Part shown: positions 1-64,000 of the stretch, piece by piece
How positions within the stretch are numbered: the first letter of the stretch is position 1
How the letters are laid out: every line of letters begins with the position of its first letter
Assembly (NCBI GenBank): GCA_950106755.1
Contig: OX467083.1
Coordinates: 49,676,555 to 49,740,554, forward strand
DNA length: 64,000 bases
Source: Climacium dendroides
Lineage: Eukaryota; Streptophyta; Bryopsida; Hypnales; Climaciaceae
Reading direction: 5' to 3'
The notes under the pieces: model-generated
Seen by the model: the letters and a program-made list of their open reading frames with translations, nothing else
What the model was told of the DNA's origin: nothing
Databases searched by the model: none
Made by a program: the position numbers and the translations under genes

Positions 1-702
1 GACAACCTAACTTGTGCATATGGTGCATACTCATACTTGTGCTTATCAATTGACACACTAGAATCTTATGTACTCAATTACAAAAAATGATATACATTGT
101 TATCTTAAATATACAAAAGAAGAAAACGAAGATGGCTTGCATAGCAAGCTGAGGCATTGAAGTGCACCGACTTTTACATGCAAATCAAAAAATAGGAACT
201 CCATGAAACTCTCAATCAGTAATTATAGAACTACCATTCCTGCTATAAGACGGAATTACCTTCCAGTAAGGCTGTGGGAATCCGGAATCCGGAAACGGAT
301 CAATAATACAAGAAGTAGGTACGAAAAATAAAATAAAAATAAAAAAAATAATAGTTAGAGTGTGATTTTTGGACCAGATAACTTGAATTAGGAAATAAGT
401 GTTCCGGTACCACCCGTAACCGGAACTTATCCGGATCCGGAATCCGGACTCATTCAGAACACAGGAACCTACCGTATAGGCCCTGTAGCTACGGAAGTAG
501 GATATCGTTGAGGCAACGGACCTGTAGCCGTTGTCCTTAAGACCGTAGAGAGACAGTTTAGTACTTAAGCCGTCTTCCTAGGGTTTCCTCTTCCCTTTTC
601 TGTTCTGTGTACCCGAGACTGTTTGTGTGAGTAGTTGAGGGAAAGAGTGGTGAGTTAGCGACTGAGGAAGGACTACTTTCTTTTCGTTCTCACTTAGATC
701 TT
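1..702 (+). other. 5' flank and leader of element A, non-coding
   Basis: No gene is visible here. From about position 260 the sequence is densely packed with TCCGGA/CCGGAA words, as is the coding region that follows, so the leader probably belongs to the same repeated element. A related but strongly diverged coding family occurs at 13277-13954 and 16140-17787. No terminal repeat or target duplication could be identified at the left edge, so the element boundary is unknown. Confidence 0.4.
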
Positions 703-2652
703 ATGGCATCCGGACCAGTACGGAGGACAGCGGTATCTGCCCGGGTTATCTCTCCGGCCATTCCGGATAGCCCGGAACTACACAAACAGTTAGAGGAGGA
801 CTTGACTAGATTAGGATGTGTCGGTTTACTACACCGACCGTGGAATCTCAAGAGTGAGGAGATGATTCAGGAGCTACTTCACGGTGTTCCGAATCAGTAT
901 GAGCTTACTTTGAGAGGGCGGCCAGTCGCGTGGACCGAGGACATCTGGGCGGATGTTTATCAGTTCCGGAAGAGTGGGAACGGTTTAGCATCGAGGACGG
1001 ACCGTTTTGTAGCCGGGAAGTTCACCGGGACTGCAAACCCTAAGGACGGCTTTGCTATCAGCGAGTGTAAGGACGAGAGACATAGGCGGATTCTAGAGTT
1101 TCTAATTCCGATCTTATATCCGGAAAAGCCAACGTGGGTTACCATTACGGTGGCCAACACTATCTTTGGAGCTATGGAGAACCGGATAGTCCACTGGGGT
1201 AGGATCATAGCCGGGATAGTGGCTAAATTAGCGGATCACGTGACCCGAGCTAAGGTGAGTCCGGTTAGCACGTATTTGTTTCATCTGTACCATCAACAGG
1301 AACTTTTGAGTGCGGCGGAAATAATTCAGTATGACACCGGAAAGACACTCTTGTCATACGGACTTTCCGGGGAGGAAGCGGAGGAACCGGTCGAGTCAGA
1401 ACCAGAGGAACTTCCCGAGGAACGTCTGATGGACCCAAGGACCAAGAAGAGGAAGTCAACCGATCCGGGGTCGAGAATCAAGCCACCGACACTAGAGAGG
1501 GGGGAGTCCAGCAAGGGACCGGAGATGGAAACGGAATCTGCATTTTTCAATGCGGGGCTCGATTGGATACGTGAAGCCAAGGTACTTCACGACGGATTGT
1601 CGGATCTGGTGATAGACACCGCGGAAGTACTGAAGGTGGATCCGGATCAGATCGTGGAAGCTGTCAAGCGACTGCCCAAGCCGGAGGATCTGAAGAAGAG
1701 GGATGAGCGGATCCAAGAATTGGAGGCGGAACGGAATATACTCCAGGCTCGGGTGAATTGGGCGGAAGGAGAAATGGTAGCTGCAAAGGAGAAAGAAAAG
1801 GAGGCCCTCGCGCTGGTCAAGAATCTAACCGGGGCAGTCAACATCAAAGCCGACATCATCACGAAGGCTGCCTTGTTTGACTCCAAGATGATATCCGAAG
1901 GCCACATTACCGGAACCAAGGTAGTTACCATCCTCGTAGACTTCACCGCGAGAATAGAGCGAGTTTTCAAGGAGATCCAAAAATTGCTGGCGGCCATCGA
2001 CCCAAACCATGCAATGGATTTCTCCACTTTTCCGGAACTTCCTTTTGTCGTAGGTACCCCAGGAAAGCCAGTGGCGGATCAGGCAACCCGGATGGAGGGC
2101 CTGAGGGGGATACTCACACCAGCCGAGCCTTCCGCTAGTAAGATACGGATGACGGAGTTGAATTTGAGGCCAGCCTCGGAACCGGAACCGGAGTCTAGCG
2201 CGAAATCGGTTTCGGTGCCATCTAAGTTCTCAACTCCGGAAGTTCCCAAGGCACAAACAATGCCAAATTTGATGGCCGGAACATTCAAGGTTCCGGGACA
2301 GCAGGTTAGGGGAGATCTCATCAACCGGATCGGTGGGATGACAAATCCGGCTCAGACCAATCCGAAAGGATTTGTGCACATGCAAGAGACCACGCCGGAG
2401 AAAGGAAGCGAACCCGCGACGTTGGAGGATACAACACCAAAGAAGGAGAAGGAAGTCCAAGTTATTGAAGATTCGGATGAGGAGAGTGCTCACTCCACTT
2501 CCGGAACCGAAGACGACAGCGATCCGTCTCCAGCAACGCGCCATATCCAGACTTGGGCCACCGCAAGAACTACGCCAGCCAAGAACACGAAGGGGACGCC
2601 TACCAGCCAAGCGGGGAGTCGTTCAAAGAAAGGATGGAAGCCAAGACATTAG
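703..2652 (+). CDS. Element A: 649-aa coiled-coil protein of an unrecognised multicopy family
   Basis: A single uninterrupted frame of 649 codons starts at ATG 703 and ends in a basic tail (SRSKKGWKPRH). I do not recognise the family. Residues about 25-190 form a folded-looking domain with the motif NPKDGFAI followed by an (R)HRR-LEFL-PIL-PEKPT block. The same block is found in the broken relative on the minus strand at 16140-17787, so it is a conserved domain of a repeated family. Residues about 230-290 are acidic and low-complexity. Residues about 335-460 are heptad-rich coiled coil that includes a TKAALFD motif shared with the relative at 13277-13954. The C-terminal third is Ser/Pro/Thr/Glu-rich and disordered. 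A capsid-like or other element-encoded protein is possible, but no reverse transcriptase, protease or transposase is linked to it. This is the only intact member here; the other two are pseudogenes. Confidence 0.6.
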   Translation: MASGPVRRTAVSARVISPAIPDSPELHKQLEEDLTRLGCVGLLHRPWNLKSEEMIQELLHGVPNQYELTLRGRPVAWTEDIWADVYQFRKSGNGLASRTDRFVAGKFTGTANPKDGFAISECKDERHRRILEFLIPILYPEKPTWVTITVANTIFGAMENRIVHWGRIIAGIVAKLADHVTRAKVSPVSTYLFHLYHQQELLSAAEIIQYDTGKTLLSYGLSGEEAEEPVESEPEELPEERLMDPRTKKRKSTDPGSRIKPPTLERGESSKGPEMETESAFFNAGLDWIREAKVLHDGLSDLVIDTAEVLKVDPDQIVEAVKRLPKPEDLKKRDERIQELEAERNILQARVNWAEGEMVAAKEKEKEALALVKNLTGAVNIKADIITKAALFDSKMISEGHITGTKVVTILVDFTARIERVFKEIQKLLAAIDPNHAMDFSTFPELPFVVGTPGKPVADQATRMEGLRGILTPAEPSASKIRMTELNLRPASEPEPESSAKSVSVPSKFSTPEVPKAQTMPNLMAGTFKVPGQQVRGDLINRIGGMTNPAQTNPKGFVHMQETTPEKGSEPATLEDTTPKKEKEVQVIEDSDEESAHSTSGTEDDSDPSPATRHIQTWATARTTPAKNTKGTPTSQAGSRSKKGWKPRH

Positions 2653-3735
2653 GATTGGTAGGAGAGGAGGTATAGGATCCGGAATGGGGTTCCGAGCTTG
2701 GACCCGGTTTCCGGAATTTTAGGCGGATAGTGAGGAAATCCGGTTATCTCGGACAGCTGCTAGCAATCTGTCCGGTTATCCCGGGAGGTTCAGGGATTGG
2801 TGGCCTGGATTTCCGGGTTTCCTTTTCAGGCTTTTAGGAGTTGACTTTGGGTTTTTGTGTTAGTATTTTAAGGGCAGGCAAGTTAGTTGTCTGCCATTCC
2901 ATTCCATCCTACTCCATTCGATTTTAGTGCTTTCACGTATGTATTACAATTCTCTTTTCTTAATCTAAGTCAGCCAGGGTACTTCAAGCTGCACTTTTGC
3001 TTAGACAGGGTCTTTTGGCTGAGTGTATGCATGGGGGTGTGACCTGGTACTGGAGAAAGAGAAGGGAGGGAGAGAAGGAATCCGGATCTTGAGCTACGGA
3101 TCGTCTGGGAGTGGAGCTAGTGAGAAGGAATGCAAAGCTGAGTAAGGGAGTGCAAGTGCAACATGCTTTTAAACTGTTGGAACGGCAATCCGGAATAGAG
3201 GGTAGAGGTTCGTGCGAGTCCGGAACCAGGAGGGTTCTGTGCGGAGTTAAGCAACCGCCAAAGGAAAGGATCTCCCGCTACTTCGGAAAGTCTGCCAACC
3301 TCCCCCTTGGTAAATTATCTTCTCCTTGAGATTCTATTCTTTTGGGTCTATAAGTTCTGATCCGTCGTTGTAGTAAGTGAGGTGTGAAAAGTGCTCTGTG
3401 TGACCTGATTCCGGATCGGCCAATCCGGAAACTGTGAGAGAATACTCCTCCCTCCTTCTACAACTGTGTTGTCTTGGGTGTGTTGTTTAGTAGATTTAGA
3501 GTACAGAGAGGATAATTGTACAAGTGGTGAGTCCCCACCCCTTTCTAGATCAAGGGCGGACCCTCTGAGGGTAAAACAGAGGCAACAAAAACCAGTGACG
3601 GAAGAAAGACGAAACTCAGATCCGGGTGTGTCCGGATCCGGAACGGAATCCGGAATGTACTAAGTTTCCGGAACAAGATAGGATAAGTGAAATAAGGGAG
3701 ATTAAGTGAGTAGTCACAATCCGGATACTTCTCAT
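2653..3735 (+). repeat. Element A conserved 3' non-coding region
   Basis: About 1.1 kb without a convincing gene. Parts match the regions downstream of the related genes at 13955-14990 (plus) and 15050-16140 (minus): a TATA-like or AT-rich start, a GT-rich GTGTGACCTG/GTGTAACCTG patch, a GTGGTGAG/GTGGTGGG patch and a CCTCTG-N9-CAGAGG hairpin. Conservation of a long non-coding 3' segment in three copies suggests it is part of the element, as an LTR, 3' UTR or RNA signal. It ends near the Tnp2 relic at about 3740. Confidence 0.5.
3562..3582 (+). other. Conserved stem-loop, copy A
   Basis: CCTCTG (3562-3567) and CAGAGG (3577-3582) pair perfectly around a 9-nt loop. The same six-base stem with a different 9-nt loop occurs in copies B (14756-14776) and C (15320-15340, minus strand), at a similar place in the 3' non-coding region. 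Confidence 0.55.
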
Positions 3736-3749
3736 TCAATCGATATCAT

Positions 3750-5766
3750 ACTAGAAGTTCCCTGGACCGATAATTCGTGTCATCTTGCAACAATTTGCTG
3801 TTGTCAGGATACTTACGGCTAACTGCGCGTACGACAAAGGCAACTTGTACAGGATGCTCAATCGCTTCACACCATGCACTTTAGATGGATCCATTGATCC
3901 AGCTTCTCTATTTGAGGCTGCTTTCCACGATTCATACTCGGCTGCATACTGCAATTGCTCTTCAACCGTCACAGGTGGAGGGGGAGGTCAATTGTCCACA
4001 AAGCCATCAAATAAGTCTTTCATGTGAGGTGACCTGTAGTTGTGCTCTAATGGCAACTACCATCTGGTCCCACCAAATGTCTGCTTGCCGAGCTCCACTG
4101 AGTGTTGCGCACCCAAGTTTGATCCGTAGTGAGGACACTACTAGAAAATTTCATTTTTCTGTTGTTTTGGTCGCGTTGATCCGGTCAAAATCTGACAGAA
4201 ATCTGTTGGTTTCAACAGATTTCTGTCAGATTTTGACCGGATCAACGTGACCAAAACAACAGAAAAATGAAATTTTCTAGTAGTGGGACAAGCTGCAAAC
4301 CCCTAATGGGCAAATCCACCCACTACTCCATAGCCTAGAAAATCGCGAATTGTCCACAAGAGCATGGCCCACAAGGTGAATGCTCTTTCACTCACCTCCT
4401 TTGCTATGTCATAAGCTGGAACACCTTCCCATAGTTGCAATAATTCGTCCACAAGTGGCTCCAAGTAGACATCAAAATTCTCACAAGTGACAGACTGCCT
4501 CTCTGGGATCAATAAGGACAACATGATGAAAAACTTCTTCGTGCTCAACCAAGGTGGCAAATTGTAATTCAGCAGTAGTACCAGCCAAGTAGACCAGTTG
4601 GAACGATTTTGTTTGTAAGGGTTGACCCCGTCTGCTGCCAAAGCGAAGTGGACATTTTTAGGGTCATTGCCGAAAGTCGGGTCCACGTTCTCATGAAAAT
4701 GCCACCATGCCTTTGAGTCACAGGGATGGCGGACCAAACCATCCCTGCCTTCTCTATCACTCCGATTCTCCGAATGCCAAACCATTAGTTTTGAAATGCT
4801 CGGGCTTCTGAACAATCTCTGTAATCTTGGTATAATTGGGAAGTGCCGCAAAACCTTCACAGGTAACATCTTCCTCTGCTCATCTCTATACCGAGGCCCA
4901 TCACATTGAGGGCACTGCATAGCATCTGCATGTAAGCCTCTGAAAAGGACGCAACCTTTTTCGTAGGCATGTATGCTGGTGTATGCAAGTCCCAATGTTT
5001 GTGTCAATGACCGCGCTGCGTGGTAGTTCTTTGGCAAACAATTATTCTTAGGGAGCATGTGATCACGTAGGATAGTGAACAACTCGTCCACAAAGGTATT
5101 ATTCACTCCATACACGGTGCATAGATTCATAAGTAAAATAGTGGCTGCCAGCTTCGTGCACTTAGCGCCATTGTAAAGGTCTTGAATTGCCTCATGCAAG
5201 TGACGAGGATCAAATTGACTGTCTTCCCAAGCTGGTTCTGTACTTTCCCCGACTGGTTTTCCGCTTTCCCCAACTGGCACGCCATTATGAGCAACATTGT
5301 CCATTTCGGGCATGCCATGCATTGACTCGCTGCTGCACTCATCGTGAACTGAATCCGCAGTTTGAAATGCGTTGCCCACTTCTTCAAGAACTTTGTCCTC
5401 AATATCATTTGTCCCGTCTTCAAGCGTGAATGCATTCTCCATGATTCCGCGCGTATTCACTTGTGCGTCTACACCATCGGTGCGGTTTTCACGAGGGCCC
5501 CAAAAATCGTACTCCCACTCAGCATCTGATAAGTCTCGAGGGCCAGGCCCTCTCCACACCCTGAAATTTGGGTGATGCCCATTTCGAATGAGATGTTCGC
5601 GCACATTTCGGATGAGAAACCTTCGTTGGCCTTGACACCCCGTACACGGGCAATGCATTCTTAAAGCTTTCAGTTGACAAGCTCGTTGGATCTCACAAGT
5701 CCACAATCTGTCATCTCGGAGACGTTGTCTTTGTGGATTCGAAAGGGGAATGCGTGCTGGTAGCAT
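3750..5766 (-). pseudogene. CACTA (En/Spm) Tnp2 transposase, broken
   Basis: The 487-codon part at 4303-5766 has an N-terminal CPC-TGC/VREHLIRNGHHPNF zinc-finger-like block and then the Tnp2 core: LRHFPIIPRLQRLF, RHPCDSKAWW, a DPKNVHFALAADGVNPY catalytic-Asp block, YNLPPWLSTKKFFIMLSLLIP and a VYLEPLVDELLQLW block. These are hallmarks of transposase family tnp2 (CACTA). A TAG stop follows GGFAH at 4303; the frame continues with GFAACP and is then cut by a 150-bp MITE (4136-4285). Beyond the MITE the protein resumes, with frame damage, as LPLEHNYR...LFDG, then VTVEEQLQYAAEYESWKA and VHGVKRLSILYKLP (to about 3750). The rest of Tnp2 is missing. It is non-functional as it stands. It is probably part of the same CACTA element as the TNPA-like gene at 7675-12348. 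Confidence 0.9.
4136..4285. mobile_element. 150-bp CACTA MITE, near-perfect hairpin
   Basis: The two 73-bp arms (4136-4208 and 4213-4285) are complementary with one mismatch and are separated by a 4-nt loop. The ends are CACTACTAGAAAATTTC and its complement, typical of CACTA termini. The 3-bp target duplication GGA lies at 4133-4135 and 4286-4288. It sits inside the Tnp2 reading frame, so it inserted after or during decay of that gene. Confidence 0.93.
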
Positions 5767-7670
5767 TTTTGGCTTTTATGGATTCACTGTAGTGGCTCAA
5801 GGTCTATGTCAATATGCAATGTCGTTTCATAACATTGAATGGCTAATTACATATGCAAGAACAAGGGATTCATCTTCTATGCACTGGAACTCATTCACCA
5901 CTCGTGTCGACTGCGTATGACTTCAATGACTACAAGGTGACTGAGAGACAACCGAATTTGACTATGGAATGACTACAGCTAAACCCATACCGAGTCATTT
6001 CATGACGGCTCGCATTCTTGAACTACATAATGACTAGTAAGAGGTAATTTGTGAGGTCATTACCTTTTCGGCTTGATTGGACAATGACGTTGTCGATGTA
6101 ATGAAGAAATCACGTCACTAGTAGAAAACGCAGACATTTCTGTAAATTTCAGCAGAAATCTGTTGTTCGGTGACCAAAACAACATCACCGAAACAATAGA
6201 AATTTCTGCGTTTTCTACTAGTGCGTCCACGCATGAGTAGAATTTCCCTGCCATGTTCTCCACTTCCGTTTCAATTCACATGGTTTGTATCATTGTATAT
6301 TGAACCAAAAACTGTGAATGCAATGTCACATTTGAACCACATGACATCGTGCACAGGAAGAAAGAAGCACACTTGAATGTTCAAGAAAATGTCTTTCATG
6401 TTAAGTGCAGAAGAGAAGGGGATTTTTCACACAGTCTTGCAATACAATCATGACGTCTCTAAGCCTGTTGGATGAATTTGATGACTATGGGGAAGTATAC
6501 AACTAATTTTTGCCAAAATTTATAGTTGTGTTATTGGAAATGCATGACCACCTACCATGGACAACACTTGTGAAATTGATGGTTCATTTTCTTACAACTC
6601 CTAAAATGAAAGACAAGCAATGCAGCTGACCTTAATGACAATGCCACCAAAATCTCACCGACTTCACGAATGTACAATGTACTCATGATTGGCATCCACA
6701 AATTAAAATAATGACTACATAAAGTGGACATTTATTACTATATCAGAGTGGATTTGTAGCCGCCGTTTCTTCTAAACCACAGAGACTAGTGCCTATCATC
6801 CCATTCACCCTGTCGCTACTCCATTAACAGTGCTCAAAAGGGTTGAGTGCAAAGACATTGATTGAGACTCTCACCTTTGTCATGAGTGCGAGTTCTCAGA
6901 GCGGTGCCTAGCCTTCTTCAATCTTGTTCATTCTGTACTTCGATGAGGTGGCCTTGATAGTCGCGCCTAAGATAGTTACGATGAAGGCCAAAGGCGTCTG
7001 CGCCCTCCTTCTTTGGCGCCGCTCTCTTTCACAATCGTTCTCTCACTCAGTTGTTGTTGCTGGGCACAAGGATCCTTTCTGCACCCTTCTTTGCGAAGCA
7101 ATGGAGGAAGAAGAAATGAAGTCAGCATACAAAATTCAACGAGACAAGCATGTAGCGCGAGTGAGGCAGAAAGTGAAGCCCATGGAAGTGGCCATATAGG
7201 AAATGTAAGTCTTTCACCCATGTTTTTTTGTGCAAAGGCCATTTCTTGAAATTGTAAACGTCTTTTTTGTTTTTTAGTTCAACTGCTACATTAAATTTTC
7301 TCGAAAACAGAGTCCAATCATTCCATAGTAGCGTAGCAGTCACGTAGGTCTTCTCATGTATGACTGCACGTGTCGTTGTAGTAGTAATGTAGTCAGTCTA
7401 TAGTCGTAAATCAGTTTTGGGGAGTCACATAACTCAATTTGTGTACAATTAATATGAAGCCGCCACGTTGTACACATCAGACTGCCTTCTGGCGGCGTGC
7501 ACAGGTTGAAGCAACAGCCAGAACCCTAAACCTATCTTGTAGCATAGAAGGCGGATTGGAGAGTTCGTCGACCTCCACCGTCGCACACGCTCTTGTATAT
7601 CGTCTGCTTTACCCTCTTGCGTGCCATTGGAGTTTCTGAAGTGGTGAATTCGTGTTTGCAGGACGAAGGA
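5767..7670. other. CACTA intergenic region between divergent transposon genes
   Basis: About 1.9 kb between the Tnp2 relic (minus) and the TNPA-like gene (plus). It contains repeated ATGACTAC/GTAGTCAT-like words (for example around 5915-6040 and 7330-7420). The same words recur in introns of the neighbouring gene and near the right end at 13275, which suggests a single element. No convincing coding exon was seen; small open frames around 6924-7640 do not resemble known proteins. Confidence 0.5.
6116..6223. mobile_element. 108-bp CACTA MITE
   Basis: The ends are CACTAGTAGAAAACGCAGA and its complement, with inverted similarity continuing inward over roughly 25 bp and then imperfectly. The target duplication CGT is present at 6113-6115 and 6224-6226. 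It is a different subfamily from the 150-bp hairpin at 4136, although the central ACCAAAACAACA-like words are related. Confidence 0.88.
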
Positions 7671-7674
7671 TTTG

Positions 7675-10600
7675 AATCCACAAAAGGAAGTCGTTGGGGG
7701 AGCAGCTGACAAGATTGTGCCCGTGCAGAGTCCGAGAAAGAGCGCCAGATTGTACCTACGGAGTCGTGCAACGCTTGGAGTGAGGGGATCAACACGAGGC
7801 AAGAGCGTGCGTGCACGCCGGAGGGGCAACATGAGTGTAGATGCAGCTTCACCTTCCAATGAGATGAAAACTGACGATGAAGGTATAGCGGCAAGTATGA
7901 TGAATTTAGCAATAGTGTGTATACATGTTCAGGAGAATGCGACGGAGGAGGTTCTGCCTGCAGGTAATTTGTTTTGACGCAATTTGGGAGTCCGTGTATA
8001 ATAGATTAATAGATAAGGTTTCCAGCAAAGACGTCTTACGGGATAAAATTTTATTCCTGCATTCTAGGTTAGGTGGACTGTATTATTGGTTGTGGCCACG
8101 AAGCTGACGCTTTCTGCTGGCTTCCATCATGTTCAAATCCAATCACAATAATGGAGAAGCATATCCAACTTAGGGTTCTACTGCTTCTCCCTTACCTGCC
8201 CAATGGAAGGGTACTAATTTACATTTAGGTCACATTGAGAATTGTTTGAATGCTTCTAAATCTACAGTCGGACATGGATGCAGGCCACGCTAATGCGTAG
8301 TAGGTCTTTGACTCAGAGGACGATGACTTCGACACTGAGGAGAAGTCCTTTGAGAACCTGCAAAAGCAGAAAAGACCGCCAGTGCGACCGCGGAACCCGA
8401 TCAAGATTCACCGACCTCGTTCTCCACCACCACAGCGTCCGCCAATTGCACCACACGCACTTGAAGCCTCGTCACAGCAAGGACCTGGATTTGGGAATTG
8501 GCAGTGGGTGCCTAGTGGCTAGTGGATGCAGCCCCCGCCAATGTAACTAGCACCTTGGGGGGTTGGGCCCAGTCTCCATCAGTTCCGTATCCGGACAGGT
8601 GGATAGGGCATTCTTCAGGAAATGACTTCAGCAATGCAGCTGAAATCTCTACAGACTGTGCCACAAGGACATCATGGCGACTGAAATGCAACTTGTACGA
8701 TGAGGGGTGAAAAGAGCGCGACAAAGGAGGCAAGAAACCCCACTTCATCTCAGTCACCGATGAAGGTGAGATTGATGCAGGTTGTGTGGGGAAAAATGCT
8801 TGGGATAGATTGGTCACGACGTATGTGCCACGCATACTGGACATGAATGTCATAGATTGGAAGAAACAGAAGCCTCACTTAGTGCAGAAGCTGAAGGAGA
8901 CCCTGGACAACAACTTCGAGTACTTAGGCAACAATTTGGGCACACTAGGCTTTCGAAATGCCATAAAGAGGTACTTGAAGACAGAGCGCTTTAGATTGAA
9001 GTCTCTTTTCTTGAGTGGGGGGGAGGATGAGTGCCCATCCCATGTGAATCCGAATCAATGGAGTAGATTGATTAACTATTGGGGTACAGAGATTCAACTG
9101 AAGAAATCGGCAACAATGGCCCACGCAAGGAGACAAGTGAAAAACTTCTCTACGGTGGGCAAGAAAGGGAAAGCAGGGAAGGAGGCAGAGTTGGTGAGTT
9201 CAAAGTTCATTAAATTTCATTGCATTAGGACGGTAGTCCTGTCCCTCTTTTTGCTTGTTTGTTGTCATTTTGAAGCTTTCTATGGAGAGGAATATCACGC
9301 AATTCAGGATTCAGGATGCCAAATCTTATTTGTGAGATTTACTTGGTGTGGAATATCACATAATTCACGATTCTATGTATACTAGTTGCAGAAGGAGGGA
9401 AGGCCTACTTGCATGGGGTTAATGGACATTGCAGATGCAATGCAAGGATCTTCCAGCCATGTTGGACGTGGGTCGGTAAGCTCTCTGTCATTTTGTGATA
9501 CGGTATGTTTGATTGTCGCTAAAAAACAAATGTACTATAAATTTGCTCTTGTTTTGAATTGCATCATTCTTTGTTAATAGAGAGAAAAAGAGTAATGGTA
9601 TAGGCTTTCTTATGTCCTTGTCTGTATCGTGATGCAAGTAATGCTAAATGGTAAGGTATAATTAGGGTTGCAGTTGGTCTTGTATTGTACACTCCAAATT
9701 GCATTCAGGTATTAACATATCTTAGATGTCATATTGCAACTCACTTAGCTCCTGCATAGCAACCCCTCTATTATGTGAACAACACATGAGTATTTAACAT
9801 TTTTACATTGTAGATGCTTCTCATATGTTAATGAACGCAAGCACAGGCATTGGGCTATAGAGTCATATAAGAGTTGCTGAATATTTCAATAGGGAATCTA
9901 TAGTCATAACGTAGTCATACAGTAGTTGTTCCACAGTTGTCACCAAGTGGCGTCTTTTGTCGTGCATCGCCGTATAAGTTGTATTGTAGTCATTGAGCAG
10001 TAGGCCAATCATTTGGCAGTTGCCTCGCTAATGGGGACATGATTATCAACTAACTATTGAGTTTCTCTTGTTTGGATGACGTCCGAGAGCTATAGGGTCT
10101 CAGTGCTGGGGATTCAGCTAGAATATGTGCTATAGAGAAGTCCCAGGCGGACTTGAAGGGCGAGTTCTTGAAAGTTTTGGTGAGTACAACAGCCACCAAC
10201 AACGTAGTAGAGGAGCTGAAGACAATGTTTAGCACGTTCATGGGAAAAATGAAGGATCCTTCTCACGATAGCCCATTGGCATCCAAGTCCCCTTTGGAAA
10301 TTCAAACATCCAACATGCTTCTGGAGGTTGACGTTGTGGACTTAATCCCTAATCCCCGTCCGCTGAAGGTAGCCGGCTCTCCGGTACTTCCCCCTCCCGT
10401 TCCATCACAGACGACTAGTGCAGCTGAAGAAACCTTGAACTCCGAAGTTCAATCACCCTCCGCAAGTCCCGTAGTGCAGAAGGCAGGCGGCATTGGAAAA
10501 AAAGGGAAATCCGCCCCTACTCCCCCTAGTGTCCCGACTAACATTTCCGTGGACAATGTGAAGGACAGCGTTCCAATTTTGGAGGAGGCCATTCCGAAGG

Positions 10601-12348
10601 TGGTGGATGTTGTTGAAATTGTGCCTGATGACACACAGGATCCTACTACCATAGTTCTTGGATCAACTGCTGTGGAGGTGCAAGTTCCGGAGGTTGTACA
10701 TGGCAGGACAAGCAAAGGGGACTCTAGAAAGAATAGCGTTGGTGCTGATGCAGGTAACCCGTACTACTTGATTGAGGAGGGCTCCGACACCTTGGAGGAC
10801 TCTGGGAAGGAAGTGCAAGCAAATACTACTCCTACAAAGTCTTCCCCTAAGAAGCAGAAGAAAGTCACGAAAGTGGCTAACGAAGTAAATGCCAAGGCAG
10901 CACTCCCTGATTCTACGTCAGGTCAGGTGAGAGCTGCTTTGAATTTGCACATTCCACCCTTTGAAAATGCAAAACGGAAATTGTTGATTTTCAACATTCA
11001 TGGGACCTTGCTAGATTGTAGTCTAGCTTCAGAGAGGAATCCAAACTCTAGAATTAGACCCACCTTGAGAACGAAGACGAAGAGGGTCTTTCTAAGGCCA
11101 TGGTTGCAGCCCTTTCTATCTAGGTGCTTCTTTAATTTCACAGTGGGATTTTGGGGCAGTAAAAGTCAATCTTACATGGACGACATTGTGCCAACGATTA
11201 CAAGAAGGCACCAAGGAGGCTTGACTTTAGCCCTCTTTTTGTTTGGGGGGGGGAAAAAATGTACTGCTATAAAATTTGATGGGGATAAACCAGTAGCTTG
11301 GGATAAAGCTTTGTCCGCGGTTTACAGTGAATGGCCTCGATTTAGCGCATCCAACACTATTGTCCTTAACAACAATGCTTCAAGAGTGTCTTGCAACCCA
11401 GATTCAAATGTGGTCATCACAAAAGCCTTCTATGTTGTTGATTTGGCTAAATTGGCCGATGACAACAACTATTTGAAGGCCACTTTTGGAAGCTCTTTAT
11501 GTCGCCACAGATTTAACGGAATTTCATGCAAAGAATGCTACCCATGTACAGAACAACGCAATCCAAGAGCATGCGTTGATACGGAATTCAGATCCGGATG
11601 ATTGTGCAGAGACAAGGGAAGGTGAGGGGACTTATGGACCACGTGGTTCAAGCTCAGTTGTGTCCCCTCACCTTCCATTCGTTTTCCATTCTAACATGAA
11701 ATGTGTGTGTGTTTGCAAAAGGCGGCATGGAAGAGGGACACGAGGTCAAAGATGACAGCGGCGTAGGAGAAGAAGCAGGAGTCGTCAAAGAAGAAGGTGA
11801 GATGAAGAATTCTGAAAGTGCAACTTCATTACATTTTTTTTAAGGAAGCAGGAGCCTATGATCTAGGCTATCTAAGTTCTATGACTGTTGAATGACTATG
11901 TAGTCATTTAGTACTTCCATAGTACTCTCGTTGGAGTCATATGCGAGTCAAGAAGGGTTGTTGTCAGTGAAGTATCAGTCATTAGCCGTGACGACAACTG
12001 TTTCTACAAAAACCGATACGTTCAGAAGGTCCCACGGGTAAGAGTAATTCTTATCACTAATTTGTCATGTATTTTTTGCAGTTCACCTTGTGTGACGACG
12101 TGTACCTTGTGAATCCACGGTCCATTCGGCAGAAGGTAGCTCTGGGAAGAATAAGCGGTATAAGAGGGACTGATAAGTTCCACGGTATGGTTATTCCGGA
12201 TACCTGGTTCAAAGTAGATGTACGGTAGGTGATGGCTTCTAACTTGCTGCTGATGTTTCCCAAGCTACAGGCTGAGCAGCTCATTCTTCACGATGTACAA
12301 AGAGGAAATGTAATTTGGGATTCCAAGTACATAAGGTTCAACTTATGA
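7675..12348 (+). pseudogene. CACTA TNPA-like gene (Transposase_24) with phosphatase-like domain, multi-exon, decayed
   Basis: Coding segments in order: about 7675-7960 (basic, arginine-rich), 8711-9193, 9392-9475, about 10096-11601, about 11722-11796 (acidic linker) and 12082-12348. Segment 8711-9193 holds a Transposase_24-type domain (Ptta/En/Spm): a W-RLV...LDNNFEYL core, then PNQWSRLINYW and a MAHARRQVKNF tail. It ends at a GT donor and joins 9392-9475 in phase. Segment 10096-11601 starts with a coiled coil and a Pro/Ser/Val-rich linker and ends with an FCP1/NLI-type phosphatase fold (separate entry). Segment 12082-12348 (VALGRISGIRG...FHGMVIPDTWFKVDV) resembles the C-terminal domain of TNPA-like proteins and has an in-frame TAG at 12226-12228. 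Exon joins are inferred by eye, and it could be two genes. Divergent from the Tnp2 relic. Confidence 0.6.
10919..11500 (+). CDS. FCP1/NIF-like HAD phosphatase domain lacking catalytic aspartates
   Basis: This is the C-terminal part of the 10096-11601 segment. The order of blocks (AKRKLLIFNIHGTLLD, VFLRPWLQPFLSRCFFNFTVGFW, KPVAWDKALSAVY, NTIVLNNNASR) matches the plant FCP1/NLI-interacting-factor family of HAD phosphatases. In that family the first block is normally DxDGxL or DxNGxL and the last has two aspartates (LDDSPYK). Here the nucleophile position reads Asn (FNIHG) and the late acidic pair reads Asn-Asn. An inactive, binding-only role or simple decay are both possible. It lies inside transposon DNA between a Transposase_24 domain and a TNPA-like C-terminal piece, so it looks like captured host sequence. 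Confidence 0.7.
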
Positions 12349-13254
12349 TACAACTTGGCTGCAGTTGTAAGTATAATGTACAGTTTTGGGGCATCTTCAT
12401 CACAACCATGTATAGTAGTTGGTTGCCCTAATTCTGGAGCAAGTGGGCATGCAAACAGGGTTAGAAGTGCTCACTAGCTGAAATTCATGACCCTTTGGTT
12501 GTTTACTTTTTCAAACTATGGTGCTCATGAATATAGACATTGACTACATACTTGTGTAGTCTTTCATTTTGCAATTCCGTGTTTCCATTGCTTGTACATC
12601 ACTTTTGCTTCTTATGAGTTGTCATGTTTGTTACCTATTACTTCCCTATGAGGTTTATGAAAGGAAATGGTGAGGTATAGGAACGGCTTTTTAGGTACAT
12701 TACAATGTGAACTGTAGTAGTGAAATAGCACTGAAGCACACAAGAATGACTATGAAACCTCTACTACTTCACTGAGGTCGAACTGAATTAGCACTAATTT
12801 AAAATGAATGACTGTATCTAAACGGACACTTCAGTGAGCCTCAACTGTAGCCTCACTAGAACACGGAGGAATGACTATGGCTAAACTGCCTCTCTACTAC
12901 TAAATGACGATATAGGAACTCCTCAGTCATTTATTGAATGCCAAACTGGTCCACCATTCACGAAATGCTACTTGGAATGTGTCGGCTCCACCATAATCCG
13001 GACTACATTTCGACTAAAGTATGACTACAGTATGACTGAGGAGTTCCAGTGCCACGTCATCCAATCATGAACACATGAGCAGCCACATAGGATTATTTCA
13101 TGGATGAACATCGTCGTACTCAATCTGGATGGTGATATTAAAAATGCAGTCATTGTCTTAAAGGACTTGTCCACAATGACTGTAGAGACCAATTTGCAAA
13201 AGCAGTCATATATGTCCTAAAAGACTGAAAACGCAGTAAAAAACGTAATCATAG

Positions 13255-13275
13255 AATGCTCATATTCTTGTAGTG
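13255..13275. mobile_element. Right terminus of the large CACTA element
   Basis: The sequence ends in ATTCTTGTAGTG, the complement of CACTACAAGAAT, a canonical CACTA terminus. It is preceded for about 550 bp by repeated ATGACTA/TAGTCAT words that would serve as subterminal repeats. The following bases CAA would be the target duplication. No matching left end (CACTACAAGAA) was found in the window. Confidence 0.7.
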
Positions 13276-13276
13276 C

Positions 13277-13954
13277 AACACATTGCTGGGGAAGGTAGCA
13301 GACTGCATCACTAATTCGGTCGAGGCCTGAAAGCAAGAAGAAGAGATAATCCATCTTCAGAAGGAGGTGAATACCTTGAAGGCGGAAATCTTCGCCTTAA
13401 AGGAAGATGTGACCGCCATTAAGGAAATGGCGGAAGAGACTCGGAAGATAGCTGAGTAGGTGAAGGACACCCTAGGTGTATCCGGGATGGCCGCCACCAA
13501 GGCTAAGTTGTTCGACGAGGAAGTACAGAAGGAGAAGAAATTATCCGATTCTAGGATAGTGAGGATTCTCACAGATTATGTCGAGCGGGTCGAGATAATG
13601 ATGACGGAGGCACAGATATTGGCGGACCGGATTGAAGAAAGTAGCCGGAAGCTGACTAGAACTATATACTCCAAGGGGATCCAACTCTCGAATCTCTCTT
13701 TATTGGAGTCGTTTCCGAATGAATTAATTCTAGAAGAGGGAAAGGATAGGACTTCCAAGTCCAAAAAGTTCGAGCGAGTATCCATACCAGACAACACATC
13801 CGAGTCCGCGATTGATTTGGAGTCTACGTCCAATTCTGGCCAAGGCGACCCAACCCCTAAACCTATAGATGGAGAACGAAATTGGAACCTAAGTGAAGTC
13901 TTTAAGCAGATGGAAGCCGATTCGAAGAGTCCCACTTTAGGATTAGATTTATAA
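13277..13954 (+). pseudogene. Element B: broken relative of the 649-aa family (C-terminal half)
   Basis: One frame from 13277 to 13954 has two internal stops (TGA near 13328, TAG at about 13457). The coiled-coil part (KQEEEIIHLQKEVNTLKAEI, then MAATKAKLFDEEVQKEKK and RILTDYVERVEIMM) aligns with the coiled coil of the protein at 703-2652 (TKAALFD...VVTILVDFTARIERV) and with the minus-strand relative at 16140-17787 (AKARLFD...RIARILIDFAREIE). The N-terminal half is absent: the CACTA terminus at 13275 abuts directly, so the 5' part was lost or separated by the CACTA insertion. Confidence 0.75.
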
Positions 13955-15005
13955 ATCAGTTAAGATTGTACATACTAGGGAGGTTTAACACGGATCTAGA
14001 TCCTGTTCCGATCCGGCTGAGTAGTAGGTAGGACCGAAAGTCCGGCCTAAAATGCGGTGGGATTCCGTGGCACTTTTTGCCTTTTTGTACTTTAGGGGTT
14101 TTGTATATAAACCAGTCCCTAAGAGGGAAAAAGGTAGAAAAATCTTCTTTTGTAATCTCTTTGAGTTTTCTATTTACTTCCTTGTTGTATGTATGTTCTG
14201 TATGTGGCGGCATTGTATGATAAGGAATGAGGAGGGCGTAAGGAGAATTGGGAGTGATTTTCTTCTCCCCTTGGTGTTTCCATTCTTATTCTAAGTGTAT
14301 GTGAGTAGATAGCAAAGAGTTGGAAGTGAACTTCAATTCCTCAACACGTCTAGAGTTTAAGATTCCGGGTAAGAAAACCATTGTTAGGTTAGGTGGATAG
14401 GGAGGGATTCCTTAGTCGCGCTAGAACTCCCGGGTGGAAAATCCAGTTGAGTGACCAATGTCTCATTACCCTAGTTGGTAAACGAAAAAGCTAGATGTTG
14501 GAACGGATGGGTCTACTTGTAATCACCTAACTTTGCATGGATAGAACTGACCTCCAAGGTCGTTGTAGTACAAGAAGATCGTACGGGGGGGTGTCTTGGT
14601 GTAACCTGCAATCAAGATTACTATCTGAGTTGTTGTAAAGGACCAAACCAGATCTGTAGTAGTTAGAAGATTAAGAGATAGGTCAGTGGGTCTTCAACCA
14701 CTATAAATTACAGAAGGAGTGGTGGGCCTACCACTCTTAAAATCAAGCAACGACCCCTCTGATGGTTAAACAGAGGCTAAATTAAACTGGATAGGATTAA
14801 GGATACACGTAGATAGTCCGACACGGATTGGTCTACAAAGGTACCCAAGACCGGAATTAGTAAGACCCTGAAGTGGTGGCGATTTATGGACTGGATAGTT
14901 AATAGGAACGGAACGGTGGGAGTAAGCCAGTTCTCAACATTCCGGGTGTTGTAGTGATTCCTACCGCAGCACAGAGTAAGTGAAATTCCCTATTATGCTT
15001 ACAAA
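13955..15005 (+). repeat. Element B 3' non-coding region
   Basis: About 1 kb without a gene. It contains a TATA-like GTATATAAAC near 14103, a CTTGTAATCACCTAACTTTGCA patch also seen in element C, a GTACGGGGGGGTG patch, a GAGTGGTGGGCCTACCACTC perfect palindrome near 14718-14737 and the conserved stem-loop at 14756-14776. It meets element C tail to tail near 15005-15050. Confidence 0.5.
14756..14776 (+). other. Conserved stem-loop, copy B
   Basis: CCTCTG (14756-14761) pairs with CAGAGG (14771-14776) around the 9-nt loop ATGGTTAAA. The stem is identical to copies A and C while the loop differs. Confidence 0.55.
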
Positions 15006-15049
15006 AACCACTTTAAAGCATAACAAAGTGACTCTAAAGATAAAACCCA

Positions 15050-16139
15050 AGAGACTATGAAGTGTTTCATGTTATTAGGTATTATGGGAATAAATATCAA
15101 TACAAATGCTTCTCTTTCTCTCCGGTTCTCTTTTTCCCCCAAAACCGGACAATTCATTCGACCATTAATCACTGATTCGGATTATACTTCTAATCGATCC
15201 GAACCAAAATCCGATTATCCAATAAACTCAAATCTTGCCAGAATTAACGAATCCGCTTGGATATCACTGCTACACCCGAGGATCTCTTCTTCCTCGGTTT
15301 CCGTTCCGGTTTTGCTTAACCTCTGTTGGCACTTCAGAGGGATCCGCCACTTGGTTTTAGAGAAGTAGGCCCACCACTCCTTTCGGAACTTATAGTGATG
15401 GAAGACTTACTCGACTAATTCTAATTTCCTATTCTAACAAGATCCGGTTTGATCTTTCACAACAAACCAAGAGTAAATCCGGTTTACAAGTCACACAAAA
15501 ATCCCCCGTACGATCCTCTCCAATTACAACAACCTTAATGCTTCGTCGGATCCGTGCGAAACTTAGGTGGCTACAAGTGTATCCGCCCGTACCAACGCAA
15601 CCCAGGGTTCTTCCGTTTACTATTTTAGATGGCTAGACCTCTCAAGCGATTAGATGCTAACTCAGATATCCCATCTAGTAACTCTAGCACAGTTGAGAAT
15701 TCTCTCTCTAACTGCCTAGCCTAACACTGGCTATCTTACCTGGAATAATGAACCCTAAATTTGCTGAGGTGTAATGATTCACTCCTAACACTTACAACCC
15801 GTTCACATGCACATATAATCACAAGAAAATATCAAGGGGAGAAATTCCTCCTACAATCCGCTAGTCTACACTCAATCTCTCATCCCCTCACCCGGCTACT
15901 CTTTGGGAAAACAAGGAAAGCAATAGAAAATGCAAAAAGAGACAGCATATGCAAGAAAAAGGACTCTCCCCGTCTCAGTCTTGAGACTTGAATTATATAC
16001 AAAGTTTACATAAAGTGTCCCTGAAAATCCGGCACTGATCCGGCCGAGATTTTCGAATTTGAATTTTTCCTAATTTTTCGAGATAAGGTCCGGTTTAACA
16101 AAATTTCCTACTTCTAAATTCCTAACTACCTACTCATCC
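15050..16139 (-). repeat. Element C 3' non-coding region
   Basis: Read on the minus strand, this follows the broken gene at 16140-17787. It shares with element B the GTATATAA-type start, a CTTGTAGCCACCTAAGTTTCGCA patch, a GTACGGGGGATTT patch and the GGAGTGGTGGGCCTAC patch, and it carries the conserved stem-loop. No coding gene was seen. Confidence 0.5.
15320..15340 (-). other. Conserved stem-loop, copy C
   Basis: On the minus strand CCTCTG and CAGAGG pair around AAGTGCCAA. It sits the same short distance downstream of a GTGGTGGGCC patch as in element B. Confidence 0.55.
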
Positions 16140-17787
16140 TATGGGGGTCCACCACTGTCTAGAATAGCCATCGGTGATAGTTTGCTTAAGTTCTTACTCT
16201 TGTCTCCCCCTTGTGGAACGCGTTCCAGTTCCACAGGGAAAGTTGTCCTTGTTATTGGCCTTGGAGCTCCTGACGTAGAAGCTATTCCTCCTACCTTCTC
16301 CTTTGAGACTGGGGTCTCAAACTTCCTCTCTAGGATCTCTAGGTTGTCAAATTCATCCGGGATTGAAATCCCGAATAGGGAGATCGGATCACTTTGGAAC
16401 TTCCGGATGCTCTCTTCTATCCCCCTAGCATCCTTCTAGAATTCCTTCATCGTGTCCTCTATCTCCCTAGCGAAGTCAATGAGAATGCGGGCAATCCGAG
16501 TCCCGGATGGCTTCTAGTCCTTATACACTCCCTTGTCAAACAGCCTGGCCTTCGCCATCACATCACCGGATGCCTCCATTACTGCAGTCATCCGCTCTAT
16601 TGCTGCCCTAGTCTCGTCCTGCAGAGACATAGCAATCCTCACCTGCTCGCGACTGGTCTCCAGGTCCTTCCGGAAGACTTGAATCTCCCCTCACAATCGG
16701 ATTGCTAACTCGTCCATCTCCCGCAAATTGATGTTCTGCCTCAGCACCTGATCTTCTAATTCTCAGATTACATCTGGGTTGTTGATGCAGTTTGCCACCG
16801 CTTCCGGCAGCGCACTATTCGCGGTACTCCCCACCAAGTCCGCCACTTCGTGGAGCATAGTGGTCTTAACCTCCCAATCTGCTCTCACCGCATTGAGAAT
16901 CCGGATCAGGTCATTGAACGGACCCGTCAGGTCTATCAATTGGTTCATTGGAGCAGCCTTCGGCCTGATCACCTCTACTGGCTCCTCCTTCCTTAGAACG
17001 GCCGGTTCCGTTCTGTCCACCGGTTCCGGTTCCTTGTCTTTGCGGGGAATGGAAGGGGAGCCCCTTAGGTTAGGCGTCCACTTGATCCTTCTCCTAGTGA
17101 GAGGGACTTCTTCTTCCTCCCCCAGGGCCCTCTTCCTTGGGTTTTCACCCTTGTCTTCCGGCTCTGGATTATCCGGTTCGGTCTCAGATCCCTCCTCATC
17201 TAATCCTCCAAACTTCTGGAGAGCCATCTGGATTCTCTACTCTTTGTTCTCCTCCGTGGTCAGGAGGTTTTGGTTCTTGTACAAGTGGAAAAGGTAGGGG
17301 CATACCGGAGTAGCCGTACTCTTTCCTACATTGGCTACCAAGGCATTCACCAGCCCTTGTACGTAGCTCGCCTAGTCCATCTTCTTCCTCCGCTCAAGGC
17401 TCCGAAGATGGCGTTCTCGATTGTGGAAGTAATTCGTGTGGGTTTTTCCGGATGTAGGATCGGCACCAAAAATTCCAACAGCCAGCGGTGTCGTGCGCTA
17501 ACATAGTCTTCGATGGCAAATCCGTCTTTGGGGTTGGCTGCACCTTTGAACTTCCCCCGCACGAAATCTCCTTTCCGGATGGCTTGCACCGTACCGCCTT
17601 CTTCAAACTCGTACACTCCTCTCCAGATTTCCCGTGTCCATATGGGCGGAACTGGCCAGAGGGAGTTGTCAAATTGGTTAGGGGCTCCATCTATGAGCTT
17701 CCTAACTATAGCTTCATTCCAGAAGCCATAGGGTTTTCCGTAAAACCCTGCATACCCCATGGCAAAGAGATTCTCCATCAACTTCAA
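16140..17787 (-). pseudogene. Element C: frameshifted relative of the 649-aa family
   Basis: The N-terminal part (17347-17787) shares PNQF...W-REIWRGVYEF, NPKDGFAIEDY and RHRWLLEFLVPILHPEKPTRIT...NAIFGAL with the protein at 703-2652. The next segment (16763-17227), in another frame, is the acidic/basic linker and the start of the coiled coil, ending at a stop after NNPDVI. Downstream the coiled coil continues through further stops (AKARLFDKGV, RIARILIDFAREIE). At least one frameshift and several stops make it a pseudogene. Its upstream region is interrupted by the CACTA element at 18074-20279 and resumes at 20280. Confidence 0.75.
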
Positions 17788-18073
17788 TTCGCTTTCTCTC
17801 GATTGCTACTAGACTCTAAAGGCGCCACCTTTCTAACTTTAACTTCTACCTTTGATGCGCTCGCCTGTCCCTGAGTTCTAGATTGTTTTAGTTGCAGCAT
17901 CCGTCTCCTCACTGAATGACTACCTTACTTCTCTCCTGGCCACACATCCCGTTTCCTCACGATCTCTCGTCAGTCTCAACTGAGTCACCACCTATACCAA
18001 TTCTCACACAGACTCTCATGGCACTCACCCAATCTCAATCTTCCGCACTCAGATACACACAACTAATTCTTTC
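17788..18073 (-). other. Leader of element C, proximal part
   Basis: Non-coding on the minus strand, immediately upstream of the element C start codon. It continues after the nested CACTA element at 20280 to about 20450. No promoter motif could be assigned with confidence. Confidence 0.4.
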
Positions 18074-20279
18074 CACTACAACAAAAGCAGTGTTTTATGA
18101 CTGCAAAATATGACTGCAGTGAGTCGTAAAATCAAAAAATATGACTCACGTAGAAATCACTGTAGATGACTCGGAATATGACTGACTCCAGTCGTTTAGA
18201 AGCAATCGCTTCAGACATCAGTCATATGGGTTGAGGGGTATAAATACCCATTTTTAACCATAGTATGCCAACTAGGCGTATATTTTGACTATCCTAGGTT
18301 TTTTTTACTTTTTCTTGGGTTGCCCGAGCAAATAAAAAAATCCTACGTGGAATACAACTGTGTCGAGTCATATTTTTTGATGACGTGGAATATGACTGCG
18401 ATGAGTCATATTTTTTGATGACGTGGAATATGACTGTGGTTAGTCATATTTTGCAATAACATGGAATATGATTACGGTGAGTCATATTTTGCAGTGATGT
18501 GGAATATGACTGCGGTGAGTCATATTTTGCAGTAACGTGAAATATGACTGCAGTGAGTCATATTTTGCAGTGATGTGAAATATGACTGCGGTGAGTCATT
18601 TTTTGCAGTGATATGGAATATGACTGCGGTCAATCATATTTTGTAGTAACATGGAATATGACTACAACGAGTCATATTTTTTGGTTACATGGAATATAAC
18701 TAAGGTGAGTCATATTTTGTAATAATGTGGAATATGACTGTGGTGAGTCATATTCTTGTTAATGTGAAAAATGAATCTCATGAGTCATATCTTTAAATGA
18801 TGTAGAATACGACTCTCGTCAGTCATATTACTAACTACAATTACATTTTTAATGCATTTTAAATGGACATGATATATAACTATCATACATCAAAATGATT
18901 TAACAATTGAATAAAAAGCCTCCTGCAATTAAAAATGAATACATAATATATGATTTTAGAGATGTATGAGAGATAATCATATTAAAGAAGGAGAATGCAA
19001 GAACAAATACAACTATCTTCATTGACATTTATTAGTCACTAATACAAAATATATATATCACAATGAATCATTCACACAATCCTATAAGGCCTACAATCCT
19101 TACAATAATGTGAAGATGGCTTCATTGGGTTGTAAGTAGCCTCCAATGTCTTTGTTTCAACTTTTGGTGCCTGCATATACAATTAAAAAAATGAGAAGTT
19201 AATTTTTAGTGATTGAACAATAAAACTCAACCTTCAAAAGCTTATAACAATACAAAATATGTAGCTCAAGTTTAGGATAGGAAGAATAAGATTGATGATG
19301 ATGAAGAAAACAAGAAAAAAAAGATAAGTATTAAAAAATAACAAGAAGTAAAAGTTAAGATGCAACAAGAAATAAGAAGCAACAACTAAGCAACAACTAA
19401 GTAACAACTAAGTAACAACTAAGACACAACAAGAAATAACAAGAAACAACTAAAACACAACATGAAGTAACAATTAAGACACAAGAGGAAATAAGAAGCA
19501 ACAACTAAGACACAAGAAGAAACAAAAAGCACCAACTAAGACATAACAAGAAACAACAAGAAATGAGAGTGTAGATGCAACAAGAAGAAATAAGAAGCAA
19601 GAACTACAAAACAAGAACTAAAAAGAAGAAATAGTTCAAATGTAAGAGAAAAAAAGAATTTAGATGTAACAATAAGAAGCAAGAAACATGAAGTAAAGAG
19701 CAACAAGAAATAAGAGTTGAGATGCAACAAAATGCAACAAAAAGCAACAACAAATGAGAGCTAAGAGACAATAGAAAGTAAGGAAGAAGAACCACAAGAA
19801 GTGACGGCTAGGGTTTCAAAACCCTAAAAAGTGGCGGCTAGGGTTCTAAAACCCTAAAACAATAATGGCTAGGGTCTCAAAACACTAAAAAAGTCGTGAC
19901 TAGGATTCAAAATCCAAAAAAGTAGGTGACTAGGATTTCAAAATTTTAAATGATGGCTTATTTATATTTTTTTTAGAATTGCTCGTATTTTTCTTGAATT
20001 GCCCAAACCAAAAAAAAATTCACTACTATGAAAATATAATTGATAATATGACTCAACATTCCCAAACATGTTCCCTACGTTCCCTATGAAGTACTTTGGT
20101 ATTCCTAATGGCCGTATAGTATACACTTGTGAAGTACAAGGCGTAAAAATGACTGATAGTCATATTTTGCAGTCATATTTCTCCCCAAAGTGTTGGCCTT
20201 CAAGAATATGACTGCAAGCAGTCGCCAGTCATCCTCAGTTATAATTTTGCAGTCATAAAACACTGCCATTGTTGTAGTG
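18074..20279. mobile_element. 2.2-kb non-autonomous CACTA element
   Basis: The left end CACTACAACAA and the right end TTGTTGTAGTG extend into terminal inverted repeats of about 37 bp with about two mismatches (GCAGTGTTTTATGACTGC is shared). The target duplication TTC is at 18071-18073 and 20280-20282. There is no transposase. The left third is an array of roughly 40-45-bp subterminal repeats (separate entry). The middle has A-rich imperfect repeats (19300-19800) and four AGGGTTTNAAAACCCTA-type palindromic units around 19805-19930. It is inserted in the leader of element C, so it is younger than that element. Confidence 0.93.
18340..18840. repeat. Tandem subterminal repeats of the CACTA element
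   Basis: About eleven diverged copies of a unit near 40-45 bp built on GGAATATGACTGCGGTGAGT followed by CATATTTTGCAGTGATGT. ATGACTGC and its complement GCAGTCAT also form the terminal repeat. In known CACTA elements such subterminal arrays bind the TNPA-type protein; that role is inferred here. Confidence 0.8.
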
Positions 20280-20920
20280 TTCTCCAATCTCTGATCAGCG
20301 CAAAGGAAACAAACACACTTACACACTCACATAGAAATGGCTCCAACATAGCTGAGAGCGTGGCAGGTAAGCGAGAGCTCTCAGGTGCAAATGGACAGTC
20401 CAAACCCTAAAGGAGTCTTTTTGTATATTGGAAAACCTAATCATTACTTTTTTCGATTTTTTGGGCGTAGGTCCCGGATCCGATCCTCCGGCTCTAGATC
20501 TAAACCGGATTCATTTCCAATATCTATTCTATTTCATTTTCCGGTTTGATCATTGCTTGTTTCCCTAGTTATCCTAATTTTTAGTCTTTTCCTTCTTCCT
20601 GCACCAATCCGGGTATATTTTTTTTCCGAATTCCGTGTTTCAAAACACGATAGAGAGGAAAAATTGAAAAGTCGGGTTATGACATTTTCGATTTCAAACA
20701 TAGGAACCGGAAAGTAGGATTTGGATACTGATTTAGCTTAATCACTTAATAAGTCTACATACTTCACAAGATCTCGCGGGTTCGATCTTTAGAGTCACTT
20801 AGTTATGCTCTAGAATGATTTTTGGCAGTATAATAAGGAATTTACTTACCTTGTACTACGACAGAATCTATATTTTCATGCAATATATGTTCCCGTTCTA
20901 AAAATTTCCGACATTGACCT
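20280..20920. other. Distal leader of element C and unassigned sequence
   Basis: To about 20450 this is the continuation of the element C leader across the nested CACTA element. From 20450 to 20920 I see TCCGG-rich then AT-rich sequence with no gene. Confidence 0.35.
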
Positions 20921-22030
20921 TATGGATTATTGCAACCACTACCAAGTCCAAAACAACTGTGGTCATCTGTTTCAATGGATTTCATCACTAATTTGCCACT
21001 TCCATTGGACTTTGATACTATTTGTGTAATAGTAGATCGATTTTAAAAAATGGCACACTTTATTCCATGTAAAAAAGACAATCACAGGCAAAGAAACAAC
21101 TAGACTATTCATCGACAAGGTTATTGCTATCATAGGTTACCCGATGATATTGTGTCTAACCGTGGACTACAATTCATCTCCAAATTTTGGCAATTACTAT
21201 TTAAAATTTTGAAAGTGAAGATCAAATTTTCATTAGCATTTCATCCACAAATGGATGGACAAACAAAGTGAGTAAATCAAGTCTTGGAGCAATATCTTTG
21301 GTGTACTATTAATTACCAGCAAGATGATTGGACATCTTTGATGCCACTAGCCGAATTTGCTTTACAACAATAGCGTGCATGCATCTACACAAGAGATTCC
21401 ATTTTATATCAATTATGGATATCATCCCAAGATTGATATGCAACCGGCTTAGAAGGGAGAGAGTCCTGCAGCAGAGGATTTTGCAACACGTATGAAAGAA
21501 TTACATTCAACAATGAAGGAACATCTTGAAGAAGCTCAAATTCGTTACAAAGAATCTACTAATGTAAAAAAAAGAGCAACCAAATTTTCAAATAGGTGAC
21601 AAGGTGTGGCTACTATGACAAAGTGTGGCTACTATGACACAACATCAAAACTTCTAGACCTTGTGATAAACTTGACTACCATAGGATTGAACCGTTTAGA
21701 ATTGAAAAACAAATCAATGTTGTTGCATATTAGTTGGAATTACCTACATCCATGAAGATACATCCTATTTTTTACACTTCACTTTTGGAAACCTATAGAA
21801 AATCCAATTTTTCTGGTAGAATTCAAGTACCAACACCTCCTATTGTAATTGATGATTGCCAAGAATATGAAGTTGAGAATATTTTAGATTTGAGGATTTG
21901 ATGAGGTCAAATAGAATATCTTGTTCATTGGCATGGATATCCAATTAGTGAGCATATGTAGGAACCAACCTCTAACTTAACAAACACACCATTGGAGATT
22001 TAAGAATTTCATCGGCGACAACCAAACAAA
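20920..22030 (+). pseudogene. Ty3/Gypsy chromovirus integrase and chromodomain relic
   Basis: Across frames and many stops one can read the integrase core ([68 protein letters not shown]), then a GPY/F-like region (IKTSRPCDKLDYHRIEPFRI, HPIFYTSLLE) and a chromodomain (YEVENILDLRI, EYLVHWHGYP, EPTSNL). This is the 3' end of a chromovirus pol gene, heavily degraded. No LTRs or other domains were recognised nearby. Confidence 0.85.
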
Positions 22031-22059
22031 ATTAAATCTAGATAGAATAAACTCCTCGA

Positions 22060-23930
22060 AGGATCTCGGAACTAAAGGGGAAGGTGATGGACATCACGCA
22101 GATAAAATCTTGTAAAAGTTTTAAGATTCTTAAAGTAAAATTAGGATTAAAGTAAAAAAAGTTTAGATCCTTGAGTATATAAAAAAATCAAGATTGAGGA
22201 ATTCCTTAGTCTCGACAACTCCTTCTATTACATAATATATTTTCTCTTATATATCTTATCTTATCTTGTCTAGTGTTTTTGATCTTGTCCTTGATACTAG
22301 AAACACTAAACACATTTTTGTTAATAAATAAAAATGTCATTTCAACTACTAAACGGCCCACATCACGACACTGTAGAATAGCAACACTACTAGCTAACGA
22401 TTGTACGGCCATTGATGTTCAACTTAGTTAAAATGAATAACTAAACTACAATTGGAAATGTACTCCTAAATGACTATAGAATGACTAATATTCCTTTTTG
22501 CATATGTCATAGAAACTATAAAATAACAAGTAAACATCTACAAAATGACTTGTTATGTGTCAATCCACTTTAGATGTAACATGACTTTGACCCAACTTCT
22601 AAAAGACTCTAAAACAACTTCTTATGCGATTGTCTATGTGAAATGCATCAAGGGCCAAAATAACTTGAGAATGATTGCAAATGACTTGCCATTTAGATGT
22701 CCACATTAGATGCAAGGTAACAATGCTTTCTACATGACAATTCTATAATAGCCATTTTTCTAAACCAAATTTTTTTTATCACTAAGATTTCTCATCCATT
22801 TGTACATCCAAGTCCCTAATGGGTGGTGTTAATATACCCACACTCATTTATAAACATGACTTGTCCACAATGACTCCAAGACCCCCAAGTCATTTTTTAG
22901 TTGAATGTATCTAGAATGATTGTTGTTCAATCATTTTTTGAAGACATTTATGTATTCATTTTTTGTAGTAATAATCCTTTTCTTTATAGTTTTCAAAAAT
23001 AAAATTTACATTCCATAATAAAGATTTTTTCAACTAGTGCATGTGATACTTATTTATCACAATATTTTAAATTAATAAAGTCTAGGATATCCTTGACTCA
23101 AGGATAAAGACAAAGTTATCTACTACCTCTCTAACTAGTGAGCTGGTGACCTTTTTAAAATGAATCATTGAATTTTTTATTTTGATATAATTTTTGTTTT
23201 CTGGCAATTGAAGTAGTTATTTGTAGGTTCTAATATTATATTCTACCCTCATAGTAAGAATCCTTGACATTTGTCTATGGTTTTTCCATAAACATTATAG
23301 AGATTTTTTAATCACTATATAATAATTATATTTATTGATTTGTACTTATTTTTAAGCCAAGGATAAATATATAGTGTTGAGGACTTTATTTGCCTCATAA
23401 ATTTGTAATCTACTTAATTCGTTGAATTTTCTTGATTTATCTATTGAATTATTTCCACCTCTAATAAATTTTTCCTAAAGATATTATTGACTTTGGAATA
23501 ACATTTTAGAAACTATTTACATTAGTGCCTCCACCATGCTTATCAAAATTTGTTGAGGAATTTTCTTTATGTTGGCTTTAAAACTATCATTAATTTATCC
23601 TCGAATTGAGGATAACACCAATTATATGACTATGAGCTTCCATTGTCACTTGGGACTTACTAGATTTTTTTTCTTTCAAAATTGAGTATAGTTTTATATA
23701 CAAAAGGACTAAAAAAAGAGTGTAAAATCAAAATAGATAAGTTGCATACTAATATAGTATTTGGTCATTCAAAAGCCTATCAACTACAAATTACATTAAG
23801 ATTGTGGTTCTTTTAATTATACATAGGACGCATTGATCACAACCAAAAGTGTCAAGTACAAAAAATGATGAAATTGAAAAAACAAGTAGCTTTGGTATAA
23901 AAAGTTCTATCCTTCTAATATTCTAATATT
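22060..23930. other. AT-rich region without genes; possible decayed CACTA-like segment
   Basis: No coding gene was seen. From 22385 (CACTACTAG) to about 22970 (ends TTTTTTGTAGTA) the sequence is rich in AATGACTA/ATGACTTG words like those of the CACTA elements, but the ends do not match each other well and no target duplication is clear. The rest to 23930 is AT-rich sequence in which I recognise nothing. Confidence 0.3.
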
Positions 23931-23934
23931 GATT

Positions 23935-25245
23935 CATTTTCCTATTAAGGTTTTAAGCCAAGATACAATGTTGGAAGATGTTAGAAGGTACAAAATGTTG
24001 GAAGATACATGCAAGCATCTATGGGTAATCAACTATTAGAAGAAGTTGCAGTTGAAACCCAACCTTTGAGTGCATTATTTGAAATGTTACTTTGCCTTTG
24101 AGGGTGAGTACCAAATTTTTCAACAAGTTCATTGAAACTCCCCCCACTATAAATTATCAGCAACCACATTGCATTGTCAACAAACTTGTTGAATCTCAAA
24201 CATTATTTTTCTAATAAGGGCCTAAGCCACGACATTGTTGGAAGATATATGCAAGCAACTACAGTTGATCAACTATTAGTGAAAGTTATAGTTGGAACCC
24301 AAACTTTGGGTACACTTTTTGAAACGTTATTCTTTTAATGAGTTCATTCAAACTCCCCCCTCCACTGCAAACACGTTGAATCTCCAACATTATTTTCTAA
24401 TAAGGTCTTAAGCCAAGATACAACAATGTTGAAAAATACATGCAAGCAACTTTGGGTAATCAACTATTAGAAAAAGTTATAGTTAGAACCCAACATTTGA
24501 GCACATTCTTTGAAACCTTAACCCCTAACCGCCCAAGGGGACCAAAAGTGTCCTCACAAAGTTTAAGTTCAATTCAAACTTTTGTAACTTTTGCATCCAA
24601 GGTTCAAATTCAATGAAACTTGTTGGAAAATTTGCGCATTTTCTTCTAGTTTGTGTGGTAAAATTTTCAGATAAATCCAAGAGGTAATACGTTCTTGGGA
24701 GCCAATCGAAGTTCACAGGTTCAATTTGATTTACCAAAGTGAACTCCATAGCTGCAACTTTGGGGGCTTGTATCTCCTTCATCCAATGTTCGATTTCAAT
24801 AAAATTTGTTGCGCTATATTCCCCTTGAAGTCAAGTTATTGTGGTAAAATTTTCATTTCAATCCAAGTTGTTTTGAATGTTTGGGAGCAATTCAAAATTT
24901 GAAATTCAAAATCCCGCCATTTATGAACTACAGTGAACTTCGGCGGCTTGTATCTTCTTCATACAGTGTCCGTTTCCAATAAATTTTTTGGGGAAAGTTG
25001 CGCATACTAGTCTAGTTTGTGTGGCTAAAATTTCATATCAATCAATGAAATTATGAATGACTGAGAAGCATTTTAGTAGAAAGAGGTTCAGCCTCATGTG
25101 TGTTTCCCAAAACGGCCTTGGGCGATGAGGGGTTAACTTATCCTTTGAAGGCCAATACAAAATCTTTCAACAAGTTTGCTGAAACTATCCCCTCTCTAAA
25201 CTACCTGCAACCACATTGCATTGTCAGCAAACTCGTTGAATCTCC
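23935..25245. repeat. Diverged tandem repeats, interrupted by a MITE
   Basis: Three to four imperfect units of about 120-270 bp, each starting near TCTAATAAGG...TAAGCCAAGATAC and containing GGAAGATACATGCAAGCA, TCAACTATTAG, GAACCCAAC, CTTTTTGAAACGTTA and GTTGAATCTC. Unit starts lie near 23940, 24210 and 24400. The third unit is split at 24518 by the piggyBac-like insertion and its remainder runs 25137-25245. Confidence 0.7.
24522..25132. mobile_element. piggyBac-like MITE with TTAA target duplication
   Basis: The ends CCCCTAACCGCCCAAGG and, as complement, CCCCTCATCGCCCAAGG match at 15 of 17 bases. TTAA flanks both sides (24518-24521, 25133-25136). Other units of the surrounding tandem repeat show the uninterrupted site with a single TTAC or TTAT at the same place. 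The interior holds three degenerate repeats of about 170-190 bp (CTTGTATCTCCTTCATCCA...TTTCAATAAA). Confidence 0.8.
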
Positions 25246-25249
25246 CCTC

Positions 25250-26178
25250 ACTCACCTACAATACTGTGACTCATAATTTGGACAAATCATCAGTGTAGCG
25301 TCGCAAGCTCCAGGAATTCTATTACAGACTTCCAAGAATCCGGACATGGATGCTTCCTGGATCTCCCCAGTCTCTGATTTTAGTACAAAAATACAAAAAA
25401 GATCACTATATTTGTCTACAAAATCCAGACTTCAAAAGCGCAACCTAGATCTCCACAGCACCACTATTTTCGAAACGGTAACCTATTAAAAGAGGATATT
25501 CTAATTTGCTCAGGAACGCGTCTGAAGGCCACTCTCTTGAGTCTCTTCATACATAAGTTAACGGATAACTTTGCTCGAGCTGGCGGCGAGTGACGGACCG
25601 GATAGGAACAAGTTTTATGCGCTGGGTAGGGCAGACAGAGATAGCTGCCCGTGAAACAATACTTAGGGCAGGGGAAGGGAGAGCCCAAGACGACGGAAGA
25701 GCTAGTTATTGCTCGGCGTTTCTCGACTGCTGGGGGTCTGCTTCTGCTGATTGCACTTTGTTCACCAAGCTGCTCCTTCACCGTCACAGGTTTGCGTCTC
25801 GCTCGGTTTCTGTTTTGCAGATTGAGCTTTCCAAATTCCAACCGGTAAAATTCGTCAGTTTGTGTTTGTGCCTGCATTAGTTTCACACGGGCATTTCTTT
25901 CGCTTGTCAGGGGTATCGGCATGCGTCAATATCTGTTTTGGGGGACAATGCGCTATTTTCGTGGGTATTAGTAGCAGTCGTCGTGTGTGAGGGGTCATGC
26001 AGCGTCGTGTCCGATCGTTTCTTGGGAGATTTGGTAGAGATCGGGGACGTGCTGGGGAAATTTCTGCGTTCATTGCTCTGCAGTTGCGAGTGGATTGATG
26101 GTCTCTTAACCCTGCGGTGGATGTGCTCGGGCAGGCTTGGCAGCATCGACTGGCGGTAGGCGATTAGTCAGGTCCGCG
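25250..26178 (+). promoter_or_regulatory. Upstream region and presumed 5' UTR of the H+-pyrophosphatase gene
   Basis: The base composition shifts here from AT-rich to mixed. No upstream protein-coding exon was recognised. A 5' UTR intron is possible, because acceptor-like CACAG sites occur near 25795, but the start of transcription cannot be placed by eye and no clear TATA box was assigned. Confidence 0.35.
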
Positions 26179-29100
26179 ATGGTGCTGGGCGACGTGTTCG
26201 TGCTGGCCTTCGTGCCGTCGGCGTGCGTGGTGGGCATTCTGTTCGCGCTGACGCAGTGGTACATCGTGTCGCGCGTGACGGTGGGCGGAAGCCACGAGAG
26301 CAACAATGGCTACATGCACGTGGACGAGGACGGCATTGACGACTCCGACGTTGTGGCCAAGTGCGCCGAGATCCAGGCCGCCATCTCGGACGGTGCGTCT
26401 CTCTCTCTCTCTCTTTGCGTGTCTGCGTGTGTGACGACTGCATTCCCGATGTGGTGGAGTGCAAATGTGTGATTGCTTTCAGATCTGCGGGTTTTCTGAG
26501 ATTGGTTTCGAGTTGTCGGATTGCATTTGGTTGCGCCATGGGTGCGGAGGATTTAATTTGTCTCCGGCACGGCCAAAACCCTCCGTGGTGTTGAGGATGG
26601 AGTAGTGTGTGTAATGTGTCTGTGAGCCCGAGCTTGCTTGATCGGGCTCAATGAGGAGCATAAAAGTGTTTCCTTAGGGGTATTCCGTGGGCCTCTCGCG
26701 ACGGATCCAGCAGATCATCATCTCCGTCAAAAAATCGATGTGTGAGGGTTTTTGTGTGAATGACAGGTTTGGTATGTATGCATGCGTTTTGCAGGTTCGG
26801 AGTCGTTCCTGGCGACGGAGTATCAGTATCTGGGCGTGTTCATGGGCATCTTTTCGGTGATCATTTTCGTGTTCCTGTCTTCCGTGGGTGGCTTCAGTTT
26901 CGACCGTCAGCCGTGCGACTTCGACCCGTCGCAGTCGTGTCCGTCGTCGATCGCCAACGCCTTTTTCAGCACCGTGGCTTTCATTTTGGGCGCCCTCACA
27001 TCCACGTTGTCCGGTTACTTGGGCATGAAAATCGCGACTTACGCAAACGCGAGGACGACTCTGGAGGCTCGTCGTGGCGTTGGCAAGGCTTTCATCGTGG
27101 CGTTCCGTTCTGGTTCCGTGATGGGTTTCTTGCTGGCCGCCAACGGTCTTCTTGTTCTTTTTTTGACGATTTTGTTGTTCAAGCTGTACTTCGGCGACGA
27201 CTGGGTGGGTCTGTACGAAGCCATCACCGGTTACGGTTTGGGCGGTTCCTCGGTGGCCCTGTTCGGTCGCGTGGGTGGCGGCATTTACACGAAGGCCGCG
27301 GATGTGGGCGCTGATTTGGTGGGTAAGATCGAGCAGAACATTCCCGAGGACGATCCCAGGAACCCGGCGGTAAGTGTCTCTCCAATCTCCGCCGTGTGTA
27401 GTTTTTAGGGTGCCATTTCTGCTCACGTGCAAGTGGTTGTGGTCGTTTTGTGTTTTCGAAGATGTGCCATTGTCTACCTCACAGTCGATACTGACATCCT
27501 GAGAATTCCGGAAGACCGACATGACTGTCTGCGCAAGGCAATGCGTTGCACTCTGGATGTTCTTGGCTATTGATGCACCTAAAGACATTCAGACGCGTGA
27601 TCTCTGCTGAAAAGCCATTTTCATCTGCTGAAGCCATAGGTCGGAGTCGATGTTGATTTTTCATGAACTTGGGAAGTTTGGGTCCAAGGTCCTCGAGGAT
27701 TTTGTCGGGATCGTTCTTTATTCGGATTTCTGAATTGTTTCGTTGTTGTTTAGGTGATTGCGGACAACGTGGGCGACAATGTGGGCGACATCGCAGGTAT
27801 GGGAGCGGACTTGTTCGGTTCTTTTGCGGAGTCGACTTGCGCGGCTCTGGTGGTGTCTTCGATTTCTTCGTTCGGCACGGACCGCAACTTCGTGGCTATG
27901 TGCTTCCCTTTGATCATCAGCGCCGCCGGTATCTTCGTGTGCCTGTTGACGACTTTGTTTGCGACGGACCTTTTCACGATCAAGGAAGTGAAGGAGATCG
28001 AGCCGACTTTGAAGCGTCAGTTGATCATTTCTACGATCTTCATGACCGTGGCCATTTTCTTGGTGTCTTGGTTTGCGTTGCCTGCGACGTTCACCATCAA
28101 CGTGGTGGGTCACTTGCCGAAGGTTGTGAAGAACTGGTGAGTTGCCTGCACTTGGAAGCTATTTTTTTTTTTTCCCTCTGTGTGTGCGTTTGGATGTGCC
28201 TGTGCGTCTGTTCTGTGGTTGATCCTTTTCGGAGTGTCGTGCATTGCTGTTGTGATGCGGTGTTCCCAGGCTGACATGTGCTGGTCTTGCGTTTTTGTAC
28301 TTGCAGGCACATTTTTTTCTGTGTGGGTTCCGGGCTTTGGGCCGGTCTGATCATTGGCTTTGTGACGGAGTACTTCACCAGCAATGCCTACCAGTACGTT
28401 TTCTGCAGGCTCTGCGTGTCGTGGATGTTTTTTGTTGTCTGGACCAGGTTTCCCTGAAAAGATGGATTATTCTGTTCGTCTAGCAAGTGCCTCTTGAATG
28501 TGCTCGACCGAGTGCGTTGGATTGTTCGTCGTTTCGATGTTCCCACTTGGAAGCCTGAACTTTTGGTTGTGTTTCAGGCCCGTGCAAGACGTTGCTGATT
28601 CGTGCAGGACTGGAGCGGCCACGAACATCATCTTCGGTCTGGCTTTGGGTTACAAGTCTGTGATCGTGCCTGTGTTCGCCATCGCTGGCGCCATCTACTT
28701 GAGTTACAGTTTGGCTGCCATGTACGGCATCGCCGTGGCTGCTTTGGGCATGCTGAGCACGTTGGCGACTGGTTTGGCCATCGACGCTTACGGTCCCATC
28801 AGCGACAACGCCGGCGGTATTGCCGAGATGGCTGGTATGAGCCACGAGGTTCGCGAGAGGACGGACGCCCTTGACGCCGCCGGCAACACCACCGCCGCCA
28901 TTGGAAAGGTGTTTTGTGGCTCTATGCATTTTTGTTTATGAGCGTGTTGGAATGTCCATTTGGTGTATGAGTGCCGGGTTATGTGAGTTGAAGAATGCTG
29001 GTGCTTGAGGTTTAGAATTTCCTGCACTTGGTGTTTCTATCTGGCAGTAGTTGACATTTGTGGAGTGTTGGTTTTTTTTTTTTTCGTTTTTGAAACATGT

Positions 29101-30064
29101 TTTTCTTTCTGTGTGCATGGGTTTTCAGGGCTTCGCTATTGGATCCGCTGCTCTTGTTTCGCTTGCGTTGTTCGGAGCGTACGTGAGCCGTGCCGGCATC
29201 GCGAGCGTGGACGTGATCCAGCCGAAGGAGTTCGTGGGTTTGATCGTGGGCGCCATGTTGCCGTATTGGTTCTCGGCGATGACGATGAAGAGCGTGGGCA
29301 AGGCGGCTTTGGCTATGGTGGAGGAGGTGCGTCGGCAGTTCCGCACCATCCCCGGTTTGATGGAGGGCACGACGAAGCCCGACTACAAGCGTTGCGTGCA
29401 GATCTCGACGGACGCTTCCATCAAGGAGATGATTCCTCCCGGCGCTTTGGTGATGCTGACGCCTTTGATCGTGGGCACATTGTTCGGAGTGGAGACATTG
29501 GCCGGTCTTTTGGCCGGGGCTTTGGTTTCCGGGGTCCAGGTACTTGGGTTTTCCTTGGGAGTTTATTTAATGTGGTTTAGGCCTCCTCCTCAAAATCGAA
29601 GCGTGGGCTTGGGCGCTGAGCTTTTTGTGTTCGTATTTCTATCTCAGTGTGTGGGTGGATGGTGAGAAGTTTTCGTGGTTGACTTGTGAATGTTGTTTGT
29701 GTCAGATCGCCATCTCTGCATCCAACACGGGCGGTGCCTGGGATAACGCGAAGAAGTACATCGAGGTGAGTAGTTTTGTAGTTGTTTAGATCTTTCTCGT
29801 CAGTTTCGGTCGGAAGTCCGGCTTTCTGATGTTGTTTGTACTTGGCTGTTTCAGGCTGGACGTTCCGAGCATGCGAAGTCTTTGGGTCCGAAGGGTTCCG
29901 ATTCGCACAAGGCTGCTGTGATCGGAGACACCGTTGGAGACCCTTTGAAGGACACCTCGGGTCCTTCTCTGAACATTTTGATCAAGCTGATGGCCGTGGA
30001 GTCTCTTGTGTTCGCACCTTTCTTCGCCGCCAATGGAGGGTGGTTGTTCCGCATCTGGACGTAG
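26179..30064 (+). CDS. AVP1: Vacuolar K+-dependent H+-translocating pyrophosphatase (type I), 8 exons
   Basis: Hydrolyses pyrophosphate to pump H+ into the vacuole; a multi-span membrane protein of about 16 helices in this family. Exons: 26179-26392, 26795-27369, 27754-28136, 28307-28393, 28578-28908, 29129-29539, 29706-29765, 29855-30064. All introns are GT-AG and phases agree, giving 756 aa (Arabidopsis AVP1 is about 770). The substrate motif DVGADLVGK is at residues 241-249, DNVGDNVGD at 267-275 and [15 protein letters not shown] at about 710-724. GNTTAA with Ala near residue 526 is the signature of the K+-dependent type; the K+-independent type has Lys there. The first exon encodes the N-terminal membrane helix and lumenal loop. 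Exons are richer in G/C than the flanks. A near-identical inverted copy of the 3' part lies at 62534-64000. The symbol is by homology. Confidence 0.97.
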
Positions 30065-30519
30065 ACGCCTCGTGTATGTTTTGTTCGCTTGATGAATGCG
30101 GACGTGCGTCGACTTTGGATAGAGTCCGGTACATCTGGGAGGTCGGTTAGTATTTGTAACGGAAGCGTTCAGAACATCTTTGTTTTGGGGATTGGGGAGG
30201 GAGCCTTCCTTTTGAGCGTAGGTATAGAGATCTTAGTTACGGGGAGCGTGTTTAGTGAACACCCTCTTATTCTTGTTCCGTTGGGAAGTTGAGACCCACT
30301 AGCATGGCATTGGGCATTATGTTCCGACTTCCTGCAAGCAATGGATCAATTTATTGCCGGCAGCGCGTATTCTGTCTTCATGAGTTTTAGTACTGGAGTT
30401 TCATTTTTATTGTGTTGCATGGAATCCAAATTGATGACTGTGAGTCATTGGAATCCTTGCTGTCAAATTTCAGAAATGTTTGCACTTTGTAGTTTTAGTG
30501 GGCTTGTGGCAACAGCCTT
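30065..30519 (+). other. 3' flank/UTR of the H+-pyrophosphatase, shared with the inverted copy
   Basis: Non-coding sequence after the stop. It matches 62534-62988 (minus) almost base for base; the match stops at about 30519/62534. Beyond this point the two copies are unrelated. Confidence 0.8.
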
Positions 30520-31124
30520 ATTCTTGCTGGTATTCGGAATTTCTGCGTGTCTTTCTGGAGTTCTTCCCCGTGCGGTTCCTCGCTTGATTTTCAGCCTCAT
30601 GTTGTTAATTTAATTTCGTTAATGTAAGAGATACTCATTCTTATTGAATAGTCGTCATATTCGCGTGACGTTTTTACCCGCCTCCGAGCAATCCACGCGG
30701 CCTAAACCATGTGGATTCTAACACATCAGTGATTTCGTAGTTGCAATAATTTTTTTGAAAATTAAAGAGTGGAAAATGCAGTAAATCTTTCAAAATTATA
30801 GAATGTAGTAGGAACAAATCTTGTGAAGCTTCATATTCTTAGCATAAATTAAATACCAAAAATCAGGTTATTTTGTCCAAGGTGCATCCACTTTTTTATG
30901 CACAAATCTTAACCTTTAGTATTGAAAGACTATTGAGCCACAAAGTGGCATGCATGGTGAACAAATGAACAAAACATGATGAAAAAGCCACATCCATCTC
31001 TATTCGATTTCATAAAAAACATGGAATGGAAGTACTGTTGGATTTAAAATCCAATTCTAGCAAATATTTGAAAATTCCATATTCATTTCTTATGCAAAAC
31101 GGGGGTTGCAATTCAGGCCAGGGT

Positions 31125-31343
31125 GAACTGACCCCCTCATTGCCCCGGCCAGGGTTAATTGTGAAAAAAAGTCCCCTATTCTTTTGCCATGATTTTTTAT
31201 ATTTCTACACTGCTCCTAGCTAATTTTGGGCCGCTGATTGCAAATCTGAATTCAGAATTTGTAAAAAAATTCATCTGATTGCAAATAAAAAATTCCACAG
31301 CATTTTCCCCAGTGATAAAACGGGGCAATGAGGGGGTCAGTTC
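31125..31343. mobile_element. 219-bp MITE with perfect 23-bp terminal inverted repeats
   Basis: The arms 31125-31147 and 31321-31343 are perfectly complementary (GAACTGACCCCC...CCCCG). The interior is AT-rich with no open frame. No convincing target duplication was found, so the superfamily is unknown. Confidence 0.65.
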
Positions 31344-31378
31344 TGTGCATTTCATTGCTCCAACAATTGCACTTTTAA

Positions 31379-32284
31379 CCCCTTAAGATCCAATACTGAC
31401 TTTTTGATAGTGGAGGTTTTCAATGAATCATCCCACTTTGATATTTTTTGCACATGGATGTGATTGAAATTTTTGATTTTAACTGTACAAAAGTAAAGAT
31501 TATTTTGTCTAGTATACATTGAATTAATAATAAAAAATGACCATTGAATTTTTAGATTAAAATAATTTTGGATGATTAACTTTATAGGCAAAAAACACAA
31601 CTTTTGGAAAAGAAAAATTATAAGAAGATGAATAATTCTTTTTTACACCCCACCCGAAAAATGTATTGAAATCTTAGGTAAATTTAGCATTTTTTAATTT
31701 TAAAAATTGTGAAATAAAAACTCTCTTAAATTTGTACACATGTTCAAATGGGTCTAGAAAGTCAAATTGACCAATTGAAATTGGATCCTACAAAATTTAA
31801 AATTTTTCATATTTGTATCAATTTTTGATATTCAACAATTGATATTATTAGCATATTGTTTGGACCATCTTCAAAAAATTGGAAATCATTCTAACTATTT
31901 TGTATTCTTAATCACAACAAATTGAACTTTATATTTTTAAAATTGCTAAAATTCCGAAATTGAATTAAAAATTCTCTAAACCTACTTTGTTCATGTAGAG
32001 TGAAGACTAGAAATATCCAAGAATTTTTTTTCCATCCCTACTATTCCTTTCATTGAAAAAACATTTTGCTTGCTTCTTTTTTCTATTAGACTACATTTCC
32101 TAAATAAAATTTAAATGCTTCACATTGAAATTTTGAAAATTAGAAAATGCAACAAGTATGTCAAATTGTTACATTACAAGATCTTAGTTTATAAAATATT
32201 GAGATTTGTTTCACCCTACTAAGAATTATTTTGCCATTAAAAAATTTAAAGACACATGCTTGTGTCTTCTTGGTTCTTGAGGGG
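31379..32284. mobile_element. 906-bp piggyBac-like MITE
   Basis: Flanked by TTAA on both sides (31375-31378, 32285-32288). The ends CCCCTTAAGATCCAA and, as complement, CCCCTCAAGAACCAA differ at two positions. The CCCCT ends and TTAA flanks match the element at 24522-25132. No coding capacity. Confidence 0.65.
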
Positions 32285-33499
32285 TTAAGGTAAGTGCACT
32301 TGTAATTGACACTAATAGCAATGGAATTTACTTACTCCCATATTATGAAATATAAGTTCAATTTTTTATTGATGTTATTTGCAAGTAAAAAATGAATCCA
32401 ATGCACTTTAGTATGCATTATTTGAATATTGTATAAATAAGTAATGAGCTTTCAAAGTATTGTTTGTAGCAAGGTTTGTAGATATACCAAAAATAAATAC
32501 TAGGCTCTTTTAGATGCTTATATTCTAATTCCATACATCTTATGAAAGAAACTTGTTCTAAATTGAAATCTTTATTGAAATAAAGACCTGAAAGCAATTA
32601 CATGTTGAGTAAAGGTGAAAGAAGAATGAAGTGAAAACTAAGCAATTAAAGGTTGTAATGAGAATGGAACAAGGTAATTGAGCCTCAAGCAACACCTTTC
32701 TAAAACCAACCCGTAGAGTCTTGCCTAAAATGTACTCCCACTATTAATTCATGAAAGTCTACAAGTTGATTTAGAACTATGTTCATCACTTTGAAAATTC
32801 ATAGCTTATTTGTACAAGAATTTAGAAACCCTTTTGACTACCAATAAGACCACACAAAAACTTTTCAATATAATAATGGGAACCATGTTGCATTGCTTAG
32901 TCTATTGGTTTAAGTACAACTCATGAACACATGACATCTAAGAGTGGAACAAATAAAACAAGTAAGTGAAAGCACCAAGAAAGGTGAGGTCGAAACATTG
33001 TGTACATCTTCTGTCATCAATTTTTAGCTTTTTTGTATTGTATTTTGGTCCAAATGAAATTACCATGTTTTGGCCATGATGATTATAGGTGCACATACCT
33101 TATTGAGGTAGAAATACCTATAATTTTAGACATCCCCATGTCATGGCTTTTAGGTTGACCTATTGTGAACAATAGTTGAATGCACTTTTCATAAAGAAAG
33201 ATTTTCTATTTGTACCTTCTCATCCATTCACCTTTCTTCCCTCTTTGCATAGGGAGAAAGGGGAAGTATCAAAGCTAACCAAAATATGTGTATGAGTCCA
33301 TGAGATTGGAATGGGTCCTAATGAAAAATCCACAATTATATTGAATAAAATATTCATTCTTGGAAAAAAATTGTTTTTTTAATGCATTCTTCCTCATCCT
33401 TATGTATGCACACATTGAGCTCAGTTTCTCAACAAATTTCCCATATCAGACAGGCTGAAATGCTTAAGTTATCAGGAATAGGTTCTTCTACCTTAGTCT

Positions 33500-34292
33500 T
33501 ATAAATTTCAGACATCAGTTTACGAACCCAAACACCTTGAAGACGTTCCTGAAGGCACTTGGAAGAAGTGCATTTACCGACAACTTGGAAAATATTTCAG
33601 GACCAATGTTCGGACAACAGGTTCGTACTCAATCCGTAAGTTGGTCTCAGTCTTCTGTTGGTGGAGTTTTCCAGCTTGGACAGGGATCCAAGACGGCAGC
33701 TGCCTGTGGAATGAGCTTCATACTTATATTACTTGACTTGCGTGTGGAAGTAGAGTATTCTGCAAGGAAGGAAGAAGGGTATGGTACTGTACATACAATG
33801 AGTATGAGAGCAGATTGCCTGCACATAGACAGACTGAGGCGTGGATCGGACAGTGAGTGTGGTCTAGTTCAACTTCCGTTTCGCGAGTAGCTTTGTCTGG
33901 AATTCGTACGATAAAGCTTCTCGCAAACCTCGTCTTCTGACTCTCCTCTGTAGCTAAATCGAGCTCGCTCTCAGGATTCGATCAACACTCGTGGTTTCCA
34001 CTTCGATCCCATAAGCTCTTGGAAGATCGAAACATGGTGTAGCCAATTGAGACCGTTTCTATAGGGGAATTGAAGCTTATTTAGATTAGTGCTGTTGTAA
34101 GGGCATGGCTATGGCGATGGTGATCTCCTCTCTTGAGCTTCAGCAAGGTGATCGACCACATGCCTGGCCCGCTTCAATTCTTGTGGTCAATATTTAAACC
34201 AAGTTGGGAGAGAGACGCGACGACTGGCTTCCTGCTGTGATCGTGTGTCCTAACCTTGGAGTCGCACAGAAGAAGGGCTGACGCACGCATGC
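33500..34292 (+). promoter_or_regulatory. Upstream region of the acyl-CoA thioesterase gene
   Basis: Probable promoter and 5' UTR. A frame of 117 codons at 33537-33890 has no recognised similarity and may be chance or an upstream exon. No core promoter motif was assigned with confidence. Confidence 0.35.
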
Positions 34293-37200
34293 ATGTTTGG
34301 TTATGGTGCAGTGTTGGATTTGTTGGGGTCGTTGCCAGTGTTGCAGCGTCTCCCGGGAGCTTCATTTGAGCAGATTGTAAAATTTGCGCAGCTCAGGCAC
34401 TTCGGTATATTCAGTGTTTATCAATCGCAGTACCGAAATTGACATGGAGGATTCGTTTACATGCTCATCATTTGTTTGCGCACTCGTTTCTACTCTGATA
34501 TGATTGATTGTATCCCATACGGAGCTTGTTTATGAATCTGTTGCAGGGGCAGGTGAGTTGATAGTTAAAGAAGGCGAACCGGGTGAAGGATTATATATAA
34601 TCTGGAAGGGCGAGGTATTTTGTATGTCAATTTGTGTATTGTGGCGAGGTTTTGGCTGACTGTGAATTAGAGGATTATAGAAATTCGGAGTTTTCTTGTT
34701 GTTAATATTCAAGACTCTGTTTTCGGAAAATTAAAATTTAGTTTCCAAGCACTGATTGTTTTACTTTTCTGTTGACAGGCTGACCTAATCTTGAAGACAT
34801 CAAACGAGGACGCACAAAAGCACCTATCACCGGGCAATCACTTTGGCCATGGTATGACGTGCATTTGCTCGACTTAAAAAGAAACTGGAAGATTTGTGTA
34901 GACAACTGGAAGTAGTCTGGTGTGACCTTGAGCACAATATTGCAGGCGGCTGAATTCACGGCGTCACACACACTAGTTCGTTATTAGTGCATAAAGCAAT
35001 GTCCTTTTTGCTGACTTTATATCCATTGTGCTTCTAACATGAGTATTGAAGCTTTAGCTAGAGAGAGTAGCTGACTGTCCATTCAATTTCTTAGTTTCTT
35101 TGATGATAATTTTCTTGCAATGACTGCTTGATAAGAATTTATACTGAATGCGCAGTTTTCAAAAGTCTCTTACATTTTTTTGGAAGATGAATTTCACTGT
35201 GTCTGTCACTCTGGTTGGGTTGGCATGCAGCTTCCGTGGCACCAGAGGAGAAACTCCACAAGCATGATATAATTGCTCGCTCCGAGGTATCCATGATCAG
35301 TGAACATGTTTGCTCACTCAGTTACAGAGTTTGTCTTGTCCATGTCATTTGAGCTACTCCGTTGAATGACCTTATTGATTCACAACGCCAGGTTTCGTGT
35401 GTTGTAATCCCACATGAGCAAGCTCCATATTTTTCTCCAGCATCAACATGGAGACATCAACCTGGAGAATTGTCCATTGTGGAACGACTGTTACAACTGG
35501 AATTCATAGAGGTGGGTTTCAGGAATCAATCAGATGACAATACATAATAGTGATAACAATCTACGCGTTGCTTCACTACATCAAAGTCGGGCAAAATACC
35601 CTAAGCCCTAAAACCCTAAACCCTAGCCCTAAAACCCTTCTAATGTAACCCTAGCCCTAAAACCCTTCTAATGTCTTGTTGAAAGTTCCGTGTGCATGCT
35701 GATGACCGGATACACTATTGCATTCAACTTCCAAACTGGCTATACTTCTGTATCCACTAATTATCTTAAACAGTCAGATCTGCTCTCTGTCTAACGTTAA
35801 TGTTTGTGCACATGCCAGGATGACTTGTTTAAAGCCCATTCCATGCTGGAGGCACCCACATTCTGGGGTAACATGTATGGAGGCCGCATGGTGGGCCTGG
35901 TGAGGAATTAATTTAATTTCTCTCCACAGCATTTGATCTTGTTACAGGACATAGACCTGGCTTCCTCTTTTTAGCTTCTCGATCGCATCTATTGAAGCCC
36001 AGAAATGACTTAAAAAGATTCAAATTTGTGCAGGCTTTGGGCGCTGCGTCCAAGACAGTTGATCCTGCCCTCGTTGTCCACAGTCTTCATTCATACTTTG
36101 TCCTCGGTGGGATCTCTTCTTGTACGTTATTTATCTTGTCCTATCTCATTCCATAGTGGTAAACCTAATTTTCCATCACAAAATCAACACATTAAATGCC
36201 CCCAATTTCAGGTCCCAGTAACGAATCTTGGGATCATTGCTTGGAAACAAAAAAAATTGTTGGCATGAGATTGAGGGTTTTCCAATTAAAGTGACTCTTT
36301 TCCGCAGTACCCATTTTTTTCAAGGTGGAGAGGACTCGGAGTGGTCGGACATTTGCGACACGACACGTGCAAGCTACACAGAAAGGCAAAGTATGCTTTG
36401 TCATGTATGCATCTTTTCAGGTAAATCTACTTCACGGGCAATTTCATTCTTGGAGACCCTTTCAATTATTTCTAATGGACACCAGCCTCATGGAATTCCA
36501 GAGCATTATAGCATTATAGCAGAACGTTTTTTGAACCGCTCTCACTAAATTATTTCACAAATTGCAGAGAGCTGAAGATGGGCTTCAACATCAATATCCA
36601 ATGCCAAATACGACTCCTCCCAATGAGGTACATTGTCAGTTCGCAGTGCAAACCGCATTACAGAATCAACTTCTCTCTCAAAAAGCTTACCACAGGTGGA
36701 TAATCAATAATTCTACTGAATGCAAAACATGAATTTTAAGATACCAAATTGCTCATTTGTCTTCTGACTATTTCTTCCGTAACATATCCACTACACCTTT
36801 CATTTTATTTAGTGGGTTCCATGATTTAATGTAACACCATGTAGCATGCCTAGAATAAACGAATTTTTTGTTAACATCCTCGACTTCGGAACCACCATCA
36901 AGAAGCTTTAAACCCAGTAAGAACGTTGAGGACTAAATGATGACTTTCAAGTGAACTGTAAAACAAAGAATGCACCTATTCATCTTGGGATCTGATCATT
37001 TTTGGCTGACTACCTTCGTGATAGGGTCACATCCTTCTAGAATTAGGATTAAGTGAATACTCATGCAAGCAACAAGTGGCGAGTCAAATAGTGATCAACA
37101 TGAGATCCAAAGCTCAGTGAATGGTGTTCATCAACTAGTACCCTAATATGTGGTGTTTGAATTATAATGAAATTGGAAAAAAAGTGAATCATACATGAAG

Positions 37201-39637
37201 TAGAACAAACGGTAATCACTAGTTTAATGTCCAAACATGGGTCATGGTTGCAGCTCCCCACTTACGAAGAACTGCTGGGGCCGGTTTGTAATGACACACA
37301 CCTTCCTGAGTGAGTGTCCTCTGCACATGAGTAAGCTTTGAGTCGTCGTTGCTCTGTTTTCAGACAAGATTTAGTTCAGTATGCAAATATATGAAGGTGT
37401 ATGTTTTGCAGGATTCGTGTTGTCCGTGAGATTTCATCTCTTTTGTTGGAGAGTTCAGAAAGGTCTTCAATACTGAATTAGGGTTTCAGGAACTTTTAGA
37501 CATCACCACAAAAAGAATCCTCTCTAAGGTCTCCCTATAATCAATCGCATACAGAGGCCTCTCCATCATACAGAATATGGTCTTTGTATGATCATTGTGG
37601 CAATATGGAGTCCAGACTCTGAATACTGGGAAAGATCTTTTGAATGTTGTCTAAACGTTCCCGAAATCTTCACTCTTATTTTTACTGAAAAACCTTGTTA
37701 TGACTTTCCAAGTTTTTACATTCGATTGAGTAGTTGGAAGGAGAACTGTTGTTACGTCCATTAAGTAGAATTTAACAACTGAACCTCAATCCAGTATCAA
37801 TCTGAACTTGAGTTGTCACTGCTAGATACATCCGGCTGCCAGCTACTGCATGCTTGAAAATGAGCGAAACATTGGATTTGAGGTATTTCTATCTTAGGAG
37901 TCGACTTACCATGGAACCTCAAGAGCCTCGGTACGTTTGCATGACTACTATGTCTATATCAAACAGGAATTAGGTACAATTTATTTCCAGTACTTAATAA
38001 AATCACTAGTGGGACATCGAATACACAGTACCAGTACCAAGTCTTATCAAACAAGCAAACTGATAGAACAGGATATGTAGTAAACTCACCCAGTATCATC
38101 TGCAAGCATTCCATGGCCCACGGCTGCCAAGTGTCTTCAGCAAGTGCCTGACTGAGGACTTGATGGACTTTGATTCTCCTGCAGACAAAGATTATGGGTG
38201 CGAACAAACGGAAAACTAGGCGATGATGAAGCCCTCCACAGGTACATTGAGTCTTGGGAAATAGCAAGGGATCAAAACCAGCACGCATCTGCGTATGAAA
38301 GAGTAATTCTTTTGAGGTGGATAATTGGAATCAGTGTTGTCCTGATATAAGAAAATCAGTTTACTAAGTGGGATGAGTCAATCAGATGTGCAGCAGGTTA
38401 CGCTTTTGATTGGTCGTTTCTGGAGACTGCAATGATGCCCCACACCAGGGTGGTGAACACACATCCAGTCGTCGGTACCAGCATCGATCACTCGTAATGC
38501 CCTTAAACTTAGAAACTTGAAACTTATTTCTTTCAGTGTTGCCTGTCTGTCTGTAGAACGGTATCTTCATTGACATTCAGCTTTGGCTTTGACATGGTGC
38601 AGGATATGGTTTCACCGACCCTTTCGAGTCGACGATTATCTTCTTTTTGTGGTATGTGCATTACGTTTCATTTCTCTGATATGTGTTCACTTTCATATGG
38701 CACTAAATAGCCTACCTATGCTTATTCATTGTGTCCTTCCATTAAGGTAGGGAATTGCAAAATCGCCAGGGACTGCTTGATCCAATGGTCAGCTGGTGTT
38801 TGTCCTTTTAATCAACATGTACCTACTGTCAAGAAATGCTTTTAGAACATCTGCCACTAAAAATTCACCCTTAAAACTTCATAAGGTGTTCACGTAATGC
38901 ATAATGCATTCTTTGGTGCTTGGGAATCCTTAATTTTTCCATTTTGCAAACAAGGACATACAAAAATGAAATCAATTTAATTGCAGGAACTCTGCTCAAA
39001 AACGAAAGTGGCAGTTTTGGATGTCCCTGACTTTGATAGTGTGGTTCTTTGCCTATACACAATCTCGGTCACTGCAAACAGAGGGAATTCGTCCCATAAC
39101 TTATGAAGAATATCTAAAAGCTTGTGAAACTGTCTTGAGTTACTGAAAACCCTGTTCAGTCTAGGCATCTGTAATCTACAACCTGGTGACAATAGCAGTT
39201 TAACTTTGAACTACTTTATTTTTGTGATATGGAGATTATGGCACAGAGTCGAGAGTCGAACTTCTCGATTTTACCGTTTTTGGTTTTCTAATCTATCAGA
39301 AGCTAAAAAACTTGTACGGATGTGCCTATTAATTGATGCAGACGGAGAGCCACCGTGCATGCAATTCACGTGCTCTGTGCTTGGGTCGAGTGTATACTCA
39401 AAGTGGTGAGGTACATCGTGTTCTCACTGCTTAACCCTCAGTCTTGTATTGATTTTTTTTTGGACTTACTGTACTGATTTCAGAAATTTGAAACGTGAAT
39501 TATGTAAAACCCATGCTTCAATCCATGATATTTGATATGTATTATGAGTGCAGCTGGTGGCGTCACTAGCTCAAGAAGGAATCATTCGAGTACTTCCGAC
39601 ACCACCAAAAGAAAACGTTCTCCATGCCAAGCTCTAG
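34293..39637 (+). CDS. ACH2: Peroxisomal acyl-CoA thioesterase II with N-terminal cNMP-binding-like domain, 17 exons
   Basis: Hydrolyses fatty acyl-CoA; the plant family joins a cyclic-nucleotide-binding-like domain to a TesB double hotdog. Exons: 34293-34404, 34547-34614, 34779-34851, 35231-35286, 35392-35511, 35819-35899, 36034-36121, 36308-36420, 36568-36627, 37254-37309, 37412-37462, 37826-37930, 38185-38241, 38386-38493, 38603-38651, 39342-39410, 39554-39637. All phases agree, giving 449 aa. LGSLPVLQRLPGASF and ELIVKEGEPGEGLYIIWKGE form the N-terminal domain. GGRMVGLALGAASKTVDPA, SGRTFATRHVQATQKG, GTSIDHSIWFHRPF (catalytic Asp near 381) and LVASLAQEGIIR (Gln near 429) are TesB blocks. 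The third TesB catalytic residue (Thr in E. coli) is not obvious; His seems to stand there. The C-terminus AKL is a peroxisomal PTS1 signal. The start codon is the weakest point; a further upstream exon is possible. Confidence 0.9.
35590..35672. repeat. Telomere-like CCCTAAA repeats in an intron
   Basis: Several degenerate CCCTAAA/CCCTAG units in the intron between 35511 and 35819, ending in a tandem pair of about 28 bp (ACCCTAGCCCTAAAACCC then TTCTAATGT). They match the plant telomere motif but are short and imperfect. Confidence 0.6.
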
Positions 39638-41396
39638 AAACATAATGTGGTTTCCTAGGCTCAAAATTGAGACTCCATGCATGGTATTACCGGAATGGAC
39701 ATGGGCATACCTGAGCTTCAAATCTAGACTCTTAAGACAAATTTCCATCCTGATCGGAATCACAAATGAATTTTCAAGTTTTTCAGTCGGATATGCCATT
39801 GCCAAGTTCCACCATGCTTTCACATCTACATGCGTAGGGAGAAACTACATTTTAGGATAGCTTTGCCTTGTTGACAAACAAAAAGGAATAGAAAGCTTCA
39901 AGTCCAATGTTGAAAATAGTTTTACAGAAATCTTTGGGTTTGGGGTAATTTACATCTTAGGAAAATTATCTTTAACCCTAAACTTGTCTCTCCAGAAATT
40001 TTGTTGATCAATAGTTTTGATTTTCTTCTTCCAACTATTGCACACTTCCATGTAGAATTCTTATTTTCTTAAGTCTTTTATGAAAGATTTGATTGATTCT
40101 AGGTGCATGGAAATCCAAGTTAATGCACCAAAGAATCTTGGTATTTGTCCTTATCGTATTAGTTTGGTTTCACAAAATCTAAAAGTGAAGAAGTTTCCAA
40201 CTTAATCCTTAAAGGATAAACTAGTGACCATGAAAATCATCCATTTTGGTATTGTGTGAATCATTGGTTTAAAAAAATTCAAAAGAACTCATTGGAAGTT
40301 AAACTAATGTACAAGACTTCCCTTTTTCACATGAAATTTGGAAGATGAATAGTTGCACTTCTATCCCACATGAAAAGATTCTTTGTCATTTATTAGACAA
40401 AAAATGGCCACAACATTGTTTATGGATTAATGGACAAAAATATGCAACACCTTTTTTAAACATGAAATTCTTCCAATCAACATATATTGCAATGTAGTCC
40501 AATGTTTTGCTTTTTGATCTTGTTGAGGTGATTGTTCCTTCCTTGATCGACTTTACATACAATATAATACAAACATATACACAAAATCTATGATTGTTCT
40601 TCCATTTCTCGCAAATAAATCCTCCACCAAATCATTGGGCCATCACAAAGGTAATGAATTGGGGCCATCACATGAATTGATTTTTCTTTTAGAATAAGTA
40701 TAGTATAATTCCACTAAATTTCACAATATCACTTAAATTGATTTTTCTTTTAAAATATATAGTAGAACTAGTCATTGGATTGAAGAAAAAATTGAGTTGC
40801 TTATAATTTTTTCATAGAATAGAAAATTTTCAATCTCAATGGTAAGGAAGATTAAAAATTCCAACCCCTATCAAATGGTGTTTTCTTTTAAATAATGAAT
40901 ATCAAGATAAAAAAATAAACTTCATATATTGATTACAATAGGAAAGATCTTATATGCCCACATGTTAAAATAAAGACCTCATATTATTTACTTCACTCAT
41001 CAAAATAATTAGAACCAATCCAAGGTTTTTGTTTACACATAATTCTATCCAACCATATCTACACAAAAACATACTAAAAAAATTCATTTGTCTAATCTTA
41101 ATTCATGAACAAAAAAACTTATGACTATCATACTATTAAAATCACAAGGTCTTCCGTAATATCACAAATGCTACTATTAATACTAGGAGCTCATGCTTGC
41201 TTTGCTACACATTCATTGTATCACATATTAGTAAAAATTTGATATATTTGAATAGAATGCATGATAATGATTTCAATAAGTCTTTAAAATAATTATTTTA
41301 ATTATTTTATTAAAAAAATTCCAATCATACATACATAGAAATCATATTTTCACACAATGTGATACTACTGAATTAGAGTAGCAGTTCACATTCACC
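39638..41396. other. AT-rich intergenic region
   Basis: 3' flank of the thioesterase gene, then AT-rich sequence up to the hAT insertion point. No gene or clear repeat was recognised. Confidence 0.5.
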
Positions 41397-41700
41397 CAGG
41401 GTTGTCTCGGACGTACGTCCATCACGAAATCGCGTCCAAAATCCGGACGTCCGGACGTCCGTCGTCCAAGCGTCATGGACGCGGCCGGACTGTGGTCGGT
41501 CGGCGTCCAGCGGTTGGTCGGACGGTCATGGGAGCGGTCGGGCATGACGTCGCAGCGGTCGGGCGGACCGCCAGTCCGCAGGTTCGGGAGCGGACGGACC
41601 ATCCGATCGAATGCTGTTCGCAGGTTCGGGATAGGTTCGCGTCATCCGGGGTAGATTCGGGAAGACAAGTTTTAGGTTTGGGCGCGGACGGCTATATGAG
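41397..41700 (+). promoter_or_regulatory. Left subterminal GC-rich repeat region and promoter of the RING gene
   Basis: Short repeats of GGACGTCC near the end, then CGGTCGG/GGTCGGACGG-type words up to about 41610 and GTTCGGGA words after that. A TATATGAG box at 41693 lies about 210 bp before the ATG at 41902. Confidence 0.6.
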
Positions 41701-41901
41701 GGGACGGCCAAGGCATTTTTCCTCACTTCAACTCTCCTCCTTGGGAAACAACACCACATCAGATGTGCTACTATTGCCTCACCGCGCCAGTTGCTCCTAT
41801 GTGGTAGAGAGTTGGGGTCATACATCTTTGATTACACCGGAGGGGTTTTGAATCGGTCATTTACACACGGTTGAAGAGAAGAATCAAGGCATCAAGTAGC
41901 T

Positions 41902-44900
41902 ATGGAAGAAAAGGGCGGCATTAAAGGTGAAAGCAGCAAGAGATCGAAACAAAAAGGAGCTCGTCACGAGCTCCGTCTTGACATTTTAAAGGATGAGAAC
42001 ATTTTAGCAGAGCCTGAGTGGGAGAAGGTGGTCGATGAATATTGGACTTCCAAGTTGTGCAAGAAATATGTGAAGATGTATCACATTGGGAAGTTGTGGC
42101 CTGAAGAATTACATGTTGGTCATACTCGGGAGTTTTCTTTTAAACCCGCAAGTTGTCTCAGCCCTCATTTTGTCCATCGTTCCGTAGAGGTGTGGCGGGC
42201 TCTCTTTGGGGACAAATTGATGAGCAAGGGTAGAATTAACTACACCATAGCAAGCATGGTGTATACATAATTGAAGTTGGCTCGCAAGGTGGATTGGAGT
42301 ATGTACCCCGGGACAGTAGAAACACCGCTTGTGCTTCCTGATGGCCAGAAAGATATTCCCAATACGTTTGTTTCAAAGGGACAAGTCCTTCAAATGGTTG
42401 AAGGCAATGCTACTCTACAGCACAACACAGAAGAAAAACGTGTTTCTATTCAAAACGAAGTGCAAAACATGAAAGACAAAGGGGAAAACAAGGAGGAGCG
42501 CCCCCTTGAAAGTAGCAAAATGAATGCCACATCAGCGGATCTTACGAATCAATCTGACATTTCACTTCAACCCGAAGTGGAAAATACAGAAGGTAATGGA
42601 GGAGGAAGTATGACGCTAGAACCAGATACCGTATGTAATACTACAAAAGCTTTAGCGTCTTCTTCGAAGGGTGTGGAACGAGTCGTGCTTGACACTCTAC
42701 CGATGTTTCTGAGCCCTTTACCAATTGCATCAAGCGCGAAGGGAGAATCTGGTATTTTCAAGGTGCCATCTCATCCATCAAAACAAGGATCAACGTTGAA
42801 GACATTGGAGTGCAAAGAAGAAGTTCCCTCAGAAGAGATGGACAAGGCAATTGCTAGAATCACTCGTCTTCTAGACAGTGATGCCCTTATGGACATCAGT
42901 ACCAGGACTACAGATGAAGAAATTAACAGAAGTCTAAGTCCAGTTTGGAGTCCAATGCATGAAGTGCCACCTTCCCAAAACATGAATGATGAGAACCTAC
43001 AGAAGGCTGAAATGGACTCTCGGGAACCGGGCGTTCTTAACAATGGCGAAGAGACCCCAAAGACGGAGGAGAATCCAATCCTAACGTTCTTGGGTTCAGA
43101 GGATCTAAAGACTTTATCGATGATGCCTCCGCTACAAGAAATAGAGCACTTACTACAATGTTCTCTTAAATGGAAGACTTTTGAAATTCAAGAAGTTCAT
43201 CCTTCTGCAAATGAAGAGGGTACAACAAACGAAGGAGGCACGATAGATGAAGGGCAAACCTCAACCCCGTACAACCGAGTATGGAAGTTCGGTGAACTGT
43301 TCAAGATTGCCTACTCTCTATCATGTATAGCTAAACTTGTAGCTGTTATGACACCTGCCCTCACACAAATAGCTGAAGAATTTATGAGCATGACACCAGA
43401 GATACTGGAGGGTGCCGTGGCCTTCAGAAAATTCATTGAATTTGCAGATAAGCTCCAAGAAGAGAAGGTGGAAAATCTCAAGGCTGTGGTTGAGCTTCAA
43501 ACACAAAACGAGGAGCTCATGAAGGTCAATTATGACAAAGAAGATCATGATCGCCTGAAGGTCAAGTTCGACAAATTGGATAAGCATTGCTCTATGGTGT
43601 TCTGGGATAAAGACCATGAAGACTTGAGAGATATGTGTTTTAGTCTTCAAAAAGAAGTTGAGACTTTAAAGCTCTCGAATGGGACGTTGGAGTCCCAAAA
43701 CCAGAAGTTGGTTTTGCAATTGAAGACATGTGAGGACAATTTACAATGGCATCGGGAGATGTTGAAGACATTACAAAACAACAAGTCATCTGAACATTGC
43801 AAGGACGGAGCAAGCCTCTTGGAGGCAAGTCAACCAACTCAAGAAAGCGATCAATTTTCGCTTCCTCTTGACAAGGGCAAAGTTGTGGACGAGACTGTAG
43901 AAGTCGTTATGGCCATTGAGAGCCCTAAAGTTGTGCCTCCACTCTCATTAGAAGTTGCTTGCACGCAAACGGTGAATCATGAAGTCCAAGAATTAAGGCA
44001 ACAATTGGACTTGGCAATTCAAGCAAAGAATGACGCGGAGTCTTCACTGCGGAGAATGGAACACATACAAATACTATACGATATCCTTCCAATGAAGACC
44101 GGGGATCTACAGTGGGTGCTGTGGGCAAGGCACCTACAACAACAATCCGGTTTATGCTCTCAACTCATGAGGGGGCTCTTGAAGTATGCAATGCAGTCGG
44201 ACGAATCGTTGAGCAACGTGCAGTCTTCTCACCTGCGTTTGAAAGAGAAGTTCGACGCAGAATTAAAGGATCCCGAAGTGTGCATTATAGTTTGGAGAAA
44301 CATGGATAGAATGTTCGAGCGGTTGAATCACGGGAGAACCTATGAATCAGACAACATCAATTGGGCGTTGGAAGCGGAAGAAGGATGGGTTCCTCACAAC
44401 ACATTGTCTGCTCATATTGTTCAACATGAGAAGCAGCTTATACCTGGAAGTGATCCCAATGTTCCTTTGATGAAGGAAAAGTGTTCTCTTTGCCAATATC
44501 GTTTTGGGCCTGAAGGAGGTCTAACTTTGGGTCAATGTGGCCACTCTTTTCATATTCTTTGCATCCAAAGAGCAGCACAATATTCCGCCCGTTGCCCCAA
44601 CTGTCGTACTCCTTTGAATGCAAGGTTTTATGAAATGCTAGGAATATTGCATTCTATGGCATCAGGTCATGAATTCAACTGGTGGAACCTTCCACTAGAC
44701 CAAGCGCCACACAAATTCCAAAATCATTTGCATTGGGGAAAACCAATGGTATGGCTACCAAACGAAGGGATGCATTCATTATACATGGATCCTCAAGACA
44801 AGGATGAGTACTTCTGGATGACGCGGGACTTGGAAGTGGAATTGCGTGCCTTCGGGATCCCGGATAACGATGCAAGAGAAATGTTTTGTCGTAGCATGGG

Positions 44901-45549
44901 GGGGCACTAGAGCACGCAACACCAAAAATTCTTCCGATTTCCTGATAAGGAATGGAAGAAAGAAGGGCCAAATGACCCTTTTGTAGAAGTGGAGTCTGAT
45001 CCTAGAGTCACAAAGCAGTACGAGGGGTACAATTTCGATTTGGTCGGGCAGGCCCGCATCTTAGCGAAGTTGGAAGAAGCAGCTAAGGTTCGTTGCATGT
45101 TGGACTTGAACACGAAAGCAATGACAGGGCATAAGATGGAAGAGATTGCTCGGGCTTTCAATAAACGGATGGATGATATTATCACCAAGTGGAGGAAGTA
45201 TCTAGGGGGCGAACCTCCAATAGCTGATAAAGGTGTACCAGCTTGGTATTACGTGCAGAGCGAAGATAAAGTCATCCAGTACCTCGAAGACTTAGTAGAT
45301 GCCGCTCTGAGGACTTTAAACGCCCATGAAGTGGAGTTGTCTCCGAAGCGGAGGAATAAACGGAGAGTTGAAGAAGAGGATGACCACTCTCCAGAAACTA
45401 AAAGACTATTTGAGAGGGTTGACATGGAAGTACAAACTAGAGAAGGACCCAGTGGTGGTGAGGCGATACCTCGTCGCAAAAGCAGAAGACTCATGGCGAA
45501 GGAGGGGACATCTCGTGCTGCAGAAGAACATAGTAGTACTGAAAACTAA
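41902..45549 (+). pseudogene. Cargo gene 1: BED-like/coiled-coil/RING-H2 protein, one frame with two stops
   Basis: A single frame of about 1,215 codons is broken only by TAA at 42268-42270 and TAG at 44908-44910. The N-terminal 125 residues contain CKKYVKMYHIGKLWPEEL, closely related to the zinc-finger block of cargo gene 3 (53625-54821), and INYTIASMVYT before the first stop. A long Glu/Ser/Thr-rich linker follows, then coiled coil (about codons 495-650 of the frame). Next comes a RING-H2 finger near codons 860-900: CSLC, then CGHSFHILC, then CPNC, the C3H2C3 spacing of E3 ubiquitin ligases. The part after TAG is basic/acidic and unrecognised. Both stops are one C-to-T change from Gln codons. 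It is either recently inactivated or read in pieces; the largest uninterrupted piece (42271-44910) still encodes the RING finger. Confidence 0.75.
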
Positions 45550-45920
45550 TAGGGAAATGTTTCGTTTCCTACTCTACATCTATTATATTAGTACTAGTAG
45601 AAAATAAATAGCTTGTGGGGATTTTAATTAGTAGTTTTCTCTACCAAAAATTATTGTACTTAGGCTATCGTGTTCATCATAGCTTCTTCATAATGTACAT
45701 CGAATCATAGGTGTATGCCACAAAAGTATGTTTTGATTTCCTTCACTTTACATGTATATCTATATATACATATTTTGTATTCTCTCTCTTTCTTTATATA
45801 TATAGTTTTTTTTTGGCATATAAATTGAAGAATATGTCTATTTTTTCATTTATTTATTTATTTCATTGTTTGAATTCAATTCAATATGTTCTATTTCAGA
45901 CTCAATGTTATGCCTCATTT
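45550..45920. other. AT-rich spacer between cargo gene 1 and the transposase array
   Basis: Downstream flank of cargo gene 1, with TATA-type simple repeats around 45755-45810. No gene. Confidence 0.5.
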
Positions 45921-45924
45921 GCTT

Positions 45925-46135
45925 GCTCGGCCCTTTGGGGTCGGTCGGCCCTGTGGGGTCGGTCGGCCCTTTGAGGTCGGCCGGCCTGTAGGGTCGGTCG
46001 GCCCCGTCCGCCCAGACCGCGCGGTCAGCGTCGTCCGCTGATTTCTCACGACCGTTGTACTCAGCCTACGGACTGTGCAACGGTCAATTCTTATTTATGA
46101 AGCAAAGTGCGGACTGGGCAGAGTATAAGAGCAAG
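45925..46135 (+). promoter_or_regulatory. CGGTCGG array and promoter of the hAT transposase
   Basis: Four to five units of about 17-18 bp based on TCGGTCGGCCCTNTGGGG (45928-46010), then CCGTCCGC and CGGTCA words. A TATAAGA box at 46124 lies about 270 bp before the ATG at 46395. The array resembles those before the other genes of the element. Confidence 0.6.
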
Positions 46136-46394
46136 GTTCAGGTCATTTGCAAGCACTCCTGAGAAGCTGAACGCTAAGATTCCCAAGGGCTACGAGCTGC
46201 AAATTGAAAAATTTGTATCCGTTGCTTGGTAATGTATAGTTCAGTGGACAGGGGGGCTTTGGTTTACAAGGCTTCATACACAAATTTTTTTTCGTACATG
46301 TGATTGGGTGCAGGAATGAACGTACTATGCGTTTGAAATCGAAGGCCGATATTTGAAGTTTCAAATTGGATCCGCAAGCTATTCATTTTTAAAA

Positions 46395-49300
46395 ATGAGT
46401 ACAAATTCTCATCTCTGGTATACCATTCCATCCCCCAGCAAAGTGAAGTGTAAGGCATGTGGGCTTGAGTTTGTAAATCAGAAATGTCGCATGTTGAGCC
46501 ACTTGGGATACGAAGGCAAAAATGGCAGGCGCAACTCAGAAATAAGCCTATGTCCACGATTGACATCGGATGTTAAGTCTCTTTTCCTTCGTTGTGATGG
46601 GATGTTTCCATCCAAATCAATCATTGAAAATGTAGACGGTCGGAACGCACTGATGGTTCTAGGCAATACCTCAAACGGAAGGGAGTCGCCATGTTCAACA
46701 CAAGAAGACTCGTGCACAGCACCGGAACAAGCAGCTCTTTCAGCTTCAAGGGTGATTCCTAGTGCCCAAACATCAAGTGACCAACGACCTACACCTTCTT
46801 CTGTAACTAGGCCTCAAAAACAAAGCCGATTAGCAGATGGATTTGAAGAAGCTGAAAGACGGAAGTTGAATATGTTGTGGGCTAATGTCTTCTATTCGGC
46901 AAACATACCATTCGCGGTAGCTCGGACTGAAGCATTCAAAAAAGCCGTCATGAGAACGGCTGACTTCAAAAGGCCATATAGTCCTCCATCGTATCAAGCT
47001 CTACGAACTAAATTGCTAGACGAAGCAAAGGCAGATCTTGAGGTGAAGTTGCATAAGAGGACCGAGGATAGTATCCGAAAGTTTGGTGCAACATTGTCTA
47101 TTGACGGGTGGTCCTCGGTTACGAATCGGCCATTGGTAAATGTCATGCTTGTATCTTCCGCAAGGGAGCAATTTCTGGGATCAGTGGACACAAGTGGAAA
47201 TGAAAAGAATGCAGAGTACTTGGCTTCTATTTTGGATGAATTCATACAGAAGGTGGGGCCTCAAAATGTGGTGCAAATAACAATGGACAATGCTCCTGTG
47301 AAACCCAGAGCGTGTGAGATTATAACCGACAAATATCCTCACATTTTTTTCCAAGGTTGTGTAGTTCATGCCTTAAATTTGTTGCTCAAAGATTGGGGAA
47401 AGGAAACATGGGTGGAGACGGTAGTAACAGACGCCTGAGCGGTTCTTAAGTTCTTTAGAAAGCGACACATGCCACTTGCAATATTCCGGAGTTACGAGAA
47501 AGAGTACAGCTTGTTGATGCCGGGGGAAACAAGATTCGCCTCCAATTACATGGTGCTTTACCGATTGTTGAAGGTAAAGGGTGCTTTAAAACAGTGTGTA
47601 ACAGACCCTCGTTGGCAAAAATATGCGAGGACATTGAGGAAGAAGAAGAATGGTGGCGAGGAGTCTACAAATGCGACAAAGATAATTAACGATGACCACT
47701 TTTTGAGGCGTTGCACCAATTTCATTCAGTTGCTGGACCCTGTGGTACATGGCCTACATGATTTAGATGCAAAGACGCCATGCACAGGCAAGGTTTTGCA
47801 TATCATGAGGAAAATACGGAAGCACGTGGCGGATTTGGAGAATTCGCCTTTTAAACTAAGTTCGGAACTTGCAAAGCCATTGAGGGCATCATTCCAACAA
47901 CGATGGGAAATGGTGGAGACCGATATTCAATATGCAGGAGCTCTTCTAAATCCCTACTTGCTTCACGACAAAGAACTAGCAGACGATGATGAGGCGATTG
48001 ACGCATGCAAGCGTGTCCTCATGCGAATTTGTAAGCGTGGAGAGTACGCTGACGTCGTGAAAGAATTCATGGCTTTTCGACATAAAGAACCGCTTTTTCA
48101 CAATATGTTGAACCCAAGCGAGTCCAAATTATCGGCACATGCTAGGTGGGATTTTGAAAGTGTTTGTGGAAAGCTCATTGCTCCAATTGCAAGGAGAATT
48201 TTAGGGCAATCGGTCTCTTCCTCTTCATACGAGCGAAATTGGAGTAGCTATTCCTTTGTTCATAATAAGGCTCGAAACAAGTTGAAAACAAAGAGAGCCA
48301 TGGATTTGGTGTATGTGTATACCAATTCCAGAGTCCTCGCTGCTTCAAAGGAGAACGATGAGAAGATGTGGTACCACGAGAATGCGGAGTCAGAGGAATC
48401 CGAGGGGCTTATGGAGGATGACGAAAGTAGTGATCATGATGTCGAGGAAGAACATCTTCCACGACGTGGAAATGAGGAGGTCAATGACGACAGAGGGGAA
48501 TCGGAATTGGAACCAGAAACAAGTGATGACAACCTCAAATCCGATGAAGAAGAGGATCTGAACGAGGACACGTACGCTTTTCGTGGTAGACCGTCACAAA
48601 GACGAAATGAGTATGATGATGACATGATTGACTTGGGTACAAATAACCGAGATGAATTTGAATTTTTAGAAGACAAAGATCTACCTTCTATAGCGAGATT
48701 TGTAGATGGGAGCCGACTTCTAAACAGCCATACCATTTTGGCAAACAAGGAAGACACCATTGTGGAAAAGGCGGTTCAGAACGGGATATCAGTTACAAGA
48801 GACCAAACTTTACAAGCAAATGAAGTGATTGAACGTGAAAGGTCTCCATCCATACCATTAGGCCAACCTGGAGAAAATGACAAACTACATTCTTGGGAGA
48901 AAATGAATGCGGACAAAACAAGCTTCAAATTTGGAGAAAAATTGGTTGATAAGAGCATCGAGGGACCGAGCTCCCTAAGCCTTAAACCGCTAGAGGTATT
49001 GGACAAGGGGGATTCAGGTTCGAAAGAGTGCAGAAGTCCGAACATGGTCCACAATGGCCAAGGCAGAAATGACAACATGCAGAGGTCGCAACGTCCAACG
49101 AATAACGATCCTCCACCCGCTCCACACTCATTGTTGAACGGTGGAAGTGGTAGTACTACTCTGGGGGGTTCAGCGAGTTTTCTACCTACATTACAAGCTT
49201 CCAACATTCAAGAAGAAACTGTGAAGCGGAAATTCACTACTTTAGAGTGTACTAGTGATGGAGAAGATGAGACATTGGAATCAATGTTCAAGAGCATAGC

Positions 49301-49790
49301 AAGTCGCCCACCACAATGTTCTCAAAGACTAGAGGACATGAAACTGCGATCTCTGAATGAAATAACAGCGGTCGCTTGCCAACGGAGGCAACAGGCAAAA
49401 GAAGCAATGGTAGAAGAATCCGCTAAACCTAAGAAAAAACGAGTGATGGAGCCATTTGCTATCTCCCCAAGGAAGAAAGTACATGGAGGAAAAAAAACCT
49501 TGGATACACGACTATCCCTTCCAACTCTTCCCACAAGGAAAGGATGATTGGCCGGCGGTCTTCGAGAATGCATCCTCAGTAAGAATTTCTTACGGAGGAA
49601 GGATGATCCAAACATAGGCAAGGGGAAGAAAGCTTCTACATCTACGGAAATCAGAGGAAAAGAGAAAGAAAAAGTATTGGCTTCATCAGATGATGAAGAC
49701 AATACTTTCGACGATGAAGATGACGGATGGATATCAAGAGACTATAGTAGTGGGGCAAAGGTAAAAGGAGATAGTGATTATCATCCTTAG
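46395..49790 (+). pseudogene. hAT transposase (BED finger, DUF659, hAT dimerisation), one frame with two stops
   Basis: Cuts and pastes the element; nuclear DNA-binding enzyme. One frame is broken only by TGA at 47436-47438 and 49545-49547. In order: an N-terminal BED-type finger (VKCKACGLEFVNQKCRMLSHL); the DUF659 catalytic core (TLSIDGWSSVTNRPLVNVM, QNVVQITMDNAP, FQGCVVHALNLLLKDWG) with the expected DGW and DNA acidic residues; PGETRFASNYMVL after the first stop; and the C-terminal dimerisation domain (WDFESVCGKLIAPIARRIL, SSSYERNWSSYSFVHNKARNKL). A long acidic, low-complexity C-terminal tail follows (codons about 690 on). ATG 46395 (MSTNSHLWY) is chosen because it just precedes the BED finger. 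Both stops could arise from CGA Arg by C-to-T change. The first stop splits the catalytic core, so this copy is probably inactive unless read through. Confidence 0.9.
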
Positions 49791-52700
49791 GAATTGAATC
49801 TTACATTCTTAGAATGGGTTAGATTAGAATACGTTACATAGATAGTTCTTCAAATCTTTATGATTTGAATTTGGAAGACTTTATGAATGCAGGAGAAATG
49901 AGGTTTGACATTTGACACGCATTGCTCTATAATAGGAATTTGCGTGTTTATTTTGAAAAATGTAATAAACCTTTTTTATTCATTATCTTTGGTTGAATGG
50001 TTGAATAGAAAATTGAAGAAGTCTTCACTGCGTGTATTTTGGTTATTCATTCTCCATGTACAAAACAAATAAATCAAATAATTTCTTGGAAAGCGTTAGA
50101 AATAATGAACCTCAGAAAGAAAGCTTGCATAGAAACTGAAATCTGTAAATACCAAATTACAAAATTGAAGATCGTGGTTGGCAGAATGGCAGGGGGGGCA
50201 CAACGGCAACACTGCAGCAGACTCTTCGACCGCAGCGGACGGGGCCGACCGATGGTTCGCAATGGACTGTCCTACCGCGCGAATGGGACGACCGCGCCGG
50301 ACGGGGCCGACCGATGGTCCACAACGGACTGTCCAACTGCGCGGATCGGTCGACCGCAGCGGCCGCATAAAGGTGACCCAAATGATTAAGAGGTCATCTG
50401 CCATTCGGGAAACTGGGACTTACTGTGATTCTTGTCTTCAGGTCTCAGGTCTGAGGTTCAATCACTTGAATTCATGCAGTGGTATGAGGCTTGGTTTCAA
50501 CTTCCAACAACCAATTCCCATTTCTCAAAAATGGGTGATCTATTCATTCTTTGTAGAAAAGGGGGGGGATGATTGGACGAATGAATTGATCCTCTTGCTT
50601 AAGTAGATGTTCCTATAAGGTTGGAAGAAGTGAAAGTTGAATTCCGTTCAAAGATTTTCATATCACTATTATGATTCAGAAGTCTCCGACCGGAAGGCAA
50701 AAATCATCCCTTCCAGCCTTCAAGGAACATCAATACCATATTACCATGACATTTTTTTTTGGAGGGGGGGGCGGGAATTTGGTTTAGCAAACTGTACAAA
50801 TTATACATTTATACATAATTTGGGAATGAACAATAACAAAGCTAAAGCCCTTGCCAACGAATCTTGAATGAAACCTACCACTAGAAAATGCAAAGAGTAA
50901 ATTACTTAAATATTTTTCGATTTCAGGGCTACAGTTTTTCACGGCCAGTTGGCTATGTCACCATGTAGCATTCTTTACAGAATTACAAATTTACAATGCA
51001 TATATTTATATGATCAAACTATAAATGGAACCGATTTTAAATGAAAACAAGGTTTCATGTAGCAGAGAAAGCTCTATGTGAAATCCCTACACAAGTACAT
51101 TTGTATTCTTTGTAATTTGAAACCTCCAACCAAATTGTTCCGCAAAATATTTAATCCAAGCTGGAAAGCTCAAATGAATGAAGAAACACCTATACTATTT
51201 TCTATCTCACCTTGCATGTTGATTTGTTTGTTGGCCAAAAATTCTGCATTTTAGATCTACATGACTCAAGATTTATTAATAAGGTATTTATAACTATTTT
51301 ACAGCTTATCTAATTTCTTGGCAATTTTAATATTTGGGATTTTTAGGACTATTTAGTACCCGAATAAACAAATTTGAATCTGAGATTTGAAGAAGATGAT
51401 TTTGTAGCAAACGTAAAGGAATCCTAAAAATATTGAATTTTATGTGGTGTACAAGTTCACTAAATGAACTTTTTTATTAATGACTTTTGAAACGCGTAAT
51501 GTTCTTTGAATGGTTCTTTTCATAAATGACCATCTTCAGAAAATTGTTACAAATGGGATTTTTATAATATTTGTATAGTTTTTCCCTTTTTTTTTTAATT
51601 ACACGTTAGAGCATATATTTTCTTGAAATTGGAACTATTCTAGAACTTTCTCCTACTTATAGAATTTTTTGGTGGTTTTTTTTTTTGATAATTGCCTTCA
51701 TCTTGAAAGTGAATACATTGGACATTACTTGGACATATTTCTTCAATGTTTTTTGAATATTTTTCTTTTAAATTTTGAAAGTATTCTACAAAAAAATCAT
51801 GAGTATTGGACGAAGCACAACAAAATTATCAAATGTTTCTTGCAGTCACCTAGATCCATTAGAAATTAGAAAAAATTTAGAATTTTCATTGTATTTTATT
51901 TACATTTCAATGTCAAAAGGCTCCCAATTCTATATTTGGAATGATGAACTAAGTGACTAGGAAGATGTTTCATCTAAATCAAGATGTTTTATCCAAAATG
52001 ATTCTGGAGAGTACAAACCTTCAATGACCAATTTGATGAAACGGAGGTAACCAATAAACCAATATGTACACAAAGAATAGAAGCAAAAATATACAAGATT
52101 TAGAATATTATTCTTTTGTTAAATTACTAACAACAACTTCAAGGGGCTCTAACTCTAATCCCTCAAGTTGACTTCACATAAATACCTAAATATGACCTAT
52201 AAACAGAAACCGAATTATTTAATGCATTATTGCATTGAGATTTGTAACTTTAAAGGACAGTTTGTTTAATTGTTTAGATGCAATTTTATGAAATGGAATT
52301 GGAGTTGGAGATGGAATAAGGTCATTCTATATTTAACTAATAACTATAGTGAAAAGTGATTGAATGAGTATTTTACCATAGTTTGTAACTTTGTATAATC
52401 ATACTTTCTTAGTTTTTGTTGGATTTTATTCGCAATTGAAGGGTGATTTTAAGAAATACTCATAGTATTTTAGAGTCATGTATTGAGTGCTTGCAAGTTG
52501 CAATGTCTTTTTTTATAACTTTTCATACTTGATTTTTTTTGAGTTTACTAAAGTTTTGACTACTGAAAGCAATACTTTTACTCTTTTAGAAACAAGCTTT
52601 TACGAGTTCTGAAGTTTACAGTTCAGATTTTAAGTATTTCACAAAGAATCATTATTTTATGATTATATGCATTAGAAAATGACTACAAACTTCACTTTTC

Positions 52701-53060
52701 TTCAATTACATATTTTTAAAATTCACCATGAAAAAATGAAAATTTAGTCTCTCTCCCTCTATATATATTTATAGTTTGTACTCAAAGTACTTATAAGATG
52801 TAAGAATAAATCAATTGCAAACATATTTGATGAAGAGAAATATCGAAATTCTAAAAGTGAGTAGTCATCAGAATTACGGGTAGGATTCATGGTTTTTAGG
52901 GTATAGGGTTTAGGGTTTAGGGCATGGAGTTATTTTTCAAGTTTCACATTGAAGGGGCAAAATTCCCGCCGTCAGTTTTCAAAGTTTTTATGTCCTTACC
53001 TGAAGTTCATGACGAACTAATGGTCTAACAAGCTGCCAGCTCACTCCTTTGGATTCTCTA
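49791..53060. other. Non-coding spacer inside the hAT element with one CGG-type array
   Basis: AT-rich apart from 50195-50370, where two units of about 75 bp (GACGGGGCCGACCGATGGT...CGGACTGTCC) repeat; this is another CGGTCGG-family array, ending in CGCATAAAGG. No gene follows it on either strand, so it may be an orphan promoter or binding array. From 50880 to 53060 I see only AT-rich sequence and a short TTTAGGG telomere-like run at 52893-52921. Confidence 0.5.
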
Positions 53061-53089
53061 CTCACAAATAACTAAGTTTGGAGAATCCA

Positions 53090-53430
53090 CAGGTCGTGGG
53101 TTGCTTGGCCGTCCACTCGGCGGACACTGCGCCGACCAAATGGTCGGCAAAAGCAGCAACCCGTTTGCTGAGCGGACGGGCTGACAGCCGATCGGTCAGA
53201 ACGACGGCTGATCGGTCGGGGTAGACGAAGTCCGTCCGTCCGCCCATCTACCCATCCATTCGGCGGACGGCCCCACGGCCAAGCGGTCGGTGTGGCCGTC
53301 CGACTCGGCCGTCTGTACGTCTCTGTCGACCGTAGGATGGGAGATGCGGATTCACGCTGTCCGTCCGATCTTGCCATCCGACCCTCAAGCCGACAGCGAC
53401 GTCCGCCTCGGCGGTCGGTATAAAAAGCGG
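53090..53430 (+). promoter_or_regulatory. CGGTCGG/CCGTCCG array and promoter of cargo gene 3
   Basis: Dense CGGTCGG, GCGGACGG and CCGTCCG words from 53095, ending in a strong TATAAAAAG box at 53419-53427, about 200 bp before the ATG at 53625. Confidence 0.65.
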
Positions 53431-53624
53431 AGCGGACGGCTCATTCCGCACAATTGTTTCCCTTGCGGAGTGGGTGATCCAGCGGCTATTGGTCTCTGTG
53501 CGCCCCTTCCGCCTTGGTGTGTGAACAATTGTGAATGAATGAGTGGTATTCACTAATTATTATAATCTGAAACCACTACACATTAATCATTCTAACATTG
53601 AGGTCATTTATAGAGAAGGGTACT

Positions 53625-54821
53625 ATGCCTCGCAAAGGAATTCCGGTTCTTTCCGGTTCTTCAAAGAAAAGTTCGAAGGGGAAACCACAAGAACTAGATT
53701 GGGATGTTTACTTCGATGAATTCAATGTGGCAAAGGAGGGGTGGGAGTACGAGTCCGACAAAGTGTGGACTTGTACAATGTGCAAGAAATATGTGACCAT
53801 GTCACACATAGCCAAACTGTGGCCAGCAAATGACAGTTTGGAGAAGCAAGTGAGACGGTGGGAAGGCCCTATGAAGACGTGTACGAGTAGATACTTTGTA
53901 GAGAGATACGAAGAAATTTAGGCAGCTTCAAATCTAGGTCCCTCGAAGCCTACCATCATGAACTATTCTACCATGGCAATAGTTTGGGCAGAGATTGTAC
54001 TCCAGAAAGACGTTGACTAGCGTACAGTTATAGGGATGAATAAAGAGACGAAGATGACGTGTCACTCAGCTGTGGTGTTCACTAACTGGCGTGGCGAAAG
54101 TGATTGCATGCCGGCTTGGTCGAACCGAGGTCAATTTGGGTGCCCAAGTTGGTCTATGCGGGATGCAAAGGACAGTGATGCTGACAATGATGAAGAACCA
54201 GCTGAACAGTTGCCACCTCCACCTCCACCTCCAGAGAGGCACGAACGCCGAGAAGAACGCGAAGACATAGAATACGAGAATCAAATGCGGGAAGCATTGA
54301 GGAGGAGTGTCGAGGATCAAGGCCGACCTCGTGGATATCACACTTCACCTCGTCGTGAATGTGATGTACATGGCTCGTGACATGGAGGAAGTAGTTCACA
54401 CTATAGCAACAACCCTCGAGATGGTGGTCCAAACGTAGAAGGAGGCTATAGAACTACGACCTATACGGACTACGGTGGTCTTTCACATGGCAGCCCTCAA
54501 AGTTACCCAGGAACAAGGAGACCTCATGAAAACACCAGTTATACAGACTATGGTGGTTCAGAACAAGGCGGCTCGCGAAATTATCCAGGAACAGGAGGAC
54601 ATGATTTGTATGGGCCTCATGGAAGTTCTTACTACACTGGTTCAAGTCATGGAGGGACTGGAGGCTCACATGAATATGCTTCAGTTCCACCTCCAACTTT
54701 TGGAGGTCCTTATTACGAAAATTATGGACAAGGGCGACAATCAAGCGGATATGGGCCATATGGTGGCTCCGGTTCTACGCCTCAAAGTCAAAATCATGAT
54801 AGTAGTTCTGATTCTGAATGA
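53625..54821 (+). pseudogene. Cargo gene 3: BED-like zinc finger and Gly/Ser/Tyr-rich protein, one frame with three stops
   Basis: One frame of about 399 codons is broken by TAG at 53919-53921, TAG at about 54018-54020 and TGA at 54378-54380. Start MPRKGIPVLSG; an earlier TTG at 53598 is not a plausible start. WTCTMCKKYVTMSHIAKLWP is a BED-type finger (W, CxxC, H) homologous to the N-terminus of cargo gene 1, and a following NYSTMAIVWAEIVLQKD block also aligns with it. A Pro run (PPPPPPP) and an acidic/arginine segment follow. The last 140 residues are Gly/Ser/Tyr-rich with GGS, SYYTG and YTDYGG repeats, a low-complexity, phase-separation-like composition. Gln (CAG) or Arg (CGA) codons could have given all three stops by C-to-T change. 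Function unknown. Confidence 0.65.
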
Positions 54822-56477
54822 AGTATAGTGTTATTTTGTAGAAAAATACAAGGTGCCATTATGTAGTTATGGGCTTTGTTTTTTAATGTGGTTTCAAGTG
54901 TAATGCATTGTCAATTTGTCATTTTCCATTTGGAAACAATGCAATAGTTGTAGGAATGCAAGTATATTCGAACAAGTGAGATGTATGAAGAACTTGTTTT
55001 AGCCCCCAAAACGAAAGTGGTACAGGCTATAAGACTATTTTATAATATAATAAAATTATTTGCTTTTTACCTTGTAGAGTAAGTAGAGTTCCATACTATC
55101 ACTCCAATATGAATGGTTAATTGTTGCAAGTGTTGAGTATGTGAATGATGTGGTGTAATGTATTTGAACATCGGAAGTTACGTATTTTGGTCATTTGTAA
55201 TGAATGCGTACTGAAAACCATGAAAGTTACGTGCTTGTATATAGAATTGCAAATGTACGGTTGTTTTTTGAGACAAAATGGTGTGACCAAATCATTTTTA
55301 TAAAACCTTTGTCGAATAACTCAACACCTTTTGGTATGCACCAAAAGAAATTTCATTATGTAATTAGCTTTGATGTTGTACTTCCCAAATGCTATTTTAA
55401 GTATTGGACCTTCACGACAACAATTCAAGACTTATTCTTCTTCAGGTATTTAACACTAGAAGAGTAAAAACAACAAGATATCTTGTTGTTGAAATTCATT
55501 GATGAAATGAATTCGAGCTCTCTGGATATTGGATAGGCAAGAATATAATGTACAAGTAAAAAATTAAAAATTAAAACAAGTTGCAATTATTTTCCTACCT
55601 ACTATGACCTACTAGGCTACTACCTAGTGCAGTAGTGCCTACACTCCCCCCCGTCCCTTGTTTTGAGCAATTTAGGTCATAACTTCTATTCGCGGTCACT
55701 GATTGTGGAAAAAATGAGGTCTCCATTATCCCATATAGCTTAATAAGCTTATCAATTTTTCCATCTTCAGAAAAAGTTTCAAAAAATCACGACAAAATTT
55801 CAAGTTGTAAGTACCTACCTAATAACCCTAAACCCTCGAAGGGACCCTAAGCCCTTTAGAAGTGAACCTTCAACTCACAATTAGGCACTCACATACAATC
55901 ATACATTCATACACGATGTTTCCTTCGGTCCTTTAGTTGTCCTCCATCGTCATATCAATTATAGAGACATAGAGGTAAGTAAACGCTTACCATTTTTTAT
56001 ATTGTCATTGACATTATTATAATGAACATCTTCAATCACATTTACTATACCACACAAATGAAGACAAGGACTTGTCAACCTAACAATCAATGAATCATTG
56101 AATCATCAATCATCAATTAAAAATTGAATGAATAAAGAATTGCAAATTATTTCATATAATGATTTCGAGATTTCCAATTTTCCATCCAAACATACGATGA
56201 CAAATGGCGTAAAGACTTCCAAGTTCTCCAAAATCATTGTGAATTAAAACATGCTCATTGATTACAAATACTGAGATGCACCTTGCTGTAAAACAGCATT
56301 CACAATCAATCCAATCATTGGTGATGAAACTGAGGTATATCATCCGTATATATTGTACTACTATGTAATTGACATGTAACTTAGTATATGTCTTTGCCTC
56401 TATGAATAGTGCATACTATAAACACCTATAGGCTATAGTTAATTACTTATATATGATATATTAATATCATTAAAGAC
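54822..56477. other. Spacer between convergent cargo genes 3 and 4
   Basis: AT-rich 3' flanks of the two convergent genes. A short telomere-like CCCTAAACCCT run lies near 55825-55855. No gene was recognised. Confidence 0.5.
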
Positions 56478-57974
56478 TTAAACTACAGCTCCAAAGTGGC
56501 GGAAGTGTTCATCCGGTATAGGCCAATGAAACGAAGAAGTAAATTGCGAAATCACTTGCGCCAAACTACTATGGCCATCGGGACCATCTTCGCAAAGTCT
56601 CCCCAAATACACTTGAAAGACTTGTGCTAAGTCGTGATGCGAGTACAACACATGTTTTTTGCTTCCACGACCTTGTAAACCGTAGTATGTCTCTGACATA
56701 CATGTACTGTTGATTCTCTTCGCTATTTGACCAACAACAAATTCTTCGAACTTAATGGTAAGTACGGGTATGTTCTCCACATCTGCATCTCTTCGATGTA
56801 CGTATGTAATCTTTGGATCGATCCACCACCTCCTCCTCAGAACTTCGTCCCGATCACTTGTTGATGTGAATGTATACAATGACTTCATGGGCTCTGTACT
56901 AGTCGTAGTCATCCCCCAATCGCAAATTCCAATGAAAACCTGCGACTCGTCTTCCGGGAAATGGAACATGATGTTGTCTGGAGAAATGTCGTTGTGAAGA
57001 TGTCCGGCACCATGTACCGCATTCATAATATGCAGCAGTGCCCAAGCAAGCTCCGTATGCTTTGCTCTCCATCGCTTTAGACGATGAGCACGAATGACCT
57101 CCTCGTTGCTAATTTTGGGGTCACACATAATGCGTATGGCGATATTGTCTGGATAATCATTATCCATTCTCAACATTTCACGCAAAGTACCACCATTCCA
57201 CCACAATGAATAGCCTTCGTTCCGATTTGTGTGGACTGCAACGAAGCGTATGACTCCATCATGCGGAATCCGCACCGCCATCGATTCAGTTTGGTGTTCC
57301 ATCTTTGCAAGCTCAGGTCGTCGACCCTCTTGGAGAGACATCTTTGTTGCAAATTCCCAATGTGGTTGAAGTTCAGAGCACCCTTCGATTCGCACCCTAC
57401 GAATTGTAGCATAGCCTCCGCGTAGGACAATATTATCTTGTAGAATCACCCTTGCGGTTCCCGGGAGCGCTATTAAATGGCAAAATACAACTCGCATGTT
57501 TACTCTCCCTTCGTGAGTTGTCCACCAACTCATAAATCCACCTCTATTTCATCTTGAAGCAAATGGTCTCATCCGACTCACGAACATGTCCACTTTTGTA
57601 ATCACGTGCGTGAAGGCTTCATCATCAATGCGATGAACCTTACCAGATTTTTCGACGGTCCCTTTCGCATTCCATAGTGCATCATGCGCCCATTTGTCCA
57701 ACCAACTAGTGAAATCCTTCTTTTCCATTTCTTGATACCACCCTCCCACCCTCAACGCTTCATGCATCATGTCCTTTATATCGCCTTTGAACTTCTCAAT
57801 GCCCTCCTCTTGATAACAAACATACTTAGAGTCAAGAGACATGGTAGTTTCTCTCTCATAGAATTCAACAATGCATTTTCTCAAAAATGCGGTACAAGTG
57901 TGCGAGGGGTTGTCCATGATGTCGGCTTCAGTAGATTCCTCCACAAACTTCGTTTTCTTCTTCGCCCTTGGCAT
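56478..57974 (-). pseudogene. Cargo gene 4: protein-kinase-like protein, one frame with one stop
   Basis: One minus-strand frame starts at ATG 57974 (MPRAKKKTKF, a basic start like that of cargo gene 3) and ends at 56478, broken by TGA at 57549-57551. The first 142 codons are unrecognised. After the stop the protein has features of a eukaryotic kinase fold: LRGGYATIRRVRI (glycine-loop position), FATKMS (Lys position), ELAWALLHIMNAVHGAGHLHNDISPDNIMF (catalytic loop HND...N in place of HRD) and ICDWGMTTT (DWG in place of DFG). The metal-binding Asn and Asp are kept, so activity is not excluded. The C-terminal lobe is diverged. Position and GC-rich upstream array (58130-58825) tie it to the element. 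The TGA could come from CGA. Confidence 0.7.
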
Positions 57975-58129
57975 CTTGATGAATGTCGCACGATTCGAGA
58001 AAAAAAATGGCAAGGGTCCCCCCAAGATTTCACCTTTACCCTCCCAAGGAGAGGAGGCAATAGGGCCCAAAGGCACTAAGCTTCTCCGCTCTCTCTTGCA
58101 AGCAAGGGGGAAGGAAAAAGTGAGAGGCG

Positions 58130-58825
58130 GACGGCCCGACCGCCTCTTTTGTATGAGGCGGACGGCCATCCCGTCCGCCCAATCTCAGCCGTCCGTCCTA
58201 GCGGACGGCCGATCGGGCGCCCCGTCGGGTCCGTCCGATTGGCCGTCCAATCGAACTGCCGACCGGTCGGACGGGCCACCCGATCAGCCGACCGATCGGC
58301 CGGCCCCGTCGGCCCCGTCCGTCCGTCCGCTCGATCGGCCCCGTCCGACCCGTCCGACCCGTCCGTCCGTGCGGTCAGCCCCGACCGCCCCGTGGTCCGC
58401 GTTCGTCCGGTCGGTCGGCCCCGTCCGCCCCGTGCTCTGCGTCCGTCCGCTCGATCGGCCCCGTCGGCCCCGTCCGTCCGTCCGCTCGATCGGCCCCGTC
58501 CGACCCGTCCGTCCGTGCGGTCAGCCCCGACCGCCCCGTGGTCCGCGTCCGTCCGGTCGGTCGGCCCCGTCCGCCCCGTGCTCTGTGTCCGTCCGCTCGG
58601 TCTGCCCCGTCTGCCCCATCCTCGCCGTCCGTCCACTCGGTCTGCCCCGTTTGCCCCATCCTCGCCGTCCGACCGCTCGGTCGGCTCACTGAACCGGCCG
58701 ACCGCCCGTCCACTGGATGGACGCGAGTCCGAAATTTCTATGTCCCCGGACGCTCGGAAATCCGCGGACGCGGACGTTGGACGTCCGTCCGGACGTCCGG
58801 GCGTCCCAGCATCCGTGCAACCCTG
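58130..58825. repeat. Right subterminal CCGTCCG/CGGTCGG array
   Basis: About 700 bp made almost wholly of GTCCGTCCGCTCGGTCGGCC-like units. A higher-order unit of about 150 bp is duplicated (58325 and 58480), and a 40-bp unit (CTCGGTCTGCCCCGTCTGCC...) repeats twice near 58590-58670. The last 90 bp change to GGACGTCC-type words like those at the left end. It lies upstream of cargo gene 4 (minus strand). Confidence 0.85.
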
Positions 58826-61800
58826 CATTCACCTCTGTAATATCTTTTTTTACAAAGGATGATATTATAGAAATAATATAGTCGTTGCAATCAAGGTGAT
58901 ATTAAAGAGGATTAATATGGTAATATTAAAAGGGTAGCAATTCCATTGCTTTTCTTGGCTTTATACTTCTTTTGCATTTCTATGATTTTGTGCTTTTGTG
59001 AACTTTGAATTAAATTGTTCATGAAGCTTTTGAGATTTACAAGTTCTTCCTTTAAATTCTTCTATTTGCGTTGCCATTGTTTGTAACAATTGAGTCAAAT
59101 TTCTAATGCATTCTAATGTATGTGTATCTTTTACGATATTCATCATTGCATTTTAGTAATTTTTATTTGAATATTTATTGAAATTCTTGCTCTTCATTCT
59201 ATCTAATACATAAAAATTCTAATGAAATTCTAATGATGAGTGTGCGTGTGAATGCGTAGCATAGCAAACACCAACCACTAGTTGACTTATAAATTTAGAA
59301 TTCTATGAAATTTGGGTGCCTACTAGATATGATTGTATTGCACTTCTCCAAAGAAGTACTAAAAATTCAAAAAATTTAAAGCCTATACAGCTTACCCCAA
59401 AACATGATTGTCTCAATTTGGTTTACAAGAAATTTTAGGAGTTAAATGGATGGAAAATTTTTGAAAGGACTCAAAGTCTCAAAATTCCAAAAATAATAAT
59501 TAGGGTGTTGAAACATGTCAACTTAACCATTACAATTCTATAACTACACTTACCAAAAATCATTTGAAATTTACCATTTTTAGTGCAAAGTGTAAAATTC
59601 CTACACGTAAATATCTAACCAAAGGATCTTGTATTGAAAAGTATTGAGATGTGTGAAAAAATTTCTAAAAATTTTGACTATTACATTGGAAGAATTTCAT
59701 GTTTAAAGTGAAAATAAACATATATTTTACACATTTTCATTCTAGGTTATCACATTTTGAATCCTCTTAACTAAATTTTGAACTACAAATTTTGATTCTA
59801 AGTTTTTTTTTGTGCTACAATGGATTTTGATTTAAATAGGCAAAGTCTTTTAATAATCTTGATTGTTTAGGCGTAAGTGCATTCATGAATTACAAGGTGT
59901 ATGCTATATGTTGAACATCATAGACAATCAACAAAGACCAAGACAATAGAGCATAAAGTGGCTTAGTCCTTATATAAACATGTGATCTAGTTGGATTGAA
60001 AATACAATACATCTTTCAAAACTTATATATTGTATATACACAATAAGATCTATTTTTATCCTTCATAGCATATGTATAGAATATGAATGTAGGATTGTCT
60101 ACAATATTATATATGAAACATTTTTAAAATAGAAGTAAAAATTGTAGAAGGAGAACTAATAGATACAATGTACTACAATAGTCGAGACAATAGTACTATG
60201 ATAAAAGGCAAATTTGTCATTTTTGTCTAGCATGACATTAATATGTAGAGCATATTTGCAAAAATAAAATATAGAGAGTAGAAAAACAATTAGAATAGGG
60301 TAGCCATCTCAACTAAACTAGACCTACACCTTGATGTTATTTGCTAAAAACTAGATCTCAATTGGTTGACACATGGGTGCAACATGCCTTCCTAGACTTT
60401 GGCTCAAGAAAATCACAGCATTGATTTAGAGGATTGTCACATGGTGCCTTGAGAAAGACATGTCTAGCCTTTTAAATGTTCAACTCTTGCCACTCTTTGT
60501 ACAAGTAGAGAATTTTGCTCATAAGTTTTTCAAGTCTAATACAAAGAAGTCGCACAACTAAGGATGTTCTTTGGTTGTCTAGACTAAGTTTTTTGAAAAC
60601 TACATCAACAATAATCTTTGGATCTTGCATTGTTTTGGTTTTGTTCACCATGCTATCAACAATATTATATTTTTCTTCAACACCAACACAATCATAGTCT
60701 AAGAGATACTTGTCTACATCCTATAAGGTATTTTGAAATGGTTGTGACTACATAACTCCCTCATTGAATGATTGGAACAATGGGAGAACCTTGTTCATGC
60801 CAAGCGAAGGACTAGTCTCTCTTACAATGAAGTTGTTAGTGAGCTCTAAATTAATGTAGAATGTGGAACACCTTCATGGTGTGCTTGCACATCATTTCTT
60901 GTAAGTCTACTAGATAGTCAAATGAGACCAATTCCAAGTTCGGGCCATTGATAGTCTAAGCCTATGGATGGTAGTTCATTAATGCAATAAGAACAAATGT
61001 CCTCACCATCTAAAAAAATGTGCACAAAACTATCTGGTATTTCCGTGCATGGACAATATATTATGAAGAGCTTGCTCTGTATTGCATACCAATAGTATAT
61101 AATAATGTTGCCAATAAGGTAGTAGATGAGCCAATCAACTCTATGTCCATCAAAATGTTGACAAAACAATTTGAGAATCCTCTTCAAGTTTATATAGTAT
61201 GATTCAATTGCCTTATTTGTATTCTACTTATAATGAGGATTTATGGGATTGCTAATGTCCTCCATCTATTATTTTTATTCCACCAATGTTTCTTCATGTA
61301 TTTCATGAACCTTGCAACATTTGAATGAATATTTGCATTATGCAAATATGACAACTATTCATTAGCCCCCAAATGCCCAAGGCCATTTTTGAGCTTTTAG
61401 GAATTTGCTCTAAATTGAACAAAAAACCAACATTTTTGATAAGTTGTATAATTTTTTTTGGAATTGCAACCATACAAAATCAAACTAGACATGTTAGAGA
61501 TCACATAGGAAAAGAAAATACAACAATATCACTTATGAATTGAAAGATTATAATGTTTGATCATGTGGGTGTTAAAACAACAAAAGTGATTTCAAGTCTT
61601 TCAATCCTCTTTTCACATGTCAAATCTAAAAAGTTGATCACTAAAAAAATATGAAATTAAAGGATCTAACATGCATAACTCCAATCAATTCATAGCTTCT
61701 CAAAATCTACTCTAAATTTTTTTTAAATGAATTTCTAATGATATTTTTTCTCCAAGATGTGGTATATTTGAGGCTCATTTCCAAGAGCCTTCAACTCTAC

Positions 61801-62533
61801 AGAGTTGAGATTGCAATGGACACCCTTGCACAAAATCTTGAATAGAAGAATCAAAATCAATCATTTTCAAAATTGAATTTTTGATGCTAAAACTAGACTT
61901 CAAAAAAAATTCTAAACATAAACTACTAAATAGCAACTTGGTTAGGTTTTATTTCACTTGAAAGGTAATGTCAATACCAAGATTTAGTTAGGTTTTATTT
62001 CACTTGAAAGGTAATGTCAATACCAAGATTTGGTACCCTAGACATGTACGGTTTTTTGGTACGTTTGACATATAGGAGATAAGAATGAGTATCACTACCT
62101 TCATGAACAAAAATAAGCAATAAACTGGTGCTGAAAATCAAGCAATGAATCTCATGGGGAAAATCTTCTGCCCTGTGAACAGCAAAAACAGCACTTAAGG
62201 CAAAAAGTGAACTATGACTGCCTTCCCAACCTTCTGAAATAAAACCTAACCAGGTTTTCGGAGAAAAAAAAAAGGGGGAAAAAAAAAGGGGGGGGGAAAT
62301 AAAAAATAAAGGGGGAAAAAGAAAAGAAAAGAGGATTTCAAATTTCACCGAAATCTGTACACAATCCCATTAGTGAAAATTGGACAAATCCTCAGCGAAT
62401 CAATACCTGGATATTATTACTTCGTCAATTCCCCTCCACCCGGTCCACATAACACAGCAATTGAAAATTTCGACTCCTACCCTGTAGTCCCCTGGCTAAT
62501 TTTGCCCGACCGACTTACATGGCAGGAGACCCA
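58826..62533. other. AT-rich intergenic region
   Basis: No gene was recognised. A 46-bp tandem duplication lies at 61941-62030, and an A/G homopolymer-rich stretch at 62255-62340. Near 61364 a TTAGCCCCCAAATGCCCAAGG stretch resembles the end of the piggyBac-like MITE at 24522, but no partner end was found. Confidence 0.5.
61941..62030. repeat. 46-bp tandem duplication
   Basis: Two copies of a unit starting GTTAGGTTTTATTTCACTTG and ending in CAATACCAAGATTT, offset by 46 bp, virtually identical, hence recent. Confidence 0.9.
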
Positions 62534-64000
62534 AAGGCTGCTGCCACAAGCCCACTAAAACTACAAAGTGCAAACATTTCTGAAATTTGACAGCAAGGAT
62601 TCCAATGACTCACAGTCATCAATTTGGATTCCATGCAACACAATAAAAATGAAACTCCAGTACTAAAACTCATGAAGACAGAATACGCGCTGCCGGCAAT
62701 AAATTGATCCATTGCTTGCAGGAAGTCGGAACATAATGCCCAATGCCATGCTAGTGGGTCTCAACTTCCCAACGGAACAAGAATAAGAGGGTGTTCACTA
62801 AACACGCTCCCCGTAACTAAGATCTCTATACCTACGCTCAAAAGGAAGGCTCCCTCCCCAATCCCCAAAACAAAGATGTTCTGAACGCTTCCGTTACAAA
62901 TACTAACCGACCTCCCAGATGTACCGGACTCTATCCAAAGTCGACGCACGTCCGCATTCATCAAGCGAACAAAACATACACGAGGCGTCTACGTCCAGAT
63001 GCGGAACAACCACCCTCCATTGGCGGCGAAGAAAGGTGCGAACACAAGAGACTCCACGGCCATCAGCTTGATCAAAATGTTCAGAGAAGGACCCGAGGTG
63101 TCCTTCAAAGGGTCTCCAACGGTGTCTCCGATCACAGCAGCCTTGTGCGAATCGGAACCCTTCGGACCCAAAGACTTCGCATGCTCGGAACGTCCAGCCT
63201 GAAACAACCAAGTACAAACAACATCAGAAAGCCGGACTTCCGACCGAAACTGACGAGAAAGATCTAAACAACTACAAAACTACTCACCTCGATGTACTTC
63301 TTCGCGTTATCCCAGGCACCGCCCGTGTTGGATGCAGAGATGGCGATCTGACACAAACAACATTCACAAGTCAACCACGAAAACTTCTCACCATCCACCC
63401 ACACACTGAGATAGAAATACGAACACAAAAAGCTCAGCGCCCAAGCCCACGCTTCGATTTTGAGGAGGAGGCCTAAACCACATTAAATAAACTCCCAAGG
63501 AAAACCCAAGTACCTGGACCCCGGAAACCAAAGCCCCGGCCAAAAGACCGGCCAATGTCTCCACTCCGAACAATGTGCCCACGATCAAAGGCGTCAGCAT
63601 CACCAAAGCGCCGGGAGGAATCATCTCCTTGATGGAAGCGTCCGTCGAGATCTGCACGCAACGCTTGTAGTCGGGCTTCGTCGTGCCCTCCATCAAACCG
63701 GGGATGGTGCGGAACTGCCGACGCACCTCCTCCACCATAGCCAAAGCCGCCTTGCCCACGCTCTTCATCGTCATCGCCGAGAACCAATACGGCAACATGG
63801 CGCCCACGATCAAACCCACGAACTCCTTCGGCTGGATCACGTCCACGCTCGCGATGCCGGCACGGCTCACGTACGCTCCGAACAACGCAAGCGAAACAAG
63901 AGCAGCGGATCCAATAGCGAAGCCCTGAAAACCCATGCACACAGAAAGAAAAACATGTTTCAAAAACGAAAAAAAAAAAAACCAACACTCCACAAATGTC
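62534..64000 (-). CDS. AVP1: Partial second H+-pyrophosphatase gene, inverted near-identical copy
   Basis: Exons 6 (63514-63924), 7 (63288-63347) and 8 (62989-63198) with stop at 62989-62991, plus both introns, part of intron 5 and about 455 bp of 3' flank, match 29053-30519 on the other strand without indels. By eye I found only two substitutions: one in intron 7 (position 29846 or so) and one near the break. The gene continues beyond the right window edge, so whether it is complete is unknown. Coding sequence over exons 6-8 appears identical. It encodes the C-terminal third, including the [15 protein letters not shown] motif. Confidence 0.93.

Follow-up and report, generated by a model that had tools for sequence, protein, structure and literature searches.

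The window analysed here, a 64,000-nucleotide stretch of the genome of the moss Climacium dendroides, raises the question of whether a hAT transposon can carry three genes beyond its transposase between a single pair of ends and move them as one unit. Elements of the hAT superfamily are typically small and encode a single gene, with ends beginning CA(G)GG. A first-pass annotation had nonetheless read a 17.4-kb hAT element in the window, with matching ends, a perfect 8-bp flanking repeat, one hAT transposase and three further gene modules (a RING protein, a BED/Gly-rich protein and a kinase-like protein), and had considered such extra genes unusual for a plant hAT. It looked for corroboration to other copies with both ends and 8-bp duplications, to an empty site and to joint travel of the four modules, and held that separate smaller elements, or extra genes lying in single-copy flanking DNA, would speak against it.

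The element spans 17,429 bp (41397-58825) and is flanked by an 8-bp duplication (Table 1). Its left end coincides with the point where homology to other genomic copies begins, and each terminal inverted repeat occurs only once in the window (CAGGGTTG at 41397 and CAACCCTG at 58818-58825); besides the two flanks, CATTCACC is present at four further places, and GGACGTCC is found at 41445, 41453, 58779 and 58791. When pairs combining an exact 8-bp duplication with exact 8-bp inverted ends were counted irrespective of sequence, at spacings of 100-25,000 bp, the window contained four versus 0.45 per shuffle over 20 shuffles, and the pair at 41397-58825 is the sole one beginning CAGGG. Another of the four pairs (25283-49867) happens to enclose the transposase too. 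Chance is excluded because of the other genomic copies, and not because of the number of end pairs. The terminal inverted repeat is identical or differs by one change in all 30 right-end loci and in 28 of the 30 left-end loci; the remaining two begin inside the element.

Table 1. Features of the hAT element, in window coordinates; stops refer to the window copy, and array matches were counted with a set of six hexamers.
Feature	Position	Strand	Evidence or remarks
Target-site duplication, left (CATTCACC)	41389..41396	.	Sequence and genomic copies
Terminal inverted repeat, left (CAGGGTTG)	41397..41404	+	Sequence and genomic copies
Left terminal array and RING promoter array	41408..41702	.	17 motif matches; adjoining TATA-like box, 209 bp before ATG
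RING gene, 1216 codons including end	41902..45549	+	Stops in frame at 42268, 44908
RING-H2 finger, residues 737-779 of the 42271 ORF	44479..44607	+	Pfam
Transposase promoter array	45939..46032	.	10 motif matches; TATA-like box 271 bp before ATG
hAT transposase (DUF659 and Dimer_Tnp_hAT)	46395..49790	+	Frame open from 46353; stops at 47436, 49545
Orphan tandem array, 62-bp unit	50227..50362	.	6 motif matches at 50236-50307
C3HC-like/Gly-rich promoter array	53109..53434	.	22 motif matches; TATA-like box 206 bp before ATG
C3HC-like/Gly-rich gene	53625..54821	+	Stops at 53919, 54018, 54378
Protein-kinase gene, 499 codons including end	56478..57974	-	One stop at 57551
Right terminal array and kinase promoter array	58128..58794	.	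85 motif matches; TATA-like box 180 bp before ATG
Terminal inverted repeat, right (CAACCCTG)	58818..58825	-	Sequence and genomic copies
Target-site duplication, right (CATTCACC)	58826..58833	.	Sequence and genomic copies

The family to which this element belongs is present in high copy number in the window's own genome, where the best 40-80 of 306 to 1117 candidates were scored in each search. The 8-bp duplication is perfect in 11 of the 13 copies with both flanks read, one of the others matching at six of eight positions and one lacking a matching duplication, as do the flanks of copy C, which lies outside this set. Colinearity with the element extends over its positions 1-17122 in copy A and 2-16959 in copy B, both at 95-96%, and the terminal array of copy B aligns to the element end at 71-75%. 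The joined flanks of one or two copies match across the junction at an uninterrupted site, itself within a sibling element, which is evidence of past insertion only; in the window, an empty site was also sought through a duplicated H+-pyrophosphatase segment, the duplicate of which stops short of the insertion. Among the best-scored matches, window included, a convergent kinase lies 14.3-20.5 kb downstream of 23 of 40 left ends, and an inward-reading kinase is found at most 1.5 kb from 25 of 40 right ends. A second, diverged subfamily is represented by one copy with the same four genes in a different arrangement, and none of 41 transposase matches had a convergent kinase within 25 kb.

These copies also bear on whether the segment could be a composite, with a small hAT element (45.9-50.4 kb) sharing the space between two unrelated ends with host genes or other elements. 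The GC-rich arrays on both sides of the transposase (45939-46032 and 50236-50307) might be taken for the subterminal repeats of a smaller element, but copies A and B keep the same segment in the same order between different flanks, the flanks switch at the outer ends, the ends lie 17.0-20.5 kb from each other in seven of the 11 copies whose duplications are perfect, and the second subfamily likewise holds the four genes together; a composite origin is hence extremely improbable. Among the copies recovered, none consisted of 45.9-50.4 kb alone with duplications of its own. Almost certainly, the segment belongs to a four-gene hAT family of high copy number, with elements of about 17 kb that move all of their genes together, and is one of its decayed members. 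The ends, the duplications, the empty site and the joint travel of the modules anticipated by the first-pass annotation are thus all borne out, and both of the observations that would have spoken against it are contradicted by the genomic copies.

Outside this genome, transposase relatives were found at three loci of the genome_contigs collection. One of them (L001), on a contig filed under another organism, carries both transposase and RING, while the extra genes had no match in the other two (L002 and L003) save for one weak match to a kinase relative in L002 (E 0.004), which was set aside. No kinase relatives were found in genome_contigs, nor any relatives of kinase, RING or transposase in viral_contigs. 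A hAT-kinase link drawn from P0007 and P0113 (longest contig of both, 27,639 bases) was rejected as suggestive only; two coincidences of short lengths (3215 and 2127) also occur.

All four genes are recognizable in the window copy. Transposases of the hAT superfamily have acidic catalytic residues and CxxH and ERxxS-type motifs. In the window transposase, DUF659 is matched at E 5e-36 and Dimer_Tnp_hAT at E 0.0045 (17.2 bits, under the 21.4 cutoff), and both domains are matched at E 0.01 or better in all 18 aligned homologues. These homologues share 28 columns of D, C, H, E and W residues that are alike in 17 or 18 of 18 sequences, from which the window copy deviates at three; the columns support assignment to the hAT transposases and include candidate catalytic residues. 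The RING protein consists of an N-terminal C3HC-like domain, a middle region that appears coiled-coil-like in the translation, the RING and a C-terminal region. Its zf-RING_2 match (E 3e-8, 34.2 bits against a cutoff of 27.3) is exceeded by that of its relative in L001 (36.9 bits), and the presence of a RING-H2 finger makes the protein a putative ubiquitin ligase. No homologue was found in the protein database at E 0.001 among 7997 candidates retrieved with search words from the first 500 residues, and a possible relationship to the 703-2652 ORF of the window was dropped when no link was found.

The N-terminal domain of the RING protein is homologous to that of the C3HC-like/Gly-rich protein, where two cuts of the sequence match zf-C3HC at 22.1 and 22.3 bits, on either side of the 22.2 cutoff. 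As a zinc finger the shared domain is imperfect: the RING proteins and L001 lack one of its two cysteines. The Gly-rich character originally ascribed to this protein stands, but its BED label does not: the N-terminal part had no zf-BED match at E up to 10, in a search where HMMER filters discard most weak matches. The four remaining gene pieces had no Pfam match. In the kinase, the Pkinase match of the window copy (E 1e-5) falls under the cutoff, and Pkinase is matched at E 0.01 or better in 23 of the 25 rows of the family alignment. The model of a relative (P0065) predicts a eukaryotic protein-kinase fold preceded by some 140 residues that form a helical N-terminal domain. The catalytic Lys, His-x-Asp, Asn and Asp-x-Gly of protein kinases are in place, and compared by sequence with solved structures the kinase profile yields weak matches to CaMKII and FUS3. 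The transposase, RING and kinase-like assignments of the first-pass annotation are therefore upheld.

All four frames are broken in the window copy, by eight internal stops (two each in RING and transposase, three in C3HC-like/Gly-rich and one in kinase). In copy C, the kinase frame is unbroken, the transposase and C3HC-like/Gly-rich frames contain stops and the RING frame changes. Some stops recur across several copies, and some defective copies may hence have multiplied. The family shows an excess of C-to-T change at CG and CHG sites, which is the pattern of plant methylation. The within-family pN/pS (0.57 for RING, 29 rows; 0.53 for kinase, 25 rows) was dropped as a sign of selection, since C-to-T and G-to-A changes dominate it; the rows exclude alignments shorter than 250 codons and, for RING, L041, and they include copies A and B alongside loci L007 and L005, which have the same RING ends. 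The N:S ratios of C-to-T/G-to-A singletons are 1.65 for RING and 1.72 for kinase. The expected values are 1.67 and 1.75 for CG sites, 3.5 and 4.0 for CHG sites and about 2.2 for all sites together; some residual constraint within the family is possible.

Between subfamilies, dN/dS is 0.30 for RING, 0.29 for transposase, 0.20 for C3HC-like/Gly-rich and 0.29 for kinase, as computed from one copy per subfamily, a single pair with dS near 1. The comparison indicates similar constraint on all four genes, and the extra genes therefore seem to belong to the constrained core of the family. They do lie within the element, as first described, but to call them loose cargo undersells them. Pieces of host genes are often found in plant DNA transposons, and the extra genes might accordingly be functionless passengers acquired by Pack-type transduplication, a possibility to which the predominance of C-to-T decay within the family, with little sign of selection, would lend some support. 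However, these are full-length genes, which align over their whole length between copies A and B, each sits behind a promoter array of the element's own, their between-subfamily constraint equals that of the transposase, 32 of the best 80 scored kinase copies are stop-free, and the four genes recur in two subfamilies, with transposase and RING also on the contig filed under another organism. Gene capture is, consequently, highly unlikely. Kinase and RING proteins are typical host-signaling types, and their apparent constraint might also reflect service to the moss, in signaling or protein turnover, through which the element would partly spread; with many copies decaying through methylation-type changes and promoters made of the element's own terminal motif, a benefit to the host seems improbable. 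It is highly probable that the four-gene family structure holds together with constraint on its genes.

Arrays of CGGACG/GGTCGG motifs are present at the termini and at all four promoters in both copies compared, one per subfamily; no gene was recognized beyond the orphan array located 3' of the transposase. The kept presence of the extra genes hints at help in living with or evading the host, and an action on host silencing or signaling, as the first-pass annotation suggested, may be what they provide. An array-targeted regulatory or anti-silencing system of the VANC type is tentatively favoured by analogy. In such a system, the transposase would cut and paste the element at its CAGGG ends, making 8-bp duplications, and the shared N-terminal domain of the RING and C3HC-like/Gly-rich proteins would bind the arrays, so that one set of element proteins could turn on all four promoters and mark the ends. 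The RING protein might then ubiquitinate chromatin or silencing factors at the arrays and the kinase modify either a host factor or one of the element's own proteins, allowing copies to evade methylation long enough to move, much as VANC proteins counter silencing for VANDAL elements, but on a hAT basis. It is also possible, though far from assured, that the extra proteins serve transposition only, with the kinase tuning the transposase, for instance, and the RING protein limiting its amount. Constraint equal to that of the transposase and the location of arrays at termini as well as promoters would suit such a role; nothing speaks directly against it, but other hAT elements move with transposase alone.

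In its fullest form, the anti-silencing proposal envisages a plant hAT lineage with a self-contained, co-regulated four-gene programme. Two element proteins would read one short motif before every gene and at either end through a DNA-binding domain common to them, a RING ligase and a kinase would remodel host silencing there or escape it, and the programme would have survived in different subfamilies and moss species despite rearrangement of its gene order. This scenario is speculative and rather doubtful, but if true it would mean that plant DNA transposons had twice, independently, come upon sequence-specific anti-silencing, in this case via ubiquitin and phosphorylation. hAT elements serve as the textbook case of a minimal DNA transposon, and a family keeping three further constrained genes behind its own terminal motif would show that multi-gene programmes are possible. 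The family supplies concrete proteins (a kinase, a RING ligase and two array-reading candidates) for the study of transposon management of silencing outside flowering plants, and, as the same elements bear the CG/CHG decay pattern, a single family is enough to follow the struggle with methylation.

The literature matches listed, with thin coverage of subscription journals and bioRxiv, contain no multi-gene hAT and no kinase- or RING-bearing hAT in mosses. The family resembles Ac and Tam3 in its 8-bp duplications, short inverted ends beginning CAGGG and DUF659 and Dimer_Tnp_hAT transposase. Ac measures 4.6 kb (PMC3260210). The element described here differs in its length of about 17 kb, in having four genes instead of one, which is unusual for a plant hAT, and in its arrays at every promoter. 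Pack-type plant transposons are also DNA transposons with more than a transposase, carrying truncated, unconstrained host gene pieces; here, in contrast, full-length and apparently constrained genes (dN/dS 0.20-0.30, from one copy pair) lie behind element-type promoters in two subfamilies. Extra genes in DNA transposons may include an alpha-kinase, a family distinct from Pkinase. Fungal TET/JBP-bearing DNA transposons include hAT7 and IS3EU with an alpha-kinase gene (PMC12730594). Like the window element, they are DNA transposons with extra genes, among them a kinase, and some belong to hAT, but they feature a TET/JBP dioxygenase where the window element has RING and C3HC-like proteins, and hAT7 makes 7-bp duplications instead of the 8-bp duplications of the window family. 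VANDAL elements are Mutator-type, whereas the transposase here is hAT, and the scanned pieces of the four genes had no Pfam match to a VANC-type domain (DUF1985/DUF287). VANDAL with VANC in Arabidopsis has several element genes and, outside the coding regions, short tandemly repeated motifs (PMC5735166; PMC10398659), the VANC protein containing DUF1985/DUF287 domains (PMC5735166). The likeness, drawn here from sequence, comprises several element genes, a plausible sequence-specific element protein and tandem-repeated motifs in noncoding regions, the last of these, here at termini and promoters, being a resemblance in working alone.

A sequence check in the window bore out the positions that the first-pass annotation had given for the ends, the 8-bp duplication and the subterminal motif of a 17,429-bp hAT transposon. 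When an exact 8-bp duplication is required next to exact inverted ends of 8 bp, whatever their sequence, the window yields four pairs versus 0.45 per shuffle (20 shuffles). Only the element's pair starts with CAGGG; of the remaining three, one likewise spans the transposase by chance. Other genomic copies are stronger proof of the element's reality than this count. In the source assembly (412.6 Mb, 123 contigs), a left-end query (404 bp) yielded 52 matches in the best 40 scored of 394 candidates, and a right-end query (166 bp) 40 matches in the best 40 scored of 306 candidates. Flanks were compared at 30 left-end and 30 right-end loci; in the plus-strand copies examined, similarity starts at the terminal repeat and flanks differ from copy to copy. 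At two left-end loci (L032, L033) a split match puts the start within the element. Thirteen pairs, the window among them, emerged when ends were matched by contig and orientation, and copy B, a fetched copy of the family, brings a fourteenth. Both flanks were examined for 13 of these 14 (all but a 48.8-kb pair on C16), and a perfect 8-bp duplication was found in 11, two of which (copy B and C39:234628) have a left end that opens with T in place of C. The duplication of C37:9757906 is identical at 6 of 8 positions, and comparison of the C39:29065847 flanks revealed no matching duplication.

Features of the element, family copies with perfect 8-bp duplications, and copy C of the second subfamily (C numbers before a colon are contigs of the same genome)
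Feature	Position	Strand	Remark
RING gene	41902-45549	+	single open frame apart from 2 internal stops in window copy
hAT transposase	46395 (ATG) to 49790 (end)	+	single open frame apart from 2 internal stops in window copy
C3HC-like/Gly-rich gene	53625-54821	+	single open frame apart from 3 internal stops in window copy
Kinase gene	57974-56478	-	single open frame apart from 1 internal stop in window copy
Window copy	41397-58825		CATTCACC
Copy B	C37:6525617		TCGTCCGC
Family copy	C1:5164028		TAGAAATC
Family copy	C3:14440292		GACACCAC
Family copy	C38:30083265		GTGTTTAA
Family copy	C41:19963876		CCGCCGGG
Family copy	C39:234628		ATCGTGTG
Family copy	C1:13063474		CTTAAAAT
Family copy	C39:2116 kb		AGGCCGTG
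Family copy	C38:23519179		GCGCCGCC
Family copy	C1:17823867		TCAATACC
Copy C	C38:2404000-2423999 (L068+L069)	read on reverse	second subfamily

Seven of the 11 copies with perfect duplications measure 17.0-20.5 kb end to end. Two reach 47-49 kb (C1:5164028 to 5213157 and C39:2116 kb to 2163477), presumably through nested insertions, and two of 6.5-6.7 kb (C38:23519179, C1:17823867) are presumably internally deleted. The four genes, whose other two same-strand frames hold 15 to 85 stops each, align at full length in both copy A, a second fetched copy, and copy B. Positions 1-17122 of the element are aligned in copy A (20 kb fetched, the right end falling beyond) and positions 2-16959 in copy B, both at 95-96%, and the terminal array of copy B aligns to the end at 71-75%; colinearity is broken by a ~2.4-kb insertion in copy A and by added length at 62-bp tandem repeats. 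With the window counted, a convergent kinase lies 14.3-20.5 kb downstream of 23 of the 40 best-scored left-end matches, and an inward-reading kinase within 1.5 kb of 25 of the 40 best-scored right-end matches, misses being no proof of absence since the kinases scored are the best 80 of 782 candidates. The four-gene structure of the transposon is firm.

RING and kinase copies are mostly 95.6-97.9% identical to those of the window. Stops fall at 22 different codons over 28 RING copies, 10 of them stop-free over the stretch covered, and at 14 codons over 26 kinase copies (15 stop-free); several copies carry single-base or 4-base indels. Six RING and four kinase stop codons recur, one RING codon in five copies, and the window stop at 42268 is common to one other copy; such recurrence may reflect repeated mutation or the spread of defective copies. 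Minor C-to-T/G-to-A states per RING site amount to 5.6% in CG context, 5.0% in CHG and 1.7% in CHH, against 0-0.8% for other changes, a spectrum that we take as the signature of plant DNA methylation in CG and CHG contexts. Not every copy is dead, since 32 of the 80 scored kinases are stop-free and 7 of the 41 scored transposases, a set outside which the window's transposase falls, have a single TAG, which would be the normal end, as a TAG is present in all 41.

Copy C, which represents a second subfamily, holds all four genes within ~17.7 kb. Its terminal stretches are 72-73% alike to those of the window copy, its RING-transposase block and kinase are oriented oppositely relative to the termini, and comparison of its flanks found no matching duplication. 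Its kinase is a 504-aa open frame and its RING gene is open with one frame change; a single stop interrupts the C3HC-like/Gly-rich frame, and three lie in the transposase frame, one of them probably the normal end. Between the two copies, dN/dS is 0.30 for RING (1151 codons), 0.29 for the transposase (1105), 0.20 for the C3HC-like/Gly-rich gene (317) and 0.29 for the kinase (486), values from a single pair (dS 0.93-1.34) that decay in both copies has, if anything, pushed up. Among 13 kinases in the 504-aa class, 4 have a scored transposase 10.2-12.4 kb away.

GC-rich hexamer arrays mark the window copy as well as copy C. The motif set matches 135 times in the window, 114 of them within the element, and a slightly different set gives five clusters of at least three matches inside the element, plus a small cluster beyond it (26328-26388, 3 matches). 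In the four promoter stretches, picked beforehand as GC-rich, counts are higher than in any of 500 dinucleotide shuffles of the respective stretch, and TATA-like boxes lie 209, 271, 206 and 180 bp upstream of the RING, transposase, C3HC-like/Gly-rich and kinase ATGs. Copy C has six clusters, at the two termini (the left starting in the flank, ahead of the terminal repeat) and before each gene. An orphan array (50227-50362) lies 3' of the window transposase, with no gene recognised beyond; its count was reached by 1 of 500 shuffles, and it could be a remnant of a terminal array after inversion of the RING-transposase block.

For two copies, the joined flanks match sequence in copy C. The flanks of C41:19963876, joined with one CCGCCGGG, give an unbroken 992-bp alignment (96.2%) to the copy C transposase promoter region, and those of copy B align across the junction to the promoter region of the copy C kinase (query 88-700 at 90%, with 1-141 as a separate piece); both therefore sit in arrays of sibling elements, and the family's own arrays are a possible preferred target. 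The window copy lies in the spacer between two H+-pyrophosphatase gene copies, as pieces at 26600-30519 and 62534-64000 (with inferred introns) show, 29053-30519 being repeated inverted at 64000-62534 with 99.86% identity. The copy C insertion site seems, from its flank, a relative of the gene at 703-2652, whose protein shares a domain with that of 17347-17787 (-) (47% over 130 aa); neither has a Pfam match, and they probably form another transposon protein family. The window also holds CACTA/En-Spm transposase pieces at 4303-5766 (-) and 8786-9385 (Transposase_21; Transposase_24 below cutoff), a 150-bp palindrome at 4136-4285, and, at 10153-11601, an ORF in which a long disordered-looking region precedes an NLI-interacting-factor-like phosphatase domain, possibly another transposon-borne enzyme.

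A protein search returned 71 kinase relatives at E 0.001 or better, including two named as the moss Ceratodon purpureus, of which one is a 126-sequence cluster with a contig of 110 Mb; these relatives are what points to a moss as the host. Contig L001, 6291 bp long, is assigned to a cyanobacterial MAG but is in our view misbinned plant DNA. On it, the C-terminal half of a related transposase precedes an intact RING protein of 855 aa, whose N-terminal domain and RING region are those of the window protein. One CGGACGG directly precedes the TATA box upstream of its RING gene, and the array at the contig end is not significant (5 matches vs 2.7 in shuffles, reached by 51 of 500). Protein P0069, a plant-like transposon gene product, is filed under a 'Bacilli bacterium' MAG, and both entries likely represent contamination in public bins.

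By analogy, proteins of the element would exert array-targeted control, possibly with an anti-silencing role such as that of VANC in Arabidopsis VANDAL elements (PMC5735166, PMC10398659). In fungi, DNA transposons that carry additional genes, including a kinase gene, are described, some of them hAT elements (PMC12730594), so that the moss element is not a wholly new type.
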